Positions 1 to 64,000 of a stretch of DNA of 64,000 nt are shown here, piece by piece (the stretch's first letter is position 1; each line of letters starts with the position of its first letter). This DNA comes from a virus: the IMG/VR virus record IMGVR_UViG_3300002141_000152, positions 1 to 64,000 of that record. One strand, written 5' to 3'. The notes beneath the pieces are model-generated. The model had not been told where the DNA came from. It made no database searches and saw only the letters and a program-made list of their open reading frames with translations. The translations under genes and the position numbers were made by a program.

Positions 1-881
1 GGTCCTTGATCGCCTTGAGCTCCAGTAGAACCCTGCGTACCTTGTGTACCCTGTGCTCCAGTAGAACCTTGAGTACCTTGTGGTCCTTGATCGCCTTGAG
101 CTCCAGTAGAACCTTGAGGTCCTTGAGCACCCTGAGCTCCAGTAGAACCCTGAGCACCCTGTGCTCCAGTAGAACCTTGAGTACCTTGTGGTCCTTGATC
201 GCCTTGTGTACCTTGTGGTCCTTGAGCACCCTGTGCTCCAGTAGAACCCTGAGCACCCTGTGCTCCAGTAGAACCTTGTGGTCCTTGATCGCCTTGTGTA
301 CCTTGAGGTCCTTGAGCACCCTGAGCTCCAGTAGAACCTTGTGTACCTTGTGTACCCTGAGCTCCAGTAGAACCTTGAGTACCTTGCGGTCCAGTAGAAC
401 CTTGTGTACCTTGTGTACCCTGAGCTCCAGTAGAACCCTGCGTACCTTGTGTACCCTGAGCTCCAGTAGAACCTTGTGCTCCAGTAGACCCTTGAGCACC
501 CTGAGCTCCAGTAGAACCTTGAGTACCTTGAGGTCCAGTAGAACCCTGTGTACCTTGAGCTCCAGTAGAACCTTGAGTACCCTGAGCTCCAGTAGAACCC
601 TGTGTACCCTGAGCTCCAGTAGAACCTTGTGGTCCAGTAGAACCTTGAGTACCTTGTGGTCCAGTAGAACCCTGAGCTCCAGTAGAACCTTGTGTACCTT
701 GAGTACCTTGAGGTCCTTGTGTCCCTTGAGCTCCAACACCACCAACCAAAATACCTCCCGCAGTTGCTCCATCTCCCTTATAAATACTTCCGTTTGTCGT
801 ATCATATACTAATTCACCAACTCCCATAGTTAATGAAGATCGATCAACAGTTGTAATTCTTGGTATTTTAATTTGTCCCAT
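1..881 (-). CDS. Collagen-like tail fibre protein (3' end outside window)
   Basis: The minus strand is open from an ATG at 879-881 to the window edge, so at least 293 residues are encoded and the C-terminus is missing. The first 49 residues form a short head that includes VGELVYDTTNGSIYKGDGA, a type of segment common at the start of phage fibre repeats. The rest is an uninterrupted G-X-Y collagen repeat rich in Gln, Thr, Ser and Ala. Such proteins trimerise into rod-like tail fibres or virion surface fibrils. A TATAAATA late promoter lies 7 bases before the ATG. Identity as a fibre is inferred from the head segment and repeat; the receptor-binding tip is not visible. The open plus-strand frame over the same bases is an antisense artefact of the repeat. 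Confidence 0.85.
   Translation of the reverse strand, partial: MGQIKIPRITTVDRSSLTMGVGELVYDTTNGSIYKGDGATAGGILVGGVGAQGTQGPQGTQGTQGSTGAQGSTGPQGTQGSTGPQGSTGAQGTQGSTGAQGTQGSTGAQGTQGSTGPQGTQGSTGAQGAQGSTGAQGSTGAQGTQGTQGSTGAQGTQGTQGSTGPQGTQGSTGAQGTQGTQGSTGAQGAQGPQGTQGDQGPQGSTGAQGAQGSTGAQGAQGPQGTQGDQGPQGTQGSTGAQGAQGSTGAQGAQGPQGSTGAQGDQGPQGTQGSTGAQGTQGTQGSTGAQGDQG
3..734 (-). repeat. Collagen-like G-X-Y repeat DNA, about 81 triplets
   Basis: The 9-nt collagen triplets form a higher-order unit of the type GSTGAQGTQG, repeated with substitutions (GPQ, GDQ, GAQ, GTQ, GSTG). At DNA level the plus strand reads as short near-identical blocks such as ctccagtagaacc. The low diversity suggests recent expansion by slippage or recombination and makes this a likely length-variable site. 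Confidence 0.9.
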
Positions 882-885
882 ACTT

Positions 886-896
886 TATTATTTATA
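886..896 (-). promoter_or_regulatory. Late promoter of the tail fibre gene
   Basis: On the minus strand this reads TATAAATAATA and contains the exact T4 late -10 octamer. It overlaps the TAA stop of the upstream 81-residue gene. The ATG follows 7 bases after the octamer, so a transcript starting at the usual distance would have almost no leader. Confidence 0.6.
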
Positions 897-1137
897 TTCT
901 TAAACCTAAATCAAAAATTTCATTTCCAGTCATTCTATCTCCCAAGTCAATGATTTCTCCACTACCTCCACCGCCACCGCCTGTACCTTCAATAACAGTA
1001 ATGGTTCCAAAGTGATCCATTTTAGAGAGATATCCCAAATTATTTGAGTCAAACCCTATTAAAAATGCACCAATTGGAATTTTATCGTAATCGACTGATG
1101 GAAAATCAATAATTGGATATATGAAGCTTACCGACAC
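892..1137 (-). CDS. Small Gly-rich phage protein, probably fibre-associated
   Basis: Encodes 81 residues from a GTG start and lies directly upstream of the tail fibre gene in the same direction. A short globular part (about residues 1-50, with IPIGAFLIGFD and a KMDHFGTITVIEG stretch) is followed by a run of six glycines and an acidic C-terminus. I do not recognise a family. Glycine-linked short proteins next to fibre genes are often attachment or chaperone parts, but that is inference from position only. A late-type promoter precedes it at 1151-1165. Confidence 0.6.
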   Translation of the reverse strand: MSVSFIYPIIDFPSVDYDKIPIGAFLIGFDSNNLGYLSKMDHFGTITVIEGTGGGGGGSGEIIDLGDRMTGNEIFDLGLRI

Positions 1138-1150
1138 GATTCAACAATTC

Positions 1151-1165
1151 TTTATTATATTTATC
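1151..1165 (-). promoter_or_regulatory. Late-type promoter before the 81-residue gene
   Basis: Minus strand GATAAATATAATAAA, a variant of the window's late consensus, lies 14 bases upstream of the GTG start at 1137. Confidence 0.5.
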
Positions 1166-1220
1166 TAAAGCATAAAAAACTTTATTTCACTTATTTTGTA
1201 TAAGAACTAAAACTGTTATT

Positions 1221-2084
1221 ATGAAGGTATATCAAGCCGCTACTTTTTCAGAGTTATATTACTCTAGCTTAACTGACTTGATGCAAAATCCAGAATATGA
1301 AACACGTCCTCGTGAATTTAAAATAAAGGAGAATACAAATGTTGCGTTAATCCTAGAAAATCCGCTATCTTGTCTTTTTTCAAGTGAAACTCGATCTTCT
1401 CAAAAGAAGTATATTGCTGCTGAATTACTATGGTATTTTATGGGCAGAAATGATGTTGAATTTATTAAAAAGTATGCTAAATTCTGGGAGTCAATCCAGA
1501 ACGATGACGGGACTGTTAACTCTTCATATGGTTACTTATTATTTAATCAGAAAAATAGCTTTGGGCTCACCCAATACGATTGGGCATATGCCTCCTTAAT
1601 AAAGGATAAAGACTCACGTCAAGCAATAATACATTTCAATTTACCGCAACATCAATATCCTACAAATAAGGATTTTGTATGCACAATGTATGGTATTTTC
1701 CAGATTCGTGATAATAAACTTAATTTTACTATTTCAATGCGAAGTAACGATGTTGTTTGGGGATTACCCACAGATATTGCATTCTTTGCAATCTTACAAA
1801 GCCAATTACATAGACATCTGATGGAAGTTTATCCAGATTTAAAATTAGGAACATACACGCATATTGCAAATTCATTCCACGTATATGAACACCATTTTGA
1901 TATGGTCAATAAACTATTAGACTCACAATTTGTTGCTGAAGAGATTCCTGCAGTTGAGACTTCTTTAATTTCATACACTGGACAGCCAACTGTTGACTTT
2001 GTTGAATTATTTGATTGTACAACTAACTCTACAAATCAGTGGGAAGATAAACTATTTACCTGGATTTTAAAAAATATTAACTAA
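1221..2084 (+). CDS. Thymidylate synthase family protein, possibly dCMP-specific
   Basis: 287 residues with the thymidylate synthase fold signature: SRQAIIHFN (132-140), nucleophile Cys154 in DFVCTMYG, the RSNDVVWGLPTDI phosphate/base loop (174-186) and FHVYEHH (219-225), matching His207 and Tyr209 of E. coli ThyA. Typical synthases have PCH at the nucleophile; here Thr follows Cys. The residue equivalent to E. coli Asn177, which reads the uracil ring, is Asp185. In T4 dCMP hydroxymethylase this position is Asp and selects cytosine. The enzyme may therefore methylate or hydroxymethylate dCMP rather than dUMP. It heads a plus-strand nucleotide-metabolism run with dCMP deaminase. Family assignment is firm; substrate is inference. 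Confidence 0.9.
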   Translation: MKVYQAATFSELYYSSLTDLMQNPEYETRPREFKIKENTNVALILENPLSCLFSSETRSSQKKYIAAELLWYFMGRNDVEFIKKYAKFWESIQNDDGTVNSSYGYLLFNQKNSFGLTQYDWAYASLIKDKDSRQAIIHFNLPQHQYPTNKDFVCTMYGIFQIRDNKLNFTISMRSNDVVWGLPTDIAFFAILQSQLHRHLMEVYPDLKLGTYTHIANSFHVYEHHFDMVNKLLDSQFVAEEIPAVETSLISYTGQPTVDFVELFDCTTNSTNQWEDKLFTWILKNIN

Positions 2085-2311
2085 TGAAAAAGATTATTAC
2101 ATCGACTCTTGTAAAAGTTACGACTATTTTACTTACTGCTATTGTGTGTTCTGTTTTATATTATGTAACAGATCTTATTTCTCTGTTTGGAGTAAATATA
2201 ACTTTTTTACAGTGGATCGGAATCACAATTATCAGCTATTTACTATTTTCAAACACAATTACACCTAATTCTCCTAACAAAAATGACACCAAAGGACCTA
2301 AAATATCATAA
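2084..2311 (+). CDS. Small two-helix membrane protein
   Basis: 75 residues whose ATG overlaps the stop of the thymidylate synthase gene (TAATG), indicating translational coupling. Two hydrophobic segments are visible, about residues 8-30 and 38-56, followed by a short polar tail rich in Asn and Lys. The 3' end overlaps the dCMP deaminase start by 29 bases. No family recognised. Likely an inner-membrane protein of the infected cell; function unknown. Confidence 0.6.
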   Translation: MKKIITSTLVKVTTILLTAIVCSVLYYVTDLISLFGVNITFLQWIGITIISYLLFSNTITPNSPNKNDTKGPKIS

Positions 2312-2702
2312 GACATACTTAAAGATGGCCACTGAATGGTCAAGTCTTTCATGTTGTAGTAGAAAGAAAGTTGGTGCTCTAATTGTAAAAGATGGTGCAA
2401 TTATTTCAGATGGGTTCAATGGAACACCTAAGGGATTTCCAAATGAGTGTGAAGATGCAAATGGAAACACTTATTGGTATGTCCTACATGCTGAGGCAAA
2501 CGCTATCTTAAAAGTATCAAAATCTTCACAGAGTACTGATGGTGCAGTTCTTTATGTTACATATTCTCCGTGCAAAGAATGTTCAAAGCTTATTATTCAG
2601 TCAGGAATTAAAAGAGTCTTCTATAATGAAGAGTATCGAGATATTGCTGGATTAAAAATATTACGCGAAGCTGGCATAGATATCCTAAAACTTGATTTAT
2701 AA
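2283..2702 (+). CDS. cd: dCMP deaminase (T4 gpcd-like)
   Basis: 139 residues of the zinc cytidine/deoxycytidylate deaminase family, converting dCMP to dUMP for dTTP synthesis. The metal site is intact: His69-Ala-Glu71 (HAEANAIL), with Glu71 as proton shuttle, and Cys97/Cys100 in SPCKEC. GFNGTPKGFPNEC (residues 44-56) is the usual substrate loop of phage dCMP deaminases. Length fits the short bacterial/phage form; T4 Cd is somewhat longer. It overlaps the membrane protein gene and lies two genes after the thymidylate synthase homologue, so both probably act on the same dCMP/dUMP pool. Confidence 0.93.
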   Translation: MTPKDLKYHKTYLKMATEWSSLSCCSRKKVGALIVKDGAIISDGFNGTPKGFPNECEDANGNTYWYVLHAEANAILKVSKSSQSTDGAVLYVTYSPCKECSKLIIQSGIKRVFYNEEYRDIAGLKILREAGIDILKLDL

Positions 2703-2705
2703 TAT

Positions 2706-3098
2706 ATGGAAGAGAGACACGTTTCAATAATCTTTGTTAAAGAATATAAAAATTTTATTAGCGCTTTTGAAAGAAAGAGCAAAGAAGATTATGTATTAAA
2801 CGTGAGCAAAATAATCAAAGACAAATTCAATACGAAATTTATTGTGCCAAACAAGGTACAATCATTCTTGCTGAATTATGAGATTAAAAAGCTACTCGAT
2901 AAAGCTATTAATATTAAAAATAAGAAGTACACCAGAGTTGTCTATCTAAATTCAAATCTTTCGGCATCAATTATTATGAATACTATGGCTTTTGTAGATG
3001 AAGAGTATACTGAATTAAAATTTTCATATTTTCTAGTTGAATCTAAGTCCCTATCTGATGATCCAATTGGTAATATTGAAGGACTCAGCAAAATATAA
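2706..3098 (+). CDS. Hypothetical protein, last gene of the nucleotide block
   Basis: 130 residues beginning 3 bases after the deaminase stop, so cotranscribed with it. The sequence is mixed alpha/beta with a Lys-rich first half and an acidic C-terminus (KSLSDDPIGN). I see no catalytic signature or membrane segment and recognise no family. A strong hairpin terminator follows immediately. Confidence 0.55.
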   Translation: MEERHVSIIFVKEYKNFISAFERKSKEDYVLNVSKIIKDKFNTKFIVPNKVQSFLLNYEIKKLLDKAINIKNKKYTRVVYLNSNLSASIIMNTMAFVDEEYTELKFSYFLVESKSLSDDPIGNIEGLSKI

Positions 3099-3116
3099 AA
3101 ATTGTATTTTATACAC

Positions 3117-3145
3117 AAAAAAGGCACTATAATTAGTGCCTTTTT
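3117..3145. terminator. Bidirectional hairpin terminator
   Basis: A perfect stem GGCACTA/TAGTGCC with loop TAAT is flanked by six A's on one side and five T's on the other. It serves both the plus-strand nucleotide operon (ends 3098) and the convergent minus-strand tail operon (ends 3166). Confidence 0.85.
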
Positions 3146-3165
3146 AAGTTTTAATCTATAAATAA

Positions 3166-4095
3166 TTAATATTCTTCGTCTTCATCATCATAGTCTTCAT
3201 CTCCTGTTTCAAATGATCTTAATAGTGCTTCTTCATCAGCAACATCGTTTGATTCCGGTTCAGTAAATTCGTCTTCTGGTTCATTAAAGTCATCGTCTGA
3301 TTTATAATAATTAGAATCTTCCTCCTCCTCTTCCTCTTCTTTTTCTAATTCAGTATTATAACGATCAGTTGCAGGTAGTTCAGTATACTGTTCATCGTCT
3401 AATGATATTTCATCTTCTTCTGGTGCAATAGGATCCGCAATAGTTGCTGCATCTGGCATAATATAAAGTTTTCTACTTGGAATATCAACATACGCAACTA
3501 AATCACCATCTGCATCTACGTAATCTACTCGAGATCCGTTTCCACTTTTAGAGAAATCTTGCCAATCGATTTTTGCAGCGTCTAATTTGTCTTCAGCATC
3601 GCCGATTGCATCAAGATCAGTCTTTCCGCGTAGTGCTACTTTTTGTTCCTCTGCCGGATTTGCTCCATAGTACATTTCATTGACAAAACTAGAGAATGTC
3701 GGACACGATTTTCCTTCTTTCATTGCAATATTCGTTACCGGAATTGCAGTAATATATGGATCTCGGTATTCCACTTTGCATTTTTTCTTCTCTTGTTTAT
3801 ATACAAGATCATGAGTCATAGCTTTGTAAGTAGAGTCATAGTGTTTTCCAGCAAATATCGGATCGCGTTCTACAGTTCTTTGAAAACCTGCAAGTTTTGG
3901 TTCCTTATTTACTTTATTGCCTTTTGCATCACGATATAATTTAGCAGAATTAGGACCTCCAAAACCAGGTTTCTTAAGATCCATATAATTGTCAAAATTT
4001 AGGATATCGCGACGATGTACATCAAACATTTCCATGTGTAGTTTAATTCTTTTTTTAAACGCGGATTTCTCCAATACGGGTTTCTTTATACGCAT
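3166..4095 (-). CDS. Hypothetical late protein with long acidic C-terminus
   Basis: 309 residues. The N-terminus is basic (LEKSAFKKRIKLH); the middle has no recognised family; the last 90 residues are extremely acidic, including an eight-Glu run near residue 255 and an ending of DDEDEEY. This gene begins inside the end of the tail tube gene by 41 bases. A second in-frame start at Met20 (4038) would remove the overlap and is an equal alternative. Position directly after gp19 in a late operon suggests a virion or assembly protein. The acidic tail could be a DNA mimic or a flexible chaperone-like segment, but nothing shows which. Confidence 0.65.
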   Translation of the reverse strand: MRIKKPVLEKSAFKKRIKLHMEMFDVHRRDILNFDNYMDLKKPGFGGPNSAKLYRDAKGNKVNKEPKLAGFQRTVERDPIFAGKHYDSTYKAMTHDLVYKQEKKKCKVEYRDPYITAIPVTNIAMKEGKSCPTFSSFVNEMYYGANPAEEQKVALRGKTDLDAIGDAEDKLDAAKIDWQDFSKSGNGSRVDYVDADGDLVAYVDIPSRKLYIMPDAATIADPIAPEEDEISLDDEQYTELPATDRYNTELEKEEEEEEEDSNYYKSDDDFNEPEDEFTEPESNDVADEEALLRSFETGDEDYDDEDEEY

Positions 4096-4624
4096 CTGCT
4101 CTAAATTTAGCAGTTACTTCATATAGTGTTGCTGAAACATAGTCTAGTGTCATTGGAGTTAATGCGCCCATTGGAATTACTGGTGTAAATCTAAATTCGC
4201 GGAAAATATCTCCAGCTTTATTGAAAATGGCTACATAAATCTGGCCATAATAGTCTCTTTTCAAACCCTGACGACCAGTTAATGGATCGTATGCTAAATC
4301 TGCCCAACCCCTAAGGATATTGTAGATATACATATCATTTTCTTCATTTAAGTTGACCGTGAATTTAATATCCAAGTCAGCTGTTGTCTTTTCAGGAACT
4401 GCTCCAGCAAAAGACCGGCTTGCAAACTTATATTTTTGTTCAACTACTCCAGTTGGAGTTAATTCAGGTAATCCTGATATAGATACTACGTGTTCAACAA
4501 GTAAATCTACGTTTGCTGAAATAATTGCCGGCGGTGTAATAACGACTTCAAACTGATTTAAGAAAAGCGGTTCGTAATAATTAGTTGCTGCTCTAGAATT
4601 ATCCCAATGTGGTAACCCTGCCAT
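4055..4624 (-). CDS. 19: Tail tube protein, gp19-like
   Basis: 189 residues resembling T4 gp19 (163 aa), the protein that polymerises into the inner tail tube. The N-terminal half has the beta-rich NQFEVVITPP and a loop region; the second half has LNEENDMYIYNILRGWADLAYDP, PLTGRQGLKRDYYG and IFREFRFTPVIPMG followed by a MTLDYVSATLYEVTAKF strand, a layout typical of gp19-fold tube proteins. The start is the ATG at 4624, preceded by an A-rich leader. Neighbouring minus-strand genes downstream and upstream are small late proteins. The family call rests on pattern and is probable. Confidence 0.8.
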   Translation of the reverse strand: MAGLPHWDNSRAATNYYEPLFLNQFEVVITPPAIISANVDLLVEHVVSISGLPELTPTGVVEQKYKFASRSFAGAVPEKTTADLDIKFTVNLNEENDMYIYNILRGWADLAYDPLTGRQGLKRDYYGQIYVAIFNKAGDIFREFRFTPVIPMGALTPMTLDYVSATLYEVTAKFRADAYKETRIGEIRV

Positions 4625-4640
4625 TTTATTGTGATTATTT

Positions 4641-4659
4641 TATTTTATTTATTTATTTA
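4641..4659 (-). promoter_or_regulatory. Possible late promoter before the tail tube gene
   Basis: Minus strand carries overlapping TAAATAAATAAATAAAATA, a looser form of the late consensus. It overlaps the TAA stop of the upstream 265-residue gene and lies about 17 bases before the ATG. Confidence 0.4.
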
Positions 4660-5454
4660 CGTAGTAAGTTGTTTTAGTGAAGTAGTATCTGTGATATTGA
4701 ATAAATCATCATAGTCTAGTATTATACCTGCTGAAACTTGTGCAGAGCGATTTGAATAAGTATCAATAGCAACAGAGTCACCGGCAAACGCTAGAATTAG
4801 TGATGGAATAATCGTTCTAAAGATTAAATCATCAACATTTTCAATAGCATCTCTTTCTTTTATTGCTGAAATTGGTTCTGGACTAGTATTAGTTATTAGT
4901 AATGGGGTTGTTCCATCTACCTTTAATGAAAAGCTATTCCAGCTTTCTACTGGATTTCCATCTAGTGTATCTACCATTCCGGTTGATACTTTTAAAGTAA
5001 TCTTTGGACTTCCTGAATTAAGACCGCTTGTTGAAACCTCCCTAAGCACTATTTTATTTGTGCTCAAAGTAGCTTCAAAATAAGTATTCTTGAAGTATTT
5101 TTGGTTTAACTCTTTTATTTTGCCTTGGCCTGCATTTCCAGAAAGTTGTATAACTTCTTGTGCATATTCAGGTCTGAGTTTCTTTTTGAGTGCTTCACTT
5201 GCAAGTTCAAACTTTCTTTTAAGAATGTTTACTTCACTAAGTATAACATATGTTGATGTTGCATGTCCGTTTTTAAACTTCATATCGGGAAATAGATCGA
5301 CTTGATGTAGCGTACAATTGATTTTTTTAGGATCAATTTTTGTCTCGCCATCTTCAATTTCCCATTTCACTTCATGACTAACTATAGCTTGAAAGACGAA
5401 ACCTCCGTCTTTTGCGCTAGCCTCATCTCCATATTTTTCAAATAGTTTTGACAT
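4657..5454 (-). CDS. Hypothetical virion protein upstream of gp19
   Basis: 265 residues, no signal peptide or membrane segment. The first half is helical around ASEALKKKLRPEYAQEVIQ; the second half is beta-rich and Ser/Thr-rich (KVSTGMVDTLDGNPVESWN), which resembles structural proteins. Its ATG overlaps the TAA of the 85-residue gene upstream, so the two are translationally coupled. It sits in the late tail-tube operon. I do not recognise a family. Confidence 0.6.
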   Translation of the reverse strand: MSKLFEKYGDEASAKDGGFVFQAIVSHEVKWEIEDGETKIDPKKINCTLHQVDLFPDMKFKNGHATSTYVILSEVNILKRKFELASEALKKKLRPEYAQEVIQLSGNAGQGKIKELNQKYFKNTYFEATLSTNKIVLREVSTSGLNSGSPKITLKVSTGMVDTLDGNPVESWNSFSLKVDGTTPLLITNTSPEPISAIKERDAIENVDDLIFRTIIPSLILAFAGDSVAIDTYSNRSAQVSAGIILDYDDLFNITDTTSLKQLTT

Positions 5455-5711
5455 TAGTCTTTTCTACGATCTCGGGTTCTTTTGTAGTTCTTCCAGACTT
5501 CGTTGTAAATATTACAAGAAGCTCCTAAGAAATTGATGATACCTACATACTTTTTCTTGTCCTCACCATCCATGTTCGCAATTTTAACTCCTAGTTTCTT
5601 TGCGTCATTGATTGTAAGTTCTTCGTCCTCTTCCTTACCGACTAATTTCTTTAAGTCTCCCTTTTTTTCTAATAGAGCAAACTTATGAAAGCTCGCAATT
5701 GCCTTTTCCAT
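5454..5711 (-). CDS. Small charged late protein with capsid-targeting-like N-terminus
   Basis: 85 residues, highly charged (KKGDLKKLVGKEEDEE). The first residues MEKAIASFHKFALLEKKG contain the aromatic pattern S-F-x-K-F shared by several small late proteins here and reminiscent of T4 capsid-targeting sequences. Stop overlaps the next start. Function unknown; a packaged internal protein or scaffold-associated protein is possible but unproven. Confidence 0.55.
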   Translation of the reverse strand: MEKAIASFHKFALLEKKGDLKKLVGKEEDEELTINDAKKLGVKIANMDGEDKKKYVGIINFLGASCNIYNEVWKNYKRTRDRRKD

Positions 5712-5722
5712 CGATTTTTAGA

Positions 5723-5953
5723 TTATTTAGAACGAACAATATTCTTCTTCTTTACCGTGCCTAAATACTGTTTAGTGTATTTGTCAATGTGTGATGTGCC
5801 TTTGCCTTTAACCGGCCCTTCAGCTAATTCTTGCTTTACTTTTGCAGTTCCAGTAGCATCATCATTTTTAATGTTGCCTTTTCCGTTATAACCAGCAACA
5901 GCTTTTTTGAAAGCTGACATGAATTGGTTGTAGTTCATTACAGGATTACTCAT
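5723..5953 (-). CDS. Small basic late protein with capsid-targeting-like N-terminus
   Basis: 76 residues, basic overall with a Lys-rich C-terminus (GTVKKKNIVRSK). The N-terminus NYNQFMSAFKKAV matches the Y-x-x-F-[MI] motif found at the ends of other late proteins in the window. It is the first gene of the minus-strand block and carries a clear late promoter. A small basic DNA-binding internal protein would fit its size and charge; this is inference. Confidence 0.55.
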   Translation of the reverse strand: MSNPVMNYNQFMSAFKKAVAGYNGKGNIKNDDATGTAKVKQELAEGPVKGKGTSHIDKYTKQYLGTVKKKNIVRSK

Positions 5954-5968
5954 TTTTATCCAGATTTT

Positions 5969-5981
5969 TTTATTATTTATC
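5969..5981 (-). promoter_or_regulatory. Late promoter of the tail-tube operon
   Basis: Minus strand GATAAATAATAAA, a perfect match to the window consensus, 15 bases upstream of the ATG at 5953. Confidence 0.65.
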
Positions 5982-6038
5982 TTTATTCTTCGATATTTTT
6001 TTAGTATTGTTTATCAGAGATAACTCTATTTTAATCAA

Positions 6039-6821
6039 ATGCCCGAACTAGCAGAAATAAAGATAATGGCTGAATACATCAATAATGTATGTCATGGCGA
6101 AGATTTTACAAGTTTTTCTGTCTCACCAGAGGTTGCTAAACGACTTTCGTTAGTTCAACCGACTGAATTACAAATATTTGACATTTCGGCAGAGTCTAGA
6201 GGTAAAGAGCTGTGTTTAACCCTCTCTTCAGGAATACATAAATATCAGCTCTCTGTCTCCATGGGCATGTCCGGCCACTGGGTCTTTTGGGACTCAGGCA
6301 TTTCACCAAAACATACTCATCTTAAATTCAATACAGTAAATGGCCGGTGTTTATGTCTAGTAGATGCTCGTCGTTTTGCTAAGTGGAAATGGAGCACTGG
6401 CTGGTCCCAAAATCGAGGCCCATGTCCAGTTACACAATTTAATCACTTTAAGGAAAATATATTTAATTCATTTAAGCGAAAGGAATTCGATAAGCCAATT
6501 CATCTCGTGCTCATGAATCAACTATATTTTAATGGTATAGGAAACTACTTGCGTGCCGAGATAATGTACAGAGCATCTCAGGATCCCTTCGAGGAGGCTC
6601 GAATAGCTCTTACTAAGAATCCAAAATTACTTGAACTATGTGAGACTGTTCCATTTGAAGCATATCTTATTGGCGGCGGTCAGTTGAAAGACTGGAAAAA
6701 CCCATTTGATATTCCAGAGAATGGCTTCTCTGATTGGCTTACATGTTATGGAAAATCAGAGTGTTCCCTGATTGATGCAAATGGACGAAAATTATGGTAT
6801 TTTAAAAAACAATTACAATGA
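6039..6821 (+). CDS. Fpg/Nei-family DNA glycosylase-lyase with zincless finger
   Basis: 260 residues of the formamidopyrimidine-DNA glycosylase/endonuclease VIII family, which excises oxidised bases and nicks the abasic site. Catalytic Pro2-Glu3 follow the initiator Met (MPELAEIK). MGMSGHW (75-81), VDARRFAKW (108-116) and the helix-two-turn-helix LYFNGIGNYLRAEIMYRA (162-179) are conserved. The C-terminal hairpin keeps the catalytic Arg250 in DANGRKLWYF but lacks the last CxxC, so it resembles the zincless finger of NEIL1 and some giant-virus Nei proteins. It opens a plus-strand repair/replication operon and overlaps the next gene by 4 bases. The family is clear; which lesion it prefers is not. 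Confidence 0.9.
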   Translation: MPELAEIKIMAEYINNVCHGEDFTSFSVSPEVAKRLSLVQPTELQIFDISAESRGKELCLTLSSGIHKYQLSVSMGMSGHWVFWDSGISPKHTHLKFNTVNGRCLCLVDARRFAKWKWSTGWSQNRGPCPVTQFNHFKENIFNSFKRKEFDKPIHLVLMNQLYFNGIGNYLRAEIMYRASQDPFEEARIALTKNPKLLELCETVPFEAYLIGGGQLKDWKNPFDIPENGFSDWLTCYGKSECSLIDANGRKLWYFKKQLQ

Positions 6822-7198
6822 AAAAACTAGACAATTTCTTAGAAACCGCAGCCTATTGGCAACTTTTTATAATATTTGAGATATTGTGTCTCATAATGGT
6901 TAAAATATGCTATCAATTTATTTTACCGGAGGTTGGCTGGTATATTATTAGTGGCGTGGCAACACTATTATCTCTTTTTCTATTAGCTGCAATATATTTT
7001 GCTAGCGTTGCAAAGTATCTACATAAATACTGTAATGAATTTGAAGAAAAAGTACATAGTGCAACAACCAGAGAAGAACTTGAAGAATTATTAAAAAATG
7101 ATTTTACAGAGCTAGTAAAACTATCATTTACTAGGCACCAATCATATCGATTAAAAGAACTTTATACTATTCTAAAAACTAAATATCAATATTTATGA
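6818..7198 (+). CDS. Two-helix membrane protein with cytoplasmic helical tail
   Basis: 126 residues. Two strongly hydrophobic segments (about 17-35 and 42-65) are followed by a charged, helical C-terminal half (TTREELEELLKNDFTELVK). The ATG overlaps the glycosylase stop. No family recognised. The tail could dock a soluble partner at the membrane, but no partner is evident. Confidence 0.6.
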   Translation: MKKLDNFLETAAYWQLFIIFEILCLIMVKICYQFILPEVGWYIISGVATLLSLFLLAAIYFASVAKYLHKYCNEFEEKVHSATTREELEELLKNDFTELVKLSFTRHQSYRLKELYTILKTKYQYL

Positions 7199-7470
7199 TA
7201 AAACGAACAAAACGTGAAGCCTTTGCACTTAGTGCAGTTCACAAGCAGCTTGAAATAGCTGGGGTCGATAAGTCCGTCCTAGAAACTGATCATGACTCAT
7301 GGTTCTCAAACAATACGATAACTGAAGAACAGCATGCTGTCTGGAAAGCCTGGTTTATCGGTGAAGCTCGACGAATTTTTCACATGACCAAAAAATCAGC
7401 AGAAAAGGAATTTTCTTTCTTTGATTTAGGTTATGGATTACGCGTCGCTGACTCAGAAAAGGTCAAGTAA
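7195..7470 (+). CDS. Hypothetical protein
   Basis: 91 residues whose start overlaps the previous stop (ATGA). Small soluble helical protein with basic N-terminus (MIKRTKREAF) and several Trp residues (WFSNN, VWKAWF). It precedes the helicase gene by 40 bases. I do not recognise it. Confidence 0.5.
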   Translation: MIKRTKREAFALSAVHKQLEIAGVDKSVLETDHDSWFSNNTITEEQHAVWKAWFIGEARRIFHMTKKSAEKEFSFFDLGYGLRVADSEKVK

Positions 7471-7510
7471 ATCAAAACTACTTTCGATAAGAGTAGTAAA
7501 TAATCAATAT

Positions 7511-9103
7511 ATGGCAGAAATTAAGTTGGAGTTTACTCCACGAGAACAGCAGACCGCAATACTTGATTTCGTTAAGGAGTCTGTTGCTTCTAACAAAAAA
7601 TTCATAATGATTGACGCACCAACCGGTGTCGGTAAATCATATGCTGCAATCATGATCGCAGAGTGGTATCGTCGTGAGGTCAATAAGAAGGCAAAGATGG
7701 ATATTGTAACAAATACCAAACTTCTACAAGACCAATACATCAGAGACTTTGATTTTATCGCTAATCTCAAGGGCAAAAACAATTATTGGTGTAAAAAACA
7801 GAATATGGGCTGCGGCGACTCACAAATCCTAAATAAAGCTGCCGGTAAAAAATGTGAAGCGTGTGGATATAAAATTGCTCAAGGGTATTTTATTCGAAAT
7901 CCACTGAGTCTTACTAATTTTCATCTTATTACATCATATGCAATGTATTCTCCAGATTTACTAGCAGAGAGAAATTCGAAACTGCTAATAATTGATGAGG
8001 CTCACTCTTTTGAAGAAGCATTTTGTGATTTTATTTCTTCTTCTTTTTCAGAACGCAGTCTAAAGATACTAAACATCTGGCAGCCATGGATGGAACGGGA
8101 CCTCGACGGAATCTCTAATCTGACAGAATTATCAGAATATGCAGCAACTATTCTGGTTCCATTGCTGGCCTCAGAAGCTGCTACTCTACTCGATGAAGCA
8201 AAAGACACTAGAAGTCGTACTAAAAAATTAGACCTTATCAAGAAAGCTGATCACGTTGATAAATCAATGTGTAAGATAAACAGATTTGTGAACGACAAAG
8301 AGAATTACGCTGCAAATTGGACATTTGAAAAGGATTTAGATCAGTATGGTAAAACTAAAATTCTAGTTGAACCGATTTGGGGTAATATCTACCTTACTGA
8401 AATGTTTTGGGACCACTATGACCATGTTATTTTTATGTCAGGTACTCTACTTGATAGATCACTTTTTTCATTCTTAATGGGAATAAGTACAGATGACTCA
8501 ACATATCTTGCCCTACCATGTCCATTCGAGTCGACTAACCGCCCAGTAATTTATCTAAAGTTTGGTAAAATGTCTTATTATAACAAACAAGAATCATTTA
8601 CTCGAGCAATTCCAATTCTACAAAAAATATTGGAGAAGAATAAAGAGAACAAGGGTATTATTCATACATCAACTTATGAATTCAGTAATTGGATAAAAAG
8701 TACAGTCAAGGATGACCGACTTATTTTCCACGATTCACTAACTCGAGAAAAATCTTTAGAAAAACATTTAAGTTCTCAATTTAAAACTGTATTAGTATCT
8801 CCATCGATGATTAATGGTGTTGATTTAAAAGATGACTATTCTCGCTTTCAAATAATCCTAAAAGTACCTTTTCCTAATTTAGTTAGTACAAAAATAAAGA
8901 AGAGATTAGAGACTCGCCCAGATTGGTATAATTGGAAGACCCTAATTGATCTTCTTCAAGCATATGGTAGATCTATTAGAAACGATGATGATTGGGCAGA
9001 GACATATATCTTAGATGAATGCTTCGATCAGATATTAAATAATAAAGCAGTGCCTCAATATTTTTTAGATGCACTAAATATAAAAAAGTTAGCAAAGAAA
9101 TAA
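7511..9103 (+). CDS. XPD/DinG-like superfamily 2 DNA helicase with Fe-S cysteines
   Basis: 530 residues from the ATG at 7511; a longer frame from 7433 overlaps the previous gene and adds nothing conserved. Walker A is APTGVGKS (36-43), Walker B is DEAH (162-165), and motif VI is QAYGRSIRN near residue 495. Between motifs I and II are Cys94, Cys101, Cys115 and Cys118, the four-cysteine layout of the iron-sulfur domain in XPD, DinG and FancJ helicases. These are 5'-3' helicases that act on damaged or structured DNA. Position between a DNA glycosylase and topoisomerase genes fits a repair or replication role. Confidence 0.88.
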   Translation: MAEIKLEFTPREQQTAILDFVKESVASNKKFIMIDAPTGVGKSYAAIMIAEWYRREVNKKAKMDIVTNTKLLQDQYIRDFDFIANLKGKNNYWCKKQNMGCGDSQILNKAAGKKCEACGYKIAQGYFIRNPLSLTNFHLITSYAMYSPDLLAERNSKLLIIDEAHSFEEAFCDFISSSFSERSLKILNIWQPWMERDLDGISNLTELSEYAATILVPLLASEAATLLDEAKDTRSRTKKLDLIKKADHVDKSMCKINRFVNDKENYAANWTFEKDLDQYGKTKILVEPIWGNIYLTEMFWDHYDHVIFMSGTLLDRSLFSFLMGISTDDSTYLALPCPFESTNRPVIYLKFGKMSYYNKQESFTRAIPILQKILEKNKENKGIIHTSTYEFSNWIKSTVKDDRLIFHDSLTREKSLEKHLSSQFKTVLVSPSMINGVDLKDDYSRFQIILKVPFPNLVSTKIKKRLETRPDWYNWKTLIDLLQAYGRSIRNDDDWAETYILDECFDQILNNKAVPQYFLDALNIKKLAKK

Positions 9104-10987
9104 ATGGCTAAACAAAAAGGAATAGAACAAAAATATCAAAAGCTAACAGACATTGAGCATGTATTGCTTCGTCCGGTTATGTATATTGGCTCAATCTCTC
9201 CACACACTGGAGAACAATATCTATTTGATGGAGAGAAAGTGTGGAACGAAGAAGTAACCTACAATCCAGGATTTCTAAAATTATTTGATGAAATTATTTC
9301 AAACTCAGTTGATGAGCATCGCCGTAACCTAAAACTAAATGAAATCAGAGTCACAATTAACAGAGACACAAATACTCTGTCAATTTGGGATAATGGTGGA
9401 ATTCCAGTAGAGAAGCATCCAGTCCATAAAGAGTGGATTCCCGAAATGATTTTCTCTAATCTTAAAGCCGGTTCAAATTTTGATGATACTGAACAGCGAA
9501 CTGTTGCTGGAACAAATGGTGTAGGTTCTACATTAACAAATATCTTCAGTAAAAAGTTTTCAGTTTCAACTTGCGATGGAAAAAACAGATTTGATCAAGA
9601 GTTTACTGATAACATGCACAAGAGAAGTAAGGCAGTAATTACTTCAGCCAAGAGAGGATTTACGGAAATTACATATATCCCTGACCTTGAGCGATTTAAA
9701 ATGAACTCGATCGATACTATCTCGTTTCAAATAATGTTTAAGCGATGCCTAGATGTTGCTGCCTGCAATAATCGACTCACAGTTAAGTTTACAAGCATCT
9801 ATCAAGGTAAGAAGAGCGAACATACTCTTCGTTTTAAGACATTTGAAGAATATATCAAGCTCTACACTCAAGAATTTTTCTATGAAGAGTCAAAAGATTG
9901 GAAAATTGCATTTGCAAAATCAGAAAATGGATTTTGTAATATAAGTTTTGTAAATTCAGTACACACAAAAGATGGCGGAACTCACGTAGAGTATATTGTT
10001 AATCAATTAATTGCGCAATTACGTGAAATGATTAAGAAGAAGCACCGAGTTGAAGTCAAACCGAGTGATATTCGTAATTACTTGTCACTATTTATTGACT
10101 GTACAGTAATGAACCCTGCATTTAGTTCTCAAACCAAAGAGAAACTAATAACTGAACAGAAAGAGTTTGCAACTCGACATGAACTTACTGAAAAGTTAGC
10201 AAAAACAATATTCAAATCTGAAATAATAGCTTCAGTACTTGATTGGATTGAGAAAAAAGCGCTAGCGCAGGAACGTGCTGAACTTAGAAAGCTAAATAGT
10301 GCTCTAGACAAGACAAAAATATTAAAATTAATTGATGCTCAACGTAAAGGCGATCGCGGAATCTGTATTTTAGGTATTTATGAAGGACTAAGTGCAATTT
10401 CAGCAGTACGTCAGTTCAGAGACACTCAAACAATCGGTGCATTTCCACTTAAAGGTAAATTTATCAATGTAAGTGAGATGAAAAGCTCTGAAATTATCAA
10501 AAATGATGAAGCTGTGCAGCTAATGGCGTCACTTGGTCTAAAACTTGGTGAAGAACCTAAAGGATTACGGTATGGTAGGGTTTATATCTACACAGATGCT
10601 GATCCAGACGGAAACCATATCGCCGCTTCCTTAATTAATTTCTTCAATCGATTCTGGCCAGAATTATTTGACCAAGGTAGGATCTATAAAGTGATGACTC
10701 CACTAGTTGTCGCTAAAAAAGGCAAAGATTCGCTTAGTTTTTATACAAATGACGAATTTGATAAGTGGCAGACTAGGAATAAAGTCGCTGGATGGAATGT
10801 CGAGTATAAGAAAGGACTTGCCGCATTGGAATCGGCAGAATATTCAGAAATAATTAGAAATCCAAAGTTAGTACAAATTAAAAATGACATACATTACAAA
10901 GAATCTTTAGATGCATGGTTCGGGTCTGACTCGGCTCCTAGAAAAGAAAGAATACTTAACTTAAACAAGGACTCGCTAGATAAATAA
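9104..10987 (+). CDS. 39: DNA topoisomerase II large subunit (gp39+gp60 fused)
   Basis: 627 residues. N-terminal GHKL ATPase: DEIISNSVDEH (Asn binds Mg-ATP), SIWDNGGIPV and AGTNGVGSTLTNIF, then the transducer region. The C-terminal TOPRIM metal site has IYEGLSAISAV (Glu) and YTDADPDGNHI (DxDxD). In T4 these parts are split between gp39 and gp60; here they are one chain, as in most relatives. The ATG follows the helicase stop directly. It pairs with the gp52 breakage-reunion subunit encoded from 12131. The last codons (AAA TAA) form part of a late promoter for the endonuclease gene that follows. Confidence 0.95.
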   Translation: MAKQKGIEQKYQKLTDIEHVLLRPVMYIGSISPHTGEQYLFDGEKVWNEEVTYNPGFLKLFDEIISNSVDEHRRNLKLNEIRVTINRDTNTLSIWDNGGIPVEKHPVHKEWIPEMIFSNLKAGSNFDDTEQRTVAGTNGVGSTLTNIFSKKFSVSTCDGKNRFDQEFTDNMHKRSKAVITSAKRGFTEITYIPDLERFKMNSIDTISFQIMFKRCLDVAACNNRLTVKFTSIYQGKKSEHTLRFKTFEEYIKLYTQEFFYEESKDWKIAFAKSENGFCNISFVNSVHTKDGGTHVEYIVNQLIAQLREMIKKKHRVEVKPSDIRNYLSLFIDCTVMNPAFSSQTKEKLITEQKEFATRHELTEKLAKTIFKSEIIASVLDWIEKKALAQERAELRKLNSALDKTKILKLIDAQRKGDRGICILGIYEGLSAISAVRQFRDTQTIGAFPLKGKFINVSEMKSSEIIKNDEAVQLMASLGLKLGEEPKGLRYGRVYIYTDADPDGNHIAASLINFFNRFWPELFDQGRIYKVMTPLVVAKKGKDSLSFYTNDEFDKWQTRNKVAGWNVEYKKGLAALESAEYSEIIRNPKLVQIKNDIHYKESLDAWFGSDSAPRKERILNLNKDSLDK

Positions 10988-10992
10988 TAATA
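10979..10992 (+). promoter_or_regulatory. Late promoter of the HNH endonuclease gene
   Basis: GATAAATAATAATA overlaps the stop codon of gene 39 and lies 6 bases before the ATG at 10999. Gene 39 itself is expected to be early or middle, so the endonuclease carries its own late signal. Confidence 0.55.
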
Positions 10993-10998
10993 AACATA

Positions 10999-11772
10999 AT
11001 GCCGCAAAGCCCTAAACGAGTACGAGGAAAGCCGTTAACTAACGATATAATTTTAGAAAGATTTAAAGCTGTTCATGGTGAAATTTATGATTATTCAAAA
11101 GTCATTTTTAAAACAAATAATGATCCAGTAATTATTATTTGTACCCGCCATGGAGAATATTTATGTTCGCCTAAACGCCATAGTTTAGGAAGTAGATGTC
11201 GTAAATGTTATTTAGAAGATGTAAATGGAAAGTTTATGCAAAAGCCTGAGTATAGACAATGGGCAAGTGAAAATATGAAAAAGCCATCAACTCAACTAAA
11301 ATTAAAATCCGGAATGAATAAAAAATATGGAGTAGATAATGCATCACAAGTAGAACAAGTACGAATTAAAAAAAAGAAAATATTTCTATCTAGATATGGT
11401 GTAGATCATCCGTTTAAAATAGATATTGAAGCCAGAATTAAAAAAACAAAGGATACTCGGATTTTAATAGGAACACAGATTTCAGATGAAAACCACAAAC
11501 CATTTCTTTTATATAAAAGAGAAGTATGGAAACATACATATTTTTCAATAGGCTATTATGATGCATACTGGTTATTGGAAAATAGATCACGGTCTGGAAA
11601 TCACATCGATCATATATACTCTATACATGAAGGATTTATTAATACTATTCCTACGAAAATTATAGGATCTATAATTAATTTACAATCACTTCCATCTAAA
11701 GAAAATAGAAGTAAAGGTACAGTATGTTGGATAACAAAAGACGAATTATGTGAACAGTATAATAATTTATAA
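10999..11772 (+). CDS. Free-standing HNH homing endonuclease
   Basis: 257 residues. The N-terminal 70 residues follow the phage domain pattern VHGEIYDYSKVIF, then a Cys/His part (ICTRHGEYLCSPKRHSLG, CRKC). The middle has two KYGVDNASQ/RYGVDHPFK repeats, a DNA-binding helix type common in phage endonucleases. The C-terminal HNH core is HIDHIYSIHEGFINT followed by NLQSLPSKENRSKG, giving the His, His and Asn ligands. It is inserted between the topoisomerase subunit genes, a usual site for selfish endonucleases that cut the homologous locus of related phages. It has its own late promoter. Confidence 0.85.
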   Translation: MPQSPKRVRGKPLTNDIILERFKAVHGEIYDYSKVIFKTNNDPVIIICTRHGEYLCSPKRHSLGSRCRKCYLEDVNGKFMQKPEYRQWASENMKKPSTQLKLKSGMNKKYGVDNASQVEQVRIKKKKIFLSRYGVDHPFKIDIEARIKKTKDTRILIGTQISDENHKPFLLYKREVWKHTYFSIGYYDAYWLLENRSRSGNHIDHIYSIHEGFINTIPTKIIGSIINLQSLPSKENRSKGTVCWITKDELCEQYNNL

Positions 11773-11819
11773 GAATTTTAAATAAGCCTAAAAATATCGA
11801 AAGTTAATAAAATATAAAT

Positions 11820-12131
11820 ATGAGCATACATAAAATTGAATACGGGGACGGCTGTTATGGGCCAATTGTATCTATTGACGGAGAATCTCTACATCTTGAT
11901 GAATATGATACTAGAACGGCTGATGCTGTTGATAAAATCAAACTTGATGTTGTGTCTGAGCTTTCTAAAATACATGCTTCACTAGATCAGCGAGATTGGT
12001 TAGCGATCCTTGAAATAATTACTTCACGTGGTGCTTGGAAAGTTAATGAGGCAGTTCAAAAGGAACCTTCTACTTGCGAACAGTGTGGTAATTATAATTG
12101 GATGCATACATTTAATAAATCAGAAGAATAA
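11820..12131 (+). CDS. Hypothetical protein with C-terminal CxxC
   Basis: 103 residues, acidic, with a C-terminal STCEQCGNYNW that could be half of a metal site. The final TAA overlaps the ATG of gene 52 (TAATG). A TATAAATA sequence touches the ATG but is too close to be its promoter. No family recognised; conserved coupling to gene 52 is the only clue. Confidence 0.55.
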   Translation: MSIHKIEYGDGCYGPIVSIDGESLHLDEYDTRTADAVDKIKLDVVSELSKIHASLDQRDWLAILEIITSRGAWKVNEAVQKEPSTCEQCGNYNWMHTFNKSEE

Positions 12132-12676
12132 TGGCAAATAATACCGAAATAAAAACAGTGACTCAATATCTTGATCAAGATTATCGAGAGTACGCAGTCT
12201 ATGTTGTAGAAGAACGTGCAATTCCATCCGTAATTGATGGATTTAAACCGACTCAACGTAAAGTAATCTTTGTTGCAGACAGGGTTTGGCGAAACGGTAG
12301 CGAAAAACCGCTTAAAATATTTCAACTTGCCGGTAAAGTTGCAGCTGATGCACACTATCATCATGGCGATTGTCTTGATCCAGACACCGAAATACTTTTA
12401 AGTGATGGAGCATACATTACACTCCAAGACTGGTTTGATAAATATAAAAATGTTAAACTTAAGGTTGTTGCATATGATGAATCTTCTTCAAAATTTGTAG
12501 AAGCAATTGGCCACTCTCCTAGAATTGGACAAATTACTGATGTTGAATATGAAATTCAAATGGAAAATGGAAGTATTTTCAAATGTACAGGCAATCATCC
12601 TTTCTTGACTGCCAGGGGATGGATCGAAGCTAAAGATTTAAAAGAAGATGACGATATTTTAAATTTAAAATCATAA
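12131..12676 (+). CDS. 52: Topoisomerase II medium subunit gp52, N-extein plus intein N-half
   Basis: 181 residues. Residues 1-80 are the start of a GyrA/gp52-type subunit (YAVYVVEERAIPSVIDGFKP, ending YHHGD). At residue 81 an intein begins: CLDPDTEIL is block A and CTGNHPFLTARGW is block B with its conserved TxxH. The frame stops at residue 181 within the intein. The matching C-half lies at 13662 after an endonuclease gene. Assembly of gp52 therefore needs trans-splicing of two proteins; +1 residue is Ser. Joined exteins give 454 residues, close to T4 gp52 (442). The splice site lies just before the strand-cleaving region, a typical conserved insertion point. Confidence 0.93.
   Translation: MANNTEIKTVTQYLDQDYREYAVYVVEERAIPSVIDGFKPTQRKVIFVADRVWRNGSEKPLKIFQLAGKVAADAHYHHGDCLDPDTEILLSDGAYITLQDWFDKYKNVKLKVVAYDESSSKFVEAIGHSPRIGQITDVEYEIQMENGSIFKCTGNHPFLTARGWIEAKDLKEDDDILNLKS
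12371..12673 (+). mobile_element. Split intein N-terminal half
   Basis: Encodes 101 residues, from nucleophile Cys81 of the gene 52 N-part to its stop. Blocks A and B are present; no LAGLIDADG or other endonuclease domain is inside. The endonuclease function appears as a separate gene directly downstream. Confidence 0.9.
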
Positions 12677-12701
12677 TTTATCTCCATGGTGATATTTAGC
12701 G

Positions 12702-12718
12702 TAATAAATAAAATAAAG
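12702..12718 (+). promoter_or_regulatory. Late promoter of the intein-associated endonuclease
   Basis: TAATAAATAAAATAAAG ends 9 bases before the ATG at 12728. Because it lies inside the longest open frame (from 12686), the true start should be 12728. Confidence 0.5.
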
Positions 12719-12727
12719 CGCGAAGTT

Positions 12728-13660
12728 ATGAATACTTGTAAATTGTGTAAAAGTAGTTTTGTGAATAGTAAATATCTAAATATAAAAAAAATAAAGGAAG
12801 ATCCTATCCGATATTTAGAAACCTGTCAAGATTGCAGAAAAATACGAAATTGTGAAAATTGTAAAACCCAATTTAAACACCATCAAAATAGAACATGTTC
12901 AATAAATTGTGCTAAAGAATTAACTCAAAAAACTCTTATTCAAACTCAAGGAGCAATTCATAATTTCTGCAAGGACTCATTATCTAGGCAAAATTTTGAA
13001 AATAGGATGGTTGAGATGCATGGTGTGTCTAATGTTTTTCAAAGGAGTGACGTTAAAGAGTCAATAAAGAAAACTATACTGAGTCGATATTCAGTAGATA
13101 ATATATCAAAATGCGAAATAATAAAAAATAAAAAAAGAAAAACTCTAACTAAAACGCTAATCGATAATCCAGAAATATTAAAAAATAAATGGTGGATTAA
13201 ACATAATGAATTTATTAATACGTTAGGATATGACCCACGATTAGGAATATTTGGAAAGGCGTCATTTGAGTCATTAAAGGTTTTTGAACCAATTGTTCAA
13301 TTTTGTAAAGATCAAAATATTTTAGATTTGGACATATATATCGGTATTGATGAAAAGTCTGAATTTTTCATTAGTTCAAATAAAAAAATATATTTTTATG
13401 ATTTATGTATTAGATCTAAAAAAATAATAATTGAGTTCCATGGAGTAGGTTTTCATGCAAACCCAAATTGGGACCTTGCTAAATTAAATGAATGGCGATC
13501 GGCTTTCACTGGAGAAACCAGCAAAGAAAATATAAGAAAGACTACACTTAAAAATAATTCCGCTCTTAGAAAAGGCTTTAAACTATTGGAAATTTGGAGT
13601 GATGTTCCTCCGGAAGAAAATATCAAACTTTGTAAAAAATTTATAATTAATAATCTTTAA
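12728..13660 (+). CDS. Vsr-like (EDxHD) homing endonuclease between intein halves
   Basis: 310 residues from 12728; an ATG at 12686 would add 14 residues that only read through the promoter. The N-terminus carries Cys pairs (CKLCKSS, CQDC, CENC, CSINC) suggesting small zinc fingers, then a MHGVSNVFQ/RYSVDNISK repeat pair. The C-terminal nuclease resembles Vsr: YDLCIRSKKIIIEFHGVGFHANP (Asp225, Glu236, His243) and KGFKLLEIWSD (282-292). Free-standing Vsr-like enzymes between split-intein halves are known from metagenomic fractured genes; I-Bth0305I is the studied relative. It is expected to cut intein-less gene 52 alleles and promote spread of the whole unit. Confidence 0.88.
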   Translation: MNTCKLCKSSFVNSKYLNIKKIKEDPIRYLETCQDCRKIRNCENCKTQFKHHQNRTCSINCAKELTQKTLIQTQGAIHNFCKDSLSRQNFENRMVEMHGVSNVFQRSDVKESIKKTILSRYSVDNISKCEIIKNKKRKTLTKTLIDNPEILKNKWWIKHNEFINTLGYDPRLGIFGKASFESLKVFEPIVQFCKDQNILDLDIYIGIDEKSEFFISSNKKIYFYDLCIRSKKIIIEFHGVGFHANPNWDLAKLNEWRSAFTGETSKENIRKTTLKNNSALRKGFKLLEIWSDVPPEENIKLCKKFIINNL

Positions 13661-13661
13661 T

Positions 13662-13781
13662 ATGAAAATTAAGTCAATAAAAATAAATAAATTAACCGCT
13701 CCAAAAAAATATTATGATATTACAGTTGATACGCATCATAACTTTGTAATAGGATCTTCTGCAAAGATTGTAACTCATAAT
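13662..13781 (+). mobile_element. Split intein C-terminal half
   Basis: Encodes 40 residues with blocks F and G, including the penultimate His and terminal Asn. Its size fits a canonical C-intein, so both splicing halves look intact. Confidence 0.9.
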
Positions 13782-14906
13782 TCATCATTGAGTGGTGCAA
13801 TTATTGGAATGGCTCAGAAATTTAAAAATTCAATGCCAGTTCTCGAAGAAATAGGACAGTTTGGTTCTCTTCGTTCTCCTGAAGCTGGTGCACCTAGATA
13901 TATCTCTACTAAACTACATAAGAACTTTAGATTGTTATATATGGATTTTGATCTACTTACTTCACGATATGAAGAGGGTAATGAAATTGAACCTCAATTT
14001 TTCTTACCTATTATTCCAACTGTGCTCTTAAATGGCGGTAGTGGAATTGCTGTAGGTTTTGCAACAAATATCTTAAATCGTAATCCGCTTGATCTAATTG
14101 ATGCCTGTATCAAAGAATTAGATGGAAAGAAATATAGTGAACCCGCTCCATGGTACTATGGATTTAGTGGCAGCTGTACACAGGACCCAGAAAATCACCT
14201 GGCCTGGGCATTTAGAGGTAAATATGAAATTAAAAATACTTCTACTATAGACATAAGTGAACTACCACCATCTGCTACATATGAAAAGTTTGATTTATTA
14301 CTTAGCACATTAGAAGATACTCGACGTCTTGCCAGCTATGACAATAATTGTCGATCCAATATCAATTACGTTCTTAAATTTAGACGTGAAGATCTTAAAT
14401 TATTAATTGATTCTAATAGATTAGACCGAACTTTAAAAATGGAAGAAAGACAGTCTGAAAATTTTACAGTACTTGATGAAAATGGTAATCTTAAGATTTT
14501 TAATAGTGTAACTGAGATAATTCAATATTTTGTCAAATTTAGATTGGCGTATTATATCAAGCGTAAGGAGTTTCTAATTAATCGATTGACGCACGAGATG
14601 ATGGTGCTTACAAATAAAGCGGAATTTATTAAGGCAATCATTAGCGGTAAATTAAAGATTAATAATGTACCTAAAAAAGAGATTATCCTGTTTCTCCAAG
14701 TTGCTAATTTTGAAGAAATAAATGGTTCATATTCATATCTTCTCGCAATGCCAATTCATACCCTAACCAAAGAGACATATGAAGATTTATTGGGTGATTG
14801 CTTTGCTAAAGAGAAAGAATTAGAAGAAATCAAGAAGCGGGAACATACTCAAATGTACAGAGAAGATCTTCAGGAACTTCGTAAAGCTTTAGTTAAAACA
14901 TATTAA
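13662..14906 (+). CDS. 52: Topoisomerase II medium subunit gp52, intein C-half plus C-extein
   Basis: 414 residues. Residues 1-40 are the intein C-half: YYDITVDTHHNFVI is block F and AKIVTHN block G, ending in Asn40 before Ser+1. The extein starts SSLSGAIIGMAQKF, the continuation of the GyrA-type YHHGD segment, and includes the cleavage site AGAPRYISTKL with the catalytic Tyr near residue 84. The remaining breakage-reunion domain and a coiled coil (LTHEMMVLTNKAEF to KRE) follow. It starts 1 base after the endonuclease stop. With the 12131 product and gp39 it should form the phage type II topoisomerase after trans-splicing. Confidence 0.94.
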   Translation: MKIKSIKINKLTAPKKYYDITVDTHHNFVIGSSAKIVTHNSSLSGAIIGMAQKFKNSMPVLEEIGQFGSLRSPEAGAPRYISTKLHKNFRLLYMDFDLLTSRYEEGNEIEPQFFLPIIPTVLLNGGSGIAVGFATNILNRNPLDLIDACIKELDGKKYSEPAPWYYGFSGSCTQDPENHLAWAFRGKYEIKNTSTIDISELPPSATYEKFDLLLSTLEDTRRLASYDNNCRSNINYVLKFRREDLKLLIDSNRLDRTLKMEERQSENFTVLDENGNLKIFNSVTEIIQYFVKFRLAYYIKRKEFLINRLTHEMMVLTNKAEFIKAIISGKLKINNVPKKEIILFLQVANFEEINGSYSYLLAMPIHTLTKETYEDLLGDCFAKEKELEEIKKREHTQMYREDLQELRKALVKTY

Positions 14907-14969
14907 CGATTTACGATACCTGCATAAAAATAATTACTACATAATATACACTTAACCTCGACTATTTAG

Positions 14970-14975
14970 TATAAT
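14970..14975 (+). promoter_or_regulatory. Possible sigma70-type -10 box
   Basis: TATAAT in the context AGTATAATAATT lies 23 bases before the ATG at 14999. A similar GAGTATAATACT precedes the gene at 48735. No clear -35 is visible, so this may be a middle or early type promoter. Confidence 0.3.
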
Positions 14976-14998
14976 AATTATCTAAAAACAAATAACAT

Positions 14999-15244
14999 AT
15001 GGCAGAATTTTCAAAACAATACTGTGACCTACACGATGAATTTATACCCGATTTTGATATCGTTGAAATTGCAGATGGATTACAACCCGAACACTACACC
15101 ACAATTATCTGTGAAGGATTTGGCTTTACTGCAATCGCAAAAGATGCAGATGGTAATATTCTCTTGGCTATGCCGACTGGTGCCGAGGCAAATGATGATG
15201 GAATTGAAGTTACTTGGAAAAAATATGAAGAAGTAGTAAAATAA
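14999..15244 (+). CDS. Hypothetical small acidic protein
   Basis: 81 residues, acidic, with a Cys-His pair near the start (YCDLHDEF) and a beta-rich core (IICEGFGFTAIAKDADGNILLAM). Last gene of the plus-strand topoisomerase block. A TATAAT box precedes it. No family recognised. Confidence 0.5.
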   Translation: MAEFSKQYCDLHDEFIPDFDIVEIADGLQPEHYTTIICEGFGFTAIAKDADGNILLAMPTGAEANDDGIEVTWKKYEEVVK

Positions 15245-15305
15245 AAAATATGCCAATTGCGCAATCTCTAAAAGAGAAAACAAAGTTACTATATTCTAAT
15301 CTTTT

Positions 15306-15521
15306 TTATTGAAAATACCTTTCGATTCTTTGACTTAACCTTACTCGAGGATCGTCGTTAGTTCGGCCTAACTCTTCGTATTTTAAGATAAAACCAAAAC
15401 TTAAAAATATTCTGCGTGATTTAAAAGGATCTGTCCAGTGTTTGTACAGGGCCTGCTCCTCGATCTGCTTTCTAATTGCTAATTGTTCTGGGCTCTCTGA
15501 ACCCCAATTGATAAATGACAT
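15306..15521 (-). CDS. Hypothetical small late protein
   Basis: 71 residues starting MSFINWGSESPEQLA, with a basic middle (DPFKSRRIFLSFGF) and basic C-terminus. It follows the Dps-like gene on the minus strand with a 9-base gap, so it is probably cotranscribed. No family recognised. Confidence 0.5.
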   Translation of the reverse strand: MSFINWGSESPEQLAIRKQIEEQALYKHWTDPFKSRRIFLSFGFILKYEELGRTNDDPRVRLSQRIERYFQ

Positions 15522-15530
15522 TTAGGTTAG

Positions 15531-15899
15531 TTATTTTAATGTTAATAGATATTTAAGCTTGTTAAGTTCACCAAGCATCTCGTCCCTGAGGTTTAATAGA
15601 TCGCTGTCTCGTTGTTCGTTTAATTTGTTATTAAAGGACAATAGGAACTCAGTAAGAGTTTCAAGATAGGTTCCCATGTTAACCTCGCCAATATTACTTA
15701 ACTGAATAGAATCTTCTTCTCCTTCAAGAGCAACTCTTCCGTATTTTCCCATGTATATTTCCATGAAACGGTCGGTTAACCCATCGAATTCTTCATAGAT
15801 ACTACCAAATGCTTGGTGTTTAGCATATGAGCCTGTTTGCCAGTGAAATACTTTAAACTGAGCTTGAATTCCTAAAAAAGTTGACGTAATTGTTGCCAT
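15531..15899 (-). CDS. Dps/ferritin-like phage protein
   Basis: 122 residues, all-helical. The N-terminal third, QAQFKVFHWQTGSYAKHQAF followed by GSIYEEFDGLTDRFMEIYMG, mirrors the Dps pattern of K-x-x-HW, H-x-x-F-x-x-x-Y and D-x-x-x-E that forms the ferroxidase centre. Proteins of this kind are found in T4-like phages and algal viruses as an uncharacterised family. Whether it binds iron or DNA is unknown; it is shorter than Dps (about 167 aa). A consensus late promoter implies late expression and possible packaging. Confidence 0.6.
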   Translation of the reverse strand: MATITSTFLGIQAQFKVFHWQTGSYAKHQAFGSIYEEFDGLTDRFMEIYMGKYGRVALEGEEDSIQLSNIGEVNMGTYLETLTEFLLSFNNKLNEQRDSDLLNLRDEMLGELNKLKYLLTLK

Positions 15900-15910
15900 T
15901 AATTAAATGT

Positions 15911-15924
15911 TTTTATTATTTATC
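15911..15924 (-). promoter_or_regulatory. Late promoter of the Dps-like gene
   Basis: Minus strand GATAAATAATAAAA, a perfect consensus match, 11 bases upstream of the ATG at 15899. Confidence 0.65.
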
Positions 15925-15937
15925 TCCTTAAACAAAA

Positions 15938-15963
15938 AAAGAGGATCCGAAGATCCTCTTTCT
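15938..15963 (-). terminator. Hairpin terminator of the major capsid gene
   Basis: Minus strand stem AAAGAGGATC/GATCCTCTTT closes a TTCG tetraloop and runs into T-rich sequence. It ends the gp23 transcript just before the Dps-like gene promoter. Confidence 0.85.
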
Positions 15964-15982
15964 AAACTATATACTAATTTAA

Positions 15983-17629
15983 TTAGCTTAAGTTGTTTGG
16001 TGCAACACTACCAGTAAGAACTCCAACGTCACCGATGATGTTCATGCTTAAGTATTGAGTTTCAGGATGCCATCCAGCTTCTGTGATAGCATAACGAGAC
16101 TTCATACCAATTTTTGGAGAGAATGTTCCCTCTGAAATTGTTTGAAGTGACTCAGCCATGATATACGGCATGAATTTTACTCCTGGCTCTTCGTCAGCAC
16201 CTTTACGTCCAAGCGTAATACGTGTATCTCCCCAACGTAAGTTAGGATCTACATAAACTTGAACTCCGTAAACTTTACCAGCTGGGTAAAGGTTACCTGC
16301 AGTTCCAGCCATATCAGTTGGAACTTGAGCGATTGAATAACCAGCTACATCAGCAAGTGCAGATGCAATACGACCATTTGTTACAATGAAAGTAGCAGCA
16401 CCAAAACGACCTCTGTGGTAGATTAAGTTAGCAAGCTCAAGAATTTTTGTTACTAAACGACGTTGTAATGTAGAAACGTTTTCGAATCCACCTGTACCGC
16501 CATTAAGATCTAAATCAGTGATTCCAGCACCTTCTACCAAACCAACTTCAGTTGTGTGAGCGTCTCCCATTGTGAAGATACGATCAGTTATACGTTTGTT
16601 GATTGATTGAGCGATGTCGTTAACTGCAACATTCTCTAACATAGAGATAACGTCGTAGTTCCATACACGGTTTAAATCTTGGATTTGCTCTACAGTTGCA
16701 GAGATAGAAACTTGGTCACCTTCTGCTTCTACGAACTTAGTGAACATTCTAAGACCCATTTGACGGAATTTAGATTGTTCAGCTACATCTCTCTTCATTG
16801 ATCCCGGTACCGATCCAGTTGATGGAAGGAATGGGCCATTAAATGCTGTTCCAGCATAAGCAGCATCAGATACTGAAGTGAAACCAGAAATATGGTTTTC
16901 AAGTGCAGATACTAATTGTACTTGTGTATCTGCAAGTACAACTGCTCCAACTGTTAAAATACCACCGATATCGGTAATAGTTCCAACTAGGTCAGAAGCA
17001 ACAGATGTTGTAGCACCGTCAGTTAATACTCTTAAGATAAGATTACCATCTACTCTTGAATATCCTACGAAATCATAACCTGCAGTTTCAGCAGTGTGGT
17101 TTAATACATCTCCTGGAGTTAAGTCTCCTGCGAAATCATTTGCAGTTACACCAGTGATTTTAACCATAAATGGTTCGAATTCGCTGTCTAGTCTACCACC
17201 AGTATAAAGATAATCTAAATACGGAAGGAATCCTACTGGAGAATCCATTGGGATAACTGGAACTAAGTCAAATCCAATTGTCTTAGCTGCAACTTGAATA
17301 GCTACAGGAAGCAATGATGGAAATTTATCACCAGAACCGTTTGCATCTGGTGCAAAACTGTTTTTTGATCCATTAGTGAATGGAGTCATCGCATTAGATG
17401 GTGCTTGTGCTGCTCCCATATAACCGCCTAAAGAAGCTGGTTGTTGGAAGAATAAGCCTGGAGCTTGTTCAAATAAAGGAGTTGCATTATCGAAGATTGC
17501 ATGGTTGTGAGCGTATTCCGCTAACCATGGTGTTCTAGTCATATCTGCACCATATCCTTCAAGAACAGGTTTCCAAGTTGATGCTAAGCGAGCATCGCTT
17601 GAGCGTTTGAAAATTTTTGTACGTGCCAT
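15983..17629 (-). CDS. 23: Major capsid protein, gp23-like
   Basis: 548 residues (T4 gp23 is 521). The diagnostic segment RQMGLRMFTKFVEAEGDQVS is followed by a long helix-rich part (EQIQDLNRVWNYDVISMLEN, then INKRITDRIFTMGD) as in gp23. The region FPSLLPVAIQVAAKTIGFDLVPVIPM precedes an inserted beta-rich domain (about residues 150-280). The C-terminus has RKGADEEPGVKFMPYIMAES. gp23 builds the prohead shell after its N-terminal 65 residues are removed by the prohead protease; the matching N-terminal region here (MARTKIFKRSSDARLAS) may be removed likewise. It lies immediately after the protease-scaffold gene and before a strong terminator. Confidence 0.93.
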   Translation of the reverse strand: MARTKIFKRSSDARLASTWKPVLEGYGADMTRTPWLAEYAHNHAIFDNATPLFEQAPGLFFQQPASLGGYMGAAQAPSNAMTPFTNGSKNSFAPDANGSGDKFPSLLPVAIQVAAKTIGFDLVPVIPMDSPVGFLPYLDYLYTGGRLDSEFEPFMVKITGVTANDFAGDLTPGDVLNHTAETAGYDFVGYSRVDGNLILRVLTDGATTSVASDLVGTITDIGGILTVGAVVLADTQVQLVSALENHISGFTSVSDAAYAGTAFNGPFLPSTGSVPGSMKRDVAEQSKFRQMGLRMFTKFVEAEGDQVSISATVEQIQDLNRVWNYDVISMLENVAVNDIAQSINKRITDRIFTMGDAHTTEVGLVEGAGITDLDLNGGTGGFENVSTLQRRLVTKILELANLIYHRGRFGAATFIVTNGRIASALADVAGYSIAQVPTDMAGTAGNLYPAGKVYGVQVYVDPNLRWGDTRITLGRKGADEEPGVKFMPYIMAESLQTISEGTFSPKIGMKSRYAITEAGWHPETQYLSMNIIGDVGVLTGSVAPNNLS

Positions 17630-17661
17630 TGTGTTAAATTGATTTTTTTTTGAATTATTGA

Positions 17662-19629
17662 TTATTTGCGATAATCAGCTTGGCGCTGAATCATCTCAAT
17701 ATAACCTTGAGAGTAACCTCTCTGCATCTCAACCACCTGATTTACAGGTACTAGGCCTTCTGTACTTTGACTTTCGTTGAGTTGTGCTTTTATTTTTGTG
17801 TTATTTTTTGCTATTTCAATTCTTTCGTTCATGCCTCTAAGATCTAAATCGTCCCAGAAATATTTAGCTTGATACGGAGTTTTTATGTTATATAGGTCTG
17901 ATTTTGCTGCAACTTTTGCTTTTTCATTCACAGTCATCGATTCGAATGCTTGCTTGTATTCAGCTGGCATAAATTTGATGTATGCTGGAACCTTTGCATT
18001 TTTGTGAGTAATTACTGCTTCCATAATGTTTACAACATCTGCTTCACTAAACCAAACTGATGCATTAATTGTTTCAACAATTGAGTGCTTTGTCTCAGAG
18101 TCAAGAGCATAAAATGCTTTTCGTTTAGCTTCAGTTATTACTTTTAAGAATGGATATTTACCTTCTAGAACTGCTTTTGCTGATTTATCATTTACTTCAG
18201 TGATAACTTTATCAATTTTAGAAACTAGTGAATCGACTGTAGTTGATTCGTTAATTTTAGAAACTGATCCAAGAACATTACGTTTTTGAGTAGCGGTACC
18301 ACCATCATTTAATGATTCAGCAAGGTATTCAGTGTAACCAATAGTTTGACTTAATTTCTCAGCAACATATTGTTGATACTCACGATTTAGGTTAATATTC
18401 TCAGCTAAGTGCTCAGCATATTCAATTCCTTTGTTTGAACCATTTGCAACATACTCAGTATACTGTAATCCTTTGTCTAACTCTTCAGCTAGGTAGTTTT
18501 GGTATTTAAGTGAATTGTTTAAGTTTTCTTTAATATACTCTGCGTAATTAATCGATTGATTTAATTTCTCAGTCATATAATCTTGGTGATTAATGCTTTG
18601 ATTTAATTTCTCACCAACATAATTAGTGTATTCAATACTGTTGTTCGAAGTTTCTGCAACATGCTCAGTATATTTAATTGACTCATTAAGCTTATTAGAA
18701 ATATAATCAGCATAATTAATAACTCCTTCAAGTTGTTCTGCTAAATAATTAACGAAACCTGCAAGTTTTAATTCACGAGTACCAGAATCAGCAGACTCAA
18801 GTACTACTTTATGTGCGCTTAATTCTTTTTTAATACCAGAAAACTGATTTTTTAAGACTTCTGAGTACTGATCCATTTGTTCTCTTGTTACAAAATCGGC
18901 CATTGTTGTGCTATTTTTTTGTGTTTTTGGAGTCGACTGGAAGATGCTTCCTAACTCTTTATTTGAATTATTTATCTTATAAACTTTGAAATTATCTGCA
19001 AAATTTAAACTTTCAGATACATCAACTAAATTTTTAGCAGAAATAAATGAAACTTCTTTTAGGTGACTATAACTTTCAGTAATCATTTGGAATTCGCTTT
19101 TCAACGATTCGCTTACTGTTTGTTTTAAAATAGCTTCAGTGAAACCCGGCTCACCAACTAGGTCATATGTAAATATTCTTTGTAATGTAACACGACCACT
19201 TTCATTCACTGTTCCTGCTGCTCTTGAAGAGATTGATAATTGTACTCCACCATCAATTAGAGCTTTTGCAATTTTTCCAGTAGGAGTGTTTTCTAGGATC
19301 CTAAGTTTAATAAAGACTCGGTTATCACCATCATAGTTTAGTTTTTCAATAATATGTGATGCTTCTGTTAACTTTGGTTCAAAATGTTGTGGGTGGTCGA
19401 GTGTCCCAACTAACTGCTTCTTAGTAATCTTTTCATTAAGATATCCAAGATGTGGCAAGTATTCGTTCTTTTCATAAACTCTACGATTGTTATTCATTTC
19501 ACCGAATACTGCGCAAACTCCTTCTAAAACGGTACCGGTTTGTCCACTGGTTTGTACTTGAAGTGCCTGACCGACATTCTCAATGATAAGGACAACTGGA
19601 TCACTTAACTTATTTTTTGAATTTAGCAA
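17662..19629 (-). CDS. 21: Prohead protease-scaffold fusion (gp21/gp22-like)
   Basis: 655 residues from a TTG start placed 13 bases after a perfect late promoter; upstream in frame there is only a stop. Residues 12-170 match the T4 gp21 serine protease: MNNNRRVYEKNEYLPH, TLDHP with His79, and LSISSRAAGT with Ser134/Ser135. Residues 243-655 are a helical scaffold with eleven 14-residue repeats (290-443) and a helical tail. T4 encodes these as separate gp21 and gp22. The fusion recalls herpesvirus protease-scaffold UL26. An ATG at 18903 (Met243) with its own late promoter could yield a 413-residue scaffold alone. The protease should process scaffold and capsid proteins during head maturation. 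Confidence 0.88.
   Translation of the reverse strand: MLNSKNKLSDPVVLIIENVGQALQVQTSGQTGTVLEGVCAVFGEMNNNRRVYEKNEYLPHLGYLNEKITKKQLVGTLDHPQHFEPKLTEASHIIEKLNYDGDNRVFIKLRILENTPTGKIAKALIDGGVQLSISSRAAGTVNESGRVTLQRIFTYDLVGEPGFTEAILKQTVSESLKSEFQMITESYSHLKEVSFISAKNLVDVSESLNFADNFKVYKINNSNKELGSIFQSTPKTQKNSTTMADFVTREQMDQYSEVLKNQFSGIKKELSAHKVVLESADSGTRELKLAGFVNYLAEQLEGVINYADYISNKLNESIKYTEHVAETSNNSIEYTNYVGEKLNQSINHQDYMTEKLNQSINYAEYIKENLNNSLKYQNYLAEELDKGLQYTEYVANGSNKGIEYAEHLAENINLNREYQQYVAEKLSQTIGYTEYLAESLNDGGTATQKRNVLGSVSKINESTTVDSLVSKIDKVITEVNDKSAKAVLEGKYPFLKVITEAKRKAFYALDSETKHSIVETINASVWFSEADVVNIMEAVITHKNAKVPAYIKFMPAEYKQAFESMTVNEKAKVAAKSDLYNIKTPYQAKYFWDDLDLRGMNERIEIAKNNTKIKAQLNESQSTEGLVPVNQVVEMQRGYSQGYIEMIQRQADYRK
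18301..18762 (-). repeat. Eleven tandem 14-residue scaffold repeats
   Basis: Residues 290-443 of the fusion protein repeat every 14 residues with the consensus [IL]-x-Y-x-x-Y-[VIL]-A-E-x-L-N-x-S. Fourteen residues is two heptads, so the region should form a long amphipathic coiled coil or helical stack with Tyr at fixed positions. Confidence 0.9.
18965..18976 (-). promoter_or_regulatory. Internal late promoter for scaffold-only product
   Basis: Minus strand GATAAATAATTC lies within the protease-scaffold frame, 61 bases before an in-frame ATG at 18903. The bases before that ATG (GCACAACA) resemble the leader of the capsid gene (TAACACA). Confidence 0.45.
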
Positions 19630-19642
19630 AGTCTTAAATTTT

Positions 19643-19655
19643 TTTATTATTTATT
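19643..19655 (-). promoter_or_regulatory. Late promoter of the protease-scaffold gene
   Basis: Minus strand AATAAATAATAAA, perfect consensus, 13 bases before the TTG start at 19629. Confidence 0.6.
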
Positions 19656-19665
19656 AAGGCTTATA

Positions 19666-19697
19666 TTAAAAAATTCATAGGCACTATTAAATAGTGC
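19666..19697 (-). terminator. Terminator after dnaJ
   Basis: Minus strand GCACTAT-TTA-ATAGTGC stem-loop followed by a T-rich run (AATTTTTTAA). It overlaps the last codons of the DnaJ gene. Confidence 0.6.
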
Positions 19698-20679
19698 TTA
19701 ATAAGGATAAGAATGTTTCTTTTTCTTCTTTATTTAATTTGGTTGGATCTGGTGTAATTATATCAAACTTAATGAGATAGTCTCCAAGTATGCCAGCGGC
19801 ATTGAGTATTCCTTCTGACGGTAATATGAACTTAAGATCAGTTAAGCTTCTCGGCTGATTTATTTCAGCATCATATTTTTTATTAAGGATAGTTTCAATA
19901 CGAATTTTTGAGTCTTTTGTAACAACTTTATAGAGCGGAATTTCAACACGATGTACAATTGTATTGTCAACTATTTCAATATTTTCTGGAACATCAAATC
20001 CAATCTCAACATAAAGATCTCCAAAAATTGGAACCTGTTCAATATCACCCCAAATATTTCGACGAGTATGCACATCTTCATTTCCAAGTTTGGTTACTCG
20101 AACTTTTGCAAAGTATTTAGAACCTTCTCGTTTGATTTGAAGATAAGTCTTACGTAAACTTAATTGAATACTAATCTCCTTCTCTTCATCTTCTCTAATA
20201 TAAGTAATAAGTTCACCGGCCTGTCCACTATATCGTATCTTTTTTCGAGTATATGACAATTCAATCTTCTTTCCAAGTATTGCATCAGATAGCGCACTTA
20301 TATCATTCACAGTTATGTCTAAATATGCTGTACTTGGCGGCGGAGTATGCTGTTTACCCTGAGATGCACGGCTTCGACTATTACTTGTTTCGTGAGATTG
20401 TCTAAACTGACTTGATGAAAACTGTCCGCCATATGATTTGACGAATTCATCATAGTTATAGGTAGTATGTGTACTCTGTTTTGGCAAATCATAGTGTTTT
20501 CTCTTTGTTTCATCACTGAGAACTTCGTATGCTTCTACAATAGATTTGAATTTATCCTCTGCTGCTTTATCCTCTGGATTCTTATCAGGGTGATGTTTTA
20601 AAGCCAGCGAACGATATGCTTTTTTAATTTCAGCCGATGTTGCTGTTTTTGGAATACCTAATATCGAATAATAATCCAT
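19687..20679 (-). CDS. DnaJ/CbpA-type co-chaperone
   Basis: 330 residues. The J-domain occupies residues 1-68, with HPD at 30-32 ([17 protein letters not shown]) to stimulate a DnaK ATPase. A Ser/Gly/Gln-rich linker follows (about 75-115), then two beta-rich C-terminal domains typical of type II J-proteins ([18 protein letters not shown], later [17 protein letters not shown]). There is no zinc-finger domain. It lies upstream of the protease-scaffold gene on the minus strand and may direct host DnaK to head assembly; T4 instead uses GroEL with gp31. No DnaK is in the window. Confidence 0.9.
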
Positions 20680-20735
20680 TTGTCTAAACTTTTTGTCATC
20701 TATATTGTATAAAAAAAAAAGAAAAAGTTCTACCT

Positions 20736-21356
20736 GTGTCAGTTTTAATTAAAAATTTACGAGAATTTATCGGTATACACAAAGGTGAAAATATTGTAGT
20801 ATGTGGCTGTGGCATGTCTCTACTTCCATTCAAGGCTGTTCACTCTAAATATATTACAATCGGCGTAAATGACGTGCCTGCACTATTTCAACCAACCTAT
20901 TTAGTCGTTACTGATCATCCAAACCGGTTTGGTGTAGATCGACGGCGTAAGCTAGTCAATGAATCAACCGCAAAATACCTTTTTACTTGTGCAAAAGGCT
21001 GGCGGCATAAAAATTTAGTAAATTTTGAGCTTGGTTCAAAGGCAATCAAACATCTTGATGATCCAAATCGAATCGACCATTTTGTTAATTCACCCTATAC
21101 TGCAATTGGGCTTGCATATAAGCTTGGTGCAAAGAATATTGGATTAATTGGCGTCGATTTTACAAATGGACACTTCTATAATCCAAAAGATGGAGCCCAT
21201 CCGGTAATTCAAATAAATTATCTTAAAAAAGTAAATTCTGCCTATTTTAGTTTAAAACTTGAACTTGAAAAACGTGGAGTTTCGTTATATAATCTTAGCC
21301 AGCAAAGTCTGGTTGACCTACCAAAAATAACTCTCGATCAATTCGATAAACTATGA
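20736..21356 (+). CDS. GT42/MAF-like (DUF115-type) putative nonulosonate transferase
   Basis: 206 residues from a GTG start, first gene of the glycan island. The Rossmann-like start [14 protein letters not shown] is followed by [20 protein letters not shown], and the C-terminal part has [20 protein letters not shown] then IGVDFT. This layout (G-x-G-x-S, N-D, then S-x-x-x-A-x-x-LG-x-x-x-I-x-L-x-G-x-DF) recalls GT42 sialyltransferases and the MAF domain that transfers pseudaminic or legionaminic acid to flagellin. Its stop overlaps the NeuA-like gene. The neighbours make transfer of a CMP-nonulosonate plausible. The fold call is tentative. Confidence 0.55.
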
Positions 21357-22000
21357 AAATAATTATTCCAGCAAGACTTGGATCGAAGGGGTTACCTCTT
21401 AAAAATCGTACTCTTTTTGAACATACTGCTAAAACTATACCTGAAAACTTAATAAGTTCAGTTATTGTAACAACTGATGACCCAATAATTAGTGTGCAGG
21501 CAAAAGATTATGGATTTACTGTTATTCGTCGACCGGATGAACTGGCAGAAGATAATACTTCTGTTCGAGATGTTCTTATGCATGTGATTAATTCAATCCA
21601 TACTAAACCGGAAGAATTAATTGTGACGCTCTACCTAACCTATCCTCAGCGTACTTGGGAGGATATTGAATCAGCTATTAATTTCTTCCTAGAGTATTAT
21701 CACCGCGGATTAACTGATTCACTGCTGTGTAAAAAAGAAGCACCGGTACATCCATATCTTTGTCTTTGTGAACATGGAGTAGATGGAATATTTGGACGAC
21801 AACTTGTCACACATGACCTATATCGACGTCAAGATTATCCAAAGGTCTTTGAAATAAGTCATTTTATTTCAATATTTATCGCAGGTAAAACATATAATCT
21901 AAATAGTAATCTCTACTGCGATACTACGGTATTTTATCCAATATCTAACACAATTGATGTTGACACTCAAAAAGAACTAGACCAATTTAATGAACATTAA
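21353..22000 (+). CDS. neuA: CMP-nonulosonate (acylneuraminate) cytidylyltransferase, NeuA-like
   Basis: 215 residues of the CMP-sialate/CMP-KDO synthetase family, which activates a nonulosonic acid with CTP. The N-terminal nucleotide loop is IIPARLGSKGLPLKN; VIVTTDDPIISVQAKDYGF and RPDELAEDNTSVRDVL follow the family pattern, as does LYLTYPQRTWEDIESAI (usually LQPTSPLR). The start overlaps the previous stop by 4 bases and the end overlaps the next gene by 11. A NeuB-like synthase lies 11 kb downstream in the same block. The exact sugar (sialic, legionaminic, pseudaminic) cannot be told from the sequence. Confidence 0.88.
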   Translation: MKIIIPARLGSKGLPLKNRTLFEHTAKTIPENLISSVIVTTDDPIISVQAKDYGFTVIRRPDELAEDNTSVRDVLMHVINSIHTKPEELIVTLYLTYPQRTWEDIESAINFFLEYYHRGLTDSLLCKKEAPVHPYLCLCEHGVDGIFGRQLVTHDLYRRQDYPKVFEISHFISIFIAGKTYNLNSNLYCDTTVFYPISNTIDVDTQKELDQFNEH

Positions 22001-23498
22001 TATTGCAACTGAAATTAGTGATACCTCGTTTCATTTTACTCGAACGAGCGTTTTTAGCTTTATTGAAACAAATAAGTGGTTTAACGGTACGATATATCTT
22101 ATATCTCATCAGAGTTTGCCGGTATCTGATCGAAACATTGAGATAATTCGATCGATTTATCCAAAGGTCGAAGTCCTCGATGTTACTGGAGATCCAGTCT
22201 TTGCAAAATATTTGAATGTTTCATCTCGTCAAAATACTAGTGCTGAACTCTATTCAGATTTGCGATTCGCTCTATTTAATTTAGAACTATCTAATATATT
22301 GTTCTTTTCAAGTTCAAGTATCTTTTTTAGTGCCGTAACCGACATTCTTTCAGCAAATACATTTACTGCCTCACGCGATCTAAATTTATTTTATTTAGCC
22401 AGACCTCTAACTATTTCAAAATTCTTAGCTTCCGGCGAGTTAAAGAAATATATTTTAGATCAAGCTGTTGATTCTACCGGCATCTCATATATGTCTTCAG
22501 AATTTATTGATTCAAAATTTCATCAGTTAACTGGGAAATTAGCCGGGGCGCAATTTATAACATTTGACACATTTGGCTCAACCGCACAAAAATATACTAG
22601 AATAAACCTGGTATGGTTACATAAAAATCATATTATTTCTCAGAAACTATTAAGGCCAAGTTCATTTACTAAAATCAGCCCACCGACTATTCCACCGAGT
22701 CGTAAAGATGAACCATATCGTAAAAAGCAACTGGATCTTAAAACGCAACTAGATCGTAAAGAGAAACCGCTGCCTCTTTCAACTCGTAGTGGAGTGCCGC
22801 TTGATGGAATCAGTATAATTATTCCTGCACATAAAGCGAGTGACTATATTGAAGCTTGTCTAGATTCTATGAGATGTTTAACAATACCGACTGAAATATT
22901 AGTTGGAGTCGATAATTGTGACTCTACTCTAATTAAATTAACTCAAATTCAAGAAAAATATCTAAATTTAAAAATATTTAGAACGAATAAGTCAGTTGGA
23001 CCCTATATTATTCGAAATAGTTTAGTCGAGCATATCAACTATTCAAATATCTTATTTTTTGATGCTGATGATATTATGAAAGACTCACTGTTTACCATGC
23101 TTTCAACACACAATAATGGATCTTCTCAAATAAGATTCAAATACACAAATTTTAAGAATAATGCCGATCCAAGTAGGTCAATTAATATAAATTCAAAGGT
23201 TGCACATGGAGTCTTCTTCATACCTGCAGCAACGTTTAAAAAAGTAGGTGGGTTTCAGCCTTGGATATGCGGTGCTGATACTGAATTTATTAAACGGAGT
23301 CTCGCGAATAACCTGCACACTATTGAAATTAATCACTGCCTATTCTATCGTCGAATCCATGCAGAGAGCCTAACTAACACTTCAAGGACAGGGTATGGCT
23401 CAGGTCTTAGAAAAGCAAATAGTGCATGGATTAAAGCAAATAAAAATTGGAAAATTCCAATTATTAAGAAAACAACTCCATTAGAAAAAATAAATTAA
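21990..23498 (+). CDS. Two-domain glycosyltransferase, C-terminal GT2
   Basis: 502 residues. The N-terminal half (1-215) resembles a GT-A type domain, possibly GT8-like (NIATEISDTSFHFTRTSVFS, NGTIYLISHQSLPVS), but lacks an obvious DxD. A basic/proline linker (PPTIPPSRKDEPYRKKQ) joins it to a GT2 domain (about 270-480): ISIIIPAHKASDYIEACLDS, the FFDADD metal motif and VGGFQPWICGADTEFIKRS. GT2 enzymes use nucleotide sugars to extend glycans. The fusion could make alternating linkages. The N-terminal domain's activity is uncertain. Confidence 0.8.
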   Translation: MNINIATEISDTSFHFTRTSVFSFIETNKWFNGTIYLISHQSLPVSDRNIEIIRSIYPKVEVLDVTGDPVFAKYLNVSSRQNTSAELYSDLRFALFNLELSNILFFSSSSIFFSAVTDILSANTFTASRDLNLFYLARPLTISKFLASGELKKYILDQAVDSTGISYMSSEFIDSKFHQLTGKLAGAQFITFDTFGSTAQKYTRINLVWLHKNHIISQKLLRPSSFTKISPPTIPPSRKDEPYRKKQLDLKTQLDRKEKPLPLSTRSGVPLDGISIIIPAHKASDYIEACLDSMRCLTIPTEILVGVDNCDSTLIKLTQIQEKYLNLKIFRTNKSVGPYIIRNSLVEHINYSNILFFDADDIMKDSLFTMLSTHNNGSSQIRFKYTNFKNNADPSRSININSKVAHGVFFIPAATFKKVGGFQPWICGADTEFIKRSLANNLHTIEINHCLFYRRIHAESLTNTSRTGYGSGLRKANSAWIKANKNWKIPIIKKTTPLEKIN

Positions 23499-23511
23499 AA
23501 AAAATAAATTA

Positions 23512-24123
23512 ATGATGAATCATATTATTGTAACAAAATTGAATTTTAAAGATCGTGTGCTTCTTAATAAGTATTTGGAAATTACAAAGGCTGTCCTAAT
23601 TCCTGCATTAAAGTCACAAAAACAAAAGAATTTTACTTGGGTGTTACTTACGAATCGAGCAGATACTGAATACTTACAAAAGGAACTCGATTTTCCATTT
23701 GTTCCAATTTATGGAGTTGCTTCGCTATTACAATATTGTATTGAGCACAAGTGTCATATACAAACTCGACATGATTGTGATGATTGGATGTCACAGGAGT
23801 ATGTCGCTGCAATACAAAAGGAGTATGTAAAAAACATAACCATGCATAACACATTTATTATACATACTCAGCCAATTAGAGTCGCATATTCGACTGGTGC
23901 AGAATCAACATTGTCTAGGTATCATAATACTCGATGTTCCATGTTCCTAAGTCTATGTCAAAAAAATGTCATACATCATGTTCTTGTAAAACAGCATGGT
24001 CAAATGTATGAACTTGCAAATTCAGTAATTAATTTAGGTACAGGTTATAATAAATGGATTATTCATGGAAATAATTTATCAATTGTACGAAGTCGACTCA
24101 AAAAAATATTAAGAAATAAATGA
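23512..24123 (+). CDS. Putative rhamnosyltransferase-like glycosyltransferase
   Basis: 203 residues resembling the putative rhamnosyl transferase family: FTWVLLTNRADTEYLQKELD, then the TRHDCDDWMS metal motif and QEYVAAIQKEY. The C-terminus is shorter than usual (family members are often near 260). Two ATGs lie in tandem at the start. Next gene overlaps by 4 bases. Acceptor and sugar are unknown. Confidence 0.65.
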   Translation: MMNHIIVTKLNFKDRVLLNKYLEITKAVLIPALKSQKQKNFTWVLLTNRADTEYLQKELDFPFVPIYGVASLLQYCIEHKCHIQTRHDCDDWMSQEYVAAIQKEYVKNITMHNTFIIHTQPIRVAYSTGAESTLSRYHNTRCSMFLSLCQKNVIHHVLVKQHGQMYELANSVINLGTGYNKWIIHGNNLSIVRSRLKKILRNK

Positions 24124-24857
24124 TGAATTCTAAAACAGTAGATATATGTGTAGTTACTTACAATAGGCTTGAATATCTTAAGCTGTGTGTATGGTCAATA
24201 TTGGCGTCGACTAAAATTCCATATCGACTGTTTGTAATATCTGATAATTCTACCGATGGTACAAATGAATGGCTACTTAAAATGAAAAAGTTAGGTAAAA
24301 TCGATGAAGTCATAATTAACTCTGAAAACCTAGGAAGTGCTGAATCATTCAATAAAATAATCAGAGAAACTTCTTCTGAATATTTTGTGATGGCGTGTGA
24401 TGATATTTGGTTTCATAGGGGATGGGATACTGCCTCACTTAGTATTTTAAATAAATTTAACGACTGTGGAATAGTTACTTTTTTTAACATTCCTCAATTA
24501 AAAAGTTACGATCAATCGACTAAGATCGATGAAACGACGCATAGGATACGGGCAACAGGGCTTGGCGCTAGTATAGTTAGTCGAAAATTGTACGATGCTG
24601 CCGGAAAGTTTAGTCTTCCGGCTAACCTAAAAATGGGATATTTCGCTGGGCCATTCTGTGGTAAAGCAAATAAAACAAAGTTGGTTCGAAGGAACCAGTA
24701 TGTTACTGTTCCTGAATATGCAGTTCAAATGGATCGATATAATCCTGGTGGAAAAGGCAGACCTCCGTTGCACCAAGAATATCTTTATTTAGACTATAAT
24801 TCAAGAAGAAGCATTGAAAAAAAGAAGCACATCGCGCATAACCATCAAAAAAAGTAA
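24120..24857 (+). CDS. GT2 family glycosyltransferase
   Basis: 245 residues with the GT2 core: VDICVVTYNRLEYLKLCVWS at the N-terminus, ISDNSTDGTNEWL for nucleotide binding, ENLGSAESFNKII and the acid pair in MACDDIWFHRGW. The C-terminus is basic (EKKKHIAHNHQKK). Overlaps the previous stop by 4 bases. Substrates unknown. Confidence 0.85.
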   Translation: MMNSKTVDICVVTYNRLEYLKLCVWSILASTKIPYRLFVISDNSTDGTNEWLLKMKKLGKIDEVIINSENLGSAESFNKIIRETSSEYFVMACDDIWFHRGWDTASLSILNKFNDCGIVTFFNIPQLKSYDQSTKIDETTHRIRATGLGASIVSRKLYDAAGKFSLPANLKMGYFAGPFCGKANKTKLVRRNQYVTVPEYAVQMDRYNPGGKGRPPLHQEYLYLDYNSRRSIEKKKHIAHNHQKK

Positions 24858-24862
24858 GTAAA

Positions 24863-25585
24863 GTGAAAAAGGTAAATAATAAAAGTAAAATAAGCATAAT
24901 AATTTCAGCATTTGCGGCTGACTTGTATATTAAGGAATGCTTAGTCTCAATAGACAACCAGACATATTTTAAAGAGTTTAACGATTATGAAATATTAGTT
25001 GGAATAGATGGCTGTCCATCTACTTTAGCTGAAGTTAGTAAGTTTAAGGACACTATTCGAAATTTAAAAGTAATATGGTTTCCTACTAACTCTGGCCCAT
25101 ATCTAGTCTTCAACACCTTGATATCACTGAGTAAGTTTCAATCGATTTCTATATTTGGAGCAGATGACATAATGGAAGAAAACTTCATTGAACATAATTT
25201 AAGTCTATTAGAAAATAATTCTTGTGTTTTTGCTATGGGCTGTAACTTTACTCATCCATACAGAGAAGAAAAGCAAAAAACCTATAACCCAGACGGCGGT
25301 ATCATATTTAATAAATCTAATTTTGTATCAATTAATGGTTTTGAACAATGGCGATGTGGAGCAGACAGTGATCTTAAAATTAGATTTAAACTACTTGGCT
25401 TAACTTTAATAGATGCTGACCTCCCTACGTATCTACGTAGATTACATAAAAATAGTTTGACGGCCGGTGCCACCACATATGGGTTCGGCGGAGAGTATAG
25501 AACAAATGTACAAAAAATAGTTAGATCTAGGGATACTCCTAATATAGAAAAATACTGTGTTCTTGCTGATTATAAAATAATTTAA
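24863..25585 (+). CDS. GT2 family glycosyltransferase
   Basis: 240 residues from a GTG start. ISIIISAFAADLYIKECLVS, VGIDGCPSTLAEV, PTNSGPYLVFNTL and FGADDIMEENF give the GT2 fold and metal motif. The sequence resembles the C-terminal domain of the 21990 gene (SVGPYIIRN, FDADDIM, CGADTEF versus CGADSDL), so the two are paralogues. C-terminal RRLHKNSLTAG matches RRIHAESLTNT there. Confidence 0.83.
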   Translation: MKKVNNKSKISIIISAFAADLYIKECLVSIDNQTYFKEFNDYEILVGIDGCPSTLAEVSKFKDTIRNLKVIWFPTNSGPYLVFNTLISLSKFQSISIFGADDIMEENFIEHNLSLLENNSCVFAMGCNFTHPYREEKQKTYNPDGGIIFNKSNFVSINGFEQWRCGADSDLKIRFKLLGLTLIDADLPTYLRRLHKNSLTAGATTYGFGGEYRTNVQKIVRSRDTPNIEKYCVLADYKII

Positions 25586-25590
25586 CATAA

Positions 25591-26325
25591 ATGAAGTCTA
25601 AAATAAAGCCTAAAATAATATTTTTAACTTGTACTTGGAATAGACCAAATATCACTAAAATTTTTAGAGATAATCTACTAGATATACAAAATAAAACCCA
25701 AGATTTATTTGAGTTTATTAACATCGTAATCGATAGTGATAATAGCAATTATGACATATTTAAAGATCACAGCTCCTTTATTTATCATAATTATGACAAT
25801 TTACCATTATCAAATAAATGGAATTATGGTAGTTCTCTATGCAGCTCTATAGACTTTGATTATATTATAATAATTGGCTCAGATGATATATTAGATGAAT
25901 CAATATTAACTAAATATTATGAATATATGATCGCAGGATATGACTTTATCGGACTATTAGATCTGTATGTTTATAATATGCCTACTGATAAATTATATTA
26001 TTGGCCAGGATACTCTGAGCCTACTCGAAAAGGAGAAACTATTGGATTAGGTAGGTGTTTATCTAATCACCTTGTCAAAAAATTAAAATATAATCTATGG
26101 CTTGATAATAAAAATAGTGTCCTTGATTCTAGTATGAATAAAAAAATTAATAAGGTGTCGAATATTAAAAAGATCACATTCTATTCTAAAGATATTGGGA
26201 TCTGTTGCGATATTAAAAGTAAAACTAATATCACTTCATTTTCTAAACTAAGTAAAAAGATGGATGAGATTGATCAAACTACTGTTAAATATAAAAAATT
26301 AAAATCAATGATTTATGAAAACTGA
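25591..26325 (+). CDS. GT2-like glycosyltransferase
   Basis: 244 residues. IIFLTCTWNRPNITKIFRDN and IIIIGSDDILDESIL mark a GT2-like domain with SDD as metal ligand. The second half is Lys/Asn-rich and less conserved. The 3' end overlaps the next start by 11 bases. Base composition is even lower in GC than its neighbours, by eye, which may reflect separate acquisition. Confidence 0.75.
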   Translation: MKSKIKPKIIFLTCTWNRPNITKIFRDNLLDIQNKTQDLFEFINIVIDSDNSNYDIFKDHSSFIYHNYDNLPLSNKWNYGSSLCSSIDFDYIIIIGSDDILDESILTKYYEYMIAGYDFIGLLDLYVYNMPTDKLYYWPGYSEPTRKGETIGLGRCLSNHLVKKLKYNLWLDNKNSVLDSSMNKKINKVSNIKKITFYSKDIGICCDIKSKTNITSFSKLSKKMDEIDQTTVKYKKLKSMIYEN

Positions 26326-27079
26326 GATTAAAATAACCGTTGCCCTTCCCTTATACAATATGGGAAAAATAGTTGAGCTCGCTCTACATGGTCTAGCTAA
26401 TCAAGAGACGATATATCCTTGGGAGTTAATAATATGCGAGGAAAATTTAGGAGATTATTATGGTCTTAAAAAATTCATGTCTTGGGAAAAAGATTTAAAG
26501 TCTAATGGATGTGTTAAGATACATTACATTAAATTGAAAGAATGGGTCCCACTCGGACAAAAATGGAAAATTTTAGCGCAAGCGGCATCAGATACTACGT
26601 GTTTTATTCTTCAAGCTGGCGATTGTCTACCACATAGTAAAAGGCTTCAGGAGACATGTGATGCTTTTGAAAAGATTAACTGTAATTATTATGATGAACA
26701 GCAAGGATACTTTTATTCGTATGCATTGAATAAAACGATTATCTTTAATCCTACTGAACTCTATAAACACCCATGTCGCTTAAACATGGCATGGTCGACT
26801 CAATTGATAAAGACACTGCCAGATAATACTATGAAAAGAAACGTTGATGGTTTCCTATGTTCTGAGCTTTCTAAAAAAGAGAAAATAATTAAATTTAGAA
26901 ATAATAGTTTCCACAATGATGGAGTAGACACAGATGGATATAATAATATTTCACGTCGATCAAGATTTTTTATGGAAAAATCTCAAATATTTCAGTCAAC
27001 TAACATTGATTTAATTAATGCGATCCCAATCTTGAATAAATTTAAAGGCTTGGAACTTACTAAAAATAAAATAAAATAA
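26315..27079 (+). CDS. GT2-like glycosyltransferase with altered metal motif
   Basis: 254 residues. ITVALPLYNMGKIVELALHG and WELIICEENLGDYYGL follow the GT2 pattern, but the usual DxD position reads LQAGDCLPHS. It may use a different metal ligand set or be inactive. Lies between two other glycosyltransferase genes without gaps. Confidence 0.7.
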   Translation: MKTEIKITVALPLYNMGKIVELALHGLANQETIYPWELIICEENLGDYYGLKKFMSWEKDLKSNGCVKIHYIKLKEWVPLGQKWKILAQAASDTTCFILQAGDCLPHSKRLQETCDAFEKINCNYYDEQQGYFYSYALNKTIIFNPTELYKHPCRLNMAWSTQLIKTLPDNTMKRNVDGFLCSELSKKEKIIKFRNNSFHNDGVDTDGYNNISRRSRFFMEKSQIFQSTNIDLINAIPILNKFKGLELTKNKIK

Positions 27080-27081
27080 TA

Positions 27082-27864
27082 ATGGTGATAAAACAAGCAA
27101 GAGTTTCGTCAACCTTAGAGAAATATTTTGGGAACGAGTTTAGAAGTAAATGGAAATTAGAGAAGTATTATGATCCGAACTTGCCGGCTATATTCTTGGG
27201 TCTATATAAGAATGAAGATTTTAATGCTTTCCTTTCCCATAAATCATTTAGATTATTTGTTTTAGGCGGATCTGATATGACTCCTAAAAATCTTTTAAGA
27301 TTACGTGAAGTAATAAATGACGGCAGAACTTTTACTTGTAATCCACCTGGTGAAATATCTGAAACTCTATCTAAAAATAACATTCCTCATAAGCATGTGT
27401 ATATTCAGATTAAGGACTATTCCAAATTTAAACCTGTTCCATTGGGCGATAAGATATATGTCTATTTTGGTGCTTCTAGACAAGACTTATCTTACTATAA
27501 GTGGGAAGAAATAGTAGAGCCGCTAATCTCACATTATGGTAAAGATAAGATACTCTTCACAAAAAACCAAACATCAGACTGCTTAATTAACTCAATATAT
27601 CCGCAAGCCTTTGTTTATATTAAGCCAACGGTTGCTGGAGGAGCCACTACAATGTGGGAACTTGGCCATATGGGAATCAGAACATTAGGCAACGGTGACC
27701 TTCGTCCTCCTAATTTTACTCAATATTTTAATGTTGATCATTTAATCTCATTGATAACAAAAGAAGAAAAATACATCGGTAAAACTAGAGTCGATGTTGC
27801 AAATGATGTTAGAGAACTTTTTGAAACTTCTAAAAATTGGCTTAATTTAGATTTTTGGAAATAA
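27082..27864 (+). CDS. GT-B-like glycosyltransferase, paralogue of the 30701 gene
   Basis: 260 residues. The second half has PLGDKIYVYFGASRQDLSYY, then GGATTMWELGHMGIRTLGNG, resembling the donor-binding domain of GT-B transferases. It shares YYDPNLPAIFLG, PLGDK[IV][YF]VY, GIRT and a terminal NLDFWK with the gene at 30701, so they are duplicates. It is short for a full GT-B enzyme (usually 350 or more) and may have a reduced acceptor domain. Specific role unknown. Confidence 0.6.
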   Translation: MVIKQARVSSTLEKYFGNEFRSKWKLEKYYDPNLPAIFLGLYKNEDFNAFLSHKSFRLFVLGGSDMTPKNLLRLREVINDGRTFTCNPPGEISETLSKNNIPHKHVYIQIKDYSKFKPVPLGDKIYVYFGASRQDLSYYKWEEIVEPLISHYGKDKILFTKNQTSDCLINSIYPQAFVYIKPTVAGGATTMWELGHMGIRTLGNGDLRPPNFTQYFNVDHLISLITKEEKYIGKTRVDVANDVRELFETSKNWLNLDFWK

Positions 27865-27877
27865 TAAAAATACAAAT

Positions 27878-28666
27878 ATGGATAATATACAAACTAATGA
27901 ATTAGAAATTGGAAAAAACGTAATTATTTCTCCAAGTGCAATCATTCGAGGACTAAATGGTCCTGCAAAAAGAATAAAAATAGGTGATAACACGTACATT
28001 GGAGACAATGTACAAATAATAGTCGACGACTTAGAGATAGGCGACTATTGTAAAATTCACCATCACTGCAATTTACATGGATATAAACCATTGCGGATTG
28101 GTCACAATGCATGGATTGGACAATATACTATAATTGATAGCATTGGAGGAACAACAATTGGTGATAATTGCGGAATCGGCGCGCATTCTCAGTTATGGTC
28201 TCATATTTTATATGGGGATGATCTTGAAGGATGCAACTATAACTCCAGAAAAGAGCTCATAATTGGTAAAGACTGCTGGTTTGTCGGCCACTGTATCGTT
28301 TCTCCAATTATAGCAAAAGATAAATCTATGGCACTAGTAGGTTCAGTAATAACAAAAGATATGGAAGAAAATCATATTTATGGCGGATCTCCAGCAAAGG
28401 ATCTTACTGGAAAAATTCCATCACAATTTAAAAAAATAACATTAGATGAAAAATATGAAAAAATGAAAAATCATTATATGAGTTTCGGATCTCCTGAAAA
28501 TATTAAAATTATAACAGAAATTTCAGAAATTCAAGATGAAAATATTTCATATTTTAATGTTAGCGATAGAACGTACACTAAAAGACTTTCTGAAAATGAA
28601 ATATCATTTATGAAATATTTGCTTCCAACTAAAGCTAAATTTACTCCACTTAAAAAAATCAAATAA
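27878..28666 (+). CDS. Left-handed beta-helix acyltransferase
   Basis: 262 residues with hexapeptide repeats over about residues 8-170: IGDNTYIGDNVQI, IGDYCKIHHHCNL, IGHNAWIGQYTII, IGDNCGIGAHSQL, then IGKDCWFVGHCIV. GSVITKDMEENHIYGGSPAK is the usual closing motif. Such enzymes transfer acetyl or similar groups from CoA to amino or hydroxyl groups of sugars. The following aminotransferase gene suggests N-acylation of a 3- or 4-amino sugar. A C-terminal helical extension (from 190) is of unknown use. Confidence 0.85.
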   Translation: MDNIQTNELEIGKNVIISPSAIIRGLNGPAKRIKIGDNTYIGDNVQIIVDDLEIGDYCKIHHHCNLHGYKPLRIGHNAWIGQYTIIDSIGGTTIGDNCGIGAHSQLWSHILYGDDLEGCNYNSRKELIIGKDCWFVGHCIVSPIIAKDKSMALVGSVITKDMEENHIYGGSPAKDLTGKIPSQFKKITLDEKYEKMKNHYMSFGSPENIKIITEISEIQDENISYFNVSDRTYTKRLSENEISFMKYLLPTKAKFTPLKKIK

Positions 28667-28668
28667 TT

Positions 28669-29304
28669 ATGCCAATTAAAAAACACAATCCCTACAAAAT
28701 AGTTCAAATGTTTGAGGAAGAACTTGCACTTTATACAGGTGCACAATACGCAGTATCTGTAGATAGCTGTACAAATGCACTATTTCTTTGCTGTACATAT
28801 TTAAAAGTTAAAGAAGCAATTATTCCATCAAAAACCTATTTGTCAGTGCCGATGAGTATCGCTCAAGCTGGAGGAGAAGTAATTTTTGACACACGACATA
28901 CAACAAATCATTGGACTGGAATTTATCAAATTAAACCATATCCAATATATGATTCAGCTAAAAGACTTACATCAAATATGTATATTCCAGGATCATTTAT
29001 GTGTCTTTCATTTCATATTAAAAAACAATTAGGAATAGGTAAAGGCGGAATGATACTCACTGATGATTTAGCTGCAGTTGACTGGTTTAAGCGTGCTCGA
29101 TATGAAGGCCGAAGCGAACGCTTCTATAAAGAAGATGATATTACATCGTTCGGCTGGAATATGTATATGACTCCACAGGAAGCTGCACAGGGACTGTGTC
29201 TATTACAAAATTATCCAGAACATGTCGCAGATCAGGGAGAAGTAAATGGATATCGAGACCTTACTGAATTTTCTATTTTTAAAAGCAATAGAACCATCAA
29301 GTAA
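28669..29304 (+). CDS. Short DegT/DnrJ/EryC1-type sugar aminotransferase
   Basis: 211 residues, covering the N-terminal large domain of sugar-nucleotide aminotransferases: FEEELALYTGAQYAVSVDSC, AIIPSKTYLSVPMSIAQAGG, PIYDSAKRL (Asp for the PLP ring) and SFHIKKQLGIGKGGMILTDD with the Schiff-base Lys. The C-terminal small domain is absent (family about 370 aa), and no frameshift is seen. It may work as a dimer with a partner or be a minimal form. A paralogue lies at 30065. Likely makes an amino sugar for the island's glycan. Confidence 0.78.
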   Translation: MPIKKHNPYKIVQMFEEELALYTGAQYAVSVDSCTNALFLCCTYLKVKEAIIPSKTYLSVPMSIAQAGGEVIFDTRHTTNHWTGIYQIKPYPIYDSAKRLTSNMYIPGSFMCLSFHIKKQLGIGKGGMILTDDLAAVDWFKRARYEGRSERFYKEDDITSFGWNMYMTPQEAAQGLCLLQNYPEHVADQGEVNGYRDLTEFSIFKSNRTIK

Positions 29305-29357
29305 TAAAACTTGAAGTATCACATATCGTATTAGATGTAGTCTAATAACGCTAAAGG

Positions 29358-30059
29358 ATGAAACTTGCAGTAATAATACCTACATATTGGAAAAATGACG
29401 GTAGCACTCGTGCACATCTTGAGAAGGCGCTTAACTCCGTTGCTGATCAGACACACAAAGACTATAAAGTCTTTTTAATTGGTGATGCATATTCAGATTC
29501 TACTGAATTTATTGAGGTATCTAAAATAATTGACTCTAATAAAATATATGTTGAAAATCTTGAAGTTCCAGGAGAAAGACATAAGTATTTCAGCTATCCA
29601 CTTTGGGTATGTGGTGGAGTTGCCGCATCAAATACTGGAATTCGCGCAGCAATTGCCGCCGGTTTTGATTACATATGTCATCTAGACCACGATGATTGGT
29701 ACTTTCCAAATCATCTTAAATTACTTTCTGAAACGATTGAGTTAACTGGAACTAACTTTGTAACCACTAGGTGTGGTGCTGACTGGCCAGCCATTGCTTC
29801 AACTGAATACTTAATGAAATATCGACCTCTACCTTGTAAAATATTTAAAGTCACAACCTGCGTGAACTATAAATATTTTAATATTGTTTTTAGAAACATG
29901 ATTGAAGAATGTGGCACTGTTTATCCAAGTGATGCTGACTTATGGGCTAGAATAAATGAACTTCTAATTAATAAAAATGAGTGGGGTTATCTAATTAATG
30001 AATCAACCTGCGGTCATGGACCTGAGCAAACAGTTATTCACAATCCAACTATAATCTAA
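29358..30059 (+). CDS. GT2 family glycosyltransferase
   Basis: 233 residues: LAVIIPTYWKNDGSTRAHLE, VFLIGDAYSDSTEF and the metal motif CHLDHDDWYFPNHLKLL. Preceded by 53 bases without a recognisable promoter. It sits between the two short aminotransferase genes. Substrates unknown. Confidence 0.83.
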   Translation: MKLAVIIPTYWKNDGSTRAHLEKALNSVADQTHKDYKVFLIGDAYSDSTEFIEVSKIIDSNKIYVENLEVPGERHKYFSYPLWVCGGVAASNTGIRAAIAAGFDYICHLDHDDWYFPNHLKLLSETIELTGTNFVTTRCGADWPAIASTEYLMKYRPLPCKIFKVTTCVNYKYFNIVFRNMIEECGTVYPSDADLWARINELLINKNEWGYLINESTCGHGPEQTVIHNPTII

Positions 30060-30064
30060 AAAAG

Positions 30065-30700
30065 ATGGCAAACGGAATCTATAAAATAACAGAAGACTTT
30101 GAAAAAGAGCTTGGTGACTATACAGGTTCACCCTATGTAATCACAGTCGATAATCAAAGCAATGCACTATTCTTAGCATTAATGTATGAAAAAGTTACAG
30201 GTCAGGAGATTACAATTCCTGCAAGAACATATCCATCGGTTCCCTGTGAAATTATACATGCTGGAGCAAAGGTAAACTTTAGACCGGTTGAAGGAAAAAC
30301 AATTAAGGGGGCATATCAATTAGAACCTACAAATGTCTGGGATTCAGCACTATGCTTTACGGCAGATATGTATAAACCTGGAACACATATGTGTATCTCT
30401 TTTACTGGACCATATAAACATTTTAAATTAAGTAAAGGCGGTGCAATCTTAACTGATAATCATGATGCATATTTATGGTTTAAAAGAGCTAGATATAGCG
30501 GACGTCGTGAGTGTTCATATCATGATGATTATTTTGATATGGTAGGTTGGAATTTTTATATGATGCCTGAATTAGCTGCTCGCGGACTACTATTAATGAA
30601 CCAATTCTATAATATTGATGGTACTAAAAAGACCAATGCTGATTTAGAATTGCCTTATCCAGATTTATCTAAATTTGAAATTTATCAAAAAAATAAATAG
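30065..30700 (+). CDS. Short DegT/DnrJ/EryC1-type aminotransferase, paralogue of 28669
   Basis: 211 residues, same length and layout as the 28669 product: FEKELGDYTGSPYVITVDNQ, ITIPARTYPSVPCEIIHAGA, NVWDSALCF (Asp) and SFTGPYKHFKLSKGGAILTD with a candidate PLP Lys. Both end with a WFKRARY.G and an E-A/L-A-A-x-G-L helix, then stop. Sequence divergence suggests an old duplication with different substrates. It also lacks the small domain. Confidence 0.75.
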   Translation: MANGIYKITEDFEKELGDYTGSPYVITVDNQSNALFLALMYEKVTGQEITIPARTYPSVPCEIIHAGAKVNFRPVEGKTIKGAYQLEPTNVWDSALCFTADMYKPGTHMCISFTGPYKHFKLSKGGAILTDNHDAYLWFKRARYSGRRECSYHDDYFDMVGWNFYMMPELAARGLLLMNQFYNIDGTKKTNADLELPYPDLSKFEIYQKNK

Positions 30701-31435
30701 GTGATGAAAATATCACAAGTGTCTGTTTCACAGGCAGCGACATATTTCAAAACAGGATTAAAAGAACGCTGGGGATTATCTGACTACTCTGACCCCAATG
30801 CTCCATGCCTATTTTTTGGAGTTTCAGATCAAGTTGATTTAATTAATAAGCATAAAGGATATAAATTACTTTATTTTATAGATAAGTACGACACATATCC
30901 TGCCAACATATCTTCGCATAATGTCATATGTTTTGCTAATCCATATTCAAAGATACCTGCACATATTAAAACTAAACCTGGATGGTTTGAAACTAGGGTA
31001 AATACTATACTTACTCCAGCCCCATTAGGTAATAAAGTTTTTGTATATCTTAGAAATCCAACATATGCAAGTTTTCATGGTTCAAATCAAATACCAATAC
31101 TTCAAAAATTAATAAATTATGAAATACTTCCGCTGTCTCCAAGTCAGCCTATCCCATTCTCAGATGTAGTAGATAATTATTATCGAAAGTGTTTTGTATC
31201 TGTGAATTTTACAGAAACTGAAGGATTAACATCGGTTTGTGATTTGGGACTTATTGGAATCAGGACAATTATGAATACTAAAATAGATTTAGCAAGTCTA
31301 TTAAAATGTAATACGTTTGAAGAAGTACCGCAATTAATAAAAAATGAATCTGTAAAAATTGGAAGTATTCAACCGATCATTAATAATTATACCATAAATC
31401 CTCATTGGCAAAATATTGATTTTTGGCTAACTTAA
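30701..31435 (+). CDS. GT-B-like glycosyltransferase, paralogue of the 27082 gene
   Basis: 244 residues. Shared landmarks with the 27082 product are YSDPNAPCLFFG, PLGNKVFVYL, LTSVCDLGLIGIRTI and the closing WQNIDFW. Here the donor-site Glu pair reads FTETEGLTS, closer to the E-x7-E type motif of GT4 enzymes. Start follows the aminotransferase stop directly. The block thus contains two aminotransferase plus GT-B pairs. Confidence 0.6.
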   Translation: MMKISQVSVSQAATYFKTGLKERWGLSDYSDPNAPCLFFGVSDQVDLINKHKGYKLLYFIDKYDTYPANISSHNVICFANPYSKIPAHIKTKPGWFETRVNTILTPAPLGNKVFVYLRNPTYASFHGSNQIPILQKLINYEILPLSPSQPIPFSDVVDNYYRKCFVSVNFTETEGLTSVCDLGLIGIRTIMNTKIDLASLLKCNTFEEVPQLIKNESVKIGSIQPIINNYTINPHWQNIDFWLT

Positions 31436-31452
31436 TTATAATTAATAAAAAT

Positions 31453-32049
31453 ATGAAAAAAGCAATAATTGGCGCTGGCGGATTTGGCCGTGAAGTTTTT
31501 TGGAGTTTATCACCAATAGAAAGAATAGGCTCTGTATTTTTTGTAGATGATGTATATTGGAAAGACAACACAGATAATGTCTATCCGCTATCTAAATTTA
31601 ATCCAGAAGAATATGAAGTTATTATTGCAGTTGGCTCGCCAGAGGCTAGAGCGAAGATTGTCGAGGCGTTACCTAAGTCGACTCGATTTTTTACACATAT
31701 TCATAAAAGCGCACAGTTACTTGCTCCAGATATTGAGATAGGTGAGGGTAGTATTATTTGTGCAAATTCAATCATTACGACTAGTGTAAAAATAGGTAAA
31801 CACTGTCACCTAAACTTAGGTTCAACGATTGGCCATGATACTGTAATTGGAGACTTTTTTACAACTGCTCCAGGAGCAAAAATTTCAGGCAACTGTGAAA
31901 TCGGAGACCGTGTATATTTTGGTACGAACTCATCAGTCAAAGAAAAAATAGAAATTTGTAGTGATGTAACGATTGGTTTAAATTCAGGTGTTGTAAAAAA
32001 TATTTACTTCCGTGGAGTATATGTTGGGCTGCCTGCTAAAAAAATATAA
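31453..32049 (+). CDS. NeuD/PglD-type sugar O/N-acetyltransferase
   Basis: 198 residues from the ATG at 31453 (an earlier TTG-type frame start at 31423 precedes the Rossmann motif and is unlikely). MKKAIIGAGGFGREVFW is the N-terminal sugar-binding Rossmann loop; residues 90-195 are left-handed beta-helix repeats (IEIGEGSIICANSIIT, IGKHCHLNLGSTIGHDT, PGAKISGNCEIGDRVYFG). Enzymes of this type acetylate UDP-amino sugars or sialic acid. Next to NeuB/NeuA-like genes this fits modification of a nonulosonate or its precursor. Confidence 0.87.
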   Translation: MKKAIIGAGGFGREVFWSLSPIERIGSVFFVDDVYWKDNTDNVYPLSKFNPEEYEVIIAVGSPEARAKIVEALPKSTRFFTHIHKSAQLLAPDIEIGEGSIICANSIITTSVKIGKHCHLNLGSTIGHDTVIGDFFTTAPGAKISGNCEIGDRVYFGTNSSVKEKIEICSDVTIGLNSGVVKNIYFRGVYVGLPAKKI

Positions 32050-32051
32050 TA

Positions 32052-32885
32052 ATGAAACTTAGTGTATCATATATTGTATTTGATGGAGTTGAATTGCTAG
32101 AACACTCAATTCGTCAAATTAGAAAGCATGCTAACCACATCAGCGTAATTTATCAGAATTTTTCATGGTTTGGAAAGAAATTATCTGCTGCTGATCTGAT
32201 CATACTTAAATCTCTTGCACGTTCTGGACAAATTGATGAACTAATACTCTTTACTTCATTTGTGCCACTTCGAAACAAGACACAATCTTCAATTCTTACT
32301 GCAAAGAGTTATGAGCGAGCTAAGAGACAGGTCGGTCTTTCTGCGGCTCTACGTAATTCATGTACTCACTATTTATGTATGGATGTAGACGAATTCTATA
32401 CTTCTGATCAATTTGCAACCGCTAAAAATCTAATTAAGACTAGTGGATTTGAGTCAACTGCTGTTCGCTTAATTAATTATGTAAATATCCCAACTGTACA
32501 TCGTGGATATGATTCAACTCGTGTCCCATTTATCTGTAAAATTTCAAATGCGTCAAAGATGAGTACCTCATTTTTTGTAAAATGTGATCCTACTCGAGGA
32601 ATTTATCCAGTATCAGCTAAACGCCATGAATTTGCTCCAAATATTATTACTATGCATCACATGGAAACAGTACGCAAAGATATATTATTGAAGTATGATT
32701 CAACTACTCGAATGATATTCAACCGTGAAAGAACACACGAGCTAATAAATAGTATAAAATCAGTAAATGAAAAAAGTAAATCAGTCAACTTTAAAAAAAT
32801 AATATTTCCTGGGTTAAATCAAGTTACATTAACTACTTGTAAAAACATATTTGGAATACCTTACACTACATGGAAAAAACAATAA
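32052..32885 (+). CDS. Glycosyltransferase with MDVDEFY motif
   Basis: 277 residues. CTHYLCMDVDEFYTSDQF carries a DxD-type metal motif found in GT92/GT2-like phage and viral transferases; KLSVSYIVFDGVELLEHSIR forms the N-terminal strand. The protein has no membrane segment. It overlaps the NeuB start by 16 bases. Substrates unknown. Confidence 0.72.
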   Translation: MKLSVSYIVFDGVELLEHSIRQIRKHANHISVIYQNFSWFGKKLSAADLIILKSLARSGQIDELILFTSFVPLRNKTQSSILTAKSYERAKRQVGLSAALRNSCTHYLCMDVDEFYTSDQFATAKNLIKTSGFESTAVRLINYVNIPTVHRGYDSTRVPFICKISNASKMSTSFFVKCDPTRGIYPVSAKRHEFAPNIITMHHMETVRKDILLKYDSTTRMIFNRERTHELINSIKSVNEKSKSVNFKKIIFPGLNQVTLTTCKNIFGIPYTTWKKQ

Positions 32886-33757
32886 TTATTGCAGAGGTAG
32901 GGCTGAATTATGCCTATGGAACAGATCAATCGAAGTTCATAGAAAACGCAAAAGCTCTAATTGATGTTGCCGCTGTTTCTGGTGCAGATTATGTAAAATT
33001 CCAAAAACGGACGCCCGAACTATGTATACCTCTTGCCGAACGAGAAAAAATAAAGTCTGTTCCGTGGAGAAAAGAGGAAACTACTTATTTTCAATATAAG
33101 TTAGATATTGAATTTACAAAGGATCAATATCGAGAGATTGACGATTACTGTACTTCAAAGGGAATAAAATGGTTTGCTTCAGTATGGGATAAGGGAGCAG
33201 TTGATTTTATGCGAGGTTTCGAAACAATACTGCCAAACGGAAAATGGGGCACCATGACTAAAATACCTTCAGCCTTAATTAATGATTTAGAATTAGTCGA
33301 CTACGCTAGAAGCAGTGCAGAGTTTTTGCTTATCTCTACTGGGATGAGTACTCAAAAAGAAATTGATTCTGCGATTCAAGTCGGCTTGCCAGATGTTGTA
33401 TTTCATACAAATTCAACATATCCTGCACCAATAGAAGAATTAAATTTAGAGTATATAACATATCTTAAACATATTTCTATAGAATTTGAAAATAAATTTA
33501 AAATAGGATATTCGTCTCATGAAAGATCAATTGTTACTTGTGCTTCATCTATTTTATATGGAGCAACTTGGGTAGAGCGACATATCACTCTAGATAGAAA
33601 TTTATGGGGAAGCGATCAGTTAAGTTCATCTGATCTTCCTGAATTTGCATTGCTAATTAAAAACATTAGAGAAATTGAATCATCTAGAGGTACGTACGGA
33701 TTACGAAAAGTATTAAAATCTGAATTAGCAAAGAGAAAAACACTTAGAGGAAAATGA
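32870..33757 (+). CDS. neuB: N-acylneuraminate/nonulosonate synthase, NeuB-like, without SAF domain
   Basis: 295 residues matching the NeuB TIM barrel, which condenses phosphoenolpyruvate with an N-acyl mannosamine-type or 6-deoxy sugar. IAEVGLNYAYGTD and GADYVKFQKRTPE begin the barrel; LISTGMST, HTNSTYPAP, GYSSHERSIV and VERHITLDRNLWGSDQ follow, with the two metal-binding His in YSSHE and ERHITL. The C-terminal antifreeze-like SAF domain (full NeuB about 350 aa) is missing; the chain ends after a short basic helix. The SAF domain normally covers the partner's active site, so activity or oligomer form may differ. Start overlaps the transferase upstream. Confidence 0.9.
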   Translation: MEKTIIIAEVGLNYAYGTDQSKFIENAKALIDVAAVSGADYVKFQKRTPELCIPLAEREKIKSVPWRKEETTYFQYKLDIEFTKDQYREIDDYCTSKGIKWFASVWDKGAVDFMRGFETILPNGKWGTMTKIPSALINDLELVDYARSSAEFLLISTGMSTQKEIDSAIQVGLPDVVFHTNSTYPAPIEELNLEYITYLKHISIEFENKFKIGYSSHERSIVTCASSILYGATWVERHITLDRNLWGSDQLSSSDLPEFALLIKNIREIESSRGTYGLRKVLKSELAKRKTLRGK

Positions 33758-34056
33758 AGATCACACCAACAAAAATCTTTCAATTTATTGAAGGTAACCT
33801 CAAGATGCTTGGAGATAAAATGCATCTTCTACCAAAACACGAACGTGAACAAGTTCTATATCGGTCAATTGTCTGTAAAGATGATTGTATGGAATATGGA
33901 TACTGCGCCTACTGTGGATGTTCTGTTCCAGGTAAAATGTATGTGAAAGAGTCCTGTAATAACGGTGACCGCTTTCCAAATCTTATGAGTGCTCCAGATT
34001 GGGAGAAATTTAAACTTGAAAAAAATATTGAAATCGAAGGTGATATATTACATTGA
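33754..34056 (+). CDS. Cysteine-rich small protein, probable zinc-binding
   Basis: 100 residues with Cys at IVCKDDCMEYGYCAYCGCS and KESCNNGDRFP, enough for one or two zinc sites. It overlaps the NeuB stop by 4 bases. Similar small Cys-rich proteins occur in T4-like and cyanophage genomes without known function. Possibly an adaptor for the neighbouring enzymes; no direct evidence. Confidence 0.6.
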   Translation: MKITPTKIFQFIEGNLKMLGDKMHLLPKHEREQVLYRSIVCKDDCMEYGYCAYCGCSVPGKMYVKESCNNGDRFPNLMSAPDWEKFKLEKNIEIEGDILH

Positions 34057-34345
34057 TATTGACGATACTATTTGTACATTAGGCAGGACACTGGACTACT
34101 CAACTGCAATACCAAATCTTACTGCAATTGCTAAGGTCAACCTACTATACTCAGAAGGTCACCGCATCGTTTTCTGGACTGCTCGGGGCACTGGTTCTGG
34201 TCTGGATTGGAGACAATTAACTGAAGATCAACTCCTCTCTTGGGGCGTCCAGTATGATGAATTAAAGTTTGGAAAGCCAATATATGATGTATTTATTGAT
34301 GATAAAAATATGAATGCTGAGGATTGGTTAAATGAAGAAGACTAG
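34040..34345 (+). CDS. HAD-superfamily phosphatase-like protein
   Basis: 101 residues from GTG 34040; an ATG at 33989 would overlap the previous gene by 68 bases and add an unconserved segment. Motif I is YIDIDDTICT (nucleophile Asp and acid Asp), motif II is FWTARG, and VFIDDKN is motif IV; motif III Lys is probably the KFGKPIYD Lys. This compact HAD form occurs in polysaccharide clusters, where it may dephosphorylate a sugar phosphate such as the 9-phosphate of a nonulosonate. That link is inference from position. Confidence 0.72.
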   Translation: MIYYIDIDDTICTLGRTLDYSTAIPNLTAIAKVNLLYSEGHRIVFWTARGTGSGLDWRQLTEDQLLSWGVQYDELKFGKPIYDVFIDDKNMNAEDWLNEED

Positions 34346-34943
34346 AGTTCTTGTTTTAGGAAACGATCCACAAATTAATCAAATAGCTTTTGATAAACTT
34401 GCACTAGACGTTATTACGATCGGTGTAAATCGAATTTGGTTAAAGCATATCCCAAACTATTTTTTCTTTAATGATTATGATATTGTTGAAGACTTGGATG
34501 CTGCTCCAGAAATAAGAGCTAACCTTATTCAAAAGTCTAGCATTTTTGCAAGTGACTGGCTGCGACCTAGTGCTAAAAAGAGAAATGCGAATATTCCAAG
34601 TTGGGTGAAAGTATTTGAGAGAGCAGATAAATTACAATTTCCAGATGCAGTGTCTACTGGACTTCAGATTTTTTCTAGAGAATACAGCCAACAGACCAAT
34701 TGTATCTTCTATATTGCTGGCGTTTCTTTGACTTGGCAAGAACCAAGTCACTTTTGGAAAACATCAGACCACCGAACACGAAATAAGCATGGAGGTGATT
34801 GGTATACTCCAAGATTCGATAAAATGATCAATAATTTTAGAAGATTAAAGGGCCTAGGCTATACGATGGTCTCAGTCAACCCAACCTCTGCCCTAAATAA
34901 ATTTATCCGATATGAGAATATTGGAAATCTCTACCGTAAGTAA
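34332..34943 (+). CDS. GT42/MAF-like putative transferase, distant paralogue of 20736
   Basis: 203 residues, last gene of the glycan island. VLVLGNDPQINQIAF and ITIGVNRIWLKHIPNYFFFN parallel the start of the 20736 product, and DAVSTGLQIF with CIFYIAGVSLT parallels its [19 protein letters not shown] part. Two such proteins at opposite ends of the cluster suggest similar catalytic roles on different acceptors. The C-terminus KLGYTMVSVNP-like region is typical of the DUF115 fold. Assignment is tentative. Confidence 0.5.
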   Translation: MKKTRVLVLGNDPQINQIAFDKLALDVITIGVNRIWLKHIPNYFFFNDYDIVEDLDAAPEIRANLIQKSSIFASDWLRPSAKKRNANIPSWVKVFERADKLQFPDAVSTGLQIFSREYSQQTNCIFYIAGVSLTWQEPSHFWKTSDHRTRNKHGGDWYTPRFDKMINNFRRLKGLGYTMVSVNPTSALNKFIRYENIGNLYRK

Positions 34944-35735
34944 TTACAACGATACTTTTACTGTCTTTGAAAGCGTACCTTCTTTGAAGGTGTTCACAAC
35001 TGCTGAAATCGCACCTGGAGTAGGTGGAAATTTTCCATCAATTGCACTGGCCATTGCAGTCAGTAATAGAAATAGGTTATCTCCTAATACCGCTGGTCCG
35101 GTTACTGGATTGTGGCCTACTTTTACGAAATTTCCGTTTATCCAAATATCATTTGATGCAGCTTCAATTTCGCTGCCAGAGGTCATCTCGATTCTAGAGT
35201 TGGCGTGCATTGTAATATTTCCGCCACGTAATTCAATAACTGATTGTGTTTGATCGTGCTCAATTGTAATTGCTTTATCACGACCGATATTTACCTTGGA
35301 ACCCTTTAGTTGCATTGTAATACCTTTGCTGATAGAGAACCATATTTTTAGTTCTTCATCTCCATCAAATAGAACAATATGTGAACCTAAATATTCTCCA
35401 TCTTTTCCAAGTTCTTCTCGAACATCGTCTCCGATTTCGTGTAAGGAATAGTATTCTGGTGAATATTGATTTCCATTATCAAAACGAACTGCCACTACTG
35501 ATCCCTTCTTTGGAACAGAAAGCGATCCTCCAAGACCACCTTTACCAAAGAATGCAGATTTTTGTTTAGGATATGCCCATGGTAAATCTTCAACTGCAAT
35601 ATCATCAAAGATACTAATCACCCGGATCTTTGCTCTGCCCTCTTTTCTAGGGTCATTTGGATCTTCAACAATTCCTAGAAATTGTTTATCAATTAAATCG
35701 CTTGCTCTTCTGTTTATATCGTGATTGCTTTCCAT
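34944..35735 (-). CDS. Baseplate hub spike protein, gp5-like OB domain without lysozyme
   Basis: 263 residues. The N-terminal OB-fold (about 15-105) has FLGIVEDPNDPRKEGRAKIR and DLPWAYPKQKS, as in T4 gp5 and VgrG/gpV spikes, followed by a SVVAVRFDNGNQYSPEYY strand. Residues 130-200 are a beta-helix-like repeat (GSKVNIGRDKAITIEHD, RGGNITMHANSRIEMTSGSE). T4 gp5 has a lysozyme domain between these parts; none is present here, so cell-wall digestion must come from another protein. It begins a long minus-strand baseplate operon end and converges with the glycan island. Confidence 0.82.
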   Translation of the reverse strand: MESNHDINRRASDLIDKQFLGIVEDPNDPRKEGRAKIRVISIFDDIAVEDLPWAYPKQKSAFFGKGGLGGSLSVPKKGSVVAVRFDNGNQYSPEYYSLHEIGDDVREELGKDGEYLGSHIVLFDGDEELKIWFSISKGITMQLKGSKVNIGRDKAITIEHDQTQSVIELRGGNITMHANSRIEMTSGSEIEAASNDIWINGNFVKVGHNPVTGPAVLGDNLFLLLTAMASAIDGKFPPTPGAISAVVNTFKEGTLSKTVKVSL

Positions 35736-35766
35736 ATTAGATTATATCTTAAAACGGTGATTTGGT

Positions 35767-36825
35767 TTATTCGCCATACACATTTCCTAAATCTGTTACT
35801 GGCGGTTCTAGAAAATTACTCGCTGCTCCCAGTGCTGGATTAATTAATCCGCCGACTGTAGCTAGGGCATTCTGTATTTTTTGACTCTCCTGTTGAATAT
35901 TGTTACCGATTACTGGTAATCCAGAAAGAAATGATGCTGCGTTTTGTGCCAGAGTACCAACATTTCGTGCACTCCATGGGTTATGTATGCTTGATTTTAT
36001 TGCATCATCATATAATTTACTGCCATCTGCATATTTGCTTTCTTCTTCAAAGTAACCAATATTGATTTTGAACGAATTTGTTGCTGGTGTATTTTTTGGA
36101 GTAACATCGAGTTTAGCTCCTCCAGCAAAGGTATCAGAAAAATCAAATTCACACTGGCTACACTTAAATTTAATATAACCATACTGTTCTAATACATTAG
36201 ATAGGATATTTCCACCACCAACAATATTTCCAATCGCTCCAGTATTAACTCCTAGCAGAGTTGCGACATTTTGCCCAACTCCTGGAATTCGATATCGAAT
36301 ATTTCTAGCTTCTGCAACATATATGTCCATTGAGAACCATCTTAAATTATCCGGAACTCGTTCACGCATATATACTTTATCATACACTGCATTACGATAG
36401 ATATCTGCTAATTCGTTTATTCTTAAGTCAACTGCTTCAAGAGTAGAGACTGTTAGAGTTGCGGTCTTTCCTTTCCAACCCGTCTGCATATCAGTTGCGC
36501 CCTTCCACATTGCACCAAGTCCTTCAATACTTTGAAAATACCATGGTGCATCAAATGTTAGGAAGCGTAGGACATTCTTAAATACTTTTATGCCATGCGC
36601 TTTATCTTCATGGCCTCTATTTTTAAGAAAGGTAACCATACTGTCCTCCCTTTCGCCAAATAGTGGAGATACTGCAAGATGAGTTGAGTCATATACTATT
36701 TCTGCATCATCAAAATTAAAATCTAACGCAAATGTCAAGTAGGTAGGCTCATCATATGGATCGATGAAGGTGCCTTTTCTAAAATTGTCTACTTTATTTT
36801 TTATTCCATAAAAATTATGTGGCAT
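35767..36825 (-). CDS. Baseplate/tail-tube-initiator-like structural protein
   Basis: 352 residues. A mid-chain CSQCEFDFSDTFAG segment and the mixed beta segments around it (RWFSMDIYVAEARNIRYR) resemble proteins that cap or start the tail tube (T4 gp48/gp54 class), but the match is loose. The C-terminal 90 residues are Ala/Gly/Asn-rich. Starts 2 bases after the hub gene stop. Virion location is likely from operon context. Confidence 0.55.
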   Translation of the reverse strand: MPHNFYGIKNKVDNFRKGTFIDPYDEPTYLTFALDFNFDDAEIVYDSTHLAVSPLFGEREDSMVTFLKNRGHEDKAHGIKVFKNVLRFLTFDAPWYFQSIEGLGAMWKGATDMQTGWKGKTATLTVSTLEAVDLRINELADIYRNAVYDKVYMRERVPDNLRWFSMDIYVAEARNIRYRIPGVGQNVATLLGVNTGAIGNIVGGGNILSNVLEQYGYIKFKCSQCEFDFSDTFAGGAKLDVTPKNTPATNSFKINIGYFEEESKYADGSKLYDDAIKSSIHNPWSARNVGTLAQNAASFLSGLPVIGNNIQQESQKIQNALATVGGLINPALGAASNFLEPPVTDLGNVYGE

Positions 36826-36827
36826 TG

Positions 36828-38321
36828 TTAACTAGTTTTTTTAGATGGTGTCCATTCACGTCTTGATAAAAATAATTCTGTGTATAGACCGGCATGGTGC
36901 ATCGCATCATAGTGATATTTCGCTCCCGATACATAATAATATCCACTCAATTGGCTATCGACAGTCTGCCGATTTAATTTTTCATCATTTGGATCTTTTG
37001 GTTTCTGAGTTTCAGTCGGATCTGTTGCTTTCATCACTTTCTCTGCCTGCTGGATTGAAACCATTACTGGAATCGTAAATCCTCGAGCCACTTGAAAATT
37101 AATATTATCAACTGTTACTTTAAGACGAATTTTATCTAATTCTTTTAAATTATGTGAGTTTACTAAGCGCGCAGCATTCCATTCTGGATGATTATTTCCA
37201 TAATCAATATTCATCCACTTTTTAATTTCATTATTCGCTAAACTTAGTTCCGTTGGGACCAAATATTGATCTTGTGAACGATCAATACTTTTAATTGGGC
37301 TCATAAAGAAATCTTTTAACTTCTCGCCGGGTTTCTTTGTTGCCTTTAAGTGATCGTAATAGAAAATATGTTTTTTATATCCATGACTCTTAATAATTTG
37401 TCCCTGGTCTGAAAGTAAATTCATGGAGACAATATAATTCGGCTTGCCCTTATATTCTAATTCAGTTGTCAAATAATTAATCGTTGTTTCTTCTTCAAGT
37501 TGATCTCTAGTTGCAGAATCTTTTACATTTTGATTTATTCCGCTTGCTAGTGGATTTGCAGCAGTTAAAAAGGTTTTTTGAGCCTCTTCGACCTTTAATT
37601 GCTTATTTACTTCAATATAATTCAAATAGTAATACTTATCAATGAATGCCATAAAGAATGAATCATCATCCTGATAGGCGTGCTCTGCAATCGTCTGCAT
37701 AAATTGCAAAGTACCCATATTTGTATTAATCCAGGTCATCTTATCATTTGGCGTGCTTTCATTTTCAGCAAAACCTAAACCAATATTATCGCAGATCTTT
37801 TTAAGTGCATCTTTTGAATTTAGGTTAGGATAGCTCTTTGAAATATTCATATAGATCGTTGGAATATACAATTCGCCACGTACCATATATGTTATACCAA
37901 TTGAGACTCCGCTTCTTTCACCAGTGTATTTTGGTGGAATTGATTTGACTCCAGTAATTAAGAAGTCACAGCGAATAGGCTTAAGTTTTTCAGTACCGAC
38001 TTTTAAATACGCACTTAGTATAAGATCTGTCTTTGGAAAATATTCTCCAGCAAATTCTCCAAACTGATCAGTAAACGTTAATTGAATAGTTGGAATAAAA
38101 CCGGTCTCATCGATCGTCATGGTTTCAATATCCTTTACGATTTGTCCTCCGATTTTAATATAAGGAGCAGTTGATCCAGTTTTTTCTGCAGCGCTTGGTA
38201 AAGATTTTGGTGCTTTATATCCAGCCGGTGTTGTAGAATTAGCAGATGTGTCCTCTTCAAATAACGTCTTTAGCGGTACTTTCGGCAAGAGTGTTCCTTT
38301 TATAATTTGTCCAAATGACAT
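36828..38321 (-). CDS. Baseplate hub protein, gp27-like
   Basis: 497 residues. IKIGGQIVKDIETMTIDETG starts a hub-type beta domain; SKDALKKICDNIGLGFAENE and TLQFMQTIAEHAYQDDDSF are typical of gp27/gpD hub proteins, where they form the channel-lining domain. The C-terminus has YYYVSGAKYHYDAMHHAGLY and LFLSRREWTP, the usual closing strands. It is adjacent to the gp5-like spike, as hub and spike genes usually are. Start overlaps the previous stop (TAATG). Confidence 0.78.
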   Translation of the reverse strand: MSFGQIIKGTLLPKVPLKTLFEEDTSANSTTPAGYKAPKSLPSAAEKTGSTAPYIKIGGQIVKDIETMTIDETGFIPTIQLTFTDQFGEFAGEYFPKTDLILSAYLKVGTEKLKPIRCDFLITGVKSIPPKYTGERSGVSIGITYMVRGELYIPTIYMNISKSYPNLNSKDALKKICDNIGLGFAENESTPNDKMTWINTNMGTLQFMQTIAEHAYQDDDSFFMAFIDKYYYLNYIEVNKQLKVEEAQKTFLTAANPLASGINQNVKDSATRDQLEEETTINYLTTELEYKGKPNYIVSMNLLSDQGQIIKSHGYKKHIFYYDHLKATKKPGEKLKDFFMSPIKSIDRSQDQYLVPTELSLANNEIKKWMNIDYGNNHPEWNAARLVNSHNLKELDKIRLKVTVDNINFQVARGFTIPVMVSIQQAEKVMKATDPTETQKPKDPNDEKLNRQTVDSQLSGYYYVSGAKYHYDAMHHAGLYTELFLSRREWTPSKKTS

Positions 38322-38908
38322 TAAAATAGATTTGCTTTAGTTAATTGCTGAATTAGTCTTGCTCTAGAAATAGGTACTGGGCAATTATCTTTTTTCACCT
38401 GAGTTACGTCTTCTCCAAAGATAACTTTACCATCTTTTACTTTCACATTCTTGTTTCCACCAGTATTTACATTTGGTGGAACTATTTCTTTTACTCTATC
38501 TTTTAGAGCCTCTAATCTCTTCTTATCTTTAACTGTTTTTGGATTAAGAAGTTTAGACTCATTACTGTCTTTCTTCTGTGCACCCTTATCTACTACCTGT
38601 TTAGGCGATACTAACATTGCTTCTAAACTTTTAAATTGTGGAGTAAGTAGAAGATCTCCTTCGTCTAGTGAAAATGGATTTGAAATTCCATTATATTTCA
38701 ATAGAGCTTCATAATATTGCTGATCTGCATAGAGTCTAATCGACAATAGGTCAGGACGCATTATTTCTTCTTCCTTTACTCGAATAATACCTTCAGAGAT
38801 ACCTGAGTCCTTTTCAAAATCAAATGATGAACTAATTAAGTCAATAATTCGATCTCCGACTGGAGTTGTAAAAATATTCTTTAATCTAAGTAGTCTAGTT
38901 ATTAACAT
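38321..38908 (-). CDS. Baseplate wedge protein, gp53-like with LysM-like part
   Basis: 195 residues. EIMRPDLLSIRLYADQQYYE followed by LLKYNGISNPFSLDEGDLLL is a LysM-like segment characteristic of T4 gp53 relatives. The C-terminal half is basic and Lys-rich (KDKKRLEALKDRVKE), with a final VPISRARLIQQLTKANLF. It overlaps the hub gene by one base and is preceded by one base of spacing from the 638-residue gene. Confidence 0.7.
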   Translation of the reverse strand: MLITRLLRLKNIFTTPVGDRIIDLISSSFDFEKDSGISEGIIRVKEEEIMRPDLLSIRLYADQQYYEALLKYNGISNPFSLDEGDLLLTPQFKSLEAMLVSPKQVVDKGAQKKDSNESKLLNPKTVKDKKRLEALKDRVKEIVPPNVNTGGNKNVKVKDGKVIFGEDVTQVKKDNCPVPISRARLIQQLTKANLF

Positions 38909-38909
38909 A

Positions 38910-40826
38910 TTAGTCTTTTGTTTTTAGCTGTCTAAAGTAATCAGGTAGTGAGGGTGACTCTGCAAATTTTGTACCGTATGCTCTAGCAACCTTTGATTTA
39001 AAATAGCTTGCCAATTGATCTGCATTCTTAGTGCTTAACATTCCTTCAATTTCTTTACCAGTTTCAGTATTGACTTCAAATATTTGAGCACTTGATTGCG
39101 CTTGAGTAGGTGCTTGGCTTGCTGGAGTAGCAACATCACTCCTTCCTAGTCTTGCGTTATTTGCGGTGATACTATTGCGTTCTCCATAAGAGTTATATGA
39201 GGCCGATGATTGCGGCAATGCTGTGAATGCCATAGATCCACCACCAAAATTAAACATTGATTCAATATCCTGTTTTGCTCTAGGTCTACCGTGATCTAGT
39301 ATTACTGTGAATGTAACCTCGGTTGGAAAATCATCTAGGCCTAATGAATCTGAAAATTCAATTTTTGTGCTGGTCATGCATAAGTTTCCAATAACAGCCA
39401 GTGGATTCATTGGATTTCCAATAGTTAGGTGCCATTCGCCAACTGCTCTGCCGTCTAAGAATGAACGCATAAGCAGTGGAGTTGCCATTAATTGACTTAC
39501 CCAAGATCCAGCAATATTCTGTGCTGCTCGCGATTTTTGTACAGTAGCTAATACTCCACCCAAGTCTTTATCCGCTACTCCTTGTGCCATACTGCCGACT
39601 GCTTTTGTAAGCTCGGCTGCTTTTCCTTGCAATTGACTTAGCATATATTGAATAACCTCCTGGATTCCGCCAATAAAATCTCCCTCTTCAAATTTCTTAC
39701 TTGGTATTCCAGGAAGAATAAATCCAGTTTTTTGAAAGTATCGGATTCCTCCACCCCAAAATTCTGCTTTGTTATAGGTCAGCGATAAGAAGTTCGTAAT
39801 TAAGTCAAGCATCGCAATTCGAGGATTAATATTTGAAAAAGATCTTAATTTATATGCAAACCTCATAGTAATAGGATGTTTATATGTAAATCCTTGAGTA
39901 CGAATCTTGGTTGTATTAATCACGTTTAGTGGACCTCGAACACGATTCCAATACTGTCCTTCATCACCGTATGAGTCTTTAATCCACTGCTGTATCTTTG
40001 TATCATATCCAGTTGCAGCATATGGATTATCATTATTATTAAACATTGTCGCTAGTAGTATTGCGCGAAGATTTGGATTCTCTGCTTGTGTTATTCCACC
40101 AACATCTAGTATTGCTTCTGCGCCAATTTCATTTCCAGTGACATCTTGTACTTTCGCTGACTTGTCTGCCCAAGTCCACCCATACTCAATTCCAAGTAGG
40201 CTTGATAGTTTATTACCAGTCTCTCCGCCCCACCAAGTTACTGCCTGTGCAATAGGAATTAGCGGCGCTTTTGATTCAGCAATATGAACACTGTCTTCTA
40301 CTGGAATCGGATATCTGCGTAGAGTTAGCAGACGGTTATTTGGTATTTTTCCATACCATTTACACCATAAGAAGTCATTCCATTGATATGGAAGTGCACC
40401 GACTATTGTGTCTCCTTTATTTTGATCTCCACTTGCTGCTGCCCATTCAATTATCTTACCAGCTGTTGGATTTTCAGAGTATGCTTTGTGTTCTTGTATC
40501 GTTTTAACAGGACCTTTTGCACCTGCTTCCGCTTGATTTGCACTACTTATGTCATTTAGATCACGATGATATTCTGGAGAATAGTCTGCACCTCCAATTG
40601 ACCCATACTTTGCATATCTAAATACGTAAAATGGGTTGAATGCAGAATCTGTACCCTGAATAGGATGTGCCTCTCCTCCAGCACCGTCTACTGCTCCATA
40701 TACTTTAGCAGCATATGTGTCCTTCAGCTGAGGCAACGCATCAGTTATGCTAAGTAAATTATCAGTTGACTGTCCTGCTTCACCAGTGTTTGAGCTTCCT
40801 CCAAGTAAGAAATTACCTATAGACAT
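38910..40826 (-). CDS. Large baseplate/tail structural protein
   Basis: 638 residues. No catalytic signature. The C-terminal third (VGEWHLTIGNPMNPLAVIGN, then DDFPTEVTFTVILDHGRPRA) has a repeated beta pattern seen in jumbo-phage tail proteins; the N-terminus is Gly/Ser-rich. Several aromatic loops (WCKWYGKIPNNRLLTLRRYP) suggest an interface. It is transcribed from its own late promoter ahead of gp53-, gp27- and gp5-like genes, so a baseplate role is likely. Exact T4 equivalent is not clear. Confidence 0.6.
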   Translation of the reverse strand: MSIGNFLLGGSSNTGEAGQSTDNLLSITDALPQLKDTYAAKVYGAVDGAGGEAHPIQGTDSAFNPFYVFRYAKYGSIGGADYSPEYHRDLNDISSANQAEAGAKGPVKTIQEHKAYSENPTAGKIIEWAAASGDQNKGDTIVGALPYQWNDFLWCKWYGKIPNNRLLTLRRYPIPVEDSVHIAESKAPLIPIAQAVTWWGGETGNKLSSLLGIEYGWTWADKSAKVQDVTGNEIGAEAILDVGGITQAENPNLRAILLATMFNNNDNPYAATGYDTKIQQWIKDSYGDEGQYWNRVRGPLNVINTTKIRTQGFTYKHPITMRFAYKLRSFSNINPRIAMLDLITNFLSLTYNKAEFWGGGIRYFQKTGFILPGIPSKKFEEGDFIGGIQEVIQYMLSQLQGKAAELTKAVGSMAQGVADKDLGGVLATVQKSRAAQNIAGSWVSQLMATPLLMRSFLDGRAVGEWHLTIGNPMNPLAVIGNLCMTSTKIEFSDSLGLDDFPTEVTFTVILDHGRPRAKQDIESMFNFGGGSMAFTALPQSSASYNSYGERNSITANNARLGRSDVATPASQAPTQAQSSAQIFEVNTETGKEIEGMLSTKNADQLASYFKSKVARAYGTKFAESPSLPDYFRQLKTKD

Positions 40827-40840
40827 TTGTTATATTTCTT

Positions 40841-40853
40841 TTTATTATTTATT
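40841..40853 (-). promoter_or_regulatory. Late promoter of the baseplate operon
   Basis: Minus strand AATAAATAATAAA, perfect consensus, 14 bases upstream of the ATG at 40826. Confidence 0.65.
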
Positions 40854-40881
40854 GTGATTAAAAAAAGTATGCAAGTATTAC

Positions 40882-42603
40882 TTACTTACGTTGCATAAAA
40901 TCTGAAAAACTCGAAACTCTACTATTTACCACAGGTTTAGTCGACTTCTTTTTCTTCTTTTTAGTTGCCTTCTTAGTCGTCAACTTTCTACCTGGACCAA
41001 GAAGTGAAAGGGTGTCCATATCGCCAGCCAGACTTCCTGGAGTTTGCATCGTTTGTCCTGGTGATTCAGGATTTACTATTGCTCCTCCAGCGTCGCCTAA
41101 CCCGACCATATCTTCTTTAATCTGTTTCTTATCACCTCCAGGAACGATATTTGCTGTTTTCTCAGCATAATCTCTACCTGCCTGCTTACCGCCAATTGCT
41201 CCGACCGTTCCTCGAACAATTGAGTTAATTCCATTAAATACTGCAATATTTCTTTTACGTGCTTTTTGTGCATTTGCTTCATTACCTTTATCTGGAATAG
41301 CGCCAAGCATACCGGAAATAATTTGGCCTAAACCCTTAAGCACATTTCTAAGCGGGCTCTCCTTCTTACGATCCGCATCAGTTACTGGAAGAGGTACTCT
41401 AACATGCAAAGGTAGACGTATTTCTGGTTTTAATTGAAGTCCACTAAAATTACCAAGATTAAAATCTCTAGAAAGATAGTAGCTCTTAATCTCTTTTTCT
41501 TTTTCTGCGGTAACTGTTGCCAGACGTGCAATATAATTAGTTTCTTCCTTTTCTGCTAATTCGCCGTCTACTGCTCCTTTGATATAACTTAGTGTCCATG
41601 AATTATTCGCCATTAAGTAGGTAAGCTGATCTTCTTCTTTTGGGCTTTCTGTAACTCGGCCATTCGCCTCAAATTCTTTTGCTCTGGTCGCATCTCCTTT
41701 AAATACATATCGTTCAAGCGCAAGAGTCATCCATGGTAAATTCTTCTTTTCAAGAGTCTTGAACATTCTGAATAGTTCACCAGGAGTTTCAATAATATCA
41801 TTTGAGATTGTTGGTAATTTGGCATATTGAATACCTTTAATTAGTCTGCTATCTATAATACGCTTCTTTCTTTTAGTACTTACGCTTTCTTTTTTCTCAA
41901 CGACATCAATCTTTTTTTCTTTTGCATCAATCTTTTCTTTTAAGAATGTCGCAAGTCCAAGAAAATCCATTAGGTCTTTATATCGAAAAAATTTATCAGC
42001 GCCTTCTTCGGTTTCTGGAATATTATCAATCGTAGTACCTTCTGCAGATAATAATTTATCAAAATCAGCAGTTGCTCCAGATTTACATGTCACTATAATT
42101 TTGTCGATTTTTGTCTTGACGCTAGGGTCAACTGTTACTGATTCATTAGTTACCTCAGTTTGTCCAGTAAGTAATCGGTATATTTTTAAGAGTCTCTCAG
42201 TCACAGTTGTATATGATTTAAGTAGAGAGATAAATTTCATCTGATCACGGTCACGATCAATTGATGCTAGTGTATTAACAATACCTTCAGCGGCAGTCTT
42301 TTCTCTTTCTGCAAATTTATTTAAGAAATCAATACGTTTAGCATCAACTACAAGTATAAAGAAATCCTCCAGATGAGCATTTGTATTCTTTTCTAAATAG
42401 TCTAATGGAACAGCATCAAAAGCTTTCTCAAGTCCTTCAAATGATGTATCAATCGCATTTTTGCTATCGATATCACCACCGACGTTTGCTTCAATCTGAT
42501 TTTTAATTGAATTAAAGTCGATTACTGGCGAAGCGGCTACGACTGCTTCGTAGAGTGCTCTGTTTTTATTTAAAGTTAGGTATAAGTATTGAGAAAATCC
42601 CAT
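40882..42603 (-). CDS. Large late protein with motif-bearing ends and poly-Lys tract
   Basis: 573 residues from the ATG at 42603; the longer frame from a TTG at 42633 merely translates the late promoter. The N-terminus MGFSQYLYLTLNK and the C-terminus SSFSDFMQRK both carry the F-x-x-[FY]-[LM] pattern shared with small late proteins. A central helical region contains long Lys/Glu stretches (DAKEKKIDVVEKKESVSTKR). A Gly/Ala-rich region near 440-500 and a six-Lys run near 555 come before the end. No family recognised; likely packaged or scaffold-associated. Confidence 0.55.
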   Translation of the reverse strand: MGFSQYLYLTLNKNRALYEAVVAASPVIDFNSIKNQIEANVGGDIDSKNAIDTSFEGLEKAFDAVPLDYLEKNTNAHLEDFFILVVDAKRIDFLNKFAEREKTAAEGIVNTLASIDRDRDQMKFISLLKSYTTVTERLLKIYRLLTGQTEVTNESVTVDPSVKTKIDKIIVTCKSGATADFDKLLSAEGTTIDNIPETEEGADKFFRYKDLMDFLGLATFLKEKIDAKEKKIDVVEKKESVSTKRKKRIIDSRLIKGIQYAKLPTISNDIIETPGELFRMFKTLEKKNLPWMTLALERYVFKGDATRAKEFEANGRVTESPKEEDQLTYLMANNSWTLSYIKGAVDGELAEKEETNYIARLATVTAEKEKEIKSYYLSRDFNLGNFSGLQLKPEIRLPLHVRVPLPVTDADRKKESPLRNVLKGLGQIISGMLGAIPDKGNEANAQKARKRNIAVFNGINSIVRGTVGAIGGKQAGRDYAEKTANIVPGGDKKQIKEDMVGLGDAGGAIVNPESPGQTMQTPGSLAGDMDTLSLLGPGRKLTTKKATKKKKKKSTKPVVNSRVSSFSDFMQRK

Positions 42604-42620
42604 TTTTACTGAAGTATTTT

Positions 42621-42631
42621 GATTATTTATC
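42621..42631 (-). promoter_or_regulatory. Late promoter inside the longest frame of the 573-residue gene
   Basis: Minus strand GATAAATAATC lies 17 bases before the ATG at 42603 and directs the choice of that start. Confidence 0.55.
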
Positions 42632-42664
42632 AAAAAAAAGAAAGGCGATTAGTTACCGCCTTTT
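42632..42664 (-). terminator. Hairpin terminator after the 64-residue gene
   Basis: Minus strand stem AAAGGCG/CGCCTTT with a 9-base loop that contains the TAA stop, followed by CTTTTTTTT. It ends transcripts just before the next late promoter. Confidence 0.75.
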
Positions 42665-42843
42665 CTTTTGAATTTTGAATATGGTATTACCCACAGCTTT
42701 CGATTTATGTTCTTTTTCACATAATCAAAGATTGAGGTCGCCGGATCGTCTTCTGGGTGCTGCATTACGGAATGTCGTAAGGGTTCTTTACCTTTACGAT
42801 AATTTTCCAAGTTCTTCCAGCTTTCTGGTTTTTCTTTTTTCAC
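42649..42843 (-). CDS. Hypothetical small basic protein
   Basis: 64 residues, Lys-rich (MKKEKPESWKNLENYRKGKE and a terminal KFKRKGGN). Follows the phosphoesterase gene by 10 bases and ends in the terminator hairpin. No family recognised; a small DNA-binding or virion protein is possible. Confidence 0.5.
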   Translation of the reverse strand: MKKEKPESWKNLENYRKGKEPLRHSVMQHPEDDPATSIFDYVKKNINRKLWVIPYSKFKRKGGN

Positions 42844-42853
42844 TGCATTGTAA

Positions 42854-44425
42854 TTATTTTAAAGTTGTATATTCTCCTCGAATAAAGTTAATGTGTTGAG
42901 CCTTTCCATCTTTATGGATAATTACGTGTGACTGTAACCAGCCACTCGCTCCTCTATTATATCCTATTCTAAGATGAGTAGTCGTACCGACTGCAATAGC
43001 TCCGTCTTTTCTTCCAGGAGAGTGATAGTGGCCTACTATTATTTTAGTATTTAATTTTCTGAATTGTAGTAGCGATCCGCGAGTTCCACTGGTTCCAATA
43101 TCTCCATGCTGACCTAATTCCCAACCATTTACGATATAACTATCGTCTCGACCTAGGGTCGTAAATTGTGGAAACTTCTGGTTTATTACAAATGGAATTA
43201 CTCCATTCTTTGCCTCTCCACCTAAAATTGCTGCAGCATACTGCATATATTCTAGTGAATTCTTAGGAGTAACTGCCTTGCGCCAATCTGTGTCCTTCAA
43301 CCATCGGTCTACAAAATCATCATGATTACTTCGAACAATTACTACATTATAGTCTTGGAATTCTTCAAGTCCAACAAGCATCTCGTCAATTTCTTTCTTT
43401 AACGAATTTGTGCCAGACATCTCCTTTTCATATTGAATAAATGGATCCTTTATTTCATGGTGATTTATTGAAGTTCCATCAAATATATCATGTAGGACTA
43501 CATGGTCTGGATGTAGCTTTGCCATCAAGTCAAATGTTGAATCTAACACTCGTGGATCGTGCTTGCCATAGTGTATGTCTCCCCAAACTATTGCAGATAT
43601 TGTATCAGCTCTTGAGATAGTTGATTCCTTTGTCTCTTTATTATATTCTACTCGAGTATATAAGTCACTAAAGTTTCCATCGTCTGTAGCAGTTACTTGA
43701 CGCATGAAAAAAGTTTCGTCGTCTTTTATTTCAACTATTACAAAACCTAAAGTATGATGAAACTCTCCTTTTTTACCTGCTTTAGAATCAGTATAATTTC
43801 GAACAGTACACGCTCCAGTGGTCATCATCATCTTAGGTAGATTACCTTCAAGAACAGGTATTGTTTCCATCTGTACTCTCGGTGAACCAAATACGCATGA
43901 ATTAATACCACTCATTCCTTGTAAACCAGTCATTGGGTCTACTGCCGTTGGCTGAATTTTAACATCTGATAGGATTGAAAGATATTTATGCACATCATGA
44001 CGATTTGCATCTAAATATGGTTCAATTCTTTCTGCCCAATAGTCATAATCTTTATCTATATTTACAGAGGTTGGATTTTTATATCGACCGGCAATCACGT
44101 GAATATCAGCATCATATTCTTCTGCTAATTTTTCAATATTTGCGATAAGTGGCTCATGAACATCAGTATTATTTTGTGCCCAAGTAATAATAAATCTCAT
44201 CTTAGTAAGGTTGATCTCCTTGGTTTTAGCTCGAATAAGCTGTGGCGAGTCTTCTACCTGTTTTGTACTATATCCAAGTTTTGCAATCCAGTGTTGAATT
44301 GTTCGTACAGATCTTTTAAATTTTTGAGAAAGCTGATTTAACCGCTCATCCCACGATATTGATTTGTTAAAGTAAACTTCAGCAATGTGTTCAATATCTT
44401 CTTCTTCTAATTCAGTAAACTTCAT
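42854..44425 (-). CDS. HTH plus calcineurin-like metallophosphoesterase
   Basis: 523 residues. An N-terminal helix-turn-helix (WDERLNQLSQKFKRSVRTIQ, about 24-50) leads to an unassigned middle domain and a C-terminal metallophosphoesterase: IVWGDIHYGKHD, LHDIFDG, VRSNHDDFVDR, GQHGD and VGHYHSPG supply the five metal-binding blocks. Such enzymes cleave phosphodiesters with two metal ions. T5 A1, needed for two-step DNA entry, is a phage protein thought to carry a similar domain, but equivalence is not shown here. It is in a late block, so packaging and use at infection is one option. Confidence 0.82.
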   Translation of the reverse strand: MKFTELEEEDIEHIAEVYFNKSISWDERLNQLSQKFKRSVRTIQHWIAKLGYSTKQVEDSPQLIRAKTKEINLTKMRFIITWAQNNTDVHEPLIANIEKLAEEYDADIHVIAGRYKNPTSVNIDKDYDYWAERIEPYLDANRHDVHKYLSILSDVKIQPTAVDPMTGLQGMSGINSCVFGSPRVQMETIPVLEGNLPKMMMTTGACTVRNYTDSKAGKKGEFHHTLGFVIVEIKDDETFFMRQVTATDDGNFSDLYTRVEYNKETKESTISRADTISAIVWGDIHYGKHDPRVLDSTFDLMAKLHPDHVVLHDIFDGTSINHHEIKDPFIQYEKEMSGTNSLKKEIDEMLVGLEEFQDYNVVIVRSNHDDFVDRWLKDTDWRKAVTPKNSLEYMQYAAAILGGEAKNGVIPFVINQKFPQFTTLGRDDSYIVNGWELGQHGDIGTSGTRGSLLQFRKLNTKIIVGHYHSPGRKDGAIAVGTTTHLRIGYNRGASGWLQSHVIIHKDGKAQHINFIRGEYTTLK

Positions 44426-44474
44426 CTTTTAGATTATGAATTTGTATATTATATTTGGTTACGAATATCTGGTT

Positions 44475-46406
44475 TTAAATAGTAGGCGTGTCAAGATCTT
44501 CCTCTTTTAGTTTTGGGTCTATTACTTCTGCCGTTACTTCCTCACCTTCAAAAATTGCACTAAATTTTGAAACCGGTTTAGTTTCTTTTTCAGATACATC
44601 AGCTTTAAGTTCTTTTTGTAAATTAAAAAATTCAGAAGCAATTGACTTTGGTACTAGTTTTTTAAACTCAGTAAAATCTGATCTCTTAAGTGAATCAATA
44701 ACTTCATCTGATTTTACAAAACTCGGTAATTCTACCAATTTGAATTCTTTTTCTAAACGTAGTGGAATACTCTTTTTCTTAATATAGTCTAATTGTAAGA
44801 CATAGTCTTTAAGTCGACGCTCGGATGTTCCCCAAAGAGTTGGTGCATACAGAGGTTGAATCGATCCAAGAATTTCTTCAATTTGTCCAGATGCAATTAA
44901 TCTAACATCGATAATTAACTCAGGATATTCTTGTTGAACTTTTTCAAGCATTATTCTAGTCTCCTTCATTGAGAATGGAGATTTCTGATTTTTTTCTTCT
45001 GATTTAAGTGCAACGAAAACTACTTTATTTCCGTTCTTTTCTTTTAATTTCTGAGCTGCTTTAATATGGCCCATCGTTACTGGTTGAAAATTTCCAATTA
45101 ATAAGTTAACTGCAATTGTTTCAGGTTTTTTATGTTTACCTTCAGCTACTTCTCTTTCACTAAGTATTGAGTCATCTGCTGGCGTTCCGATAAATTCACT
45201 GAAACTTGGGAATAAACTTTCATACACTTGATCACCCATAATAATTTTTCTAATTTTAGTAACAATTAGGTTAAGTTGAGTTAGCAAGTCAGCCGTAAAG
45301 AAACCGGAGGATGAGCTCTTTCTGTTACGCCTAAAGAAATTCAGCAGAATTTTATAGATCTCAGCGTAAGTTTCATCTTTAAGTAATTTAATTATCTTTG
45401 GATCGTTAATTAGTGCAGCATCTAATTCGAATTCAGGACGCTTTAAGTAGTCTGGAACTTCTAATCTTAATCCCTCATATTTTCCAGAGTATTCTTTGAT
45501 AAAATCTTTGAACATTGAATTAATTAGTGCAACATATTTCTCATCAAACGTGTCTCCTTTTTCACACATTGTCTCCAATTCAGAAATATCATACATTTCA
45601 AAGAAATTCATTAGGTCAATTACAATCAACCAAATATAATCTTGCGATTTATTTTCTCTAGGCTGAGTTACTTTAGTGTGATTGAATAGTGGGTCTACTA
45701 TCTTTGCTAAAAAGACATTTGTCTCAGACCCATCGTTTGATTCATCATAAAATCTAAAGACAATTGTATCAACACTACCCGTTAAATCACTCTTTAGAAA
45801 AGATGATTCCTGTTGATCGTTAAGAATTGAGATAATATATTTCGTAAATGAACGAGTTTTAAATTTAGTGAAGAGCTCTTCGGATGGTGCATAAACAAAT
45901 TCTAAGATTGATGTTTTTTGTTCATCTGTTAAATTTCCTTCAAAAATAATCGGTGTATGCTCTACTCCTAAATAGTCTGCCCATTTATTAAGTTGCTCTT
46001 TGTTCTGAACTGTCGAAATTACTTTACCTGCATCATCTAATTTATGAATGTAAGAAATAACCAAATTATTTTTTGGAAGACGATCATACTTGTGACTTAA
46101 ATTGTCACCATTTGTAAAATATTCAAATCCAAAATAGAAGTTAGATGGAATACGATTTCTCTTATCATCTGAAAGATTTTCAAAATGTGAAATCGCAGTA
46201 TTATAATATTTCATCAATACTCGGTCAACATAACTAATCTCTCCAGACTTCTTGAAGTATCTAAACTTATCGTCCTTGTTCTTCTTTACTCCAAAGAAAG
46301 TTCCATCTACTTTTTCATTGATTATGACATAGTTATTGAGAAGACTTGTTAAAAATTCTTCACCTCGCTTTTCATATACTTCCTTTAAGTTATTAATTCC
46401 TGCCAT
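44475..46406 (-). CDS. RNA-ligase-like nucleotidyltransferase fused to NMNAT/cytidylyltransferase-like domain
   Basis: 643 residues. Residues 20-240 follow the covalent nucleotidyltransferase plan of RNA/DNA ligases: EKVDGT with Lys32 (motif I), FYFGFEYF with Glu95 (motif III), DTIVFRFY (motif IV) and FLAKIVDP with Lys235 (motif V). Residues 432-545 are an HIGH-type nucleotidyltransferase: LLIGNFQPVTMGHIKAAQKL with HxGH-like TMGH447 and a later GTSERR. A helical linker joins them. Large T4-like and cyanophages have related uncharacterised proteins. One possibility is end-sealing coupled to NAD or nucleotide chemistry. It is placed among late genes with kinase and HAD genes. Confidence 0.75.
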   Translation of the reverse strand: MAGINNLKEVYEKRGEEFLTSLLNNYVIINEKVDGTFFGVKKNKDDKFRYFKKSGEISYVDRVLMKYYNTAISHFENLSDDKRNRIPSNFYFGFEYFTNGDNLSHKYDRLPKNNLVISYIHKLDDAGKVISTVQNKEQLNKWADYLGVEHTPIIFEGNLTDEQKTSILEFVYAPSEELFTKFKTRSFTKYIISILNDQQESSFLKSDLTGSVDTIVFRFYDESNDGSETNVFLAKIVDPLFNHTKVTQPRENKSQDYIWLIVIDLMNFFEMYDISELETMCEKGDTFDEKYVALINSMFKDFIKEYSGKYEGLRLEVPDYLKRPEFELDAALINDPKIIKLLKDETYAEIYKILLNFFRRNRKSSSSGFFTADLLTQLNLIVTKIRKIIMGDQVYESLFPSFSEFIGTPADDSILSEREVAEGKHKKPETIAVNLLIGNFQPVTMGHIKAAQKLKEKNGNKVVFVALKSEEKNQKSPFSMKETRIMLEKVQQEYPELIIDVRLIASGQIEEILGSIQPLYAPTLWGTSERRLKDYVLQLDYIKKKSIPLRLEKEFKLVELPSFVKSDEVIDSLKRSDFTEFKKLVPKSIASEFFNLQKELKADVSEKETKPVSKFSAIFEGEEVTAEVIDPKLKEEDLDTPTI

Positions 46407-46408
46407 AA

Positions 46409-46948
46409 TTATTGGTTCGCTGGGGATTCGTCAGTTGATTCTTTTTCAGGAGAATCTTCGGCTTGTGTATTTAATGCTTTTCTAATACTTTCCGCATCCA
46501 TACTAATTGAAATGCTTCGAACATTATCTGAATCTTCCGCGTTTTGAGTAAAATATTCAATTATTTTTTTTAAATTCATATTTAACTTCTCTTCACCGAA
46601 TCCACCAGCTTCTTCGATCTTTTTCTTTAAGTTAGTAGTTGCTTTCCAGCTACCGTTGTAACTAATTGACCAACAATAGAATCGAACATCCTCACCTTTA
46701 CTTTCATAATAGTGCTGCATGTCTTTAATCTTTTGGATTGCTCCATTTGCATCACGATAGGTAGTTGCTCTACCTAATGTATCTGAAGGAACTCCAAACC
46801 GAACAGCATCTGCTAGTATTTCCATCAATTCGGCAATTCGATCAATTATCTGGTCTGCTGTGTAGCCTTTTAACGGACGCTCAATATTACCTGTGCGCTC
46901 CTCTTCTTCTTTAAGGTATTGTAGGAAGGGCTTAATTTCTTTTGCCAT
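46409..46948 (-). CDS. Hypothetical late protein with capsid-targeting-like N-terminus
   Basis: 179 residues. N-terminus MAKEIKPFLQYLKEEEERTG has the F-x-x-[YF]-L motif followed by acidic residues. The rest is helical with a central beta part (VRFYCWSISYNGSWKATTN) and an acidic, Ser-rich C-terminus (EDSPEKESTDESPANQ). A perfect late promoter precedes it. Two bases separate it from the ligase-like gene. Family unknown. Confidence 0.55.
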   Translation of the reverse strand: MAKEIKPFLQYLKEEEERTGNIERPLKGYTADQIIDRIAELMEILADAVRFGVPSDTLGRATTYRDANGAIQKIKDMQHYYESKGEDVRFYCWSISYNGSWKATTNLKKKIEEAGGFGEEKLNMNLKKIIEYFTQNAEDSDNVRSISISMDAESIRKALNTQAEDSPEKESTDESPANQ

Positions 46949-46961
46949 TTTAAAATGGTTT

Positions 46962-46974
46962 TTTATTATTTATT
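46962..46974 (-). promoter_or_regulatory. Late promoter overlapping the kinase stop codon
   Basis: Minus strand AATAAATAATAAA, whose first bases are the last codons and stop of the P-loop kinase gene; 13 bases before the ATG at 46948. Confidence 0.65.
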
Positions 46975-47577
46975 AAGAATCGGAGTCACCGAAGATAGAC
47001 CGTTAATAAGTTCACAGAATTCTGTGACGCTAGTGGCATCAAACTTATTCATATAGTTGATAAAATGATTGCTCTTTGGCGGCTGGCTAATATATTTACC
47101 GAATTTATCTAATACTTCTTCAAATATCTTTTTTTCTGCTAAATAATTCTCAAAATTACCAAAATAATCTTTTTCTTGCCTAGTTGGTGCGGGCATGTCT
47201 TTTCTAGTCGCATATAACAGCACACAATTTTGATATAACTCTCCAGTTAGAACTTTTTCAAATTCATCGAGCAATCTAGTCTTATCCATTCTTTCACGAT
47301 AGATTGACCATACATATGCTGAAAAAATCGAACGATCAAAGATCAATATCTTATCTTTTAGGATTGTCCGGTTTAGTTCAAGAATAGTTAGGACATTTGC
47401 AATACTAAAGTAGTGCACTCCTGGGCCAGTTTCCTGGTCTCTCATTCCAAGGTCTTCTATGTACTTTGCAAATGCAAATTTATAGTACATGACATCTGGA
47501 TTGGTATTTTGTTTAAAAAATTCATCAAGCAGGAACGTTTTACCGACTGCCCTAGGTCCTTCGATGAATACTATCAT
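46966..47577 (-). CDS. P-loop kinase, deoxynucleoside/nucleotide kinase-like
   Basis: 203 residues. Walker A is EGPRAVGKTFLLDEFF (about 6-21). IFDRSIFSAYVWSIYRERMD is the DRS motif with the substrate helix, as in deoxynucleoside or thymidylate kinases. The lid region is around TRKDMPAPTRQEKDYFGN. It overlaps the HAD gene upstream by 4 bases, so kinase and phosphatase are made together. Nucleotide phosphorylation or a T4 Pnkp-like 5'-kinase role are both possible; the DRS motif favours nucleotide kinase. Confidence 0.72.
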   Translation of the reverse strand: MIVFIEGPRAVGKTFLLDEFFKQNTNPDVMYYKFAFAKYIEDLGMRDQETGPGVHYFSIANVLTILELNRTILKDKILIFDRSIFSAYVWSIYRERMDKTRLLDEFEKVLTGELYQNCVLLYATRKDMPAPTRQEKDYFGNFENYLAEKKIFEEVLDKFGKYISQPPKSNHFINYMNKFDATSVTEFCELINGLSSVTPILNK

Positions 47578-48164
47578 ATTAAGTTTATTCGGGTTGATTC
47601 TGAAAGTTTAAAATTTTCAATACGATACATTTTTGACTTATCGACAATGTATAGTTTAATATTTAGATATGGAACTGATCCAATAGGTCGCGTCAGGTAC
47701 CTTGAAGTATTAAGTCTTTCAAAAAAGTCCTGATACTTGCCTAACTGTTCGATTGAATCTTCAAAAACTTGAATTTCTTCAACCTCTGGCCACATTTTTT
47801 CAAATACTTCTTGTAAAGTAGTCGTTTTATTTGACTTTCTTCCTAGAAAGAACATCTCGTCAAACGATATTCCTCGTTTATCAAGGAGTGCAGTAACAGT
47901 TTCCCGTAGTTCTTCAATACGATGCGTTATTAATATTGATCGAGTTGTGTCAGAGGCTTTACCTTCTTTCCAAGCAGCATACACTGGCTCAATAAGCTGA
48001 ATATAATGTGCTTCTTCAGAAATCGATAGCTGATGATCGTAGAAGTCATATGGCGTATCAAATTTTAGAGTATCTGTTTCTACACAAAGTTTGCCAGTGT
48101 AGCTTGGCATTCTAAAAAAAGTTTCGTCAAGGTCAAATACCTGAAGTATCTTTACTTTGTTCAT
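47574..48164 (-). CDS. HAD-superfamily phosphatase, RNA-repair-like
   Basis: 196 residues. Motif I is VFDLDETFFRMP; ILITHRIEELRETV is motif II; KTTTLQEVF and IQVFEDSIEQL give motifs III and IV. The arrangement resembles the HAD domain of Swiss-army-knife RNA repair proteins. It precedes a P-loop kinase gene with a 4-base overlap, an order that is a split version of the kinase/phosphatase pair in T4 Pnkp. Role in RNA end healing is inference. Confidence 0.68.
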   Translation of the reverse strand: MNKVKILQVFDLDETFFRMPSYTGKLCVETDTLKFDTPYDFYDHQLSISEEAHYIQLIEPVYAAWKEGKASDTTRSILITHRIEELRETVTALLDKRGISFDEMFFLGRKSNKTTTLQEVFEKMWPEVEEIQVFEDSIEQLGKYQDFFERLNTSRYLTRPIGSVPYLNIKLYIVDKSKMYRIENFKLSESTRINLI

Positions 48165-48191
48165 GGTTGTATGTTTACAATATCTTTTATT

Positions 48192-48207
48192 GATAAATAA
48201 TAAAAAG
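48192..48207 (+). promoter_or_regulatory. Late promoter before the 157-residue gene
   Basis: GATAAATAATAAAAAG on the plus strand, 11 bases before the GTG at 48219. Confidence 0.6.
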
Positions 48208-48218
48208 TTTTAATCTAG

Positions 48219-48692
48219 GTGAAACAAAAGTTCATAAAACTATTCGAAGAACACACAGCAGACACTGCTCCAACCTGGACAGATATTCGCGATACTATTC
48301 AAATGAAACGTCCATTTGTCATCATTGTTTTTAGAACAGTTGCTAGTTTTAAAGAGGCAGTAGCATCATATTTTAGCGAAACTAGTTATATTAAACAGAC
48401 CGCGATTATTAACAATAACGGAGAGGCTACTAAATATCCAAGTATATTTCTAGCGTTTGACCGAGATAAAGATTATCGATCTGAAGTTAAGAGCATATAT
48501 GAAAAATTCGATATTAAACAAATAATTGTTGGTAAATCTGGTGCTGAATATTCTACGCTATATGCACAAGACGGAACCTCAAGCGATTTTGGAAACGAAA
48601 TTGTCTCAACATTAAGCTCAGACGAATTTAGTACTGAGGACCAATTTAAGATCGGTTCAACTTATTACCATTTTATCGAGTTCGAAGGATAA
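48219..48692 (+). CDS. Hypothetical late protein with capsid-targeting-like N-terminus
   Basis: 157 residues from a GTG. N-terminus MKQKFIKLFEEHTAD resembles T4 head-targeting N-termini. The body is alpha/beta (FVIIVFRTVASFKEAVASYF, IKQIIVGKSGAEYSTLY) with no catalytic signature. Unlike neighbours it is plus strand but carries a late promoter, so it is probably a virion or assembly protein lying ahead of the recombination genes. Family unknown. Confidence 0.55.
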   Translation: MKQKFIKLFEEHTADTAPTWTDIRDTIQMKRPFVIIVFRTVASFKEAVASYFSETSYIKQTAIINNNGEATKYPSIFLAFDRDKDYRSEVKSIYEKFDIKQIIVGKSGAEYSTLYAQDGTSSDFGNEIVSTLSSDEFSTEDQFKIGSTYYHFIEFEG

Positions 48693-48711
48693 ACTTTAGC
48701 TTCTTTTTGAG

Positions 48712-48717
48712 TATAAT
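48712..48717 (+). promoter_or_regulatory. Possible -10 box before uvsY-uvsW
   Basis: TATAAT in GAGTATAATACT, 17 bases before the ATG at 48735, like the box before the gene at 14999. No certain -35. Confidence 0.3.
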
Positions 48718-48734
48718 ACTTTAAAGTTTATAAC

Positions 48735-49181
48735 ATGAGCGAGACAACAGCTAAAGAGACTAAATCTAATATATCCGATAAGTTTCAAAAGAGACGCACT
48801 GAAGTCTCTAAGGACATTTATACAAATATTAGTAATCTTTCAAATCTTAAAACTTTAAAAGAAGCACAAGTTAATATGTTGTCCCTAAGACAACGTTTAC
48901 TTGAGGACAGTCACGGTCTTCTTGAACATATTACTCTATTACGTAAACGGTTTAGAGATGAGAAAGCAGATGCCATGGAAACTATCTCTAAAAACATGCA
49001 ATTGCGTTACCAGGCAAACGAAAAGAATATTGTAATTGATGGTAAAACCTCAACAACTAAGGAATATCTTGAAATCTTCGAAAATCAAGTCTCATTCTAT
49101 AACGAATCTATCAAAACAATTGATAGCGTCATCTTTGGTATAAAAACTCGTCTTGACATCGAGAAAACTCTAGGACTCTAA
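48735..49181 (+). CDS. uvsY: Probable UvsY-like recombination mediator
   Basis: 148 residues, all-helical and charged, close to T4 UvsY (137 aa). The order helix, Lys/Arg-rich middle (LRKRFRDEKADAMET) and C-terminal NESIKTIDSVIFGIKTRLDI resembles UvsY, whose C-terminal helix mediates hexamer formation. UvsY loads the UvsX recombinase on gp32-coated DNA. It is 16 bases upstream of uvsW, and in T4 the two genes are also close. Sequence similarity is weak, so the call rests on size, fold and neighbourhood. Confidence 0.55.
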   Translation: MSETTAKETKSNISDKFQKRRTEVSKDIYTNISNLSNLKTLKEAQVNMLSLRQRLLEDSHGLLEHITLLRKRFRDEKADAMETISKNMQLRYQANEKNIVIDGKTSTTKEYLEIFENQVSFYNESIKTIDSVIFGIKTRLDIEKTLGL

Positions 49182-49197
49182 AAAAATCTGCCATGGA

Positions 49198-50769
49198 TTG
49201 TTACTCTTTTCTCTTACTCCAGATAAAAAATTTATTAAGCTAGTTGATTTTAGTTTAAATTCAGAGCGCAGTGACCTATTCAAATTCTTCAAACGTAAGT
49301 CTAAAAAGGCCGCATTCAATGTTTTAGTAGAGCGTGGTATCTGGGACGGACTTGACCCGTTTATCACAAAGGATGGACTTATCGCAGTCGGTCTTTGGAA
49401 AGAAATCTATAATTTTGCAAATCGATACGGCTATGATTGTCAAATCGAAGGAATTGACGAAATGATAAGTCTAGGACTTGACCGTGACAAATATATTAAG
49501 TATGTAAATCGACTATTAGATGGAGTAGTAGATGAAAAAGGACTTCCAATTGTTCCTAGAGATTATCAACTCGAAGGAGCATATCGTGCTATTAAATATA
49601 AGTTCTGTACACAGGAACTTGCAACCTCTTCTGGTAAAACTCTTATTTTCTATATCTTTAATTCATTTTTACGTGATGCCAAGAAAGTAGACGCAATACA
49701 TAAATCACTACTTATTGTTCCAAATATCTCACTAGTCGGTCAGACTGCTGAAAAATTTGAATTATATTCAGTTGGCCGAACTCCATGGAAAATCTGTACA
49801 ATCGGTGGAGATGATAGATTTAATCAAAAGGATTTCGATAATGCCGAGATAGTTATTTCAACCTATCAAAGTTTACAAAACCTAGATCCTGCAATATTTA
49901 AGAACTTTATTACAGTATGTGTCGATGAAACACATAAGAGCCGTGGCAACGTTATTCGAGAGATATTAATTAATTGTACTGAATGGAAATATCGACTAGG
50001 TCTTTCAGGAACTGTGAAAATTGAAGAGCAGTTTTCTGATTTCTTTAGGGTTCAGGAAAATGTTGGCCCACTAGTGATGATTCTTTCAGCAAAGCACTTA
50101 ATTGACCATGGATATTCTCCAAATATTGAAATTCAAATTGTCAAACTCCAATATAATAGAGCTGATGAATACCTGCAAAAGTATTGGGCATTGAAGAAAG
50201 ATGGCAGATCGATGTATAAAGATGCCAAAGACTATGGCCGAGACATGCTAGCTATTGAAAAGGGTTTTATCTTTGAAAGCAAAGAGAGACTCAATTATAT
50301 TAATGATCTCGTCAAAAGTTTCGGTAAAAACACGCTAATCCTTTTTTCTGACGTTAAAAATGGCTACGGTAAAAAGATTCAAGAAAAATTATTAGAATGG
50401 AATCCAAATACCTTCTATATTGATGGTGGAGTCGAGTCTTCAAATAGGGACATATTTAAAGATACAATGGAAGAAAAACATGATGTCGTAATAGTTGCAA
50501 GTTTTGGATGTTTTTCCACAGGGATCGACCTAAAAAATGTCCATCATCTTATTCTAGCCGAATCAACCAAAGCTGAGATAACAATTCGCCAATCTATTGG
50601 TCGAGGTATGCGTAAACTTGCTGAAAAGCTCAAAGTTACCGTCTGGGATCTAGTTGATCAGTTAGATGGATATGTTGTGAAGCATGGAGCTGATCGAGCA
50701 GCCATTTATCGAGACCAGGAATTTAAAATCGTCGAAATCAAAGTAGATTTAACAAAAAAGGCAGACTAG
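49198..50769 (+). CDS. uvsW: UvsW recombination helicase
   Basis: 523 residues from a TTG; the nearby ATG at 49193 is out of frame. The N-terminal UvsW domain (KFIKLVDFSLNSERSDLFKF, ERGIWDGLDPFITKDG) binds DNA. Walker A is ATSSGKT (142-148), Walker B DETH (243-246), motif III SGT, and motif VI QSIGRGMRKL. T4 UvsW (503 aa) remodels R-loops, stalled forks and Holliday junctions and switches replication to the recombination mode. The stop lies in a terminator loop. Confidence 0.93.
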   Translation: MLLFSLTPDKKFIKLVDFSLNSERSDLFKFFKRKSKKAAFNVLVERGIWDGLDPFITKDGLIAVGLWKEIYNFANRYGYDCQIEGIDEMISLGLDRDKYIKYVNRLLDGVVDEKGLPIVPRDYQLEGAYRAIKYKFCTQELATSSGKTLIFYIFNSFLRDAKKVDAIHKSLLIVPNISLVGQTAEKFELYSVGRTPWKICTIGGDDRFNQKDFDNAEIVISTYQSLQNLDPAIFKNFITVCVDETHKSRGNVIREILINCTEWKYRLGLSGTVKIEEQFSDFFRVQENVGPLVMILSAKHLIDHGYSPNIEIQIVKLQYNRADEYLQKYWALKKDGRSMYKDAKDYGRDMLAIEKGFIFESKERLNYINDLVKSFGKNTLILFSDVKNGYGKKIQEKLLEWNPNTFYIDGGVESSNRDIFKDTMEEKHDVVIVASFGCFSTGIDLKNVHHLILAESTKAEITIRQSIGRGMRKLAEKLKVTVWDLVDQLDGYVVKHGADRAAIYRDQEFKIVEIKVDLTKKAD

Positions 50770-50781
50770 TGCTGCCTTTTT
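50754..50781. terminator. Bidirectional terminator between uvsW and phoH
   Basis: Stem AAAAAGGCAG/CTGCCTTTTT with a 7-base loop that contains the uvsW TAG stop; A-tract on one side and T-tract on the other serve both strands. The PhoH stop begins at 50782. Confidence 0.85.
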
Positions 50782-51549
50782 CTATTTTCCATTTAGTTTT
50801 TCAGACTCTTCAATACTATCAAAGATATCTTCAAGCTTTTTAATAATTGGGTGTCGAACAATATCCTCTCGACCCAATTTGACAATTCCTATTTCAGGAA
50901 TATTGTTAAAATGCTCTATTAGAATTTCAAGAGCACTTTTCTCTCTTTTATTAACTGACTTCTGTTTGATATCACCTAGGAAAATCATTTTTGAGTTGTT
51001 TCCTATTCGAGTGATTAGAGTTCGTAGGTTGTCTTTTGATATTTGCTGAGCTTCATCTACTATTATTATCGAGTCATCTAAGGTTACGCCTAGTGCAAAT
51101 TTAATGGGTAAAATTTCAATTATTCCTGAACTCTTCAGCTGTTCAGTTGCCGCTTTTCCAATAACCTTATGAAAGTTACTGATGAATGGGTACATGTACA
51201 TCTCCATCTTTTCTTCTAGCGTACCTTTTAGGTAACCAATCTCCTCGTCCTTTGGCACATTCACCGACTTAATTAAGACGATTTTGCGATAGGTTATCGA
51301 TTCTTCTTTAATAAATTTCAATGCTTTTGCACATGAAAGATAGGTTTTACCTGTTCCTGGAGGGCCAATTATTACTGAAATTACTTTTTCATCAATTGCT
51401 CGAAGAACTTCCTTTTGTGCATTAGATCTACACTTAATTTCAATTCTACTGGACATAATCTTTGCCGAAAGTAAATTCGTGCGCTCACTGTCCCAAACAG
51501 AAAAATCTTCATTTTCCTCTCTAGATAATTTTTTTCTGGTTTTTGCCAT
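50782..51549 (-). CDS. phoH: PhoH-like ATPase
   Basis: 255 residues. Walker A GPPGTGKT (62-69), Walker B IIIVDEAQ (162-169) and FLGDIKQ sensor motif define the PhoH family. The N-terminal 40 residues are charged with no domain. PhoH is common in large phages and in bacteria, where it is linked to RNA metabolism; the phage role is unknown. Four bases separate it from the gene upstream. Confidence 0.92.
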   Translation of the reverse strand: MAKTRKKLSREENEDFSVWDSERTNLLSAKIMSSRIEIKCRSNAQKEVLRAIDEKVISVIIGPPGTGKTYLSCAKALKFIKEESITYRKIVLIKSVNVPKDEEIGYLKGTLEEKMEMYMYPFISNFHKVIGKAATEQLKSSGIIEILPIKFALGVTLDDSIIIVDEAQQISKDNLRTLITRIGNNSKMIFLGDIKQKSVNKREKSALEILIEHFNNIPEIGIVKLGREDIVRHPIIKKLEDIFDSIEESEKLNGK

Positions 51550-51553
51550 CTTA

Positions 51554-52162
51554 TCAGTATATTTTAGCTGCGATCACTATACCAAGTATTATTTTAGCAT
51601 AGTGTAATTTAAAATTTAAAAAAGACTTCAGTATTTCTTTCTGTTTTGAGGTAAGCTGAGATTCGCGTAATTGAGTGAAACTTAATTTTTGTATTGCTAA
51701 TAAATGTGATGTAGAAAAAGTAATATTGTAGATTTCACACATGTCTTGTAGCACTTCGATAAATGGCGAATCACTAAGGTTACTTAATTCTAATAGATCG
51801 ATGAATTTTCTACTCTTTTTGATAGCGACAATTTTATCTTTTATTAGATCGCTCTGTAGACTTCCATCTAAGCATTCTCGAACTGAGTTTAATATTTTAA
51901 TTTTATGGGAAATATCTTCAATATCGAAGATGTCATCTCTATCAAATACTATCTGAATTTCAGCGTCGTTTTCAGTGTAATAAAAGGTCAGACTACACTG
52001 TGTTCCTAGGGTGCCTAACGCTTTCAGTAGCATTGGCGCTACTCCTGGTTCTGAATCGTCTTCTTCCAGCGTTATTTTATACTCAGTAAATGGAAATGAT
52101 TCCATAAATGGAAGTATATTATATAACTCTGAAGTTTTATCCAGTGAACTTTTTTCACTCAT
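51554..52162 (-). CDS. Hypothetical protein, cotranscribed with phoH
   Basis: 202 residues from the ATG at 52162; a longer frame from a TTG at 52198 would translate the promoter-like AATATATAATAAAAAC. Leu/Ser/Asp-rich, helical, with a hydrophobic C-terminus (YAKIILGIVIAAKIY) that may anchor it to the membrane. An acidic segment ITLEEDDSEPG lies near residue 33. No family recognised. Confidence 0.55.
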   Translation of the reverse strand: MSEKSSLDKTSELYNILPFMESFPFTEYKITLEEDDSEPGVAPMLLKALGTLGTQCSLTFYYTENDAEIQIVFDRDDIFDIEDISHKIKILNSVRECLDGSLQSDLIKDKIVAIKKSRKFIDLLELSNLSDSPFIEVLQDMCEIYNITFSTSHLLAIQKLSFTQLRESQLTSKQKEILKSFLNFKLHYAKIILGIVIAAKIY

Positions 52163-52172
52163 ACAAAACCTG

Positions 52173-52186
52173 TTTTTATTATATAT
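52173..52186 (-). promoter_or_regulatory. Late-like promoter before the 202-residue gene
   Basis: Minus strand TATATAATAAAAAC 10 bases before the ATG at 52162, a variant of the consensus with TATATAAT. Confidence 0.4.
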
Positions 52187-52272
52187 TTCGAAGGCCAAAG
52201 ATTCACGTATAGATTTAGAAGAAATACTTTTATTTTTTCAAAAATATTGGTGTATTTAATATACAGGTAATA

Positions 52273-53856
52273 TTAGTAAACTAGATTCATCCCATACTTA
52301 AGATTTCCAGAATCATATATTCTAATTAGTCCTAACTCCATAAGCAGGTTATCTGTGCTCTTAGTAGGATCACATGCATATTTAGTAAGTAGTTTCTTTC
52401 TAGTGTAATTAAAACGATGTTCTCGAGTGTCTCCGTTTACATACCAAAAATTAGGAGCAGTCTTCGTTATTTCTTTAAATCCTAGAGTCTTGTATATCTT
52501 TCCAGTGGACCATCTGCGGTCAGCATATGATAATATGTATTTAGGTTTTACTGAATTAATAAAAAATTTTAATAGTTTACTTGCCCCACCGACCACACTT
52601 ATTTCTTTTTTATTACAGAATCTGTACATTTCATATTCGCCAGACTTTGCTCTTGACCCCAAGGATATCCTTAACGCTCCAAATGTCATTACTGAAACTA
52701 ATTCAGTATCAAAAAATAAACCATATCTTTTGCTTGATGGAATATTTCCTTGTATATGATTATTATCTATGAAGTTTTTGGCTACCTCTGAACTTATTTC
52801 TAGGACCACACATTTTCTAGCAAATATTCTACGCTTATTTTTATTAACCAAGTTTAATATTCTAGATAAGACTATTTCTCTTCGGTAAATCCATTCATCT
52901 TCAAATATGTGAATCAACTGAATTCCTAAAGATTCACATGAATTTGTCTTATCTACATGATATTTAGGCTCTTTAAAATTGATAGAGTGCCAATAAAGTC
53001 CATCTAATTCTATTGCTATATTATGTTCAGGTAAATAAAAATCTAATTCAAACGGGCAAAGAACTGTCCTGTCTCGTTCAACAAAAGATATATTATTTGT
53101 CATTAAGAAGTCAGATAGTTCAGTTTGCCATTTAGTAGAATTAAAACTTCCTATTGGATTACATACTGTGCATAATTCGATATTGTGCATATTACGCAGA
53201 TATGCCTGCCACTTGGTTATTTGAAACGTGTGACCACACTTATCTTTTTTAAATGTGCATATTCCAAATTTTTCATATGAATATTCAATAACCTGTAGAT
53301 CTACATATTTTTCTTCAAATGCAGCTTTATTATTTGCCTTCTTTGTTACATCCGCACTTCCTCCATTAGATAATGCCCAGCGCCTACCGGTTTTCTTTAA
53401 TGATCGCGCAATCATCTCATTTTTAATCTTACTTGAGTGCATAGGATTGTCTACTCCGTGCCTTACTAAATTCGTCGCTCTTATCTTCTTAATTATTTCA
53501 GTAGATTGATATGGATTTTCTACTCCATACTTATCTAATGATGCTTGTATTTTTTTATTTTTTACAACAGAATCGCTATTTGAGCATTTTGATGAACAGT
53601 ATGCGCTAAATCCAGTGAGTAGCCCTAAGAAAGTCTTCTTATTGTAACATTTTTCTTTCTTACATGTTACCGTGCCAGTTACATTATTTAGATAATACCA
53701 GACCTTTTCTACAAATCTATTTGTAGAAATATTATTATCTTCAATAAATTTGTTTATCTCAGCATACTTATCTGGTAGATGAGATTCCATCCACGAGCCT
53801 CTCAGTTTCATTGAATTTACTCTTCCGTATTCATTTAAGAAATCACTAAGTATCAT
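52273..53856 (-). CDS. Vsr-like (EDxHD) homing endonuclease next to the split polymerase
   Basis: 527 residues. An N-terminal Cys-rich part (VTCKKEKCYN, YCSSKCSNS) and KYGVENPYQ/RHGVDNPMH repeats are DNA-binding modules. The nuclease (about 255-345) has CPFELDFYLPEHNIAIELDG then LYWHSINF and HIFEDEW: Asp, Glu, His and Asp in the Vsr-like order. The C-terminal 170 residues look like an acetyltransferase-type fold (DNNHIQGNIPSSKRYGLFFD) seen in related phage endonucleases. It lies opposite in strand to, and directly upstream of, the polymerase C-half, so it probably entered within the ancestral gene 43 locus. Confidence 0.83.
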   Translation of the reverse strand: MILSDFLNEYGRVNSMKLRGSWMESHLPDKYAEINKFIEDNNISTNRFVEKVWYYLNNVTGTVTCKKEKCYNKKTFLGLLTGFSAYCSSKCSNSDSVVKNKKIQASLDKYGVENPYQSTEIIKKIRATNLVRHGVDNPMHSSKIKNEMIARSLKKTGRRWALSNGGSADVTKKANNKAAFEEKYVDLQVIEYSYEKFGICTFKKDKCGHTFQITKWQAYLRNMHNIELCTVCNPIGSFNSTKWQTELSDFLMTNNISFVERDRTVLCPFELDFYLPEHNIAIELDGLYWHSINFKEPKYHVDKTNSCESLGIQLIHIFEDEWIYRREIVLSRILNLVNKNKRRIFARKCVVLEISSEVAKNFIDNNHIQGNIPSSKRYGLFFDTELVSVMTFGALRISLGSRAKSGEYEMYRFCNKKEISVVGGASKLLKFFINSVKPKYILSYADRRWSTGKIYKTLGFKEITKTAPNFWYVNGDTREHRFNYTRKKLLTKYACDPTKSTDNLLMELGLIRIYDSGNLKYGMNLVY

Positions 53857-53869
53857 AATCTTTTTCTTT

Positions 53870-53877
53870 TATTTATA
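53870..53877 (-). promoter_or_regulatory. Late promoter of the polymerase-linked endonuclease
   Basis: Minus strand TATAAATA, exact T4-type octamer, 13 bases upstream of the ATG at 53856. Confidence 0.55.
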
Positions 53878-53926
53878 TATTACTACGCACCTTACTTTTA
53901 GTTTAAACTTATGTCAAATATTTAGT

Positions 53927-55369
53927 ATGATATTACATATGGAAGATACGACACGCCAAATTAAAAAACTTGATCTTAAGCAAAATGCAATAAAGATCTT
54001 AATCAACAGTATATATGGTGCATTTGGAAATAAGTGGTTCTACTTTTATAATCCGGATATTGCTCAGTCAATTACTCTTCAAGGCCAAGACCTAATTAAA
54101 TTTTCAATTAAGGCAGTAAATCACTATTTTCAAGAAAAGTGGCACTTAGATACTGAATTGCACAAGACTTTAGGTATTGATCAATATGTTATTCACCAGG
54201 TCACAGAAGAGTCTGCAATCTACACAGATACTGACTCAATATATGTTCAATTTGATTCTGCGCTTAGTTCAATAGAGGGCATCACGTTAACTCGAGATGA
54301 ATCATTGAAATTATGTGTCGCAATTGACCATCATCGACTTTCTAACTATTTTGATGTGTGTTTTGAAAAATATGGTCGAGTATTTAATACCAAGAATCGT
54401 CTTAAGTTCAAGCTTGAAAATCTATCTGAGTATGGTATTTGGTTGAAGAAGAAAAACTATGCAATTAAAGTAGCATACGACCCAAATCCAGCAATGGAAC
54501 TAATGACTCATGAAAAGAGATACTTAGTCATAAAGGGATTAGATTCAATTAAAGGTTCATATCCAATCTGGGCAAGAAAAAAACTTGTTGCTCTTACTGA
54601 ATATGTCATGGAGATAGGAAAGACTCTAGATCTTGAACGCGATATTCTTCCTAAACTAAAGAAATTAAAAGAAGAATTTAATGGTCTATCAATAGATGAG
54701 GTTGCTCTAAACTTTAAAATTACAGTATTTGATAAGTATATTGATAATATTGAAACCTGTTCTTTAAGAAAAGGAATATCGATATTTGCAAGATCTGCTG
54801 CATATTATAATCATCTTCTTATTAAGACTGGTTTAAATGTAAAGTATGCTCCGCTCAGAGAAAAGGACAAGATCAAATTTTATCACTGTGCACCAAATGA
54901 ACATAATTTTGATATATTTGCCTACTCTCCTGCAAGTTTTCCAGCAGAGCTTGCCGTACCGATCGACATGAACCATCAGTTCTTTATGTTAATTATTGAA
55001 CCTGTAAATAAGTTACTTGCTGCCATGAAAGTTGGTGCAATAGACATACATCTAAAACGTAGTATCGATGTAATAACCGTAAAGAGTAAAAAACCATTAA
55101 CTGACGATCAGATATATCCTCTTTATGTAGTTGACCAGGAGTCACTAGCATCAGTAGAAGTTCCAGAAAAGTTTTGGAAGATTATTGGTAACCCTGATGC
55201 AGATATTCCAGAAAGCGATTTTGCTGAGTACTTATCGTTAATAACTACCTATGGTCTAAATTCAATAATAGTTCCAAAGTTTGAACTTGAAAAATATCTC
55301 AAGCGTATAACTAAAAAGAAAGCAGTTTCTCTTAGTAAACTCGAAGAGGCTGACGAAACCGAAGATTAA
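53927..55369 (+). CDS. 43: Family B DNA polymerase, C-terminal half (gp43B-like)
   Basis: 480 residues (or 477 from Met4 at 53936). It opens about 20 residues before motif B KILINSIYGAFGN (23-35) and has motif C YTDTDSIYVQF (99-109) with the catalytic Asp pair, then KGLDSIKG and the thumb. The 3'-5' exonuclease and palm motif A (DxxSLYP) are missing and are not elsewhere in the window. The break falls in the fingers, where gene 43 of some Aeromonas T4-like phages is also divided into 43A and 43B. Two chains should reassemble without splicing, as no intein is seen at the start. TAATG links it to the primase. Confidence 0.9.
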   Translation: MILHMEDTTRQIKKLDLKQNAIKILINSIYGAFGNKWFYFYNPDIAQSITLQGQDLIKFSIKAVNHYFQEKWHLDTELHKTLGIDQYVIHQVTEESAIYTDTDSIYVQFDSALSSIEGITLTRDESLKLCVAIDHHRLSNYFDVCFEKYGRVFNTKNRLKFKLENLSEYGIWLKKKNYAIKVAYDPNPAMELMTHEKRYLVIKGLDSIKGSYPIWARKKLVALTEYVMEIGKTLDLERDILPKLKKLKEEFNGLSIDEVALNFKITVFDKYIDNIETCSLRKGISIFARSAAYYNHLLIKTGLNVKYAPLREKDKIKFYHCAPNEHNFDIFAYSPASFPAELAVPIDMNHQFFMLIIEPVNKLLAAMKVGAIDIHLKRSIDVITVKSKKPLTDDQIYPLYVVDQESLASVEVPEKFWKIIGNPDADIPESDFAEYLSLITTYGLNSIIVPKFELEKYLKRITKKKAVSLSKLEEADETED

Positions 55370-56511
55370 TGTTTAACTTGGAAACGGCATATTCGGTAAC
55401 TGACTTCTGCCAAGACGTTCTTAAAAAACGTTTTCCTGGAGACGTGATTCGCCAGCAGATAAATGACACCGACTCTGATAAGCTTAATTTTGCGTGTCCC
55501 TATTGCGGTGACTCAGAACGTGACCCAAATAAAAAACGTGGAAATCTATACCTGTCTACCCAAACATATAAATGCTTCAATGATGGCTGCGCAGTTTGGA
55601 TTAAACTTGAAAAATTTATATCTAATTTTGCACAAAAATATCAACTTGGTGTTCCTGGAGTAAGCACCAAACGACTTGAATATAAACCGGTTACTTCAAC
55701 AAAGAAGCGAGGATTTTTAATTGAATTTCTAATTAATCGAGAAGTTGGTCAAAAACTGCTAGTCTTCAATGACTTAATTCGTCGATTTGCACTTAGTCCA
55801 TGTTCAGGAGCTGATCCTGGAAGTCCAATTGGATTATTTGTTGACAAACGAAAGATTAATCACCTTCCAGTATTTGAACAGAGTTGCTATTATGATTCAC
55901 GAGAAGATAAAATTTATCTTTTTAATCTTGACCTTAAGTCAGGTAGGGTACTTGGCTTTGCCATTCGATACATTGATGATAACTATCCTGGACCAAAATA
56001 TAATATCAAAAATTACACTGATTTTAAGAAGACTGGTCTGCTTAGTGATTTAGAAGACGAGTTCATAACTGAAGTCAATTCAATAAATAACTATTTTAAT
56101 ATCCTAAATATTAATTTCACTCAAATAATTACAATCACTGAGGGACAAATTGATGCAATGTTTGTTCGAAACTGCTTAGCAACAACTGGCGTAACCAAAA
56201 GCAAACAATTGTTGGCCAGCCTAGTAACTAAGAAGAACTCACGAATCTTATTTGATAATGATAAAGCCGGAAAGGAACAAAGTCTTGAATTATTAATGAA
56301 AGGATATACTGTATTCTTATGGTGTAAAATAACGCATGACTTGCGTAAAACATACCCGACCGCTGCTAAAATTATTCGCGATGAGCTCAAAGATATTAAT
56401 GACCTATATCGATTCTTACTTATTCGCGATTCTGCGCTCACATTTGACTCGTTTAATGACTTTCTGGATAAATACTTTTCAAATTCTGCATTCGATCTAA
56501 TGCTTGTTTAA
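55369..56511 (+). CDS. 61: DNA primase, gp61-like with zinc finger and TOPRIM
   Basis: 380 residues (T4 gp61 is 342). The zinc finger is FACPYCGDSE (Cys43, Cys46) with KCFNDGC (Cys69, Cys74). TOPRIM motifs are ITEGQIDAM (Glu) and ILFDNDKAGKE (DxD) near residues 266 and 302, with KDINDL after. Makes RNA primers for lagging-strand synthesis with the gp41 helicase. Start overlaps the polymerase stop, so both are coupled. The last codons merge with a late promoter. Confidence 0.92.
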   Translation: MFNLETAYSVTDFCQDVLKKRFPGDVIRQQINDTDSDKLNFACPYCGDSERDPNKKRGNLYLSTQTYKCFNDGCAVWIKLEKFISNFAQKYQLGVPGVSTKRLEYKPVTSTKKRGFLIEFLINREVGQKLLVFNDLIRRFALSPCSGADPGSPIGLFVDKRKINHLPVFEQSCYYDSREDKIYLFNLDLKSGRVLGFAIRYIDDNYPGPKYNIKNYTDFKKTGLLSDLEDEFITEVNSINNYFNILNINFTQIITITEGQIDAMFVRNCLATTGVTKSKQLLASLVTKKNSRILFDNDKAGKEQSLELLMKGYTVFLWCKITHDLRKTYPTAAKIIRDELKDINDLYRFLLIRDSALTFDSFNDFLDKYFSNSAFDLMLV

Positions 56512-56523
56512 TAAATAATAAAA
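56510..56523 (+). promoter_or_regulatory. Late promoter after the primase gene
   Basis: AATAAATAATAAAA overlaps the primase TAA stop and lies 14 bases before the ATG at 56538. Confidence 0.65.
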
Positions 56524-56537
56524 ATATTAGACAAATC

Positions 56538-56870
56538 ATGAAAAGAATCATGTCACTTAACGAATTTTCAAATTGCAATACAAGTGGCGCGAATCCAGCG
56601 GATGATTCAGTACTTGATGAATTAAATCTTGATGAAACTATGCTTGATGCGTTAGTTGAACTTGTTGGTTCTGAAGAAGAAGTTGCAGAAGCTGCAGAAG
56701 CATCATTTAATGACTTAACCAATTCTTTTGAAAAGAATGAGCTTGAAATGACAGAAGAAGATGTTCCTGAAAAACTTGCAATCGCCGCACTAATCGTTAA
56801 ATTAGTTGAACTTGGTAAAATTGGTCCAGAAGAAGCAGATCAGTTTATTTCAGATCACTTAGAAGATTAA
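56538..56870 (+). CDS. Small acidic late protein, possible prohead core protein
   Basis: 110 residues, strongly acidic and helical (LDELNLDETMLDALVELVGS, EEEVAEAAEASF). The N-terminus MKRIMSLNEFSN shows the S-x-x-[EK]-F motif. T4 has small prohead core proteins (gp67, gp68) of similar size; gp67 is acidic. A strong terminator follows, isolating it as a single late transcript. Role is inferred. Confidence 0.55.
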   Translation: MKRIMSLNEFSNCNTSGANPADDSVLDELNLDETMLDALVELVGSEEEVAEAAEASFNDLTNSFEKNELEMTEEDVPEKLAIAALIVKLVELGKIGPEEADQFISDHLED

Positions 56871-56903
56871 GTGTTATTTTCTCTTGCCACTGGGTATAGA
56901 GCC

Positions 56904-56928
56904 AAAAGGAGCCAACTCAGCTCCTTTT
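56904..56928 (+). terminator. Hairpin terminator of the acidic protein gene
   Basis: Stem AAAAGGAGC/GCTCCTTTT with a 7-base loop and T tract. Confidence 0.85.
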
Positions 56929-56945
56929 TTAATATATAATAATAT

Positions 56946-57449
56946 ATGGCAAAAACGGAAAGAGACATACACGACTTTTTAAAACCTCAGAATGGTCGAG
57001 TCAAGCAAGGGTATTTTACTCCGCGCAACCCACACAAATATAGAGGAGATCTCAGTAAAATAATATATCGTTCAAGTTGGGAACTTAAATTCTTAAGCTA
57101 TTGTGATCAGAACGACGCAGTAATTGAATATGCATCAGAACCAGTAGGCATAAAATATGCGAATCCAATTCTAAAGAAGGAAAGTACTTACTGGATTGAC
57201 TGCTATATGAAAACTAAGAATCATGACGGGTCTTTTACTAAGTGGTTAATAGAAGTCAAACCAAACAAGTATTTGACTCCACCGGAACCCCCAAAGCGAC
57301 TTACTGAGAAACAGACACTAAACTATGCTCGTCATGCAAAAGCATATATTATCAATAATGCAAAGTTCGCAGCTGCTAGACTCTATGCAGGTAAAAACGC
57401 AATGCGCTTCGGGATAATAACCGAAAACTTTTTATTCAATAAGGTGTAA
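56946..57449 (+). CDS. 4: Head completion nuclease, gp4-like
   Basis: 167 residues (T4 gp4, 150). IIYRSSWELKFLSYCDQNDA followed by YASEPVGIKYANP and YWIDCYMKTK, then WLIEVKPNKYLTPP fits the gp4/gp50 family, a TnsA-like or VRR-like nuclease fold with Glu-x-Lys in IEVKP. It is thought to trim or complete packaged DNA ends at the head portal. It has an A/T-rich start and precedes the portal gene by one gene. Confidence 0.82.
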   Translation: MAKTERDIHDFLKPQNGRVKQGYFTPRNPHKYRGDLSKIIYRSSWELKFLSYCDQNDAVIEYASEPVGIKYANPILKKESTYWIDCYMKTKNHDGSFTKWLIEVKPNKYLTPPEPPKRLTEKQTLNYARHAKAYIINNAKFAAARLYAGKNAMRFGIITENFLFNKV

Positions 57450-57469
57450 AATATCTAAAGTTTAGCAGT

Positions 57470-58087
57470 TTGAAGAAATTTGAAGAAATAGAGAAAAATA
57501 ATGGTCAATTTGATCTAACTCAAGTTGCAGAAACTTTTGGAGTCATTCAGCGTCGTAACCAATTTATACCTGGTAGATTTTATTCTCTTAATATTGTCAG
57601 TAATGTTCCTAACTTAACAGAAGAAATAGTTCCTCAGCTTTCTAGCGGCAAACCATACTATGATTTACGTCCATGTGGATTAGTTCTATTCCATGATAAT
57701 TGGAAAGAAACTACGCTTATTCTTAATTTAAGAACAATGCCAATTCCAGTTAGTGCAAAACTGTTAGAGGCATACTATGAATTTTCTGCAAAGAACGGAT
57801 TTCAGAACTTGTATCGAGATGGTAAACTTATGCCATTGACTGACCGACAATTAATAGATCAGCGCTTCTATTTAGTGAACACGACTATTCTGAGCCAGAC
57901 TATTGGTTTTTCTAACTTAAACTATTCAATAAATAAATATAATATAGATGATATCGCAGAAGCTCGATTAATAGATTGGGATAATTTTGGAATGATGGTT
58001 CGACCTAGGTTTTCCCAGGTCGGGCTTTTCCCAGATAACCTTAGCATGGAACGAGTTTTCGAAGAGTTTATAGCAAATTCAATATAA
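57470..58087 (+). CDS. Hypothetical protein between head completion and portal genes
   Basis: 205 residues from a TTG. RNQFIPGRFYSLNIVSNVPN and SGKPYYDLRPCGLVLFHDNW are distinctive but not linked by me to a known function. The position between gp4- and portal-like genes suggests a head or DNA-end protein. No membrane segment or nuclease motif is visible. Confidence 0.55.
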   Translation: MKKFEEIEKNNGQFDLTQVAETFGVIQRRNQFIPGRFYSLNIVSNVPNLTEEIVPQLSSGKPYYDLRPCGLVLFHDNWKETTLILNLRTMPIPVSAKLLEAYYEFSAKNGFQNLYRDGKLMPLTDRQLIDQRFYLVNTTILSQTIGFSNLNYSINKYNIDDIAEARLIDWDNFGMMVRPRFSQVGLFPDNLSMERVFEEFIANSI

Positions 58088-58100
58088 TAATTAATAACAT

Positions 58101-59807
58101 ATGAGTGGATTTTTAGACACACCAAGAGGGCGATCTAGTGGTAAATTAGCTGGACTAAGTAAATTCGGTACAAAATACGAAGACTTACTTCTTAAAAACT
58201 CGCAAGCAATTGGTTTCATTGAGAGCCAAATTGCATCTCGATCAACTCGACTAGGTCCTGGTGATGATTTACTTAAATTCTCAATGGCAATTGCCGATAC
58301 TACTTCACAGCTTCGATCAAAGGCAATTGCCTTCTTTCAGTTGGATTACGTAGTAAAACGTGAACGTCTTCGTGATGTTGCATCAAATGGTGAAATAGAA
58401 TTTATCCTTGAAACAATCGTAGATGATATGATTGTAAACGATGATGAAAATCGTTTTTGTTATGCGACTGACTTAACTGGAAAAATCATGTATCGTGGAT
58501 CTACTAAAGAGGAACGACTTAATTTCCAAGAGAAAGTAGTAAAGAGACACGTTGATAATTTCGACAAGATGTATAATGCTTGGGGATTTAGTGGCGGTAT
58601 TTCTGCATGGCAGTATGCATTCCAATTCCTAGTAGAAGGTCACCTGTGTTTTGAAATCATATATAACGATTTACAGAAACCAACTGAAATTATTGGTTTT
58701 AAAGAACTTGACCCTGCAAGTATTGCACCACAGTTACAAAAAGATGCAAAAGGCAAGCTTTTCTTACAGTGGTTACAATATGACCAATCAAATGGAGGAA
58801 CTAGAGTATTAAATGACTCGCAAGTCATCTATATTTCATATGCAAATCACTTTAGAACAAAACGTGTTTCATTTGTTGAACGGCTGATTCGGTCGTTTAA
58901 CTTACTTCGGGTTATTGAACATAGTAAAGTTATTTGGCACGTAATGAATGCGCCAATTCGTTTGACTACAACTGTTCCAGTAGGTTCTAAGAGTTTACAA
59001 AAGAGTCAAGAAGACGTTCGTGAATTTATGAACTTATTAAAAGAAGATATAGGATTTAATGGAGATACTGGTGAATTAACAGTTGATGGTAAACCAAATA
59101 TTTTATTTTATAAGAATTATGTTCTACCTCAAAATGATCAAAATCAATCTGTAAAAATAGAACCGCTACAGATGCCTGGACCAAACTTGTCTGGTTCTGA
59201 ATTACTAAATTACTTCTATAAGAAATTAAAAATGGATTCGAAAATCCCATATTCTCGTTGGGAAGGTCAAAGTGGCATGGGAGCATTTACGCTTAATTCC
59301 GAAGGTATTAGTCGTGAGGAAATTCGTTACCAAAAATTTATTAAACGATTACGTTCTGCATTCTCAGAATTGATGATTAAACCGTGGTACTTACAAATGT
59401 GTTTAGATTTTCCCGAATTAGCTGATGACCATAAATTCGTAAATGCAATCGGTATTACTTATCATAATGATAATGTATTTGAAGAAATTAAAGAAAATGA
59501 AATTGAAGCGAAACGTATAGCATCGTTTACTGCTAAGAAAGGAATCACTAAAGATGACGGAACACCATTCTTCTCAACTGAGTACTTGATTCGTAAAGAA
59601 CTTAAAATGACTGAATCTGAAATTGAAGCAAATCAACAGTGGTTTGATTCAAAAGAGGAAGATGAACCAGATGCAGTTGCTGGTCCAGCAGGCGGTGGAG
59701 CAGCAGGCGGTGGAGGAGCAGCAGGCGGAGCAGCCGCAAGTGCTCCAGCAGAAGGTGGTTCTGAAACGATTGAAGGTGGAGAAACAAAAGGCACAGGTCA
59801 ACTCTAA
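58101..59807 (+). CDS. 20: Portal protein, gp20-like
   Basis: 568 residues (T4 gp20, 524). FFQLDYVVKRERLRDVASNG, FLVEGHLCFEIIYNDLQKPT and the wing/stem segment IKPWYLQMCLDFPELADDHK match the portal layout: a 12-mer ring at one vertex that binds terminase and later the neck. The C-terminus carries a Gly/Ala-rich low-complexity tail (from about 530) not needed for the fold. Ends at a strong terminator. Confidence 0.9.
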   Translation: MSGFLDTPRGRSSGKLAGLSKFGTKYEDLLLKNSQAIGFIESQIASRSTRLGPGDDLLKFSMAIADTTSQLRSKAIAFFQLDYVVKRERLRDVASNGEIEFILETIVDDMIVNDDENRFCYATDLTGKIMYRGSTKEERLNFQEKVVKRHVDNFDKMYNAWGFSGGISAWQYAFQFLVEGHLCFEIIYNDLQKPTEIIGFKELDPASIAPQLQKDAKGKLFLQWLQYDQSNGGTRVLNDSQVIYISYANHFRTKRVSFVERLIRSFNLLRVIEHSKVIWHVMNAPIRLTTTVPVGSKSLQKSQEDVREFMNLLKEDIGFNGDTGELTVDGKPNILFYKNYVLPQNDQNQSVKIEPLQMPGPNLSGSELLNYFYKKLKMDSKIPYSRWEGQSGMGAFTLNSEGISREEIRYQKFIKRLRSAFSELMIKPWYLQMCLDFPELADDHKFVNAIGITYHNDNVFEEIKENEIEAKRIASFTAKKGITKDDGTPFFSTEYLIRKELKMTESEIEANQQWFDSKEEDEPDAVAGPAGGGAAGGGGAAGGAAASAPAEGGSETIEGGETKGTGQL

Positions 59808-59838
59808 ATAACCGATTTACTTACTCTTATTAAACAGC

Positions 59839-59865
59839 AAAATCCCCAATTGGGGATTTTTTTTG
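59839..59865. terminator. Bidirectional terminator after the portal gene
   Basis: Stem AAAATCCCC/GGGGATTTT with AATT loop and T-tract on the plus strand; the minus strand gp25-like gene ends just beyond it. Confidence 0.85.
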
Positions 59866-59866
59866 T

Positions 59867-60244
59867 TTAATCGTAGAAGATTGAGAGTGGATTTTTAAGC
59901 TCCGGTACATCTATAAGTAGGACAAATATTTCACGGCCGGCTCGATCATCTGAATAGGATGCTGGACGAACTCCAATATTTCTTTTTCTAGCTTCGCCAA
60001 CATACTTGTTAATTTGTCCGCCTGCTTCTTTAGTAAGAGCAAACGGATCAATTGTAAATTCAAATAGGTACTTTTCGACATCGAGTCCAAAATCAGGTTC
60101 TCCAAGAACTTCTCCTTTTTTAGTGAATAGAGTCATCTTAATCTGCTGTAGAGCAGACTCAAGGTCCTCGTGCACTTCGAGTTGTTCTGGTCGATATGCT
60201 GGGTCAGTTTCAGGTCTAAGATAAAAATCTCTAAGTTGCGACAT
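59867..60244 (-). CDS. 25: Baseplate wedge protein, gp25-like
   Basis: 125 residues (T4 gp25, 132) of the GPW/gp25 family. TLFTKKGEVLGEPDFGLDVE and KYLFEFTIDPF form the conserved sheet; the LLIDVPELKNP C-terminus completes it. gp25 anchors the wedge to the sheath start. A late promoter lies inside the endonuclease gene upstream, so expression need not depend on the endonuclease. Confidence 0.88.
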   Translation of the reverse strand: MSQLRDFYLRPETDPAYRPEQLEVHEDLESALQQIKMTLFTKKGEVLGEPDFGLDVEKYLFEFTIDPFALTKEAGGQINKYVGEARKRNIGVRPASYSDDRAGREIFVLLIDVPELKNPLSIFYD

Positions 60245-60246
60245 AG

Positions 60247-61242
60247 TTAATATATTTTCAAAGAATATTTAAGTCCTTTTTTAAGAACTGCTTCTTTTTT
60301 ATTATTTATTTGAGTGTCCTTTTTTACAGTGTATGTTGACTTTACTTCAATTACTCTATTTTCAGAAATAATGTAGATATCTGGATAATATCTGTGAGTC
60401 TTTCCATTTACATCATACAATATACTTCCAATCTGCTCGGATATTTCAACGTTCCCGACAACTATATCTTCTTCTTTATATTCGTTTAACAAAAGTTCAT
60501 CTATACCTTTCCACTCGTAACCTTGAACATGAACTATCTTACCTGATGGAAAAATGTAAGGTTTACGTTTATACATTCTACTTTCAAATACTTTTTCATT
60601 TTGCATTGGATGAGGTACTCCATATTTTTCTATAGATGAAGATATTGCAGCATCCTTAAATTTTTTGGTTTTACAGAATGAATTTACTCCATATTTTTCA
60701 ATACATGTCTTTCTTCTTTTTTCATTTATCTTTTCTTTATTTTTAGAAAGTGATGCACGCACTGCATCAATTAAATTAACCGATTGTGTATTCCATTTAA
60801 CTCCTCTTCTTTCCAAGTTAGTCGCTTGAACTTTTTCTCTCCATTCTGGCGTTTGTGATATATTTTTTACTCCATGCTTCTTCATTACTCCATCCTCAGT
60901 CTTAATCAAATTATGCTTTTTCTTACACTCAATACTTGAACACGTAGTTATGTAGTGTCCTTGTAATTTAGGATTAATATGTGAACTTACGATTCTAGCG
61001 TTCCGTTCCTTAACTGATCTAGGTTTTCCACAATATCCACATGTTAAAACATAATCTATTTGATTTATATAATGATATAACCGCTGATTTGTCGTAATTT
61101 CAGAATAATATTCATCTAAAAATGAAGTTGCTTCCAATAATTCATCCAACATTCCGTCTTTATTTTTCTTCAGCATTAATATTGCAGAAGTAGGTCTACT
61201 TGGATTAAATTGGGTTTTTAAATATTGCGATAGATGTGACAT
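60247..61242 (-). CDS. PD-(D/E)XK homing endonuclease with KYGV repeats
   Basis: 331 residues. A Cys pair zinc site (LTCGYCGKPRS, TTCSSIECKKKH) is followed by repeats MKKHGVKNISQ, EKYGVNSFCKT and EKYGVPHPMQ, which act as DNA-binding modules. The C-terminal nuclease has RYYPDIYIISENRVIEVKST, a PD-(D/E)XK core (Asp, Glu-x-Lys). It sits between the gp25-like and head-tail genes, inserted in a structural operon. Its 3' end contains a promoter used for gp25. No LAGLIDADG or GIY-YIG motif is present. Confidence 0.8.
   Translation of the reverse strand: MSHLSQYLKTQFNPSRPTSAILMLKKNKDGMLDELLEATSFLDEYYSEITTNQRLYHYINQIDYVLTCGYCGKPRSVKERNARIVSSHINPKLQGHYITTCSSIECKKKHNLIKTEDGVMKKHGVKNISQTPEWREKVQATNLERRGVKWNTQSVNLIDAVRASLSKNKEKINEKRRKTCIEKYGVNSFCKTKKFKDAAISSSIEKYGVPHPMQNEKVFESRMYKRKPYIFPSGKIVHVQGYEWKGIDELLLNEYKEEDIVVGNVEISEQIGSILYDVNGKTHRYYPDIYIISENRVIEVKSTYTVKKDTQINNKKEAVLKKGLKYSLKIY
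60298..60312 (-). promoter_or_regulatory. Late promoter within the endonuclease coding end, serving gp25
   Basis: Minus strand CAAATAAATAATAAA overlaps codons of QINNKK; 53 bases upstream of the gp25-like ATG at 60244. Confidence 0.5.
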
Positions 61243-61251
61243 ATATTTGTC

Positions 61252-61267
61252 TTTTAATTATATATCT
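61252..61267 (-). promoter_or_regulatory. Late-like promoter of the PD-(D/E)XK endonuclease
   Basis: Minus strand GATATATAATTAAAAG, a looser match, 9 bases before the ATG at 61242. Confidence 0.35.
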
Positions 61268-61300
61268 CAATACACTGTTAGAAAATACACCAGAGTGTAA

Positions 61301-62035
61301 TTATTGATGAACTAACAGCATCCAATCGGGAGTGTTTTCTCCCTTCATCATTGCTTTAACCTCTTCCATCTCCTTTTCAGCAGTAGTTGTGATATTCTGA
61401 TAATTTACAGTAACGTCTCCAGGCAAAGTATAATTGAATGTTTGTAACATATGCGCAAGTCTTACTTTTGAGTGAGCACGAACATATCTTTGAAACACCT
61501 CATCCTCATATAATTTATCTGGTTCAAGTTTTTTATAAACTCGAAGAACTGCATTAGCCGGTGGAGTTCTACCTAAAACTCCAAGCATTTTAGTGTTCTT
61601 ATTATAATCATATGCAATAGAGTCAATCATAAAACTTTTAGTAAGATCTAAGAATGAGAAAAGAACAGTACGATATACTAAACTTTCTCCAACAAATGGA
61701 GTCAAGTAGATTTCAGATCCAATAAATTTTTGTTCACCAAAATCTCGATCAATTGTTCCAAACATTGAAACTCCGCGTGCTTCTTTAAAATCAACTACAA
61801 ATTGTACACAGTCTGGTAACTGAATCTGTCTAAACTTTTTGAATGTTGCATTTTTAAACAGCTCAAGAGGTAATAATAAGTATCTGCTCTCTACTGCATG
61901 TCTCCAATTATCCCAAAAATATCGACAGTCATTTTCGATGATACGCTTAATCTCTTTTTCTGGAAGAGAATATGGTAATGCACCAGAGAAGGTGATTTCA
62001 TTATTAATATCTTCTATAAGTTCTTTTTCGCTCAT
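61301..62035 (-). CDS. Hypothetical virion protein, possible neck/connector
   Basis: 244 residues from the ATG at 62035; a longer frame from 62110 overlaps the upstream gene and begins with an unconserved segment. Globular alpha/beta with ENDCRYFWDNWRHAVESRYL, LPDCVQFVVDFKEARG and YIRAH-like helical C-terminus (FQRYVRAHSKVRLAHMLQTF). It lies between small late proteins and gp25, so a neck or baseplate protein is likely. Family not recognised. Confidence 0.55.
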   Translation of the reverse strand: MSEKELIEDINNEITFSGALPYSLPEKEIKRIIENDCRYFWDNWRHAVESRYLLLPLELFKNATFKKFRQIQLPDCVQFVVDFKEARGVSMFGTIDRDFGEQKFIGSEIYLTPFVGESLVYRTVLFSFLDLTKSFMIDSIAYDYNKNTKMLGVLGRTPPANAVLRVYKKLEPDKLYEDEVFQRYVRAHSKVRLAHMLQTFNYTLPGDVTVNYQNITTTAEKEMEEVKAMMKGENTPDWMLLVHQ

Positions 62036-62042
62036 CGTTAGT

Positions 62043-62489
62043 TTATTGATTTGATCCCGGCCCGCCACCTGAGCCATCGTCACTGAATCTAACACTAGAT
62101 TTATCAACATCGACTGTAAAGCCTTTGTCTCCTAGCATTCTACCCATTGCCCGCTGGTTCTTTTTTGCAATAACTGCATCCTGTTTACCTGCACGTTCCA
62201 TTGATTTATGCATCATCTGGCCAAGTGCTTTTTGTTTTAATTTCTTTTTCCAGTCACTATGAAAAATAAGATTCATAGCTCTGGTAATATCGATATCCTC
62301 AATGGTTCCAGTATATCTACCAGGATTTCGAGCAGCTTTTTCATTTGCAAGTTCCTGTGCGATTGCCATTACTGAAGTATAGACTCCAGCTAGAGCGCTT
62401 TGTACCATGCCAGTAAAGTTAGTCGGGTAAACGACTTCTTTTGTTGCCTCATTAATGAATTCCTGGTATGATTTTAATCTATTTTCCAT
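62043..62489 (-). CDS. Late protein with T4-like capsid-targeting sequence
   Basis: 148 residues. N-terminus MENRLKSYQEFINEATKEV closely resembles the T4 internal-protein targeting leader (MKTYQEFIAEA). The body is basic and helical (DWKKKLKQKALGQMMHKSME); the C-terminus is Gly-rich. A packaged internal protein or a prohead-associated factor is the best guess. Overlaps the start of the gene upstream by one base (TAATG-type). Confidence 0.6.
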   Translation of the reverse strand: MENRLKSYQEFINEATKEVVYPTNFTGMVQSALAGVYTSVMAIAQELANEKAARNPGRYTGTIEDIDITRAMNLIFHSDWKKKLKQKALGQMMHKSMERAGKQDAVIAKKNQRAMGRMLGDKGFTVDVDKSSVRFSDDGSGGGPGSNQ

Positions 62490-62821
62490 TATGCTGTAGT
62501 GACAGGCGCAGCAGCTTTTGCAGCTTCTGCTTTTTGTTGTTCTTCTTGCTGTTTGGTAGAAGCGGCAGCATCATATGCAGTCTGTAACTTATTAAGTTCA
62601 TCCTGTTTCATAACTGTCTGCTTTTGTAAAGTCAATAATTCATTCTTCTTTAGTTGAAGAGCATCATATTGAGTTCTTAGTGCTGGATCATTTGGAATAG
62701 GGTCAGTTGCACCTTCTTCTTGGACCATTTGTGGATTTGCGCCAATCTTTAATTCAGGAGCAGCCTCTTTTTCTGCGGTTTTCATGAACTTCTTAAAACT
62801 TGAAACATATGATGCTGCCAT
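62489..62821 (-). CDS. Coiled-coil small late protein with targeting-like N-terminus
   Basis: 110 residues. N-terminus MAASYVSSFKKFMKTAEKEA carries the S-F-x-K-F-M pattern. Residues 50-105 are a predicted coiled coil (KKNELLTLQKQTVMKQDELN) with an Ala/Lys/Gln-rich end. It heads a coupled string of small late genes and has a perfect late promoter. Scaffold-associated or internal protein possible. Confidence 0.58.
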   Translation of the reverse strand: MAASYVSSFKKFMKTAEKEAAPELKIGANPQMVQEEGATDPIPNDPALRTQYDALQLKKNELLTLQKQTVMKQDELNKLQTAYDAAASTKQQEEQQKAEAAKAAAPVTTA

Positions 62822-62830
62822 TTAATTGTA

Positions 62831-62847
62831 TATTTTTATTATTTATT
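62831..62847 (-). promoter_or_regulatory. Late promoter of the coiled-coil protein gene
   Basis: Minus strand AATAAATAATAAAAATA, perfect consensus, 9 bases before the ATG at 62821. It overlaps the end of the upstream gene. Confidence 0.65.
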
Positions 62848-63124
62848 TTGAAAAATGCTTTGCCGCTTTTCTAAAATCATGGTACGATAATACATTCTTC
62901 TTCTTAATCTTCTTTGGGTTTAATCCGAAGGCGCTGGTTAATCTTCCGCCGCTTAGGAAAGGTGAATTATTCCAGTGTGCTGGAATAGATCCAGATGATC
63001 CTGCATAAAACATCATTGCGCTTGCACGATCGGTAGCTGGGCTCATAATAATATCTGCTGGATCTCGTTCCATTGAATCAGTTCCCATTACTTCAACTAT
63101 ATAGTTTGCAAAGCCACTAACCAT
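62843..63124 (-). CDS. Small late protein with targeting-like motif at the C-terminus
   Basis: 93 residues. The end, LSYHDFRKAAKHFSK, matches the aromatic motif found at N-termini of neighbouring genes. The first half includes ATDRASAMMFYAGSSGSIPA, the middle a basic NPKKIKKKN. Starts 2 bases after the previous gene's stop region. Function unknown. Confidence 0.5.
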   Translation of the reverse strand: MVSGFANYIVEVMGTDSMERDPADIIMSPATDRASAMMFYAGSSGSIPAHWNNSPFLSGGRLTSAFGLNPKKIKKKNVLSYHDFRKAAKHFSK

Positions 63125-63125
63125 C

Positions 63126-63578
63126 TTATCCTGGAAAATTTAGAGAATCTTGTGATTGATCTAATGAAAAAGGTTGTACTGGAGTAGGAGGAGCAACCTG
63201 TGCATCTTGCGGAGCAACTGCTGCTGAAAATGTTAAATCATGATCATCCGGTTGATTCATATTAGACATTGCGTGATCTCCAAACATACTTTGATTCTTT
63301 TCAATATATAATTCAAGTCCCATTGCTACCAATGGATCATTCTCTTTACATTTGTTGATGAAATCGCCAACAGTCATTGTCATTGGATCAACTGGAGCAG
63401 ATGCTTGACCTTCTGCTGGAAGTGCAAGCTGTTGTGCTGGATAATCGATTGGCATTTCTGGAGTTTCTGGAGCTGCTGGTTGAAGTCCTAGTTCTGTCGT
63501 TGCATCTGGATTGATTGCTGCAGGCGGTGCTGCTTGTTCAAGAAGTCGTCTAATGCTTTTAAAATTTTTCATTCTCAT
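63126..63578 (-). CDS. Pro/Ala-rich late protein
   Basis: 150 residues, rich in Pro, Ala, Gln and Asp, mostly disordered, with a short ordered block VGDFINKCKENDPLVAMGLE (about 89-108). N-terminus MRMKNFKSIRRLLEQAAPP has a basic amphipathic helix. Met3 is an alternative start. Probably a virion-associated linker or a disordered assembly protein. Weak late promoter upstream. Confidence 0.55.
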   Translation of the reverse strand: MRMKNFKSIRRLLEQAAPPAAINPDATTELGLQPAAPETPEMPIDYPAQQLALPAEGQASAPVDPMTMTVGDFINKCKENDPLVAMGLELYIEKNQSMFGDHAMSNMNQPDDHDLTFSAAVAPQDAQVAPPTPVQPFSLDQSQDSLNFPG

Positions 63579-63610
63579 GTTATATTATTTTAATAAGATG
63601 TGATCTTTAG

Positions 63611-63622
63611 TTTATTTATTTA
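63611..63622 (-). promoter_or_regulatory. Weak late-like promoter
   Basis: Minus strand CTAAATAAATAA lies 32 bases before the ATG at 63578; one of the looser forms of the consensus. Confidence 0.35.
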
Positions 63623-63658
63623 GAAACCAAACGATATTTCGTAATATAAAAGTAATGT

Positions 63659-63904
63659 ATGACAAAAATAAATGATGAACTAATAGTTAAGTCACAGGCA
63701 ATTCGTAAAGAATTAGAAACAGCGATTTTATTGAAGTTGGGACAAATTAAAGAAAAGATCCTAATACATAGTTATAAAACAATTGGCGAAGAGATTCAAA
63801 CTCTTTCGATAGTTCACGATGATTTAGATGATGTTCTATTAAATTGGGAGATTAGTAGTATAAGTATCTTTCCAACACAATTAGCTGATATTGACGAAGA
63901 CTAG
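63659..63904 (+). CDS. Hypothetical small helical protein
   Basis: 81 residues, acidic at the end and helical throughout (ELETAILLKLGQIKEKILIH). Divergent from the preceding minus-strand block. No family recognised. Confidence 0.5.
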   Translation: MTKINDELIVKSQAIRKELETAILLKLGQIKEKILIHSYKTIGEEIQTLSIVHDDLDDVLLNWEISSISIFPTQLADIDED

Positions 63905-63907
63905 CCC

Positions 63908-63922
63908 TTGCATATCATGCAA
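63908..63922. other. Short perfect inverted repeat
   Basis: TTGCAT-ATC-ATGCAA follows the last plus-strand gene. The remaining 78 bases to the window edge contain no open gene or clear promoter. Could be an operator or random palindrome. Confidence 0.25.
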
Positions 63923-64000
63923 TTGCTTGTGTGGTATACTGCGTATGCGGTGGGATTCTGAGCCAATTGTATAAATTCAAATTAGTTTTTAACTAATTTC

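Follow-up and report, generated by a model that had tools for sequence, protein, structure and literature searches.

Gene content and setting of the island

The DNA analysed here, termed the window, comprises bases 1–64000 of a 108,970-bp IMG/VR record of a freshwater bacterial virus, which may itself be a fragment. Within it, 20 open reading frames (ORFs) on the + strand occupy positions 20736–34943 with intergenic gaps of −16 to +53 bp, flanked on one side by head genes (MCP, protease) and on the other by a gp5-like baseplate gene, in the setting of a T4-like phage. For 35–60 kb no near-DNA relative was found among named phages. What follows on gene content, on the clade and residues of NeuB, on its linkage to HAD genes, on the GT42 fold and on the fixed ends and mosaic interior is all computed. 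The genes are as follows.

20736..21356, +, ST1, putative CMP-nonulosonate transferase, GT42-like (Cst-I/II fold), MptE/DUF115-related (profile and fold); fixed left end
21353..22000, +, NeuA-like CMP-nonulosonate cytidylyltransferase (PF02348, CTP_transf_3, 39.4 bits); fixed left end
21990..23498, +, two-domain glycosyltransferase, GT2 in the C-terminal half (PF00535); variable interior begins here
23512..24123, +, glycosyltransferase-like, weak Rhamno_transf (PF11316, 24.2 bits)
24120..24857, +, GT2 glycosyltransferase (PF00535, 64.7 bits)
24863..25585, +, GT2 glycosyltransferase (PF00535, 43.5 bits)
25591..26325, +, probable GT2-like protein (PF00535 at E=0.018 only); homologue in 0/7 near relatives
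26315..27079, +, probable GT2-like protein (PF00535 at E=0.014 only); homologue in 0/7 near relatives
27082..27864, +, unclassified, possible glycosyltransferase (no convincing Pfam match); cluster 22, paralogue of 30701
27878..28666, +, left-handed beta-helix acyltransferase, WcaF/hexapeptide (PF00132; under all NCBIfam cut-offs shown)
28669..29304, +, compact DegT aminotransferase 1 (PF01041, 77.5 bits)
29358..30059, +, GT2 glycosyltransferase (PF00535, 40.8 bits)
30065..30700, +, compact DegT aminotransferase 2 (PF01041, 57.3 bits); recently exchanged cassette
30701..31435, +, unclassified, possible glycosyltransferase (no Pfam match); cluster 22, paralogue of 27082
31423..32049, +, NeuD/PglD-type sugar O/N-acetyltransferase (TIGR03570, 175.7 bits, over the cut-off of 160.8; PglD_N)
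32052..32885, +, probable glycosyltransferase, unclassified, DVDEF motif (no Pfam match); viral family of 7 members
32870..33757, +, SAF-less NeuB, predicted nonulosonate-9-phosphate (Kdn-9-P) synthase (PF03102, residues, clade); fixed right end
33754..34056, +, 100-aa Cys-rich protein, P100 (phrog_13610), 58–92% in all near relatives; fixed right end
34040..34345, +, small C0-type HAD, predicted nonulosonate-9-phosphate phosphatase (phrog_1238/EcbF-like); fixed right end
34332..34943, +, ST2, putative CMP-nonulosonate transferase, GT42-like (fold); last island gene

The first-pass annotation had described a one-strand phage glycan island with overlaps or small gaps, and both this packing and the NeuB, NeuA, NeuD/PglD, DegT and glycosyltransferase content were recovered with profile support, including PF03102 at 176 bits for NeuB and the PF02348 match for NeuA. 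The second beta-helix acyltransferase and the two short aminotransferases that it listed are likewise upheld, by PF00132 and PF01041, as is the acetyltransferase by TIGR03570. Its count of about ten glycosyltransferases stands in part: five to seven are supported (four over the Pfam GT2 cut-off, one weak rhamnosyltransferase and two at E 0.014–0.018), while three more (27082, 30701, 32052) are plausible and unclassified. Features that go beyond it are the GT42-like first and last ORFs (20736, 34332), the loss of the SAF domain from NeuB and the Cys-rich ORF at 33754.

Both DegT proteins are 211 aa in length; DegT 1 is missing the C-terminal third, with Lys119 and Asp95 kept, and other phages, Flavobacterium phage immuto among them, have this type as well. 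Phage vB_FspM_immuto (NC_055915), which has been isolated, carries a glycosyltransferase cluster, a compact DegT and a protein annotated for pilin glycosylation but, unlike the island phage, was absent from the set of phage records matching NeuB. No cultured relative with the NeuA–NeuB–HAD module was found. Searches of the literature on phage-encoded virion glycosylation and immuto phages returned nothing relevant, and open-literature searches found no paper describing phage nonulosonate synthesis.

GT42-like proteins at both ends

ST1 matches the profile of CstII (1ro7) at E=7e-4 and a PHROG sialyltransferase at E=7e-5, and the top two Foldseek matches of its AF2 model (pLDDT 86) are CstII, with probability 1.00. 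ST2 had no match by sequence profile and is placed in GT42 by fold comparison, the top 11 Foldseek matches of its model (pLDDT 88) all being GT42 sialyltransferases with probability 1.00. The two share the predicted fold of Cst-I/Cst-II of Campylobacter jejuni (GT42), from which they differ in being shorter (203–206 aa), at 12–16% identity and a TM of about 0.5–0.6. On these models both are likely CMP-nonulosonate transferases. The MptE/DUF115 domain to which ST1 is related is shared by Maf proteins.

Fixed ends and a mosaic interior

Among the relatives of this phage the island has fixed ends, ST1–NeuA on the left and NeuB–P100–HAD–ST2 on the right, around a mosaic interior. ST1 is found in all near relatives that reach the left end of the island, and NeuA is 54–88% identical to its counterparts in near relatives. 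The DegT 2 cassette, by comparison, has 85–87% nucleotide identity to loci L020/L011 versus 69–73% in its flanks, and in loci L007 and L018 NeuA–NeuB–HAD is kept, with DegT or PglD not detected. The short DegT and PglD genes belong to the exchangeable interior, and several relatives with NeuA–NeuB–HAD do without them; they are therefore probably outside the nonulosonate core. Conserved ends with a swapped centre are likewise seen in bacterial surface-antigen change, and such a locus suggests selection for phage glycan diversity.

Acceptor and export

The likeness of this architecture to O-antigen and capsule loci also speaks for a reading in which the glycan alters polysaccharide on the host surface and shuts out competing phages, as in seroconversion, a process that a host polymerase and flippase could serve. 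However, neither a flippase Wzx (PF01943) nor an initiating transferase (PF02397) was found in a Pfam search of the 109-kb record, no membrane protein was found in the island, where no hydropathy maximum exceeds 1.64, and PADLOC detects no defence family; we consider such a role rather unlikely. Because no island membrane protein, Wzx or initiating transferase was found, we favour an acceptor in the cytosol, probably a virion protein, over a lipid-linked surface glycan, with the qualification that a possibly incomplete record leaves room for export genes elsewhere. Nonulosonate is known to be transferred to flagellin in the cytosol (PMC4065374), and the attachment to a structural protein in the cytosol that Maf-type glycosylation provides is what we propose for the phage, which differs in having no Maf protein, a different sugar pathway and a predicted target.

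NeuB without a SAF domain

The 176 bits scored by NeuB against PF03102 exceed the gathering score of 22.1 and place it in the superfamily, whereas against the NeuB_NnaB equivalog TIGR03569 it reaches 155 bits, over positions 1–276 of 329, under the cut-off of 399.65. The TIM barrel and catalytic residues are common to NeuB/SiaC (TIGR03569) and the phage protein, in which the equivalents of E25, Q55, K129, Y186, S213, H215, E234 and H236 are kept, but the latter runs only one residue past the barrel end and is without the C-terminal SAF domain and Arg314. This post-barrel tail measures 0–8 aa in 52 viral sequences and 0–24 aa in 113 cellular members, versus 54–74 aa in 17 SAF-type NeuBs. SAF absence is not diagnostic by itself, because 6ncs is a 290-aa chain carrying SAF-type residues. 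In a tree computed without BT1714 the phage NeuB falls outside the SAF clade, and the SAF-less group has lost the equivalent of NmeNANAS Glu134 and is marked, in the sequence sets compared, by Arg47 and Trp106. The conservation of these two in cellular loci is partly selected, since 80 of those loci were gathered with patterns including either residue; HMM-collected Bacteroidia sequences are free of that bias. In NmeNANAS the SAF residue Arg314 touches the N-acetyl group of ManNAc and the R314A variant is dead (PMC6795526), and the absence of Arg314 from the phage sequence is consistent with a non-acetylated substrate. That Arg47 might contact phosphate is conjecture.

The HAD partner

A HAD protein lies within 4 kb of NeuB in 33 of 41 non-redundant viral loci, in 27 cases the small HAD and in six a KdsC-type HAD, two unrelated types that never occur together. 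Other genes intervene between NeuB and HAD in near relatives, while in many Bacteroidia the HAD lies directly upstream of NeuB, and fusions are found in Mucilaginibacter (HAD–NeuB), Chloroflexota (NeuA–HAD) and the viral locus L045 (NeuA–small HAD). Since its clade links or fuses NeuB to a HAD phosphatase, the phage NeuB is probably a nonulosonate-9-phosphate synthase, the most likely reaction being Man-6-P + PEP to Kdn-9-P.

The HAD call of the first-pass annotation is confirmed by the phrog_1238/EcbF-like match and by motif residues (D23, D25, T64, K96, D105) that are invariant among homologues; the ORF was listed from 33989, and its start is refined to GTG 34040, at the equivalent of which the homologues begin. 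It also matches a polynucleotide-kinase PHROG, more weakly than phrog_1238, and its nearest solved structures are 9iqw and 1xpj. The protein gave no KdsC-type match and is thus not of the Kdn9P/KdsC type; direct homology to Kdn-9-P phosphatase had no sequence support at the threshold used.

The HADs linked to cellular relatives of the phage NeuB find their best solved-structure match in 3e81 and its relatives, 3e81/3e8m being, we take it, the BT1713 Kdn-9-P phosphatase. The same steps are predicted for the phage as in the Kdn pathway described for Bacteroides thetaiotaomicron (BT1713–1715) and Prymnesium parvum, with a 9-phosphate synthase, a phosphatase, a CMP-sugar synthetase and Man-6-P as input (PMC6200933). 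Unlike that pathway, the phage has an unrelated small HAD together with an array of glycosyltransferases and the two GT42-like transferases, and its activities are predicted. The small HAD may represent a new family of 9-phosphatases, and a SAF-less NeuB with a HAD could serve to flag 9-phosphate nonulosonate synthases among viruses, Chloroflexota and Bacteroidota.

Source of the precursor

The lack of a NeuC or dehydratase, noted earlier, holds for the whole record, in which neither NeuC (PF02350), which 13 of 15 related viral records lack as well, nor the NAD-dependent epimerase/dehydratase PF01370 was found. The conclusion drawn from it, that a specialised precursor has to come from the host, probably puts the emphasis in the wrong place, as the type of NeuB and its HAD point to a 9-phosphate route, whose inputs (Man-6-P, PEP, CTP) would be ordinary host metabolites. 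If NeuB is a nonulosonate-9-phosphate synthase, the 'missing NeuC' problem disappears.

Considering instead a classical route with host help, NeuB would make a Leg-, Pse- or Neu5Ac-type sugar from host ManNAc or a 2,4-diacetamido hexose, with DegT and PglD giving the 4-acetamido step, a reading implicit in the first-pass annotation. PseC and LegC are indeed the best NCBIfam matches of DegT 1, PglD passes NeuD_NnaD and NeuA is nearest PseF, yet the DegT and NeuA scores are far under curated cut-offs (47.6 bits for NeuA against the PseF-like profile), NeuB is without SAF and Arg314 and outside the SAF clade, the relatives L007 and L018 retain NeuA–NeuB–HAD where DegT/PglD were not detected, and the recurrent HAD link is left unexplained. 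We therefore think this route unlikely.

It is very improbable that the targets of the glycosyltransferases are modified bases in phage DNA: the phage is T4-like and encodes a thymidylate synthase-family protein and a dCMP deaminase near 1.2–2.7 kb, which might suggest it, but the former matches thymidylate synthase PHROGs and we know of no CMP-nonulosonate transferase that acts on DNA.

Proposed pathway

In the 9-phosphate route that we prefer, the SAF-less NeuB would join PEP to a hexose-6-phosphate, for which host Man-6-P is the likeliest candidate, giving a nonulosonate-9-phosphate that is most likely Kdn-9-P; the small HAD would strip the phosphate, NeuA would convert the nonulosonate to its CMP sugar and the GT42-like ST1 and ST2 would transfer it. 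The interior glycosyltransferases, acyltransferases, compact DegT and PglD may assemble and decorate the remaining glycan, most likely in the cytosol with a phage protein as carrier, as in Maf-type glycosylation. Related phages trade these interior genes as cassettes and retain the nonulosonate genes at the ends. In this scheme we infer which sugar is made (Kdn), which substrates the enzymes use and with what activity, and what the acceptor is.

The suggestion of a phage nonulosonate-glycan island is thus supported, and we put the probability that it is a largely self-contained module making and transferring nonulosonic acid by the 9-phosphate route to a cytosolic phage-protein acceptor at roughly 0.55. 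Tentatively, and with the odds against it, one may go further and picture a phage family that sialylates virion proteins of its own in the cytosol. The sugar, of Kdn type, would derive from host Man-6-P through a minimal synthase and a new family of small HAD 9-phosphatases, GT42-like transferases would attach it, and exchange of cassettes between fixed ends would switch the glycan type, a viral serotype switching. If the preferred 9-phosphate reading is right, many uncultured phages would bring a nearly complete nonulosonate pathway, and viral sialylation would be independent of a nonulosonate-making host.

Regulatory motifs

The T4 late-promoter motif TATAAATA did not occur above chance and sigma-70-like promoters were rarer than chance. 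Terminator-like matches numbered 12 versus 5.8.

Gene content and surroundings of the island

The island (20736-34943) comprises 20 ORFs, all on the + strand with intergenic gaps of -16 to +53 bp, within an IMG/VR virus record of 108,970 bp of which the window covers bases 1-64000; its GC content (33%) is similar to that of the flanks (34-37%).

Island ends, selected genes and neighbours
left of the island, - strand: DnaJ-domain protein, head maturation protease, T4-type major head protein
ORF 20736, + strand: ST1, putative CMP-nonulosonate transferase
21353-22000, + strand: NeuA
30065-30700, + strand: DegT2
32870-33757, + strand: NeuB
33754-34056, + strand: P100 (phrog_13610), Cys-rich, 100 aa, between NeuB and HAD in near relatives
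34040-34345, + strand: small HAD
ORF 34332, + strand: ST2, putative CMP-nonulosonate transferase, last gene
right of the island, - strand: gp5-like baseplate hub

The NeuB, NeuA, NeuD/PglD, second hexapeptide acyltransferase and two DegT proteins named in the first-pass annotation were all recovered using Pfam, NCBIfam and PHROGs, which also support five to seven of its "about ten" glycosyltransferases and leave ORFs 27082, 30701 and 32052 unclassified. We consider it highly likely (probability about 0.85) that the island serves nonulosonate production; no paper describing such synthesis by a phage was found in the open literature, of which coverage was incomplete. Among named phages, Prevotella Lak phages have the head and baseplate proteins most similar to those here, and Tenacibaculum phages also appear among the hits for the baseplate, so a Bacteroidota host appears likely by protein similarity.

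Neither of the two end ORFs, ST1 and ST2, had previously been named. A profile search of the PDB linked ST1 to CstII (E=7e-4), and its AlphaFold model (pLDDT 86) gave two matches below 1e-3, both CstII, while the best eleven matches of the ST2 model (pLDDT 88) were all GT42 sialyltransferase chains (for both models, prob 1.00 and TM about 0.5-0.6). The island is thus bounded by putative CMP-nonulosonate transferases.

These ends are stable: NeuB, P100, HAD and ST2 occur in all seven nearest relatives (50-92% identical), every one of the six whose contig reaches the left end has ST1 and NeuA, and the same virion genes flank the island wherever the contig extends far enough. The 14 interior genes are patchy across the seven, which contain no homologue of ORFs 25591 and 26315. 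At nucleotide level, the flanks are 69-73% identical to loci L011 and L020, whereas the interior hardly aligns apart from DegT2 (85-87%); against L006 the flanks reach 87-90%, P277 92% and NeuB 78%, with two interior blocks unaligned. Such contrasts show exchange. O-antigen and capsule loci likewise keep their ends and exchange their centre.

Both DegT proteins, at 211 aa, lack about 110 C-terminal residues that solved DegT enzymes possess. Lys119, the PLP lysine, and the Asp95-x-Ala97 motif are invariant throughout the family; similar proteins were found in seven phage records, among them that of Flavobacterium phage immuto. From sequence, they may or may not be compact active enzymes.

A synthase lacking the SAF domain

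NeuB matches TIGR03569 with 155 bits (cut-off 399.65) and only over positions 1-276 of 329, indicating that it has no SAF domain. This domain is also absent from all 52 viral relatives in IMG/VR and from 113 cellular ones (Chloroflexota, Bacteroidota, Ignavibacteriota and others); the tail after the barrel measures 0-24 aa in SAF-less proteins versus 54-74 aa in SAF-type NeuBs (n=17). As the 6ncs chain has 290 aa, a missing SAF in a chain alone is not diagnostic. The NeuB tree places the SAF type on one side of a branch with support 96, and viral sequences intermix with cellular SAF-less ones. Arg47 and Trp106 set the SAF-less proteins apart, with their conservation biased in one set of cellular loci collected with patterns including either residue; the Bacteroidia set, collected by HMM, is free of this bias. 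Where the reference synthase NmeNANAS has Glu134, SAF-less NeuBs carry L, S, A, K or other residues and SAF-type ones E or D; catalytic positions are retained in both. In NmeNANAS, Arg314 of SAF positions the N-acetyl group of ManNAc, and R314A is inactive (PMC6795526), so a SAF-less synthase would fit a substrate without N-acetyl, e.g. Man-6-P.

Two Saprospiraceae contigs (L060:6001-8622 and L059) carry a SAF-less NeuB, NeuA and full-length DegT near the viral clade, and may represent a donor, a recipient or an unrecognised prophage. L088, L107 and similar Chloroflexota and Ignavibacteriota loci share a conserved operon (SAF-less NeuB, NeuA(-HAD), SDR, Gfo/Idh-like or class III aminotransferase) which probably makes a modified Kdn-like sugar.

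The predicted phosphatase partner and a probable 9-phosphate route

A HAD gene lies within 4 kb of NeuB in 33 of 41 non-redundant viral loci, on the same strand in 32 of these pairs, several overlapping NeuB by 1-4 bp. Of these HADs, 27 are of the small type found here and six KdsC-type; no locus has both. KdsC-type HADs stand directly upstream of NeuB in many Bacteroidia, Melioribacter and a Cytophagales genome, and are fused to the NeuB N-terminus in Mucilaginibacter (480 aa) and to NeuA in Chloroflexota (412 aa); viral contig L045 encodes a NeuA-small HAD fusion. The small HAD of this phage resembles EcbF/BcbF (19.7 bits, against a cut-off of 162), with 9iqw its closest solved relative and the HAD motif residues invariant. 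The best solved-structure match of cellular KdsC-type HADs is 3e81 with its relatives (E=7e-35, 2e-38), closely followed by KdsC-type proteins; 3e81 bears the PDB molecule name 'acylneuraminate cytidylyltransferase', and we take it to be BT1713, a Kdn-9-P phosphatase.

The strongest evidence for a 9-phosphate as the NeuB product is the occurrence of two unrelated phosphatases in one genomic niche, and we regard this route as likely. It would also explain the lack of NeuC, noted earlier for the island and found to extend to this whole record and to 13 of the 15 further viral records that were screened. Kdn as the product is more tentative, at slightly under even odds. Kdn enzymes of B. thetaiotaomicron have been described, and the P. 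parvum synthase is Man-6-P-specific (PMC6200933).

The glycan acceptor

Over 19-residue segments, the hydropathy of the island's proteins peaks at 1.64 or lower, against 2.43 for a sterol desaturase used as control, and neither an initiating transferase nor the Wzx family was found in the 108,970-bp record, whose possible incompleteness weakens arguments from absence. The Maf system, which transfers nonulosonate onto flagellin in the cytosol (PMC4065374), offers a precedent for glycosylation of a structural protein. Together these points favour a virion protein, probably the glycan target; that it is modified in the cytosol has about an even chance. The host surface comes second and is unlikely given the same absences, tempered by the possibly incomplete record; DNA, third, is highly improbable.

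Other features of the record

Many proteins share a similar N-terminal leader (e.g. MKQKFIKLFEEH, MKQYVKLFENW, MKHIKLFETF, MIKSFKQWINE, MLKSFKRYLRE), among them ORFs 48219 and 62043 and, in the whole record, 75549, 88214, 89348 and 91163; it is perhaps a virion- or scaffold-targeting tag. At 12131-14906 a topoisomerase II-like frame is apparently interrupted, with 12686 a separate frame and, in the opening stretch of ORF 13662, IVTHNSS, resembling an intein C-terminal end; these features suggest a possible intein or homing endonuclease insertion. ORFs 12686-13660 and 52273-53856 are paralogues (cluster 40), the latter adjoining DNA polymerase ORF 53927, which matches the C-terminal part only of phrog_262 (DNA polymerase PHROG).
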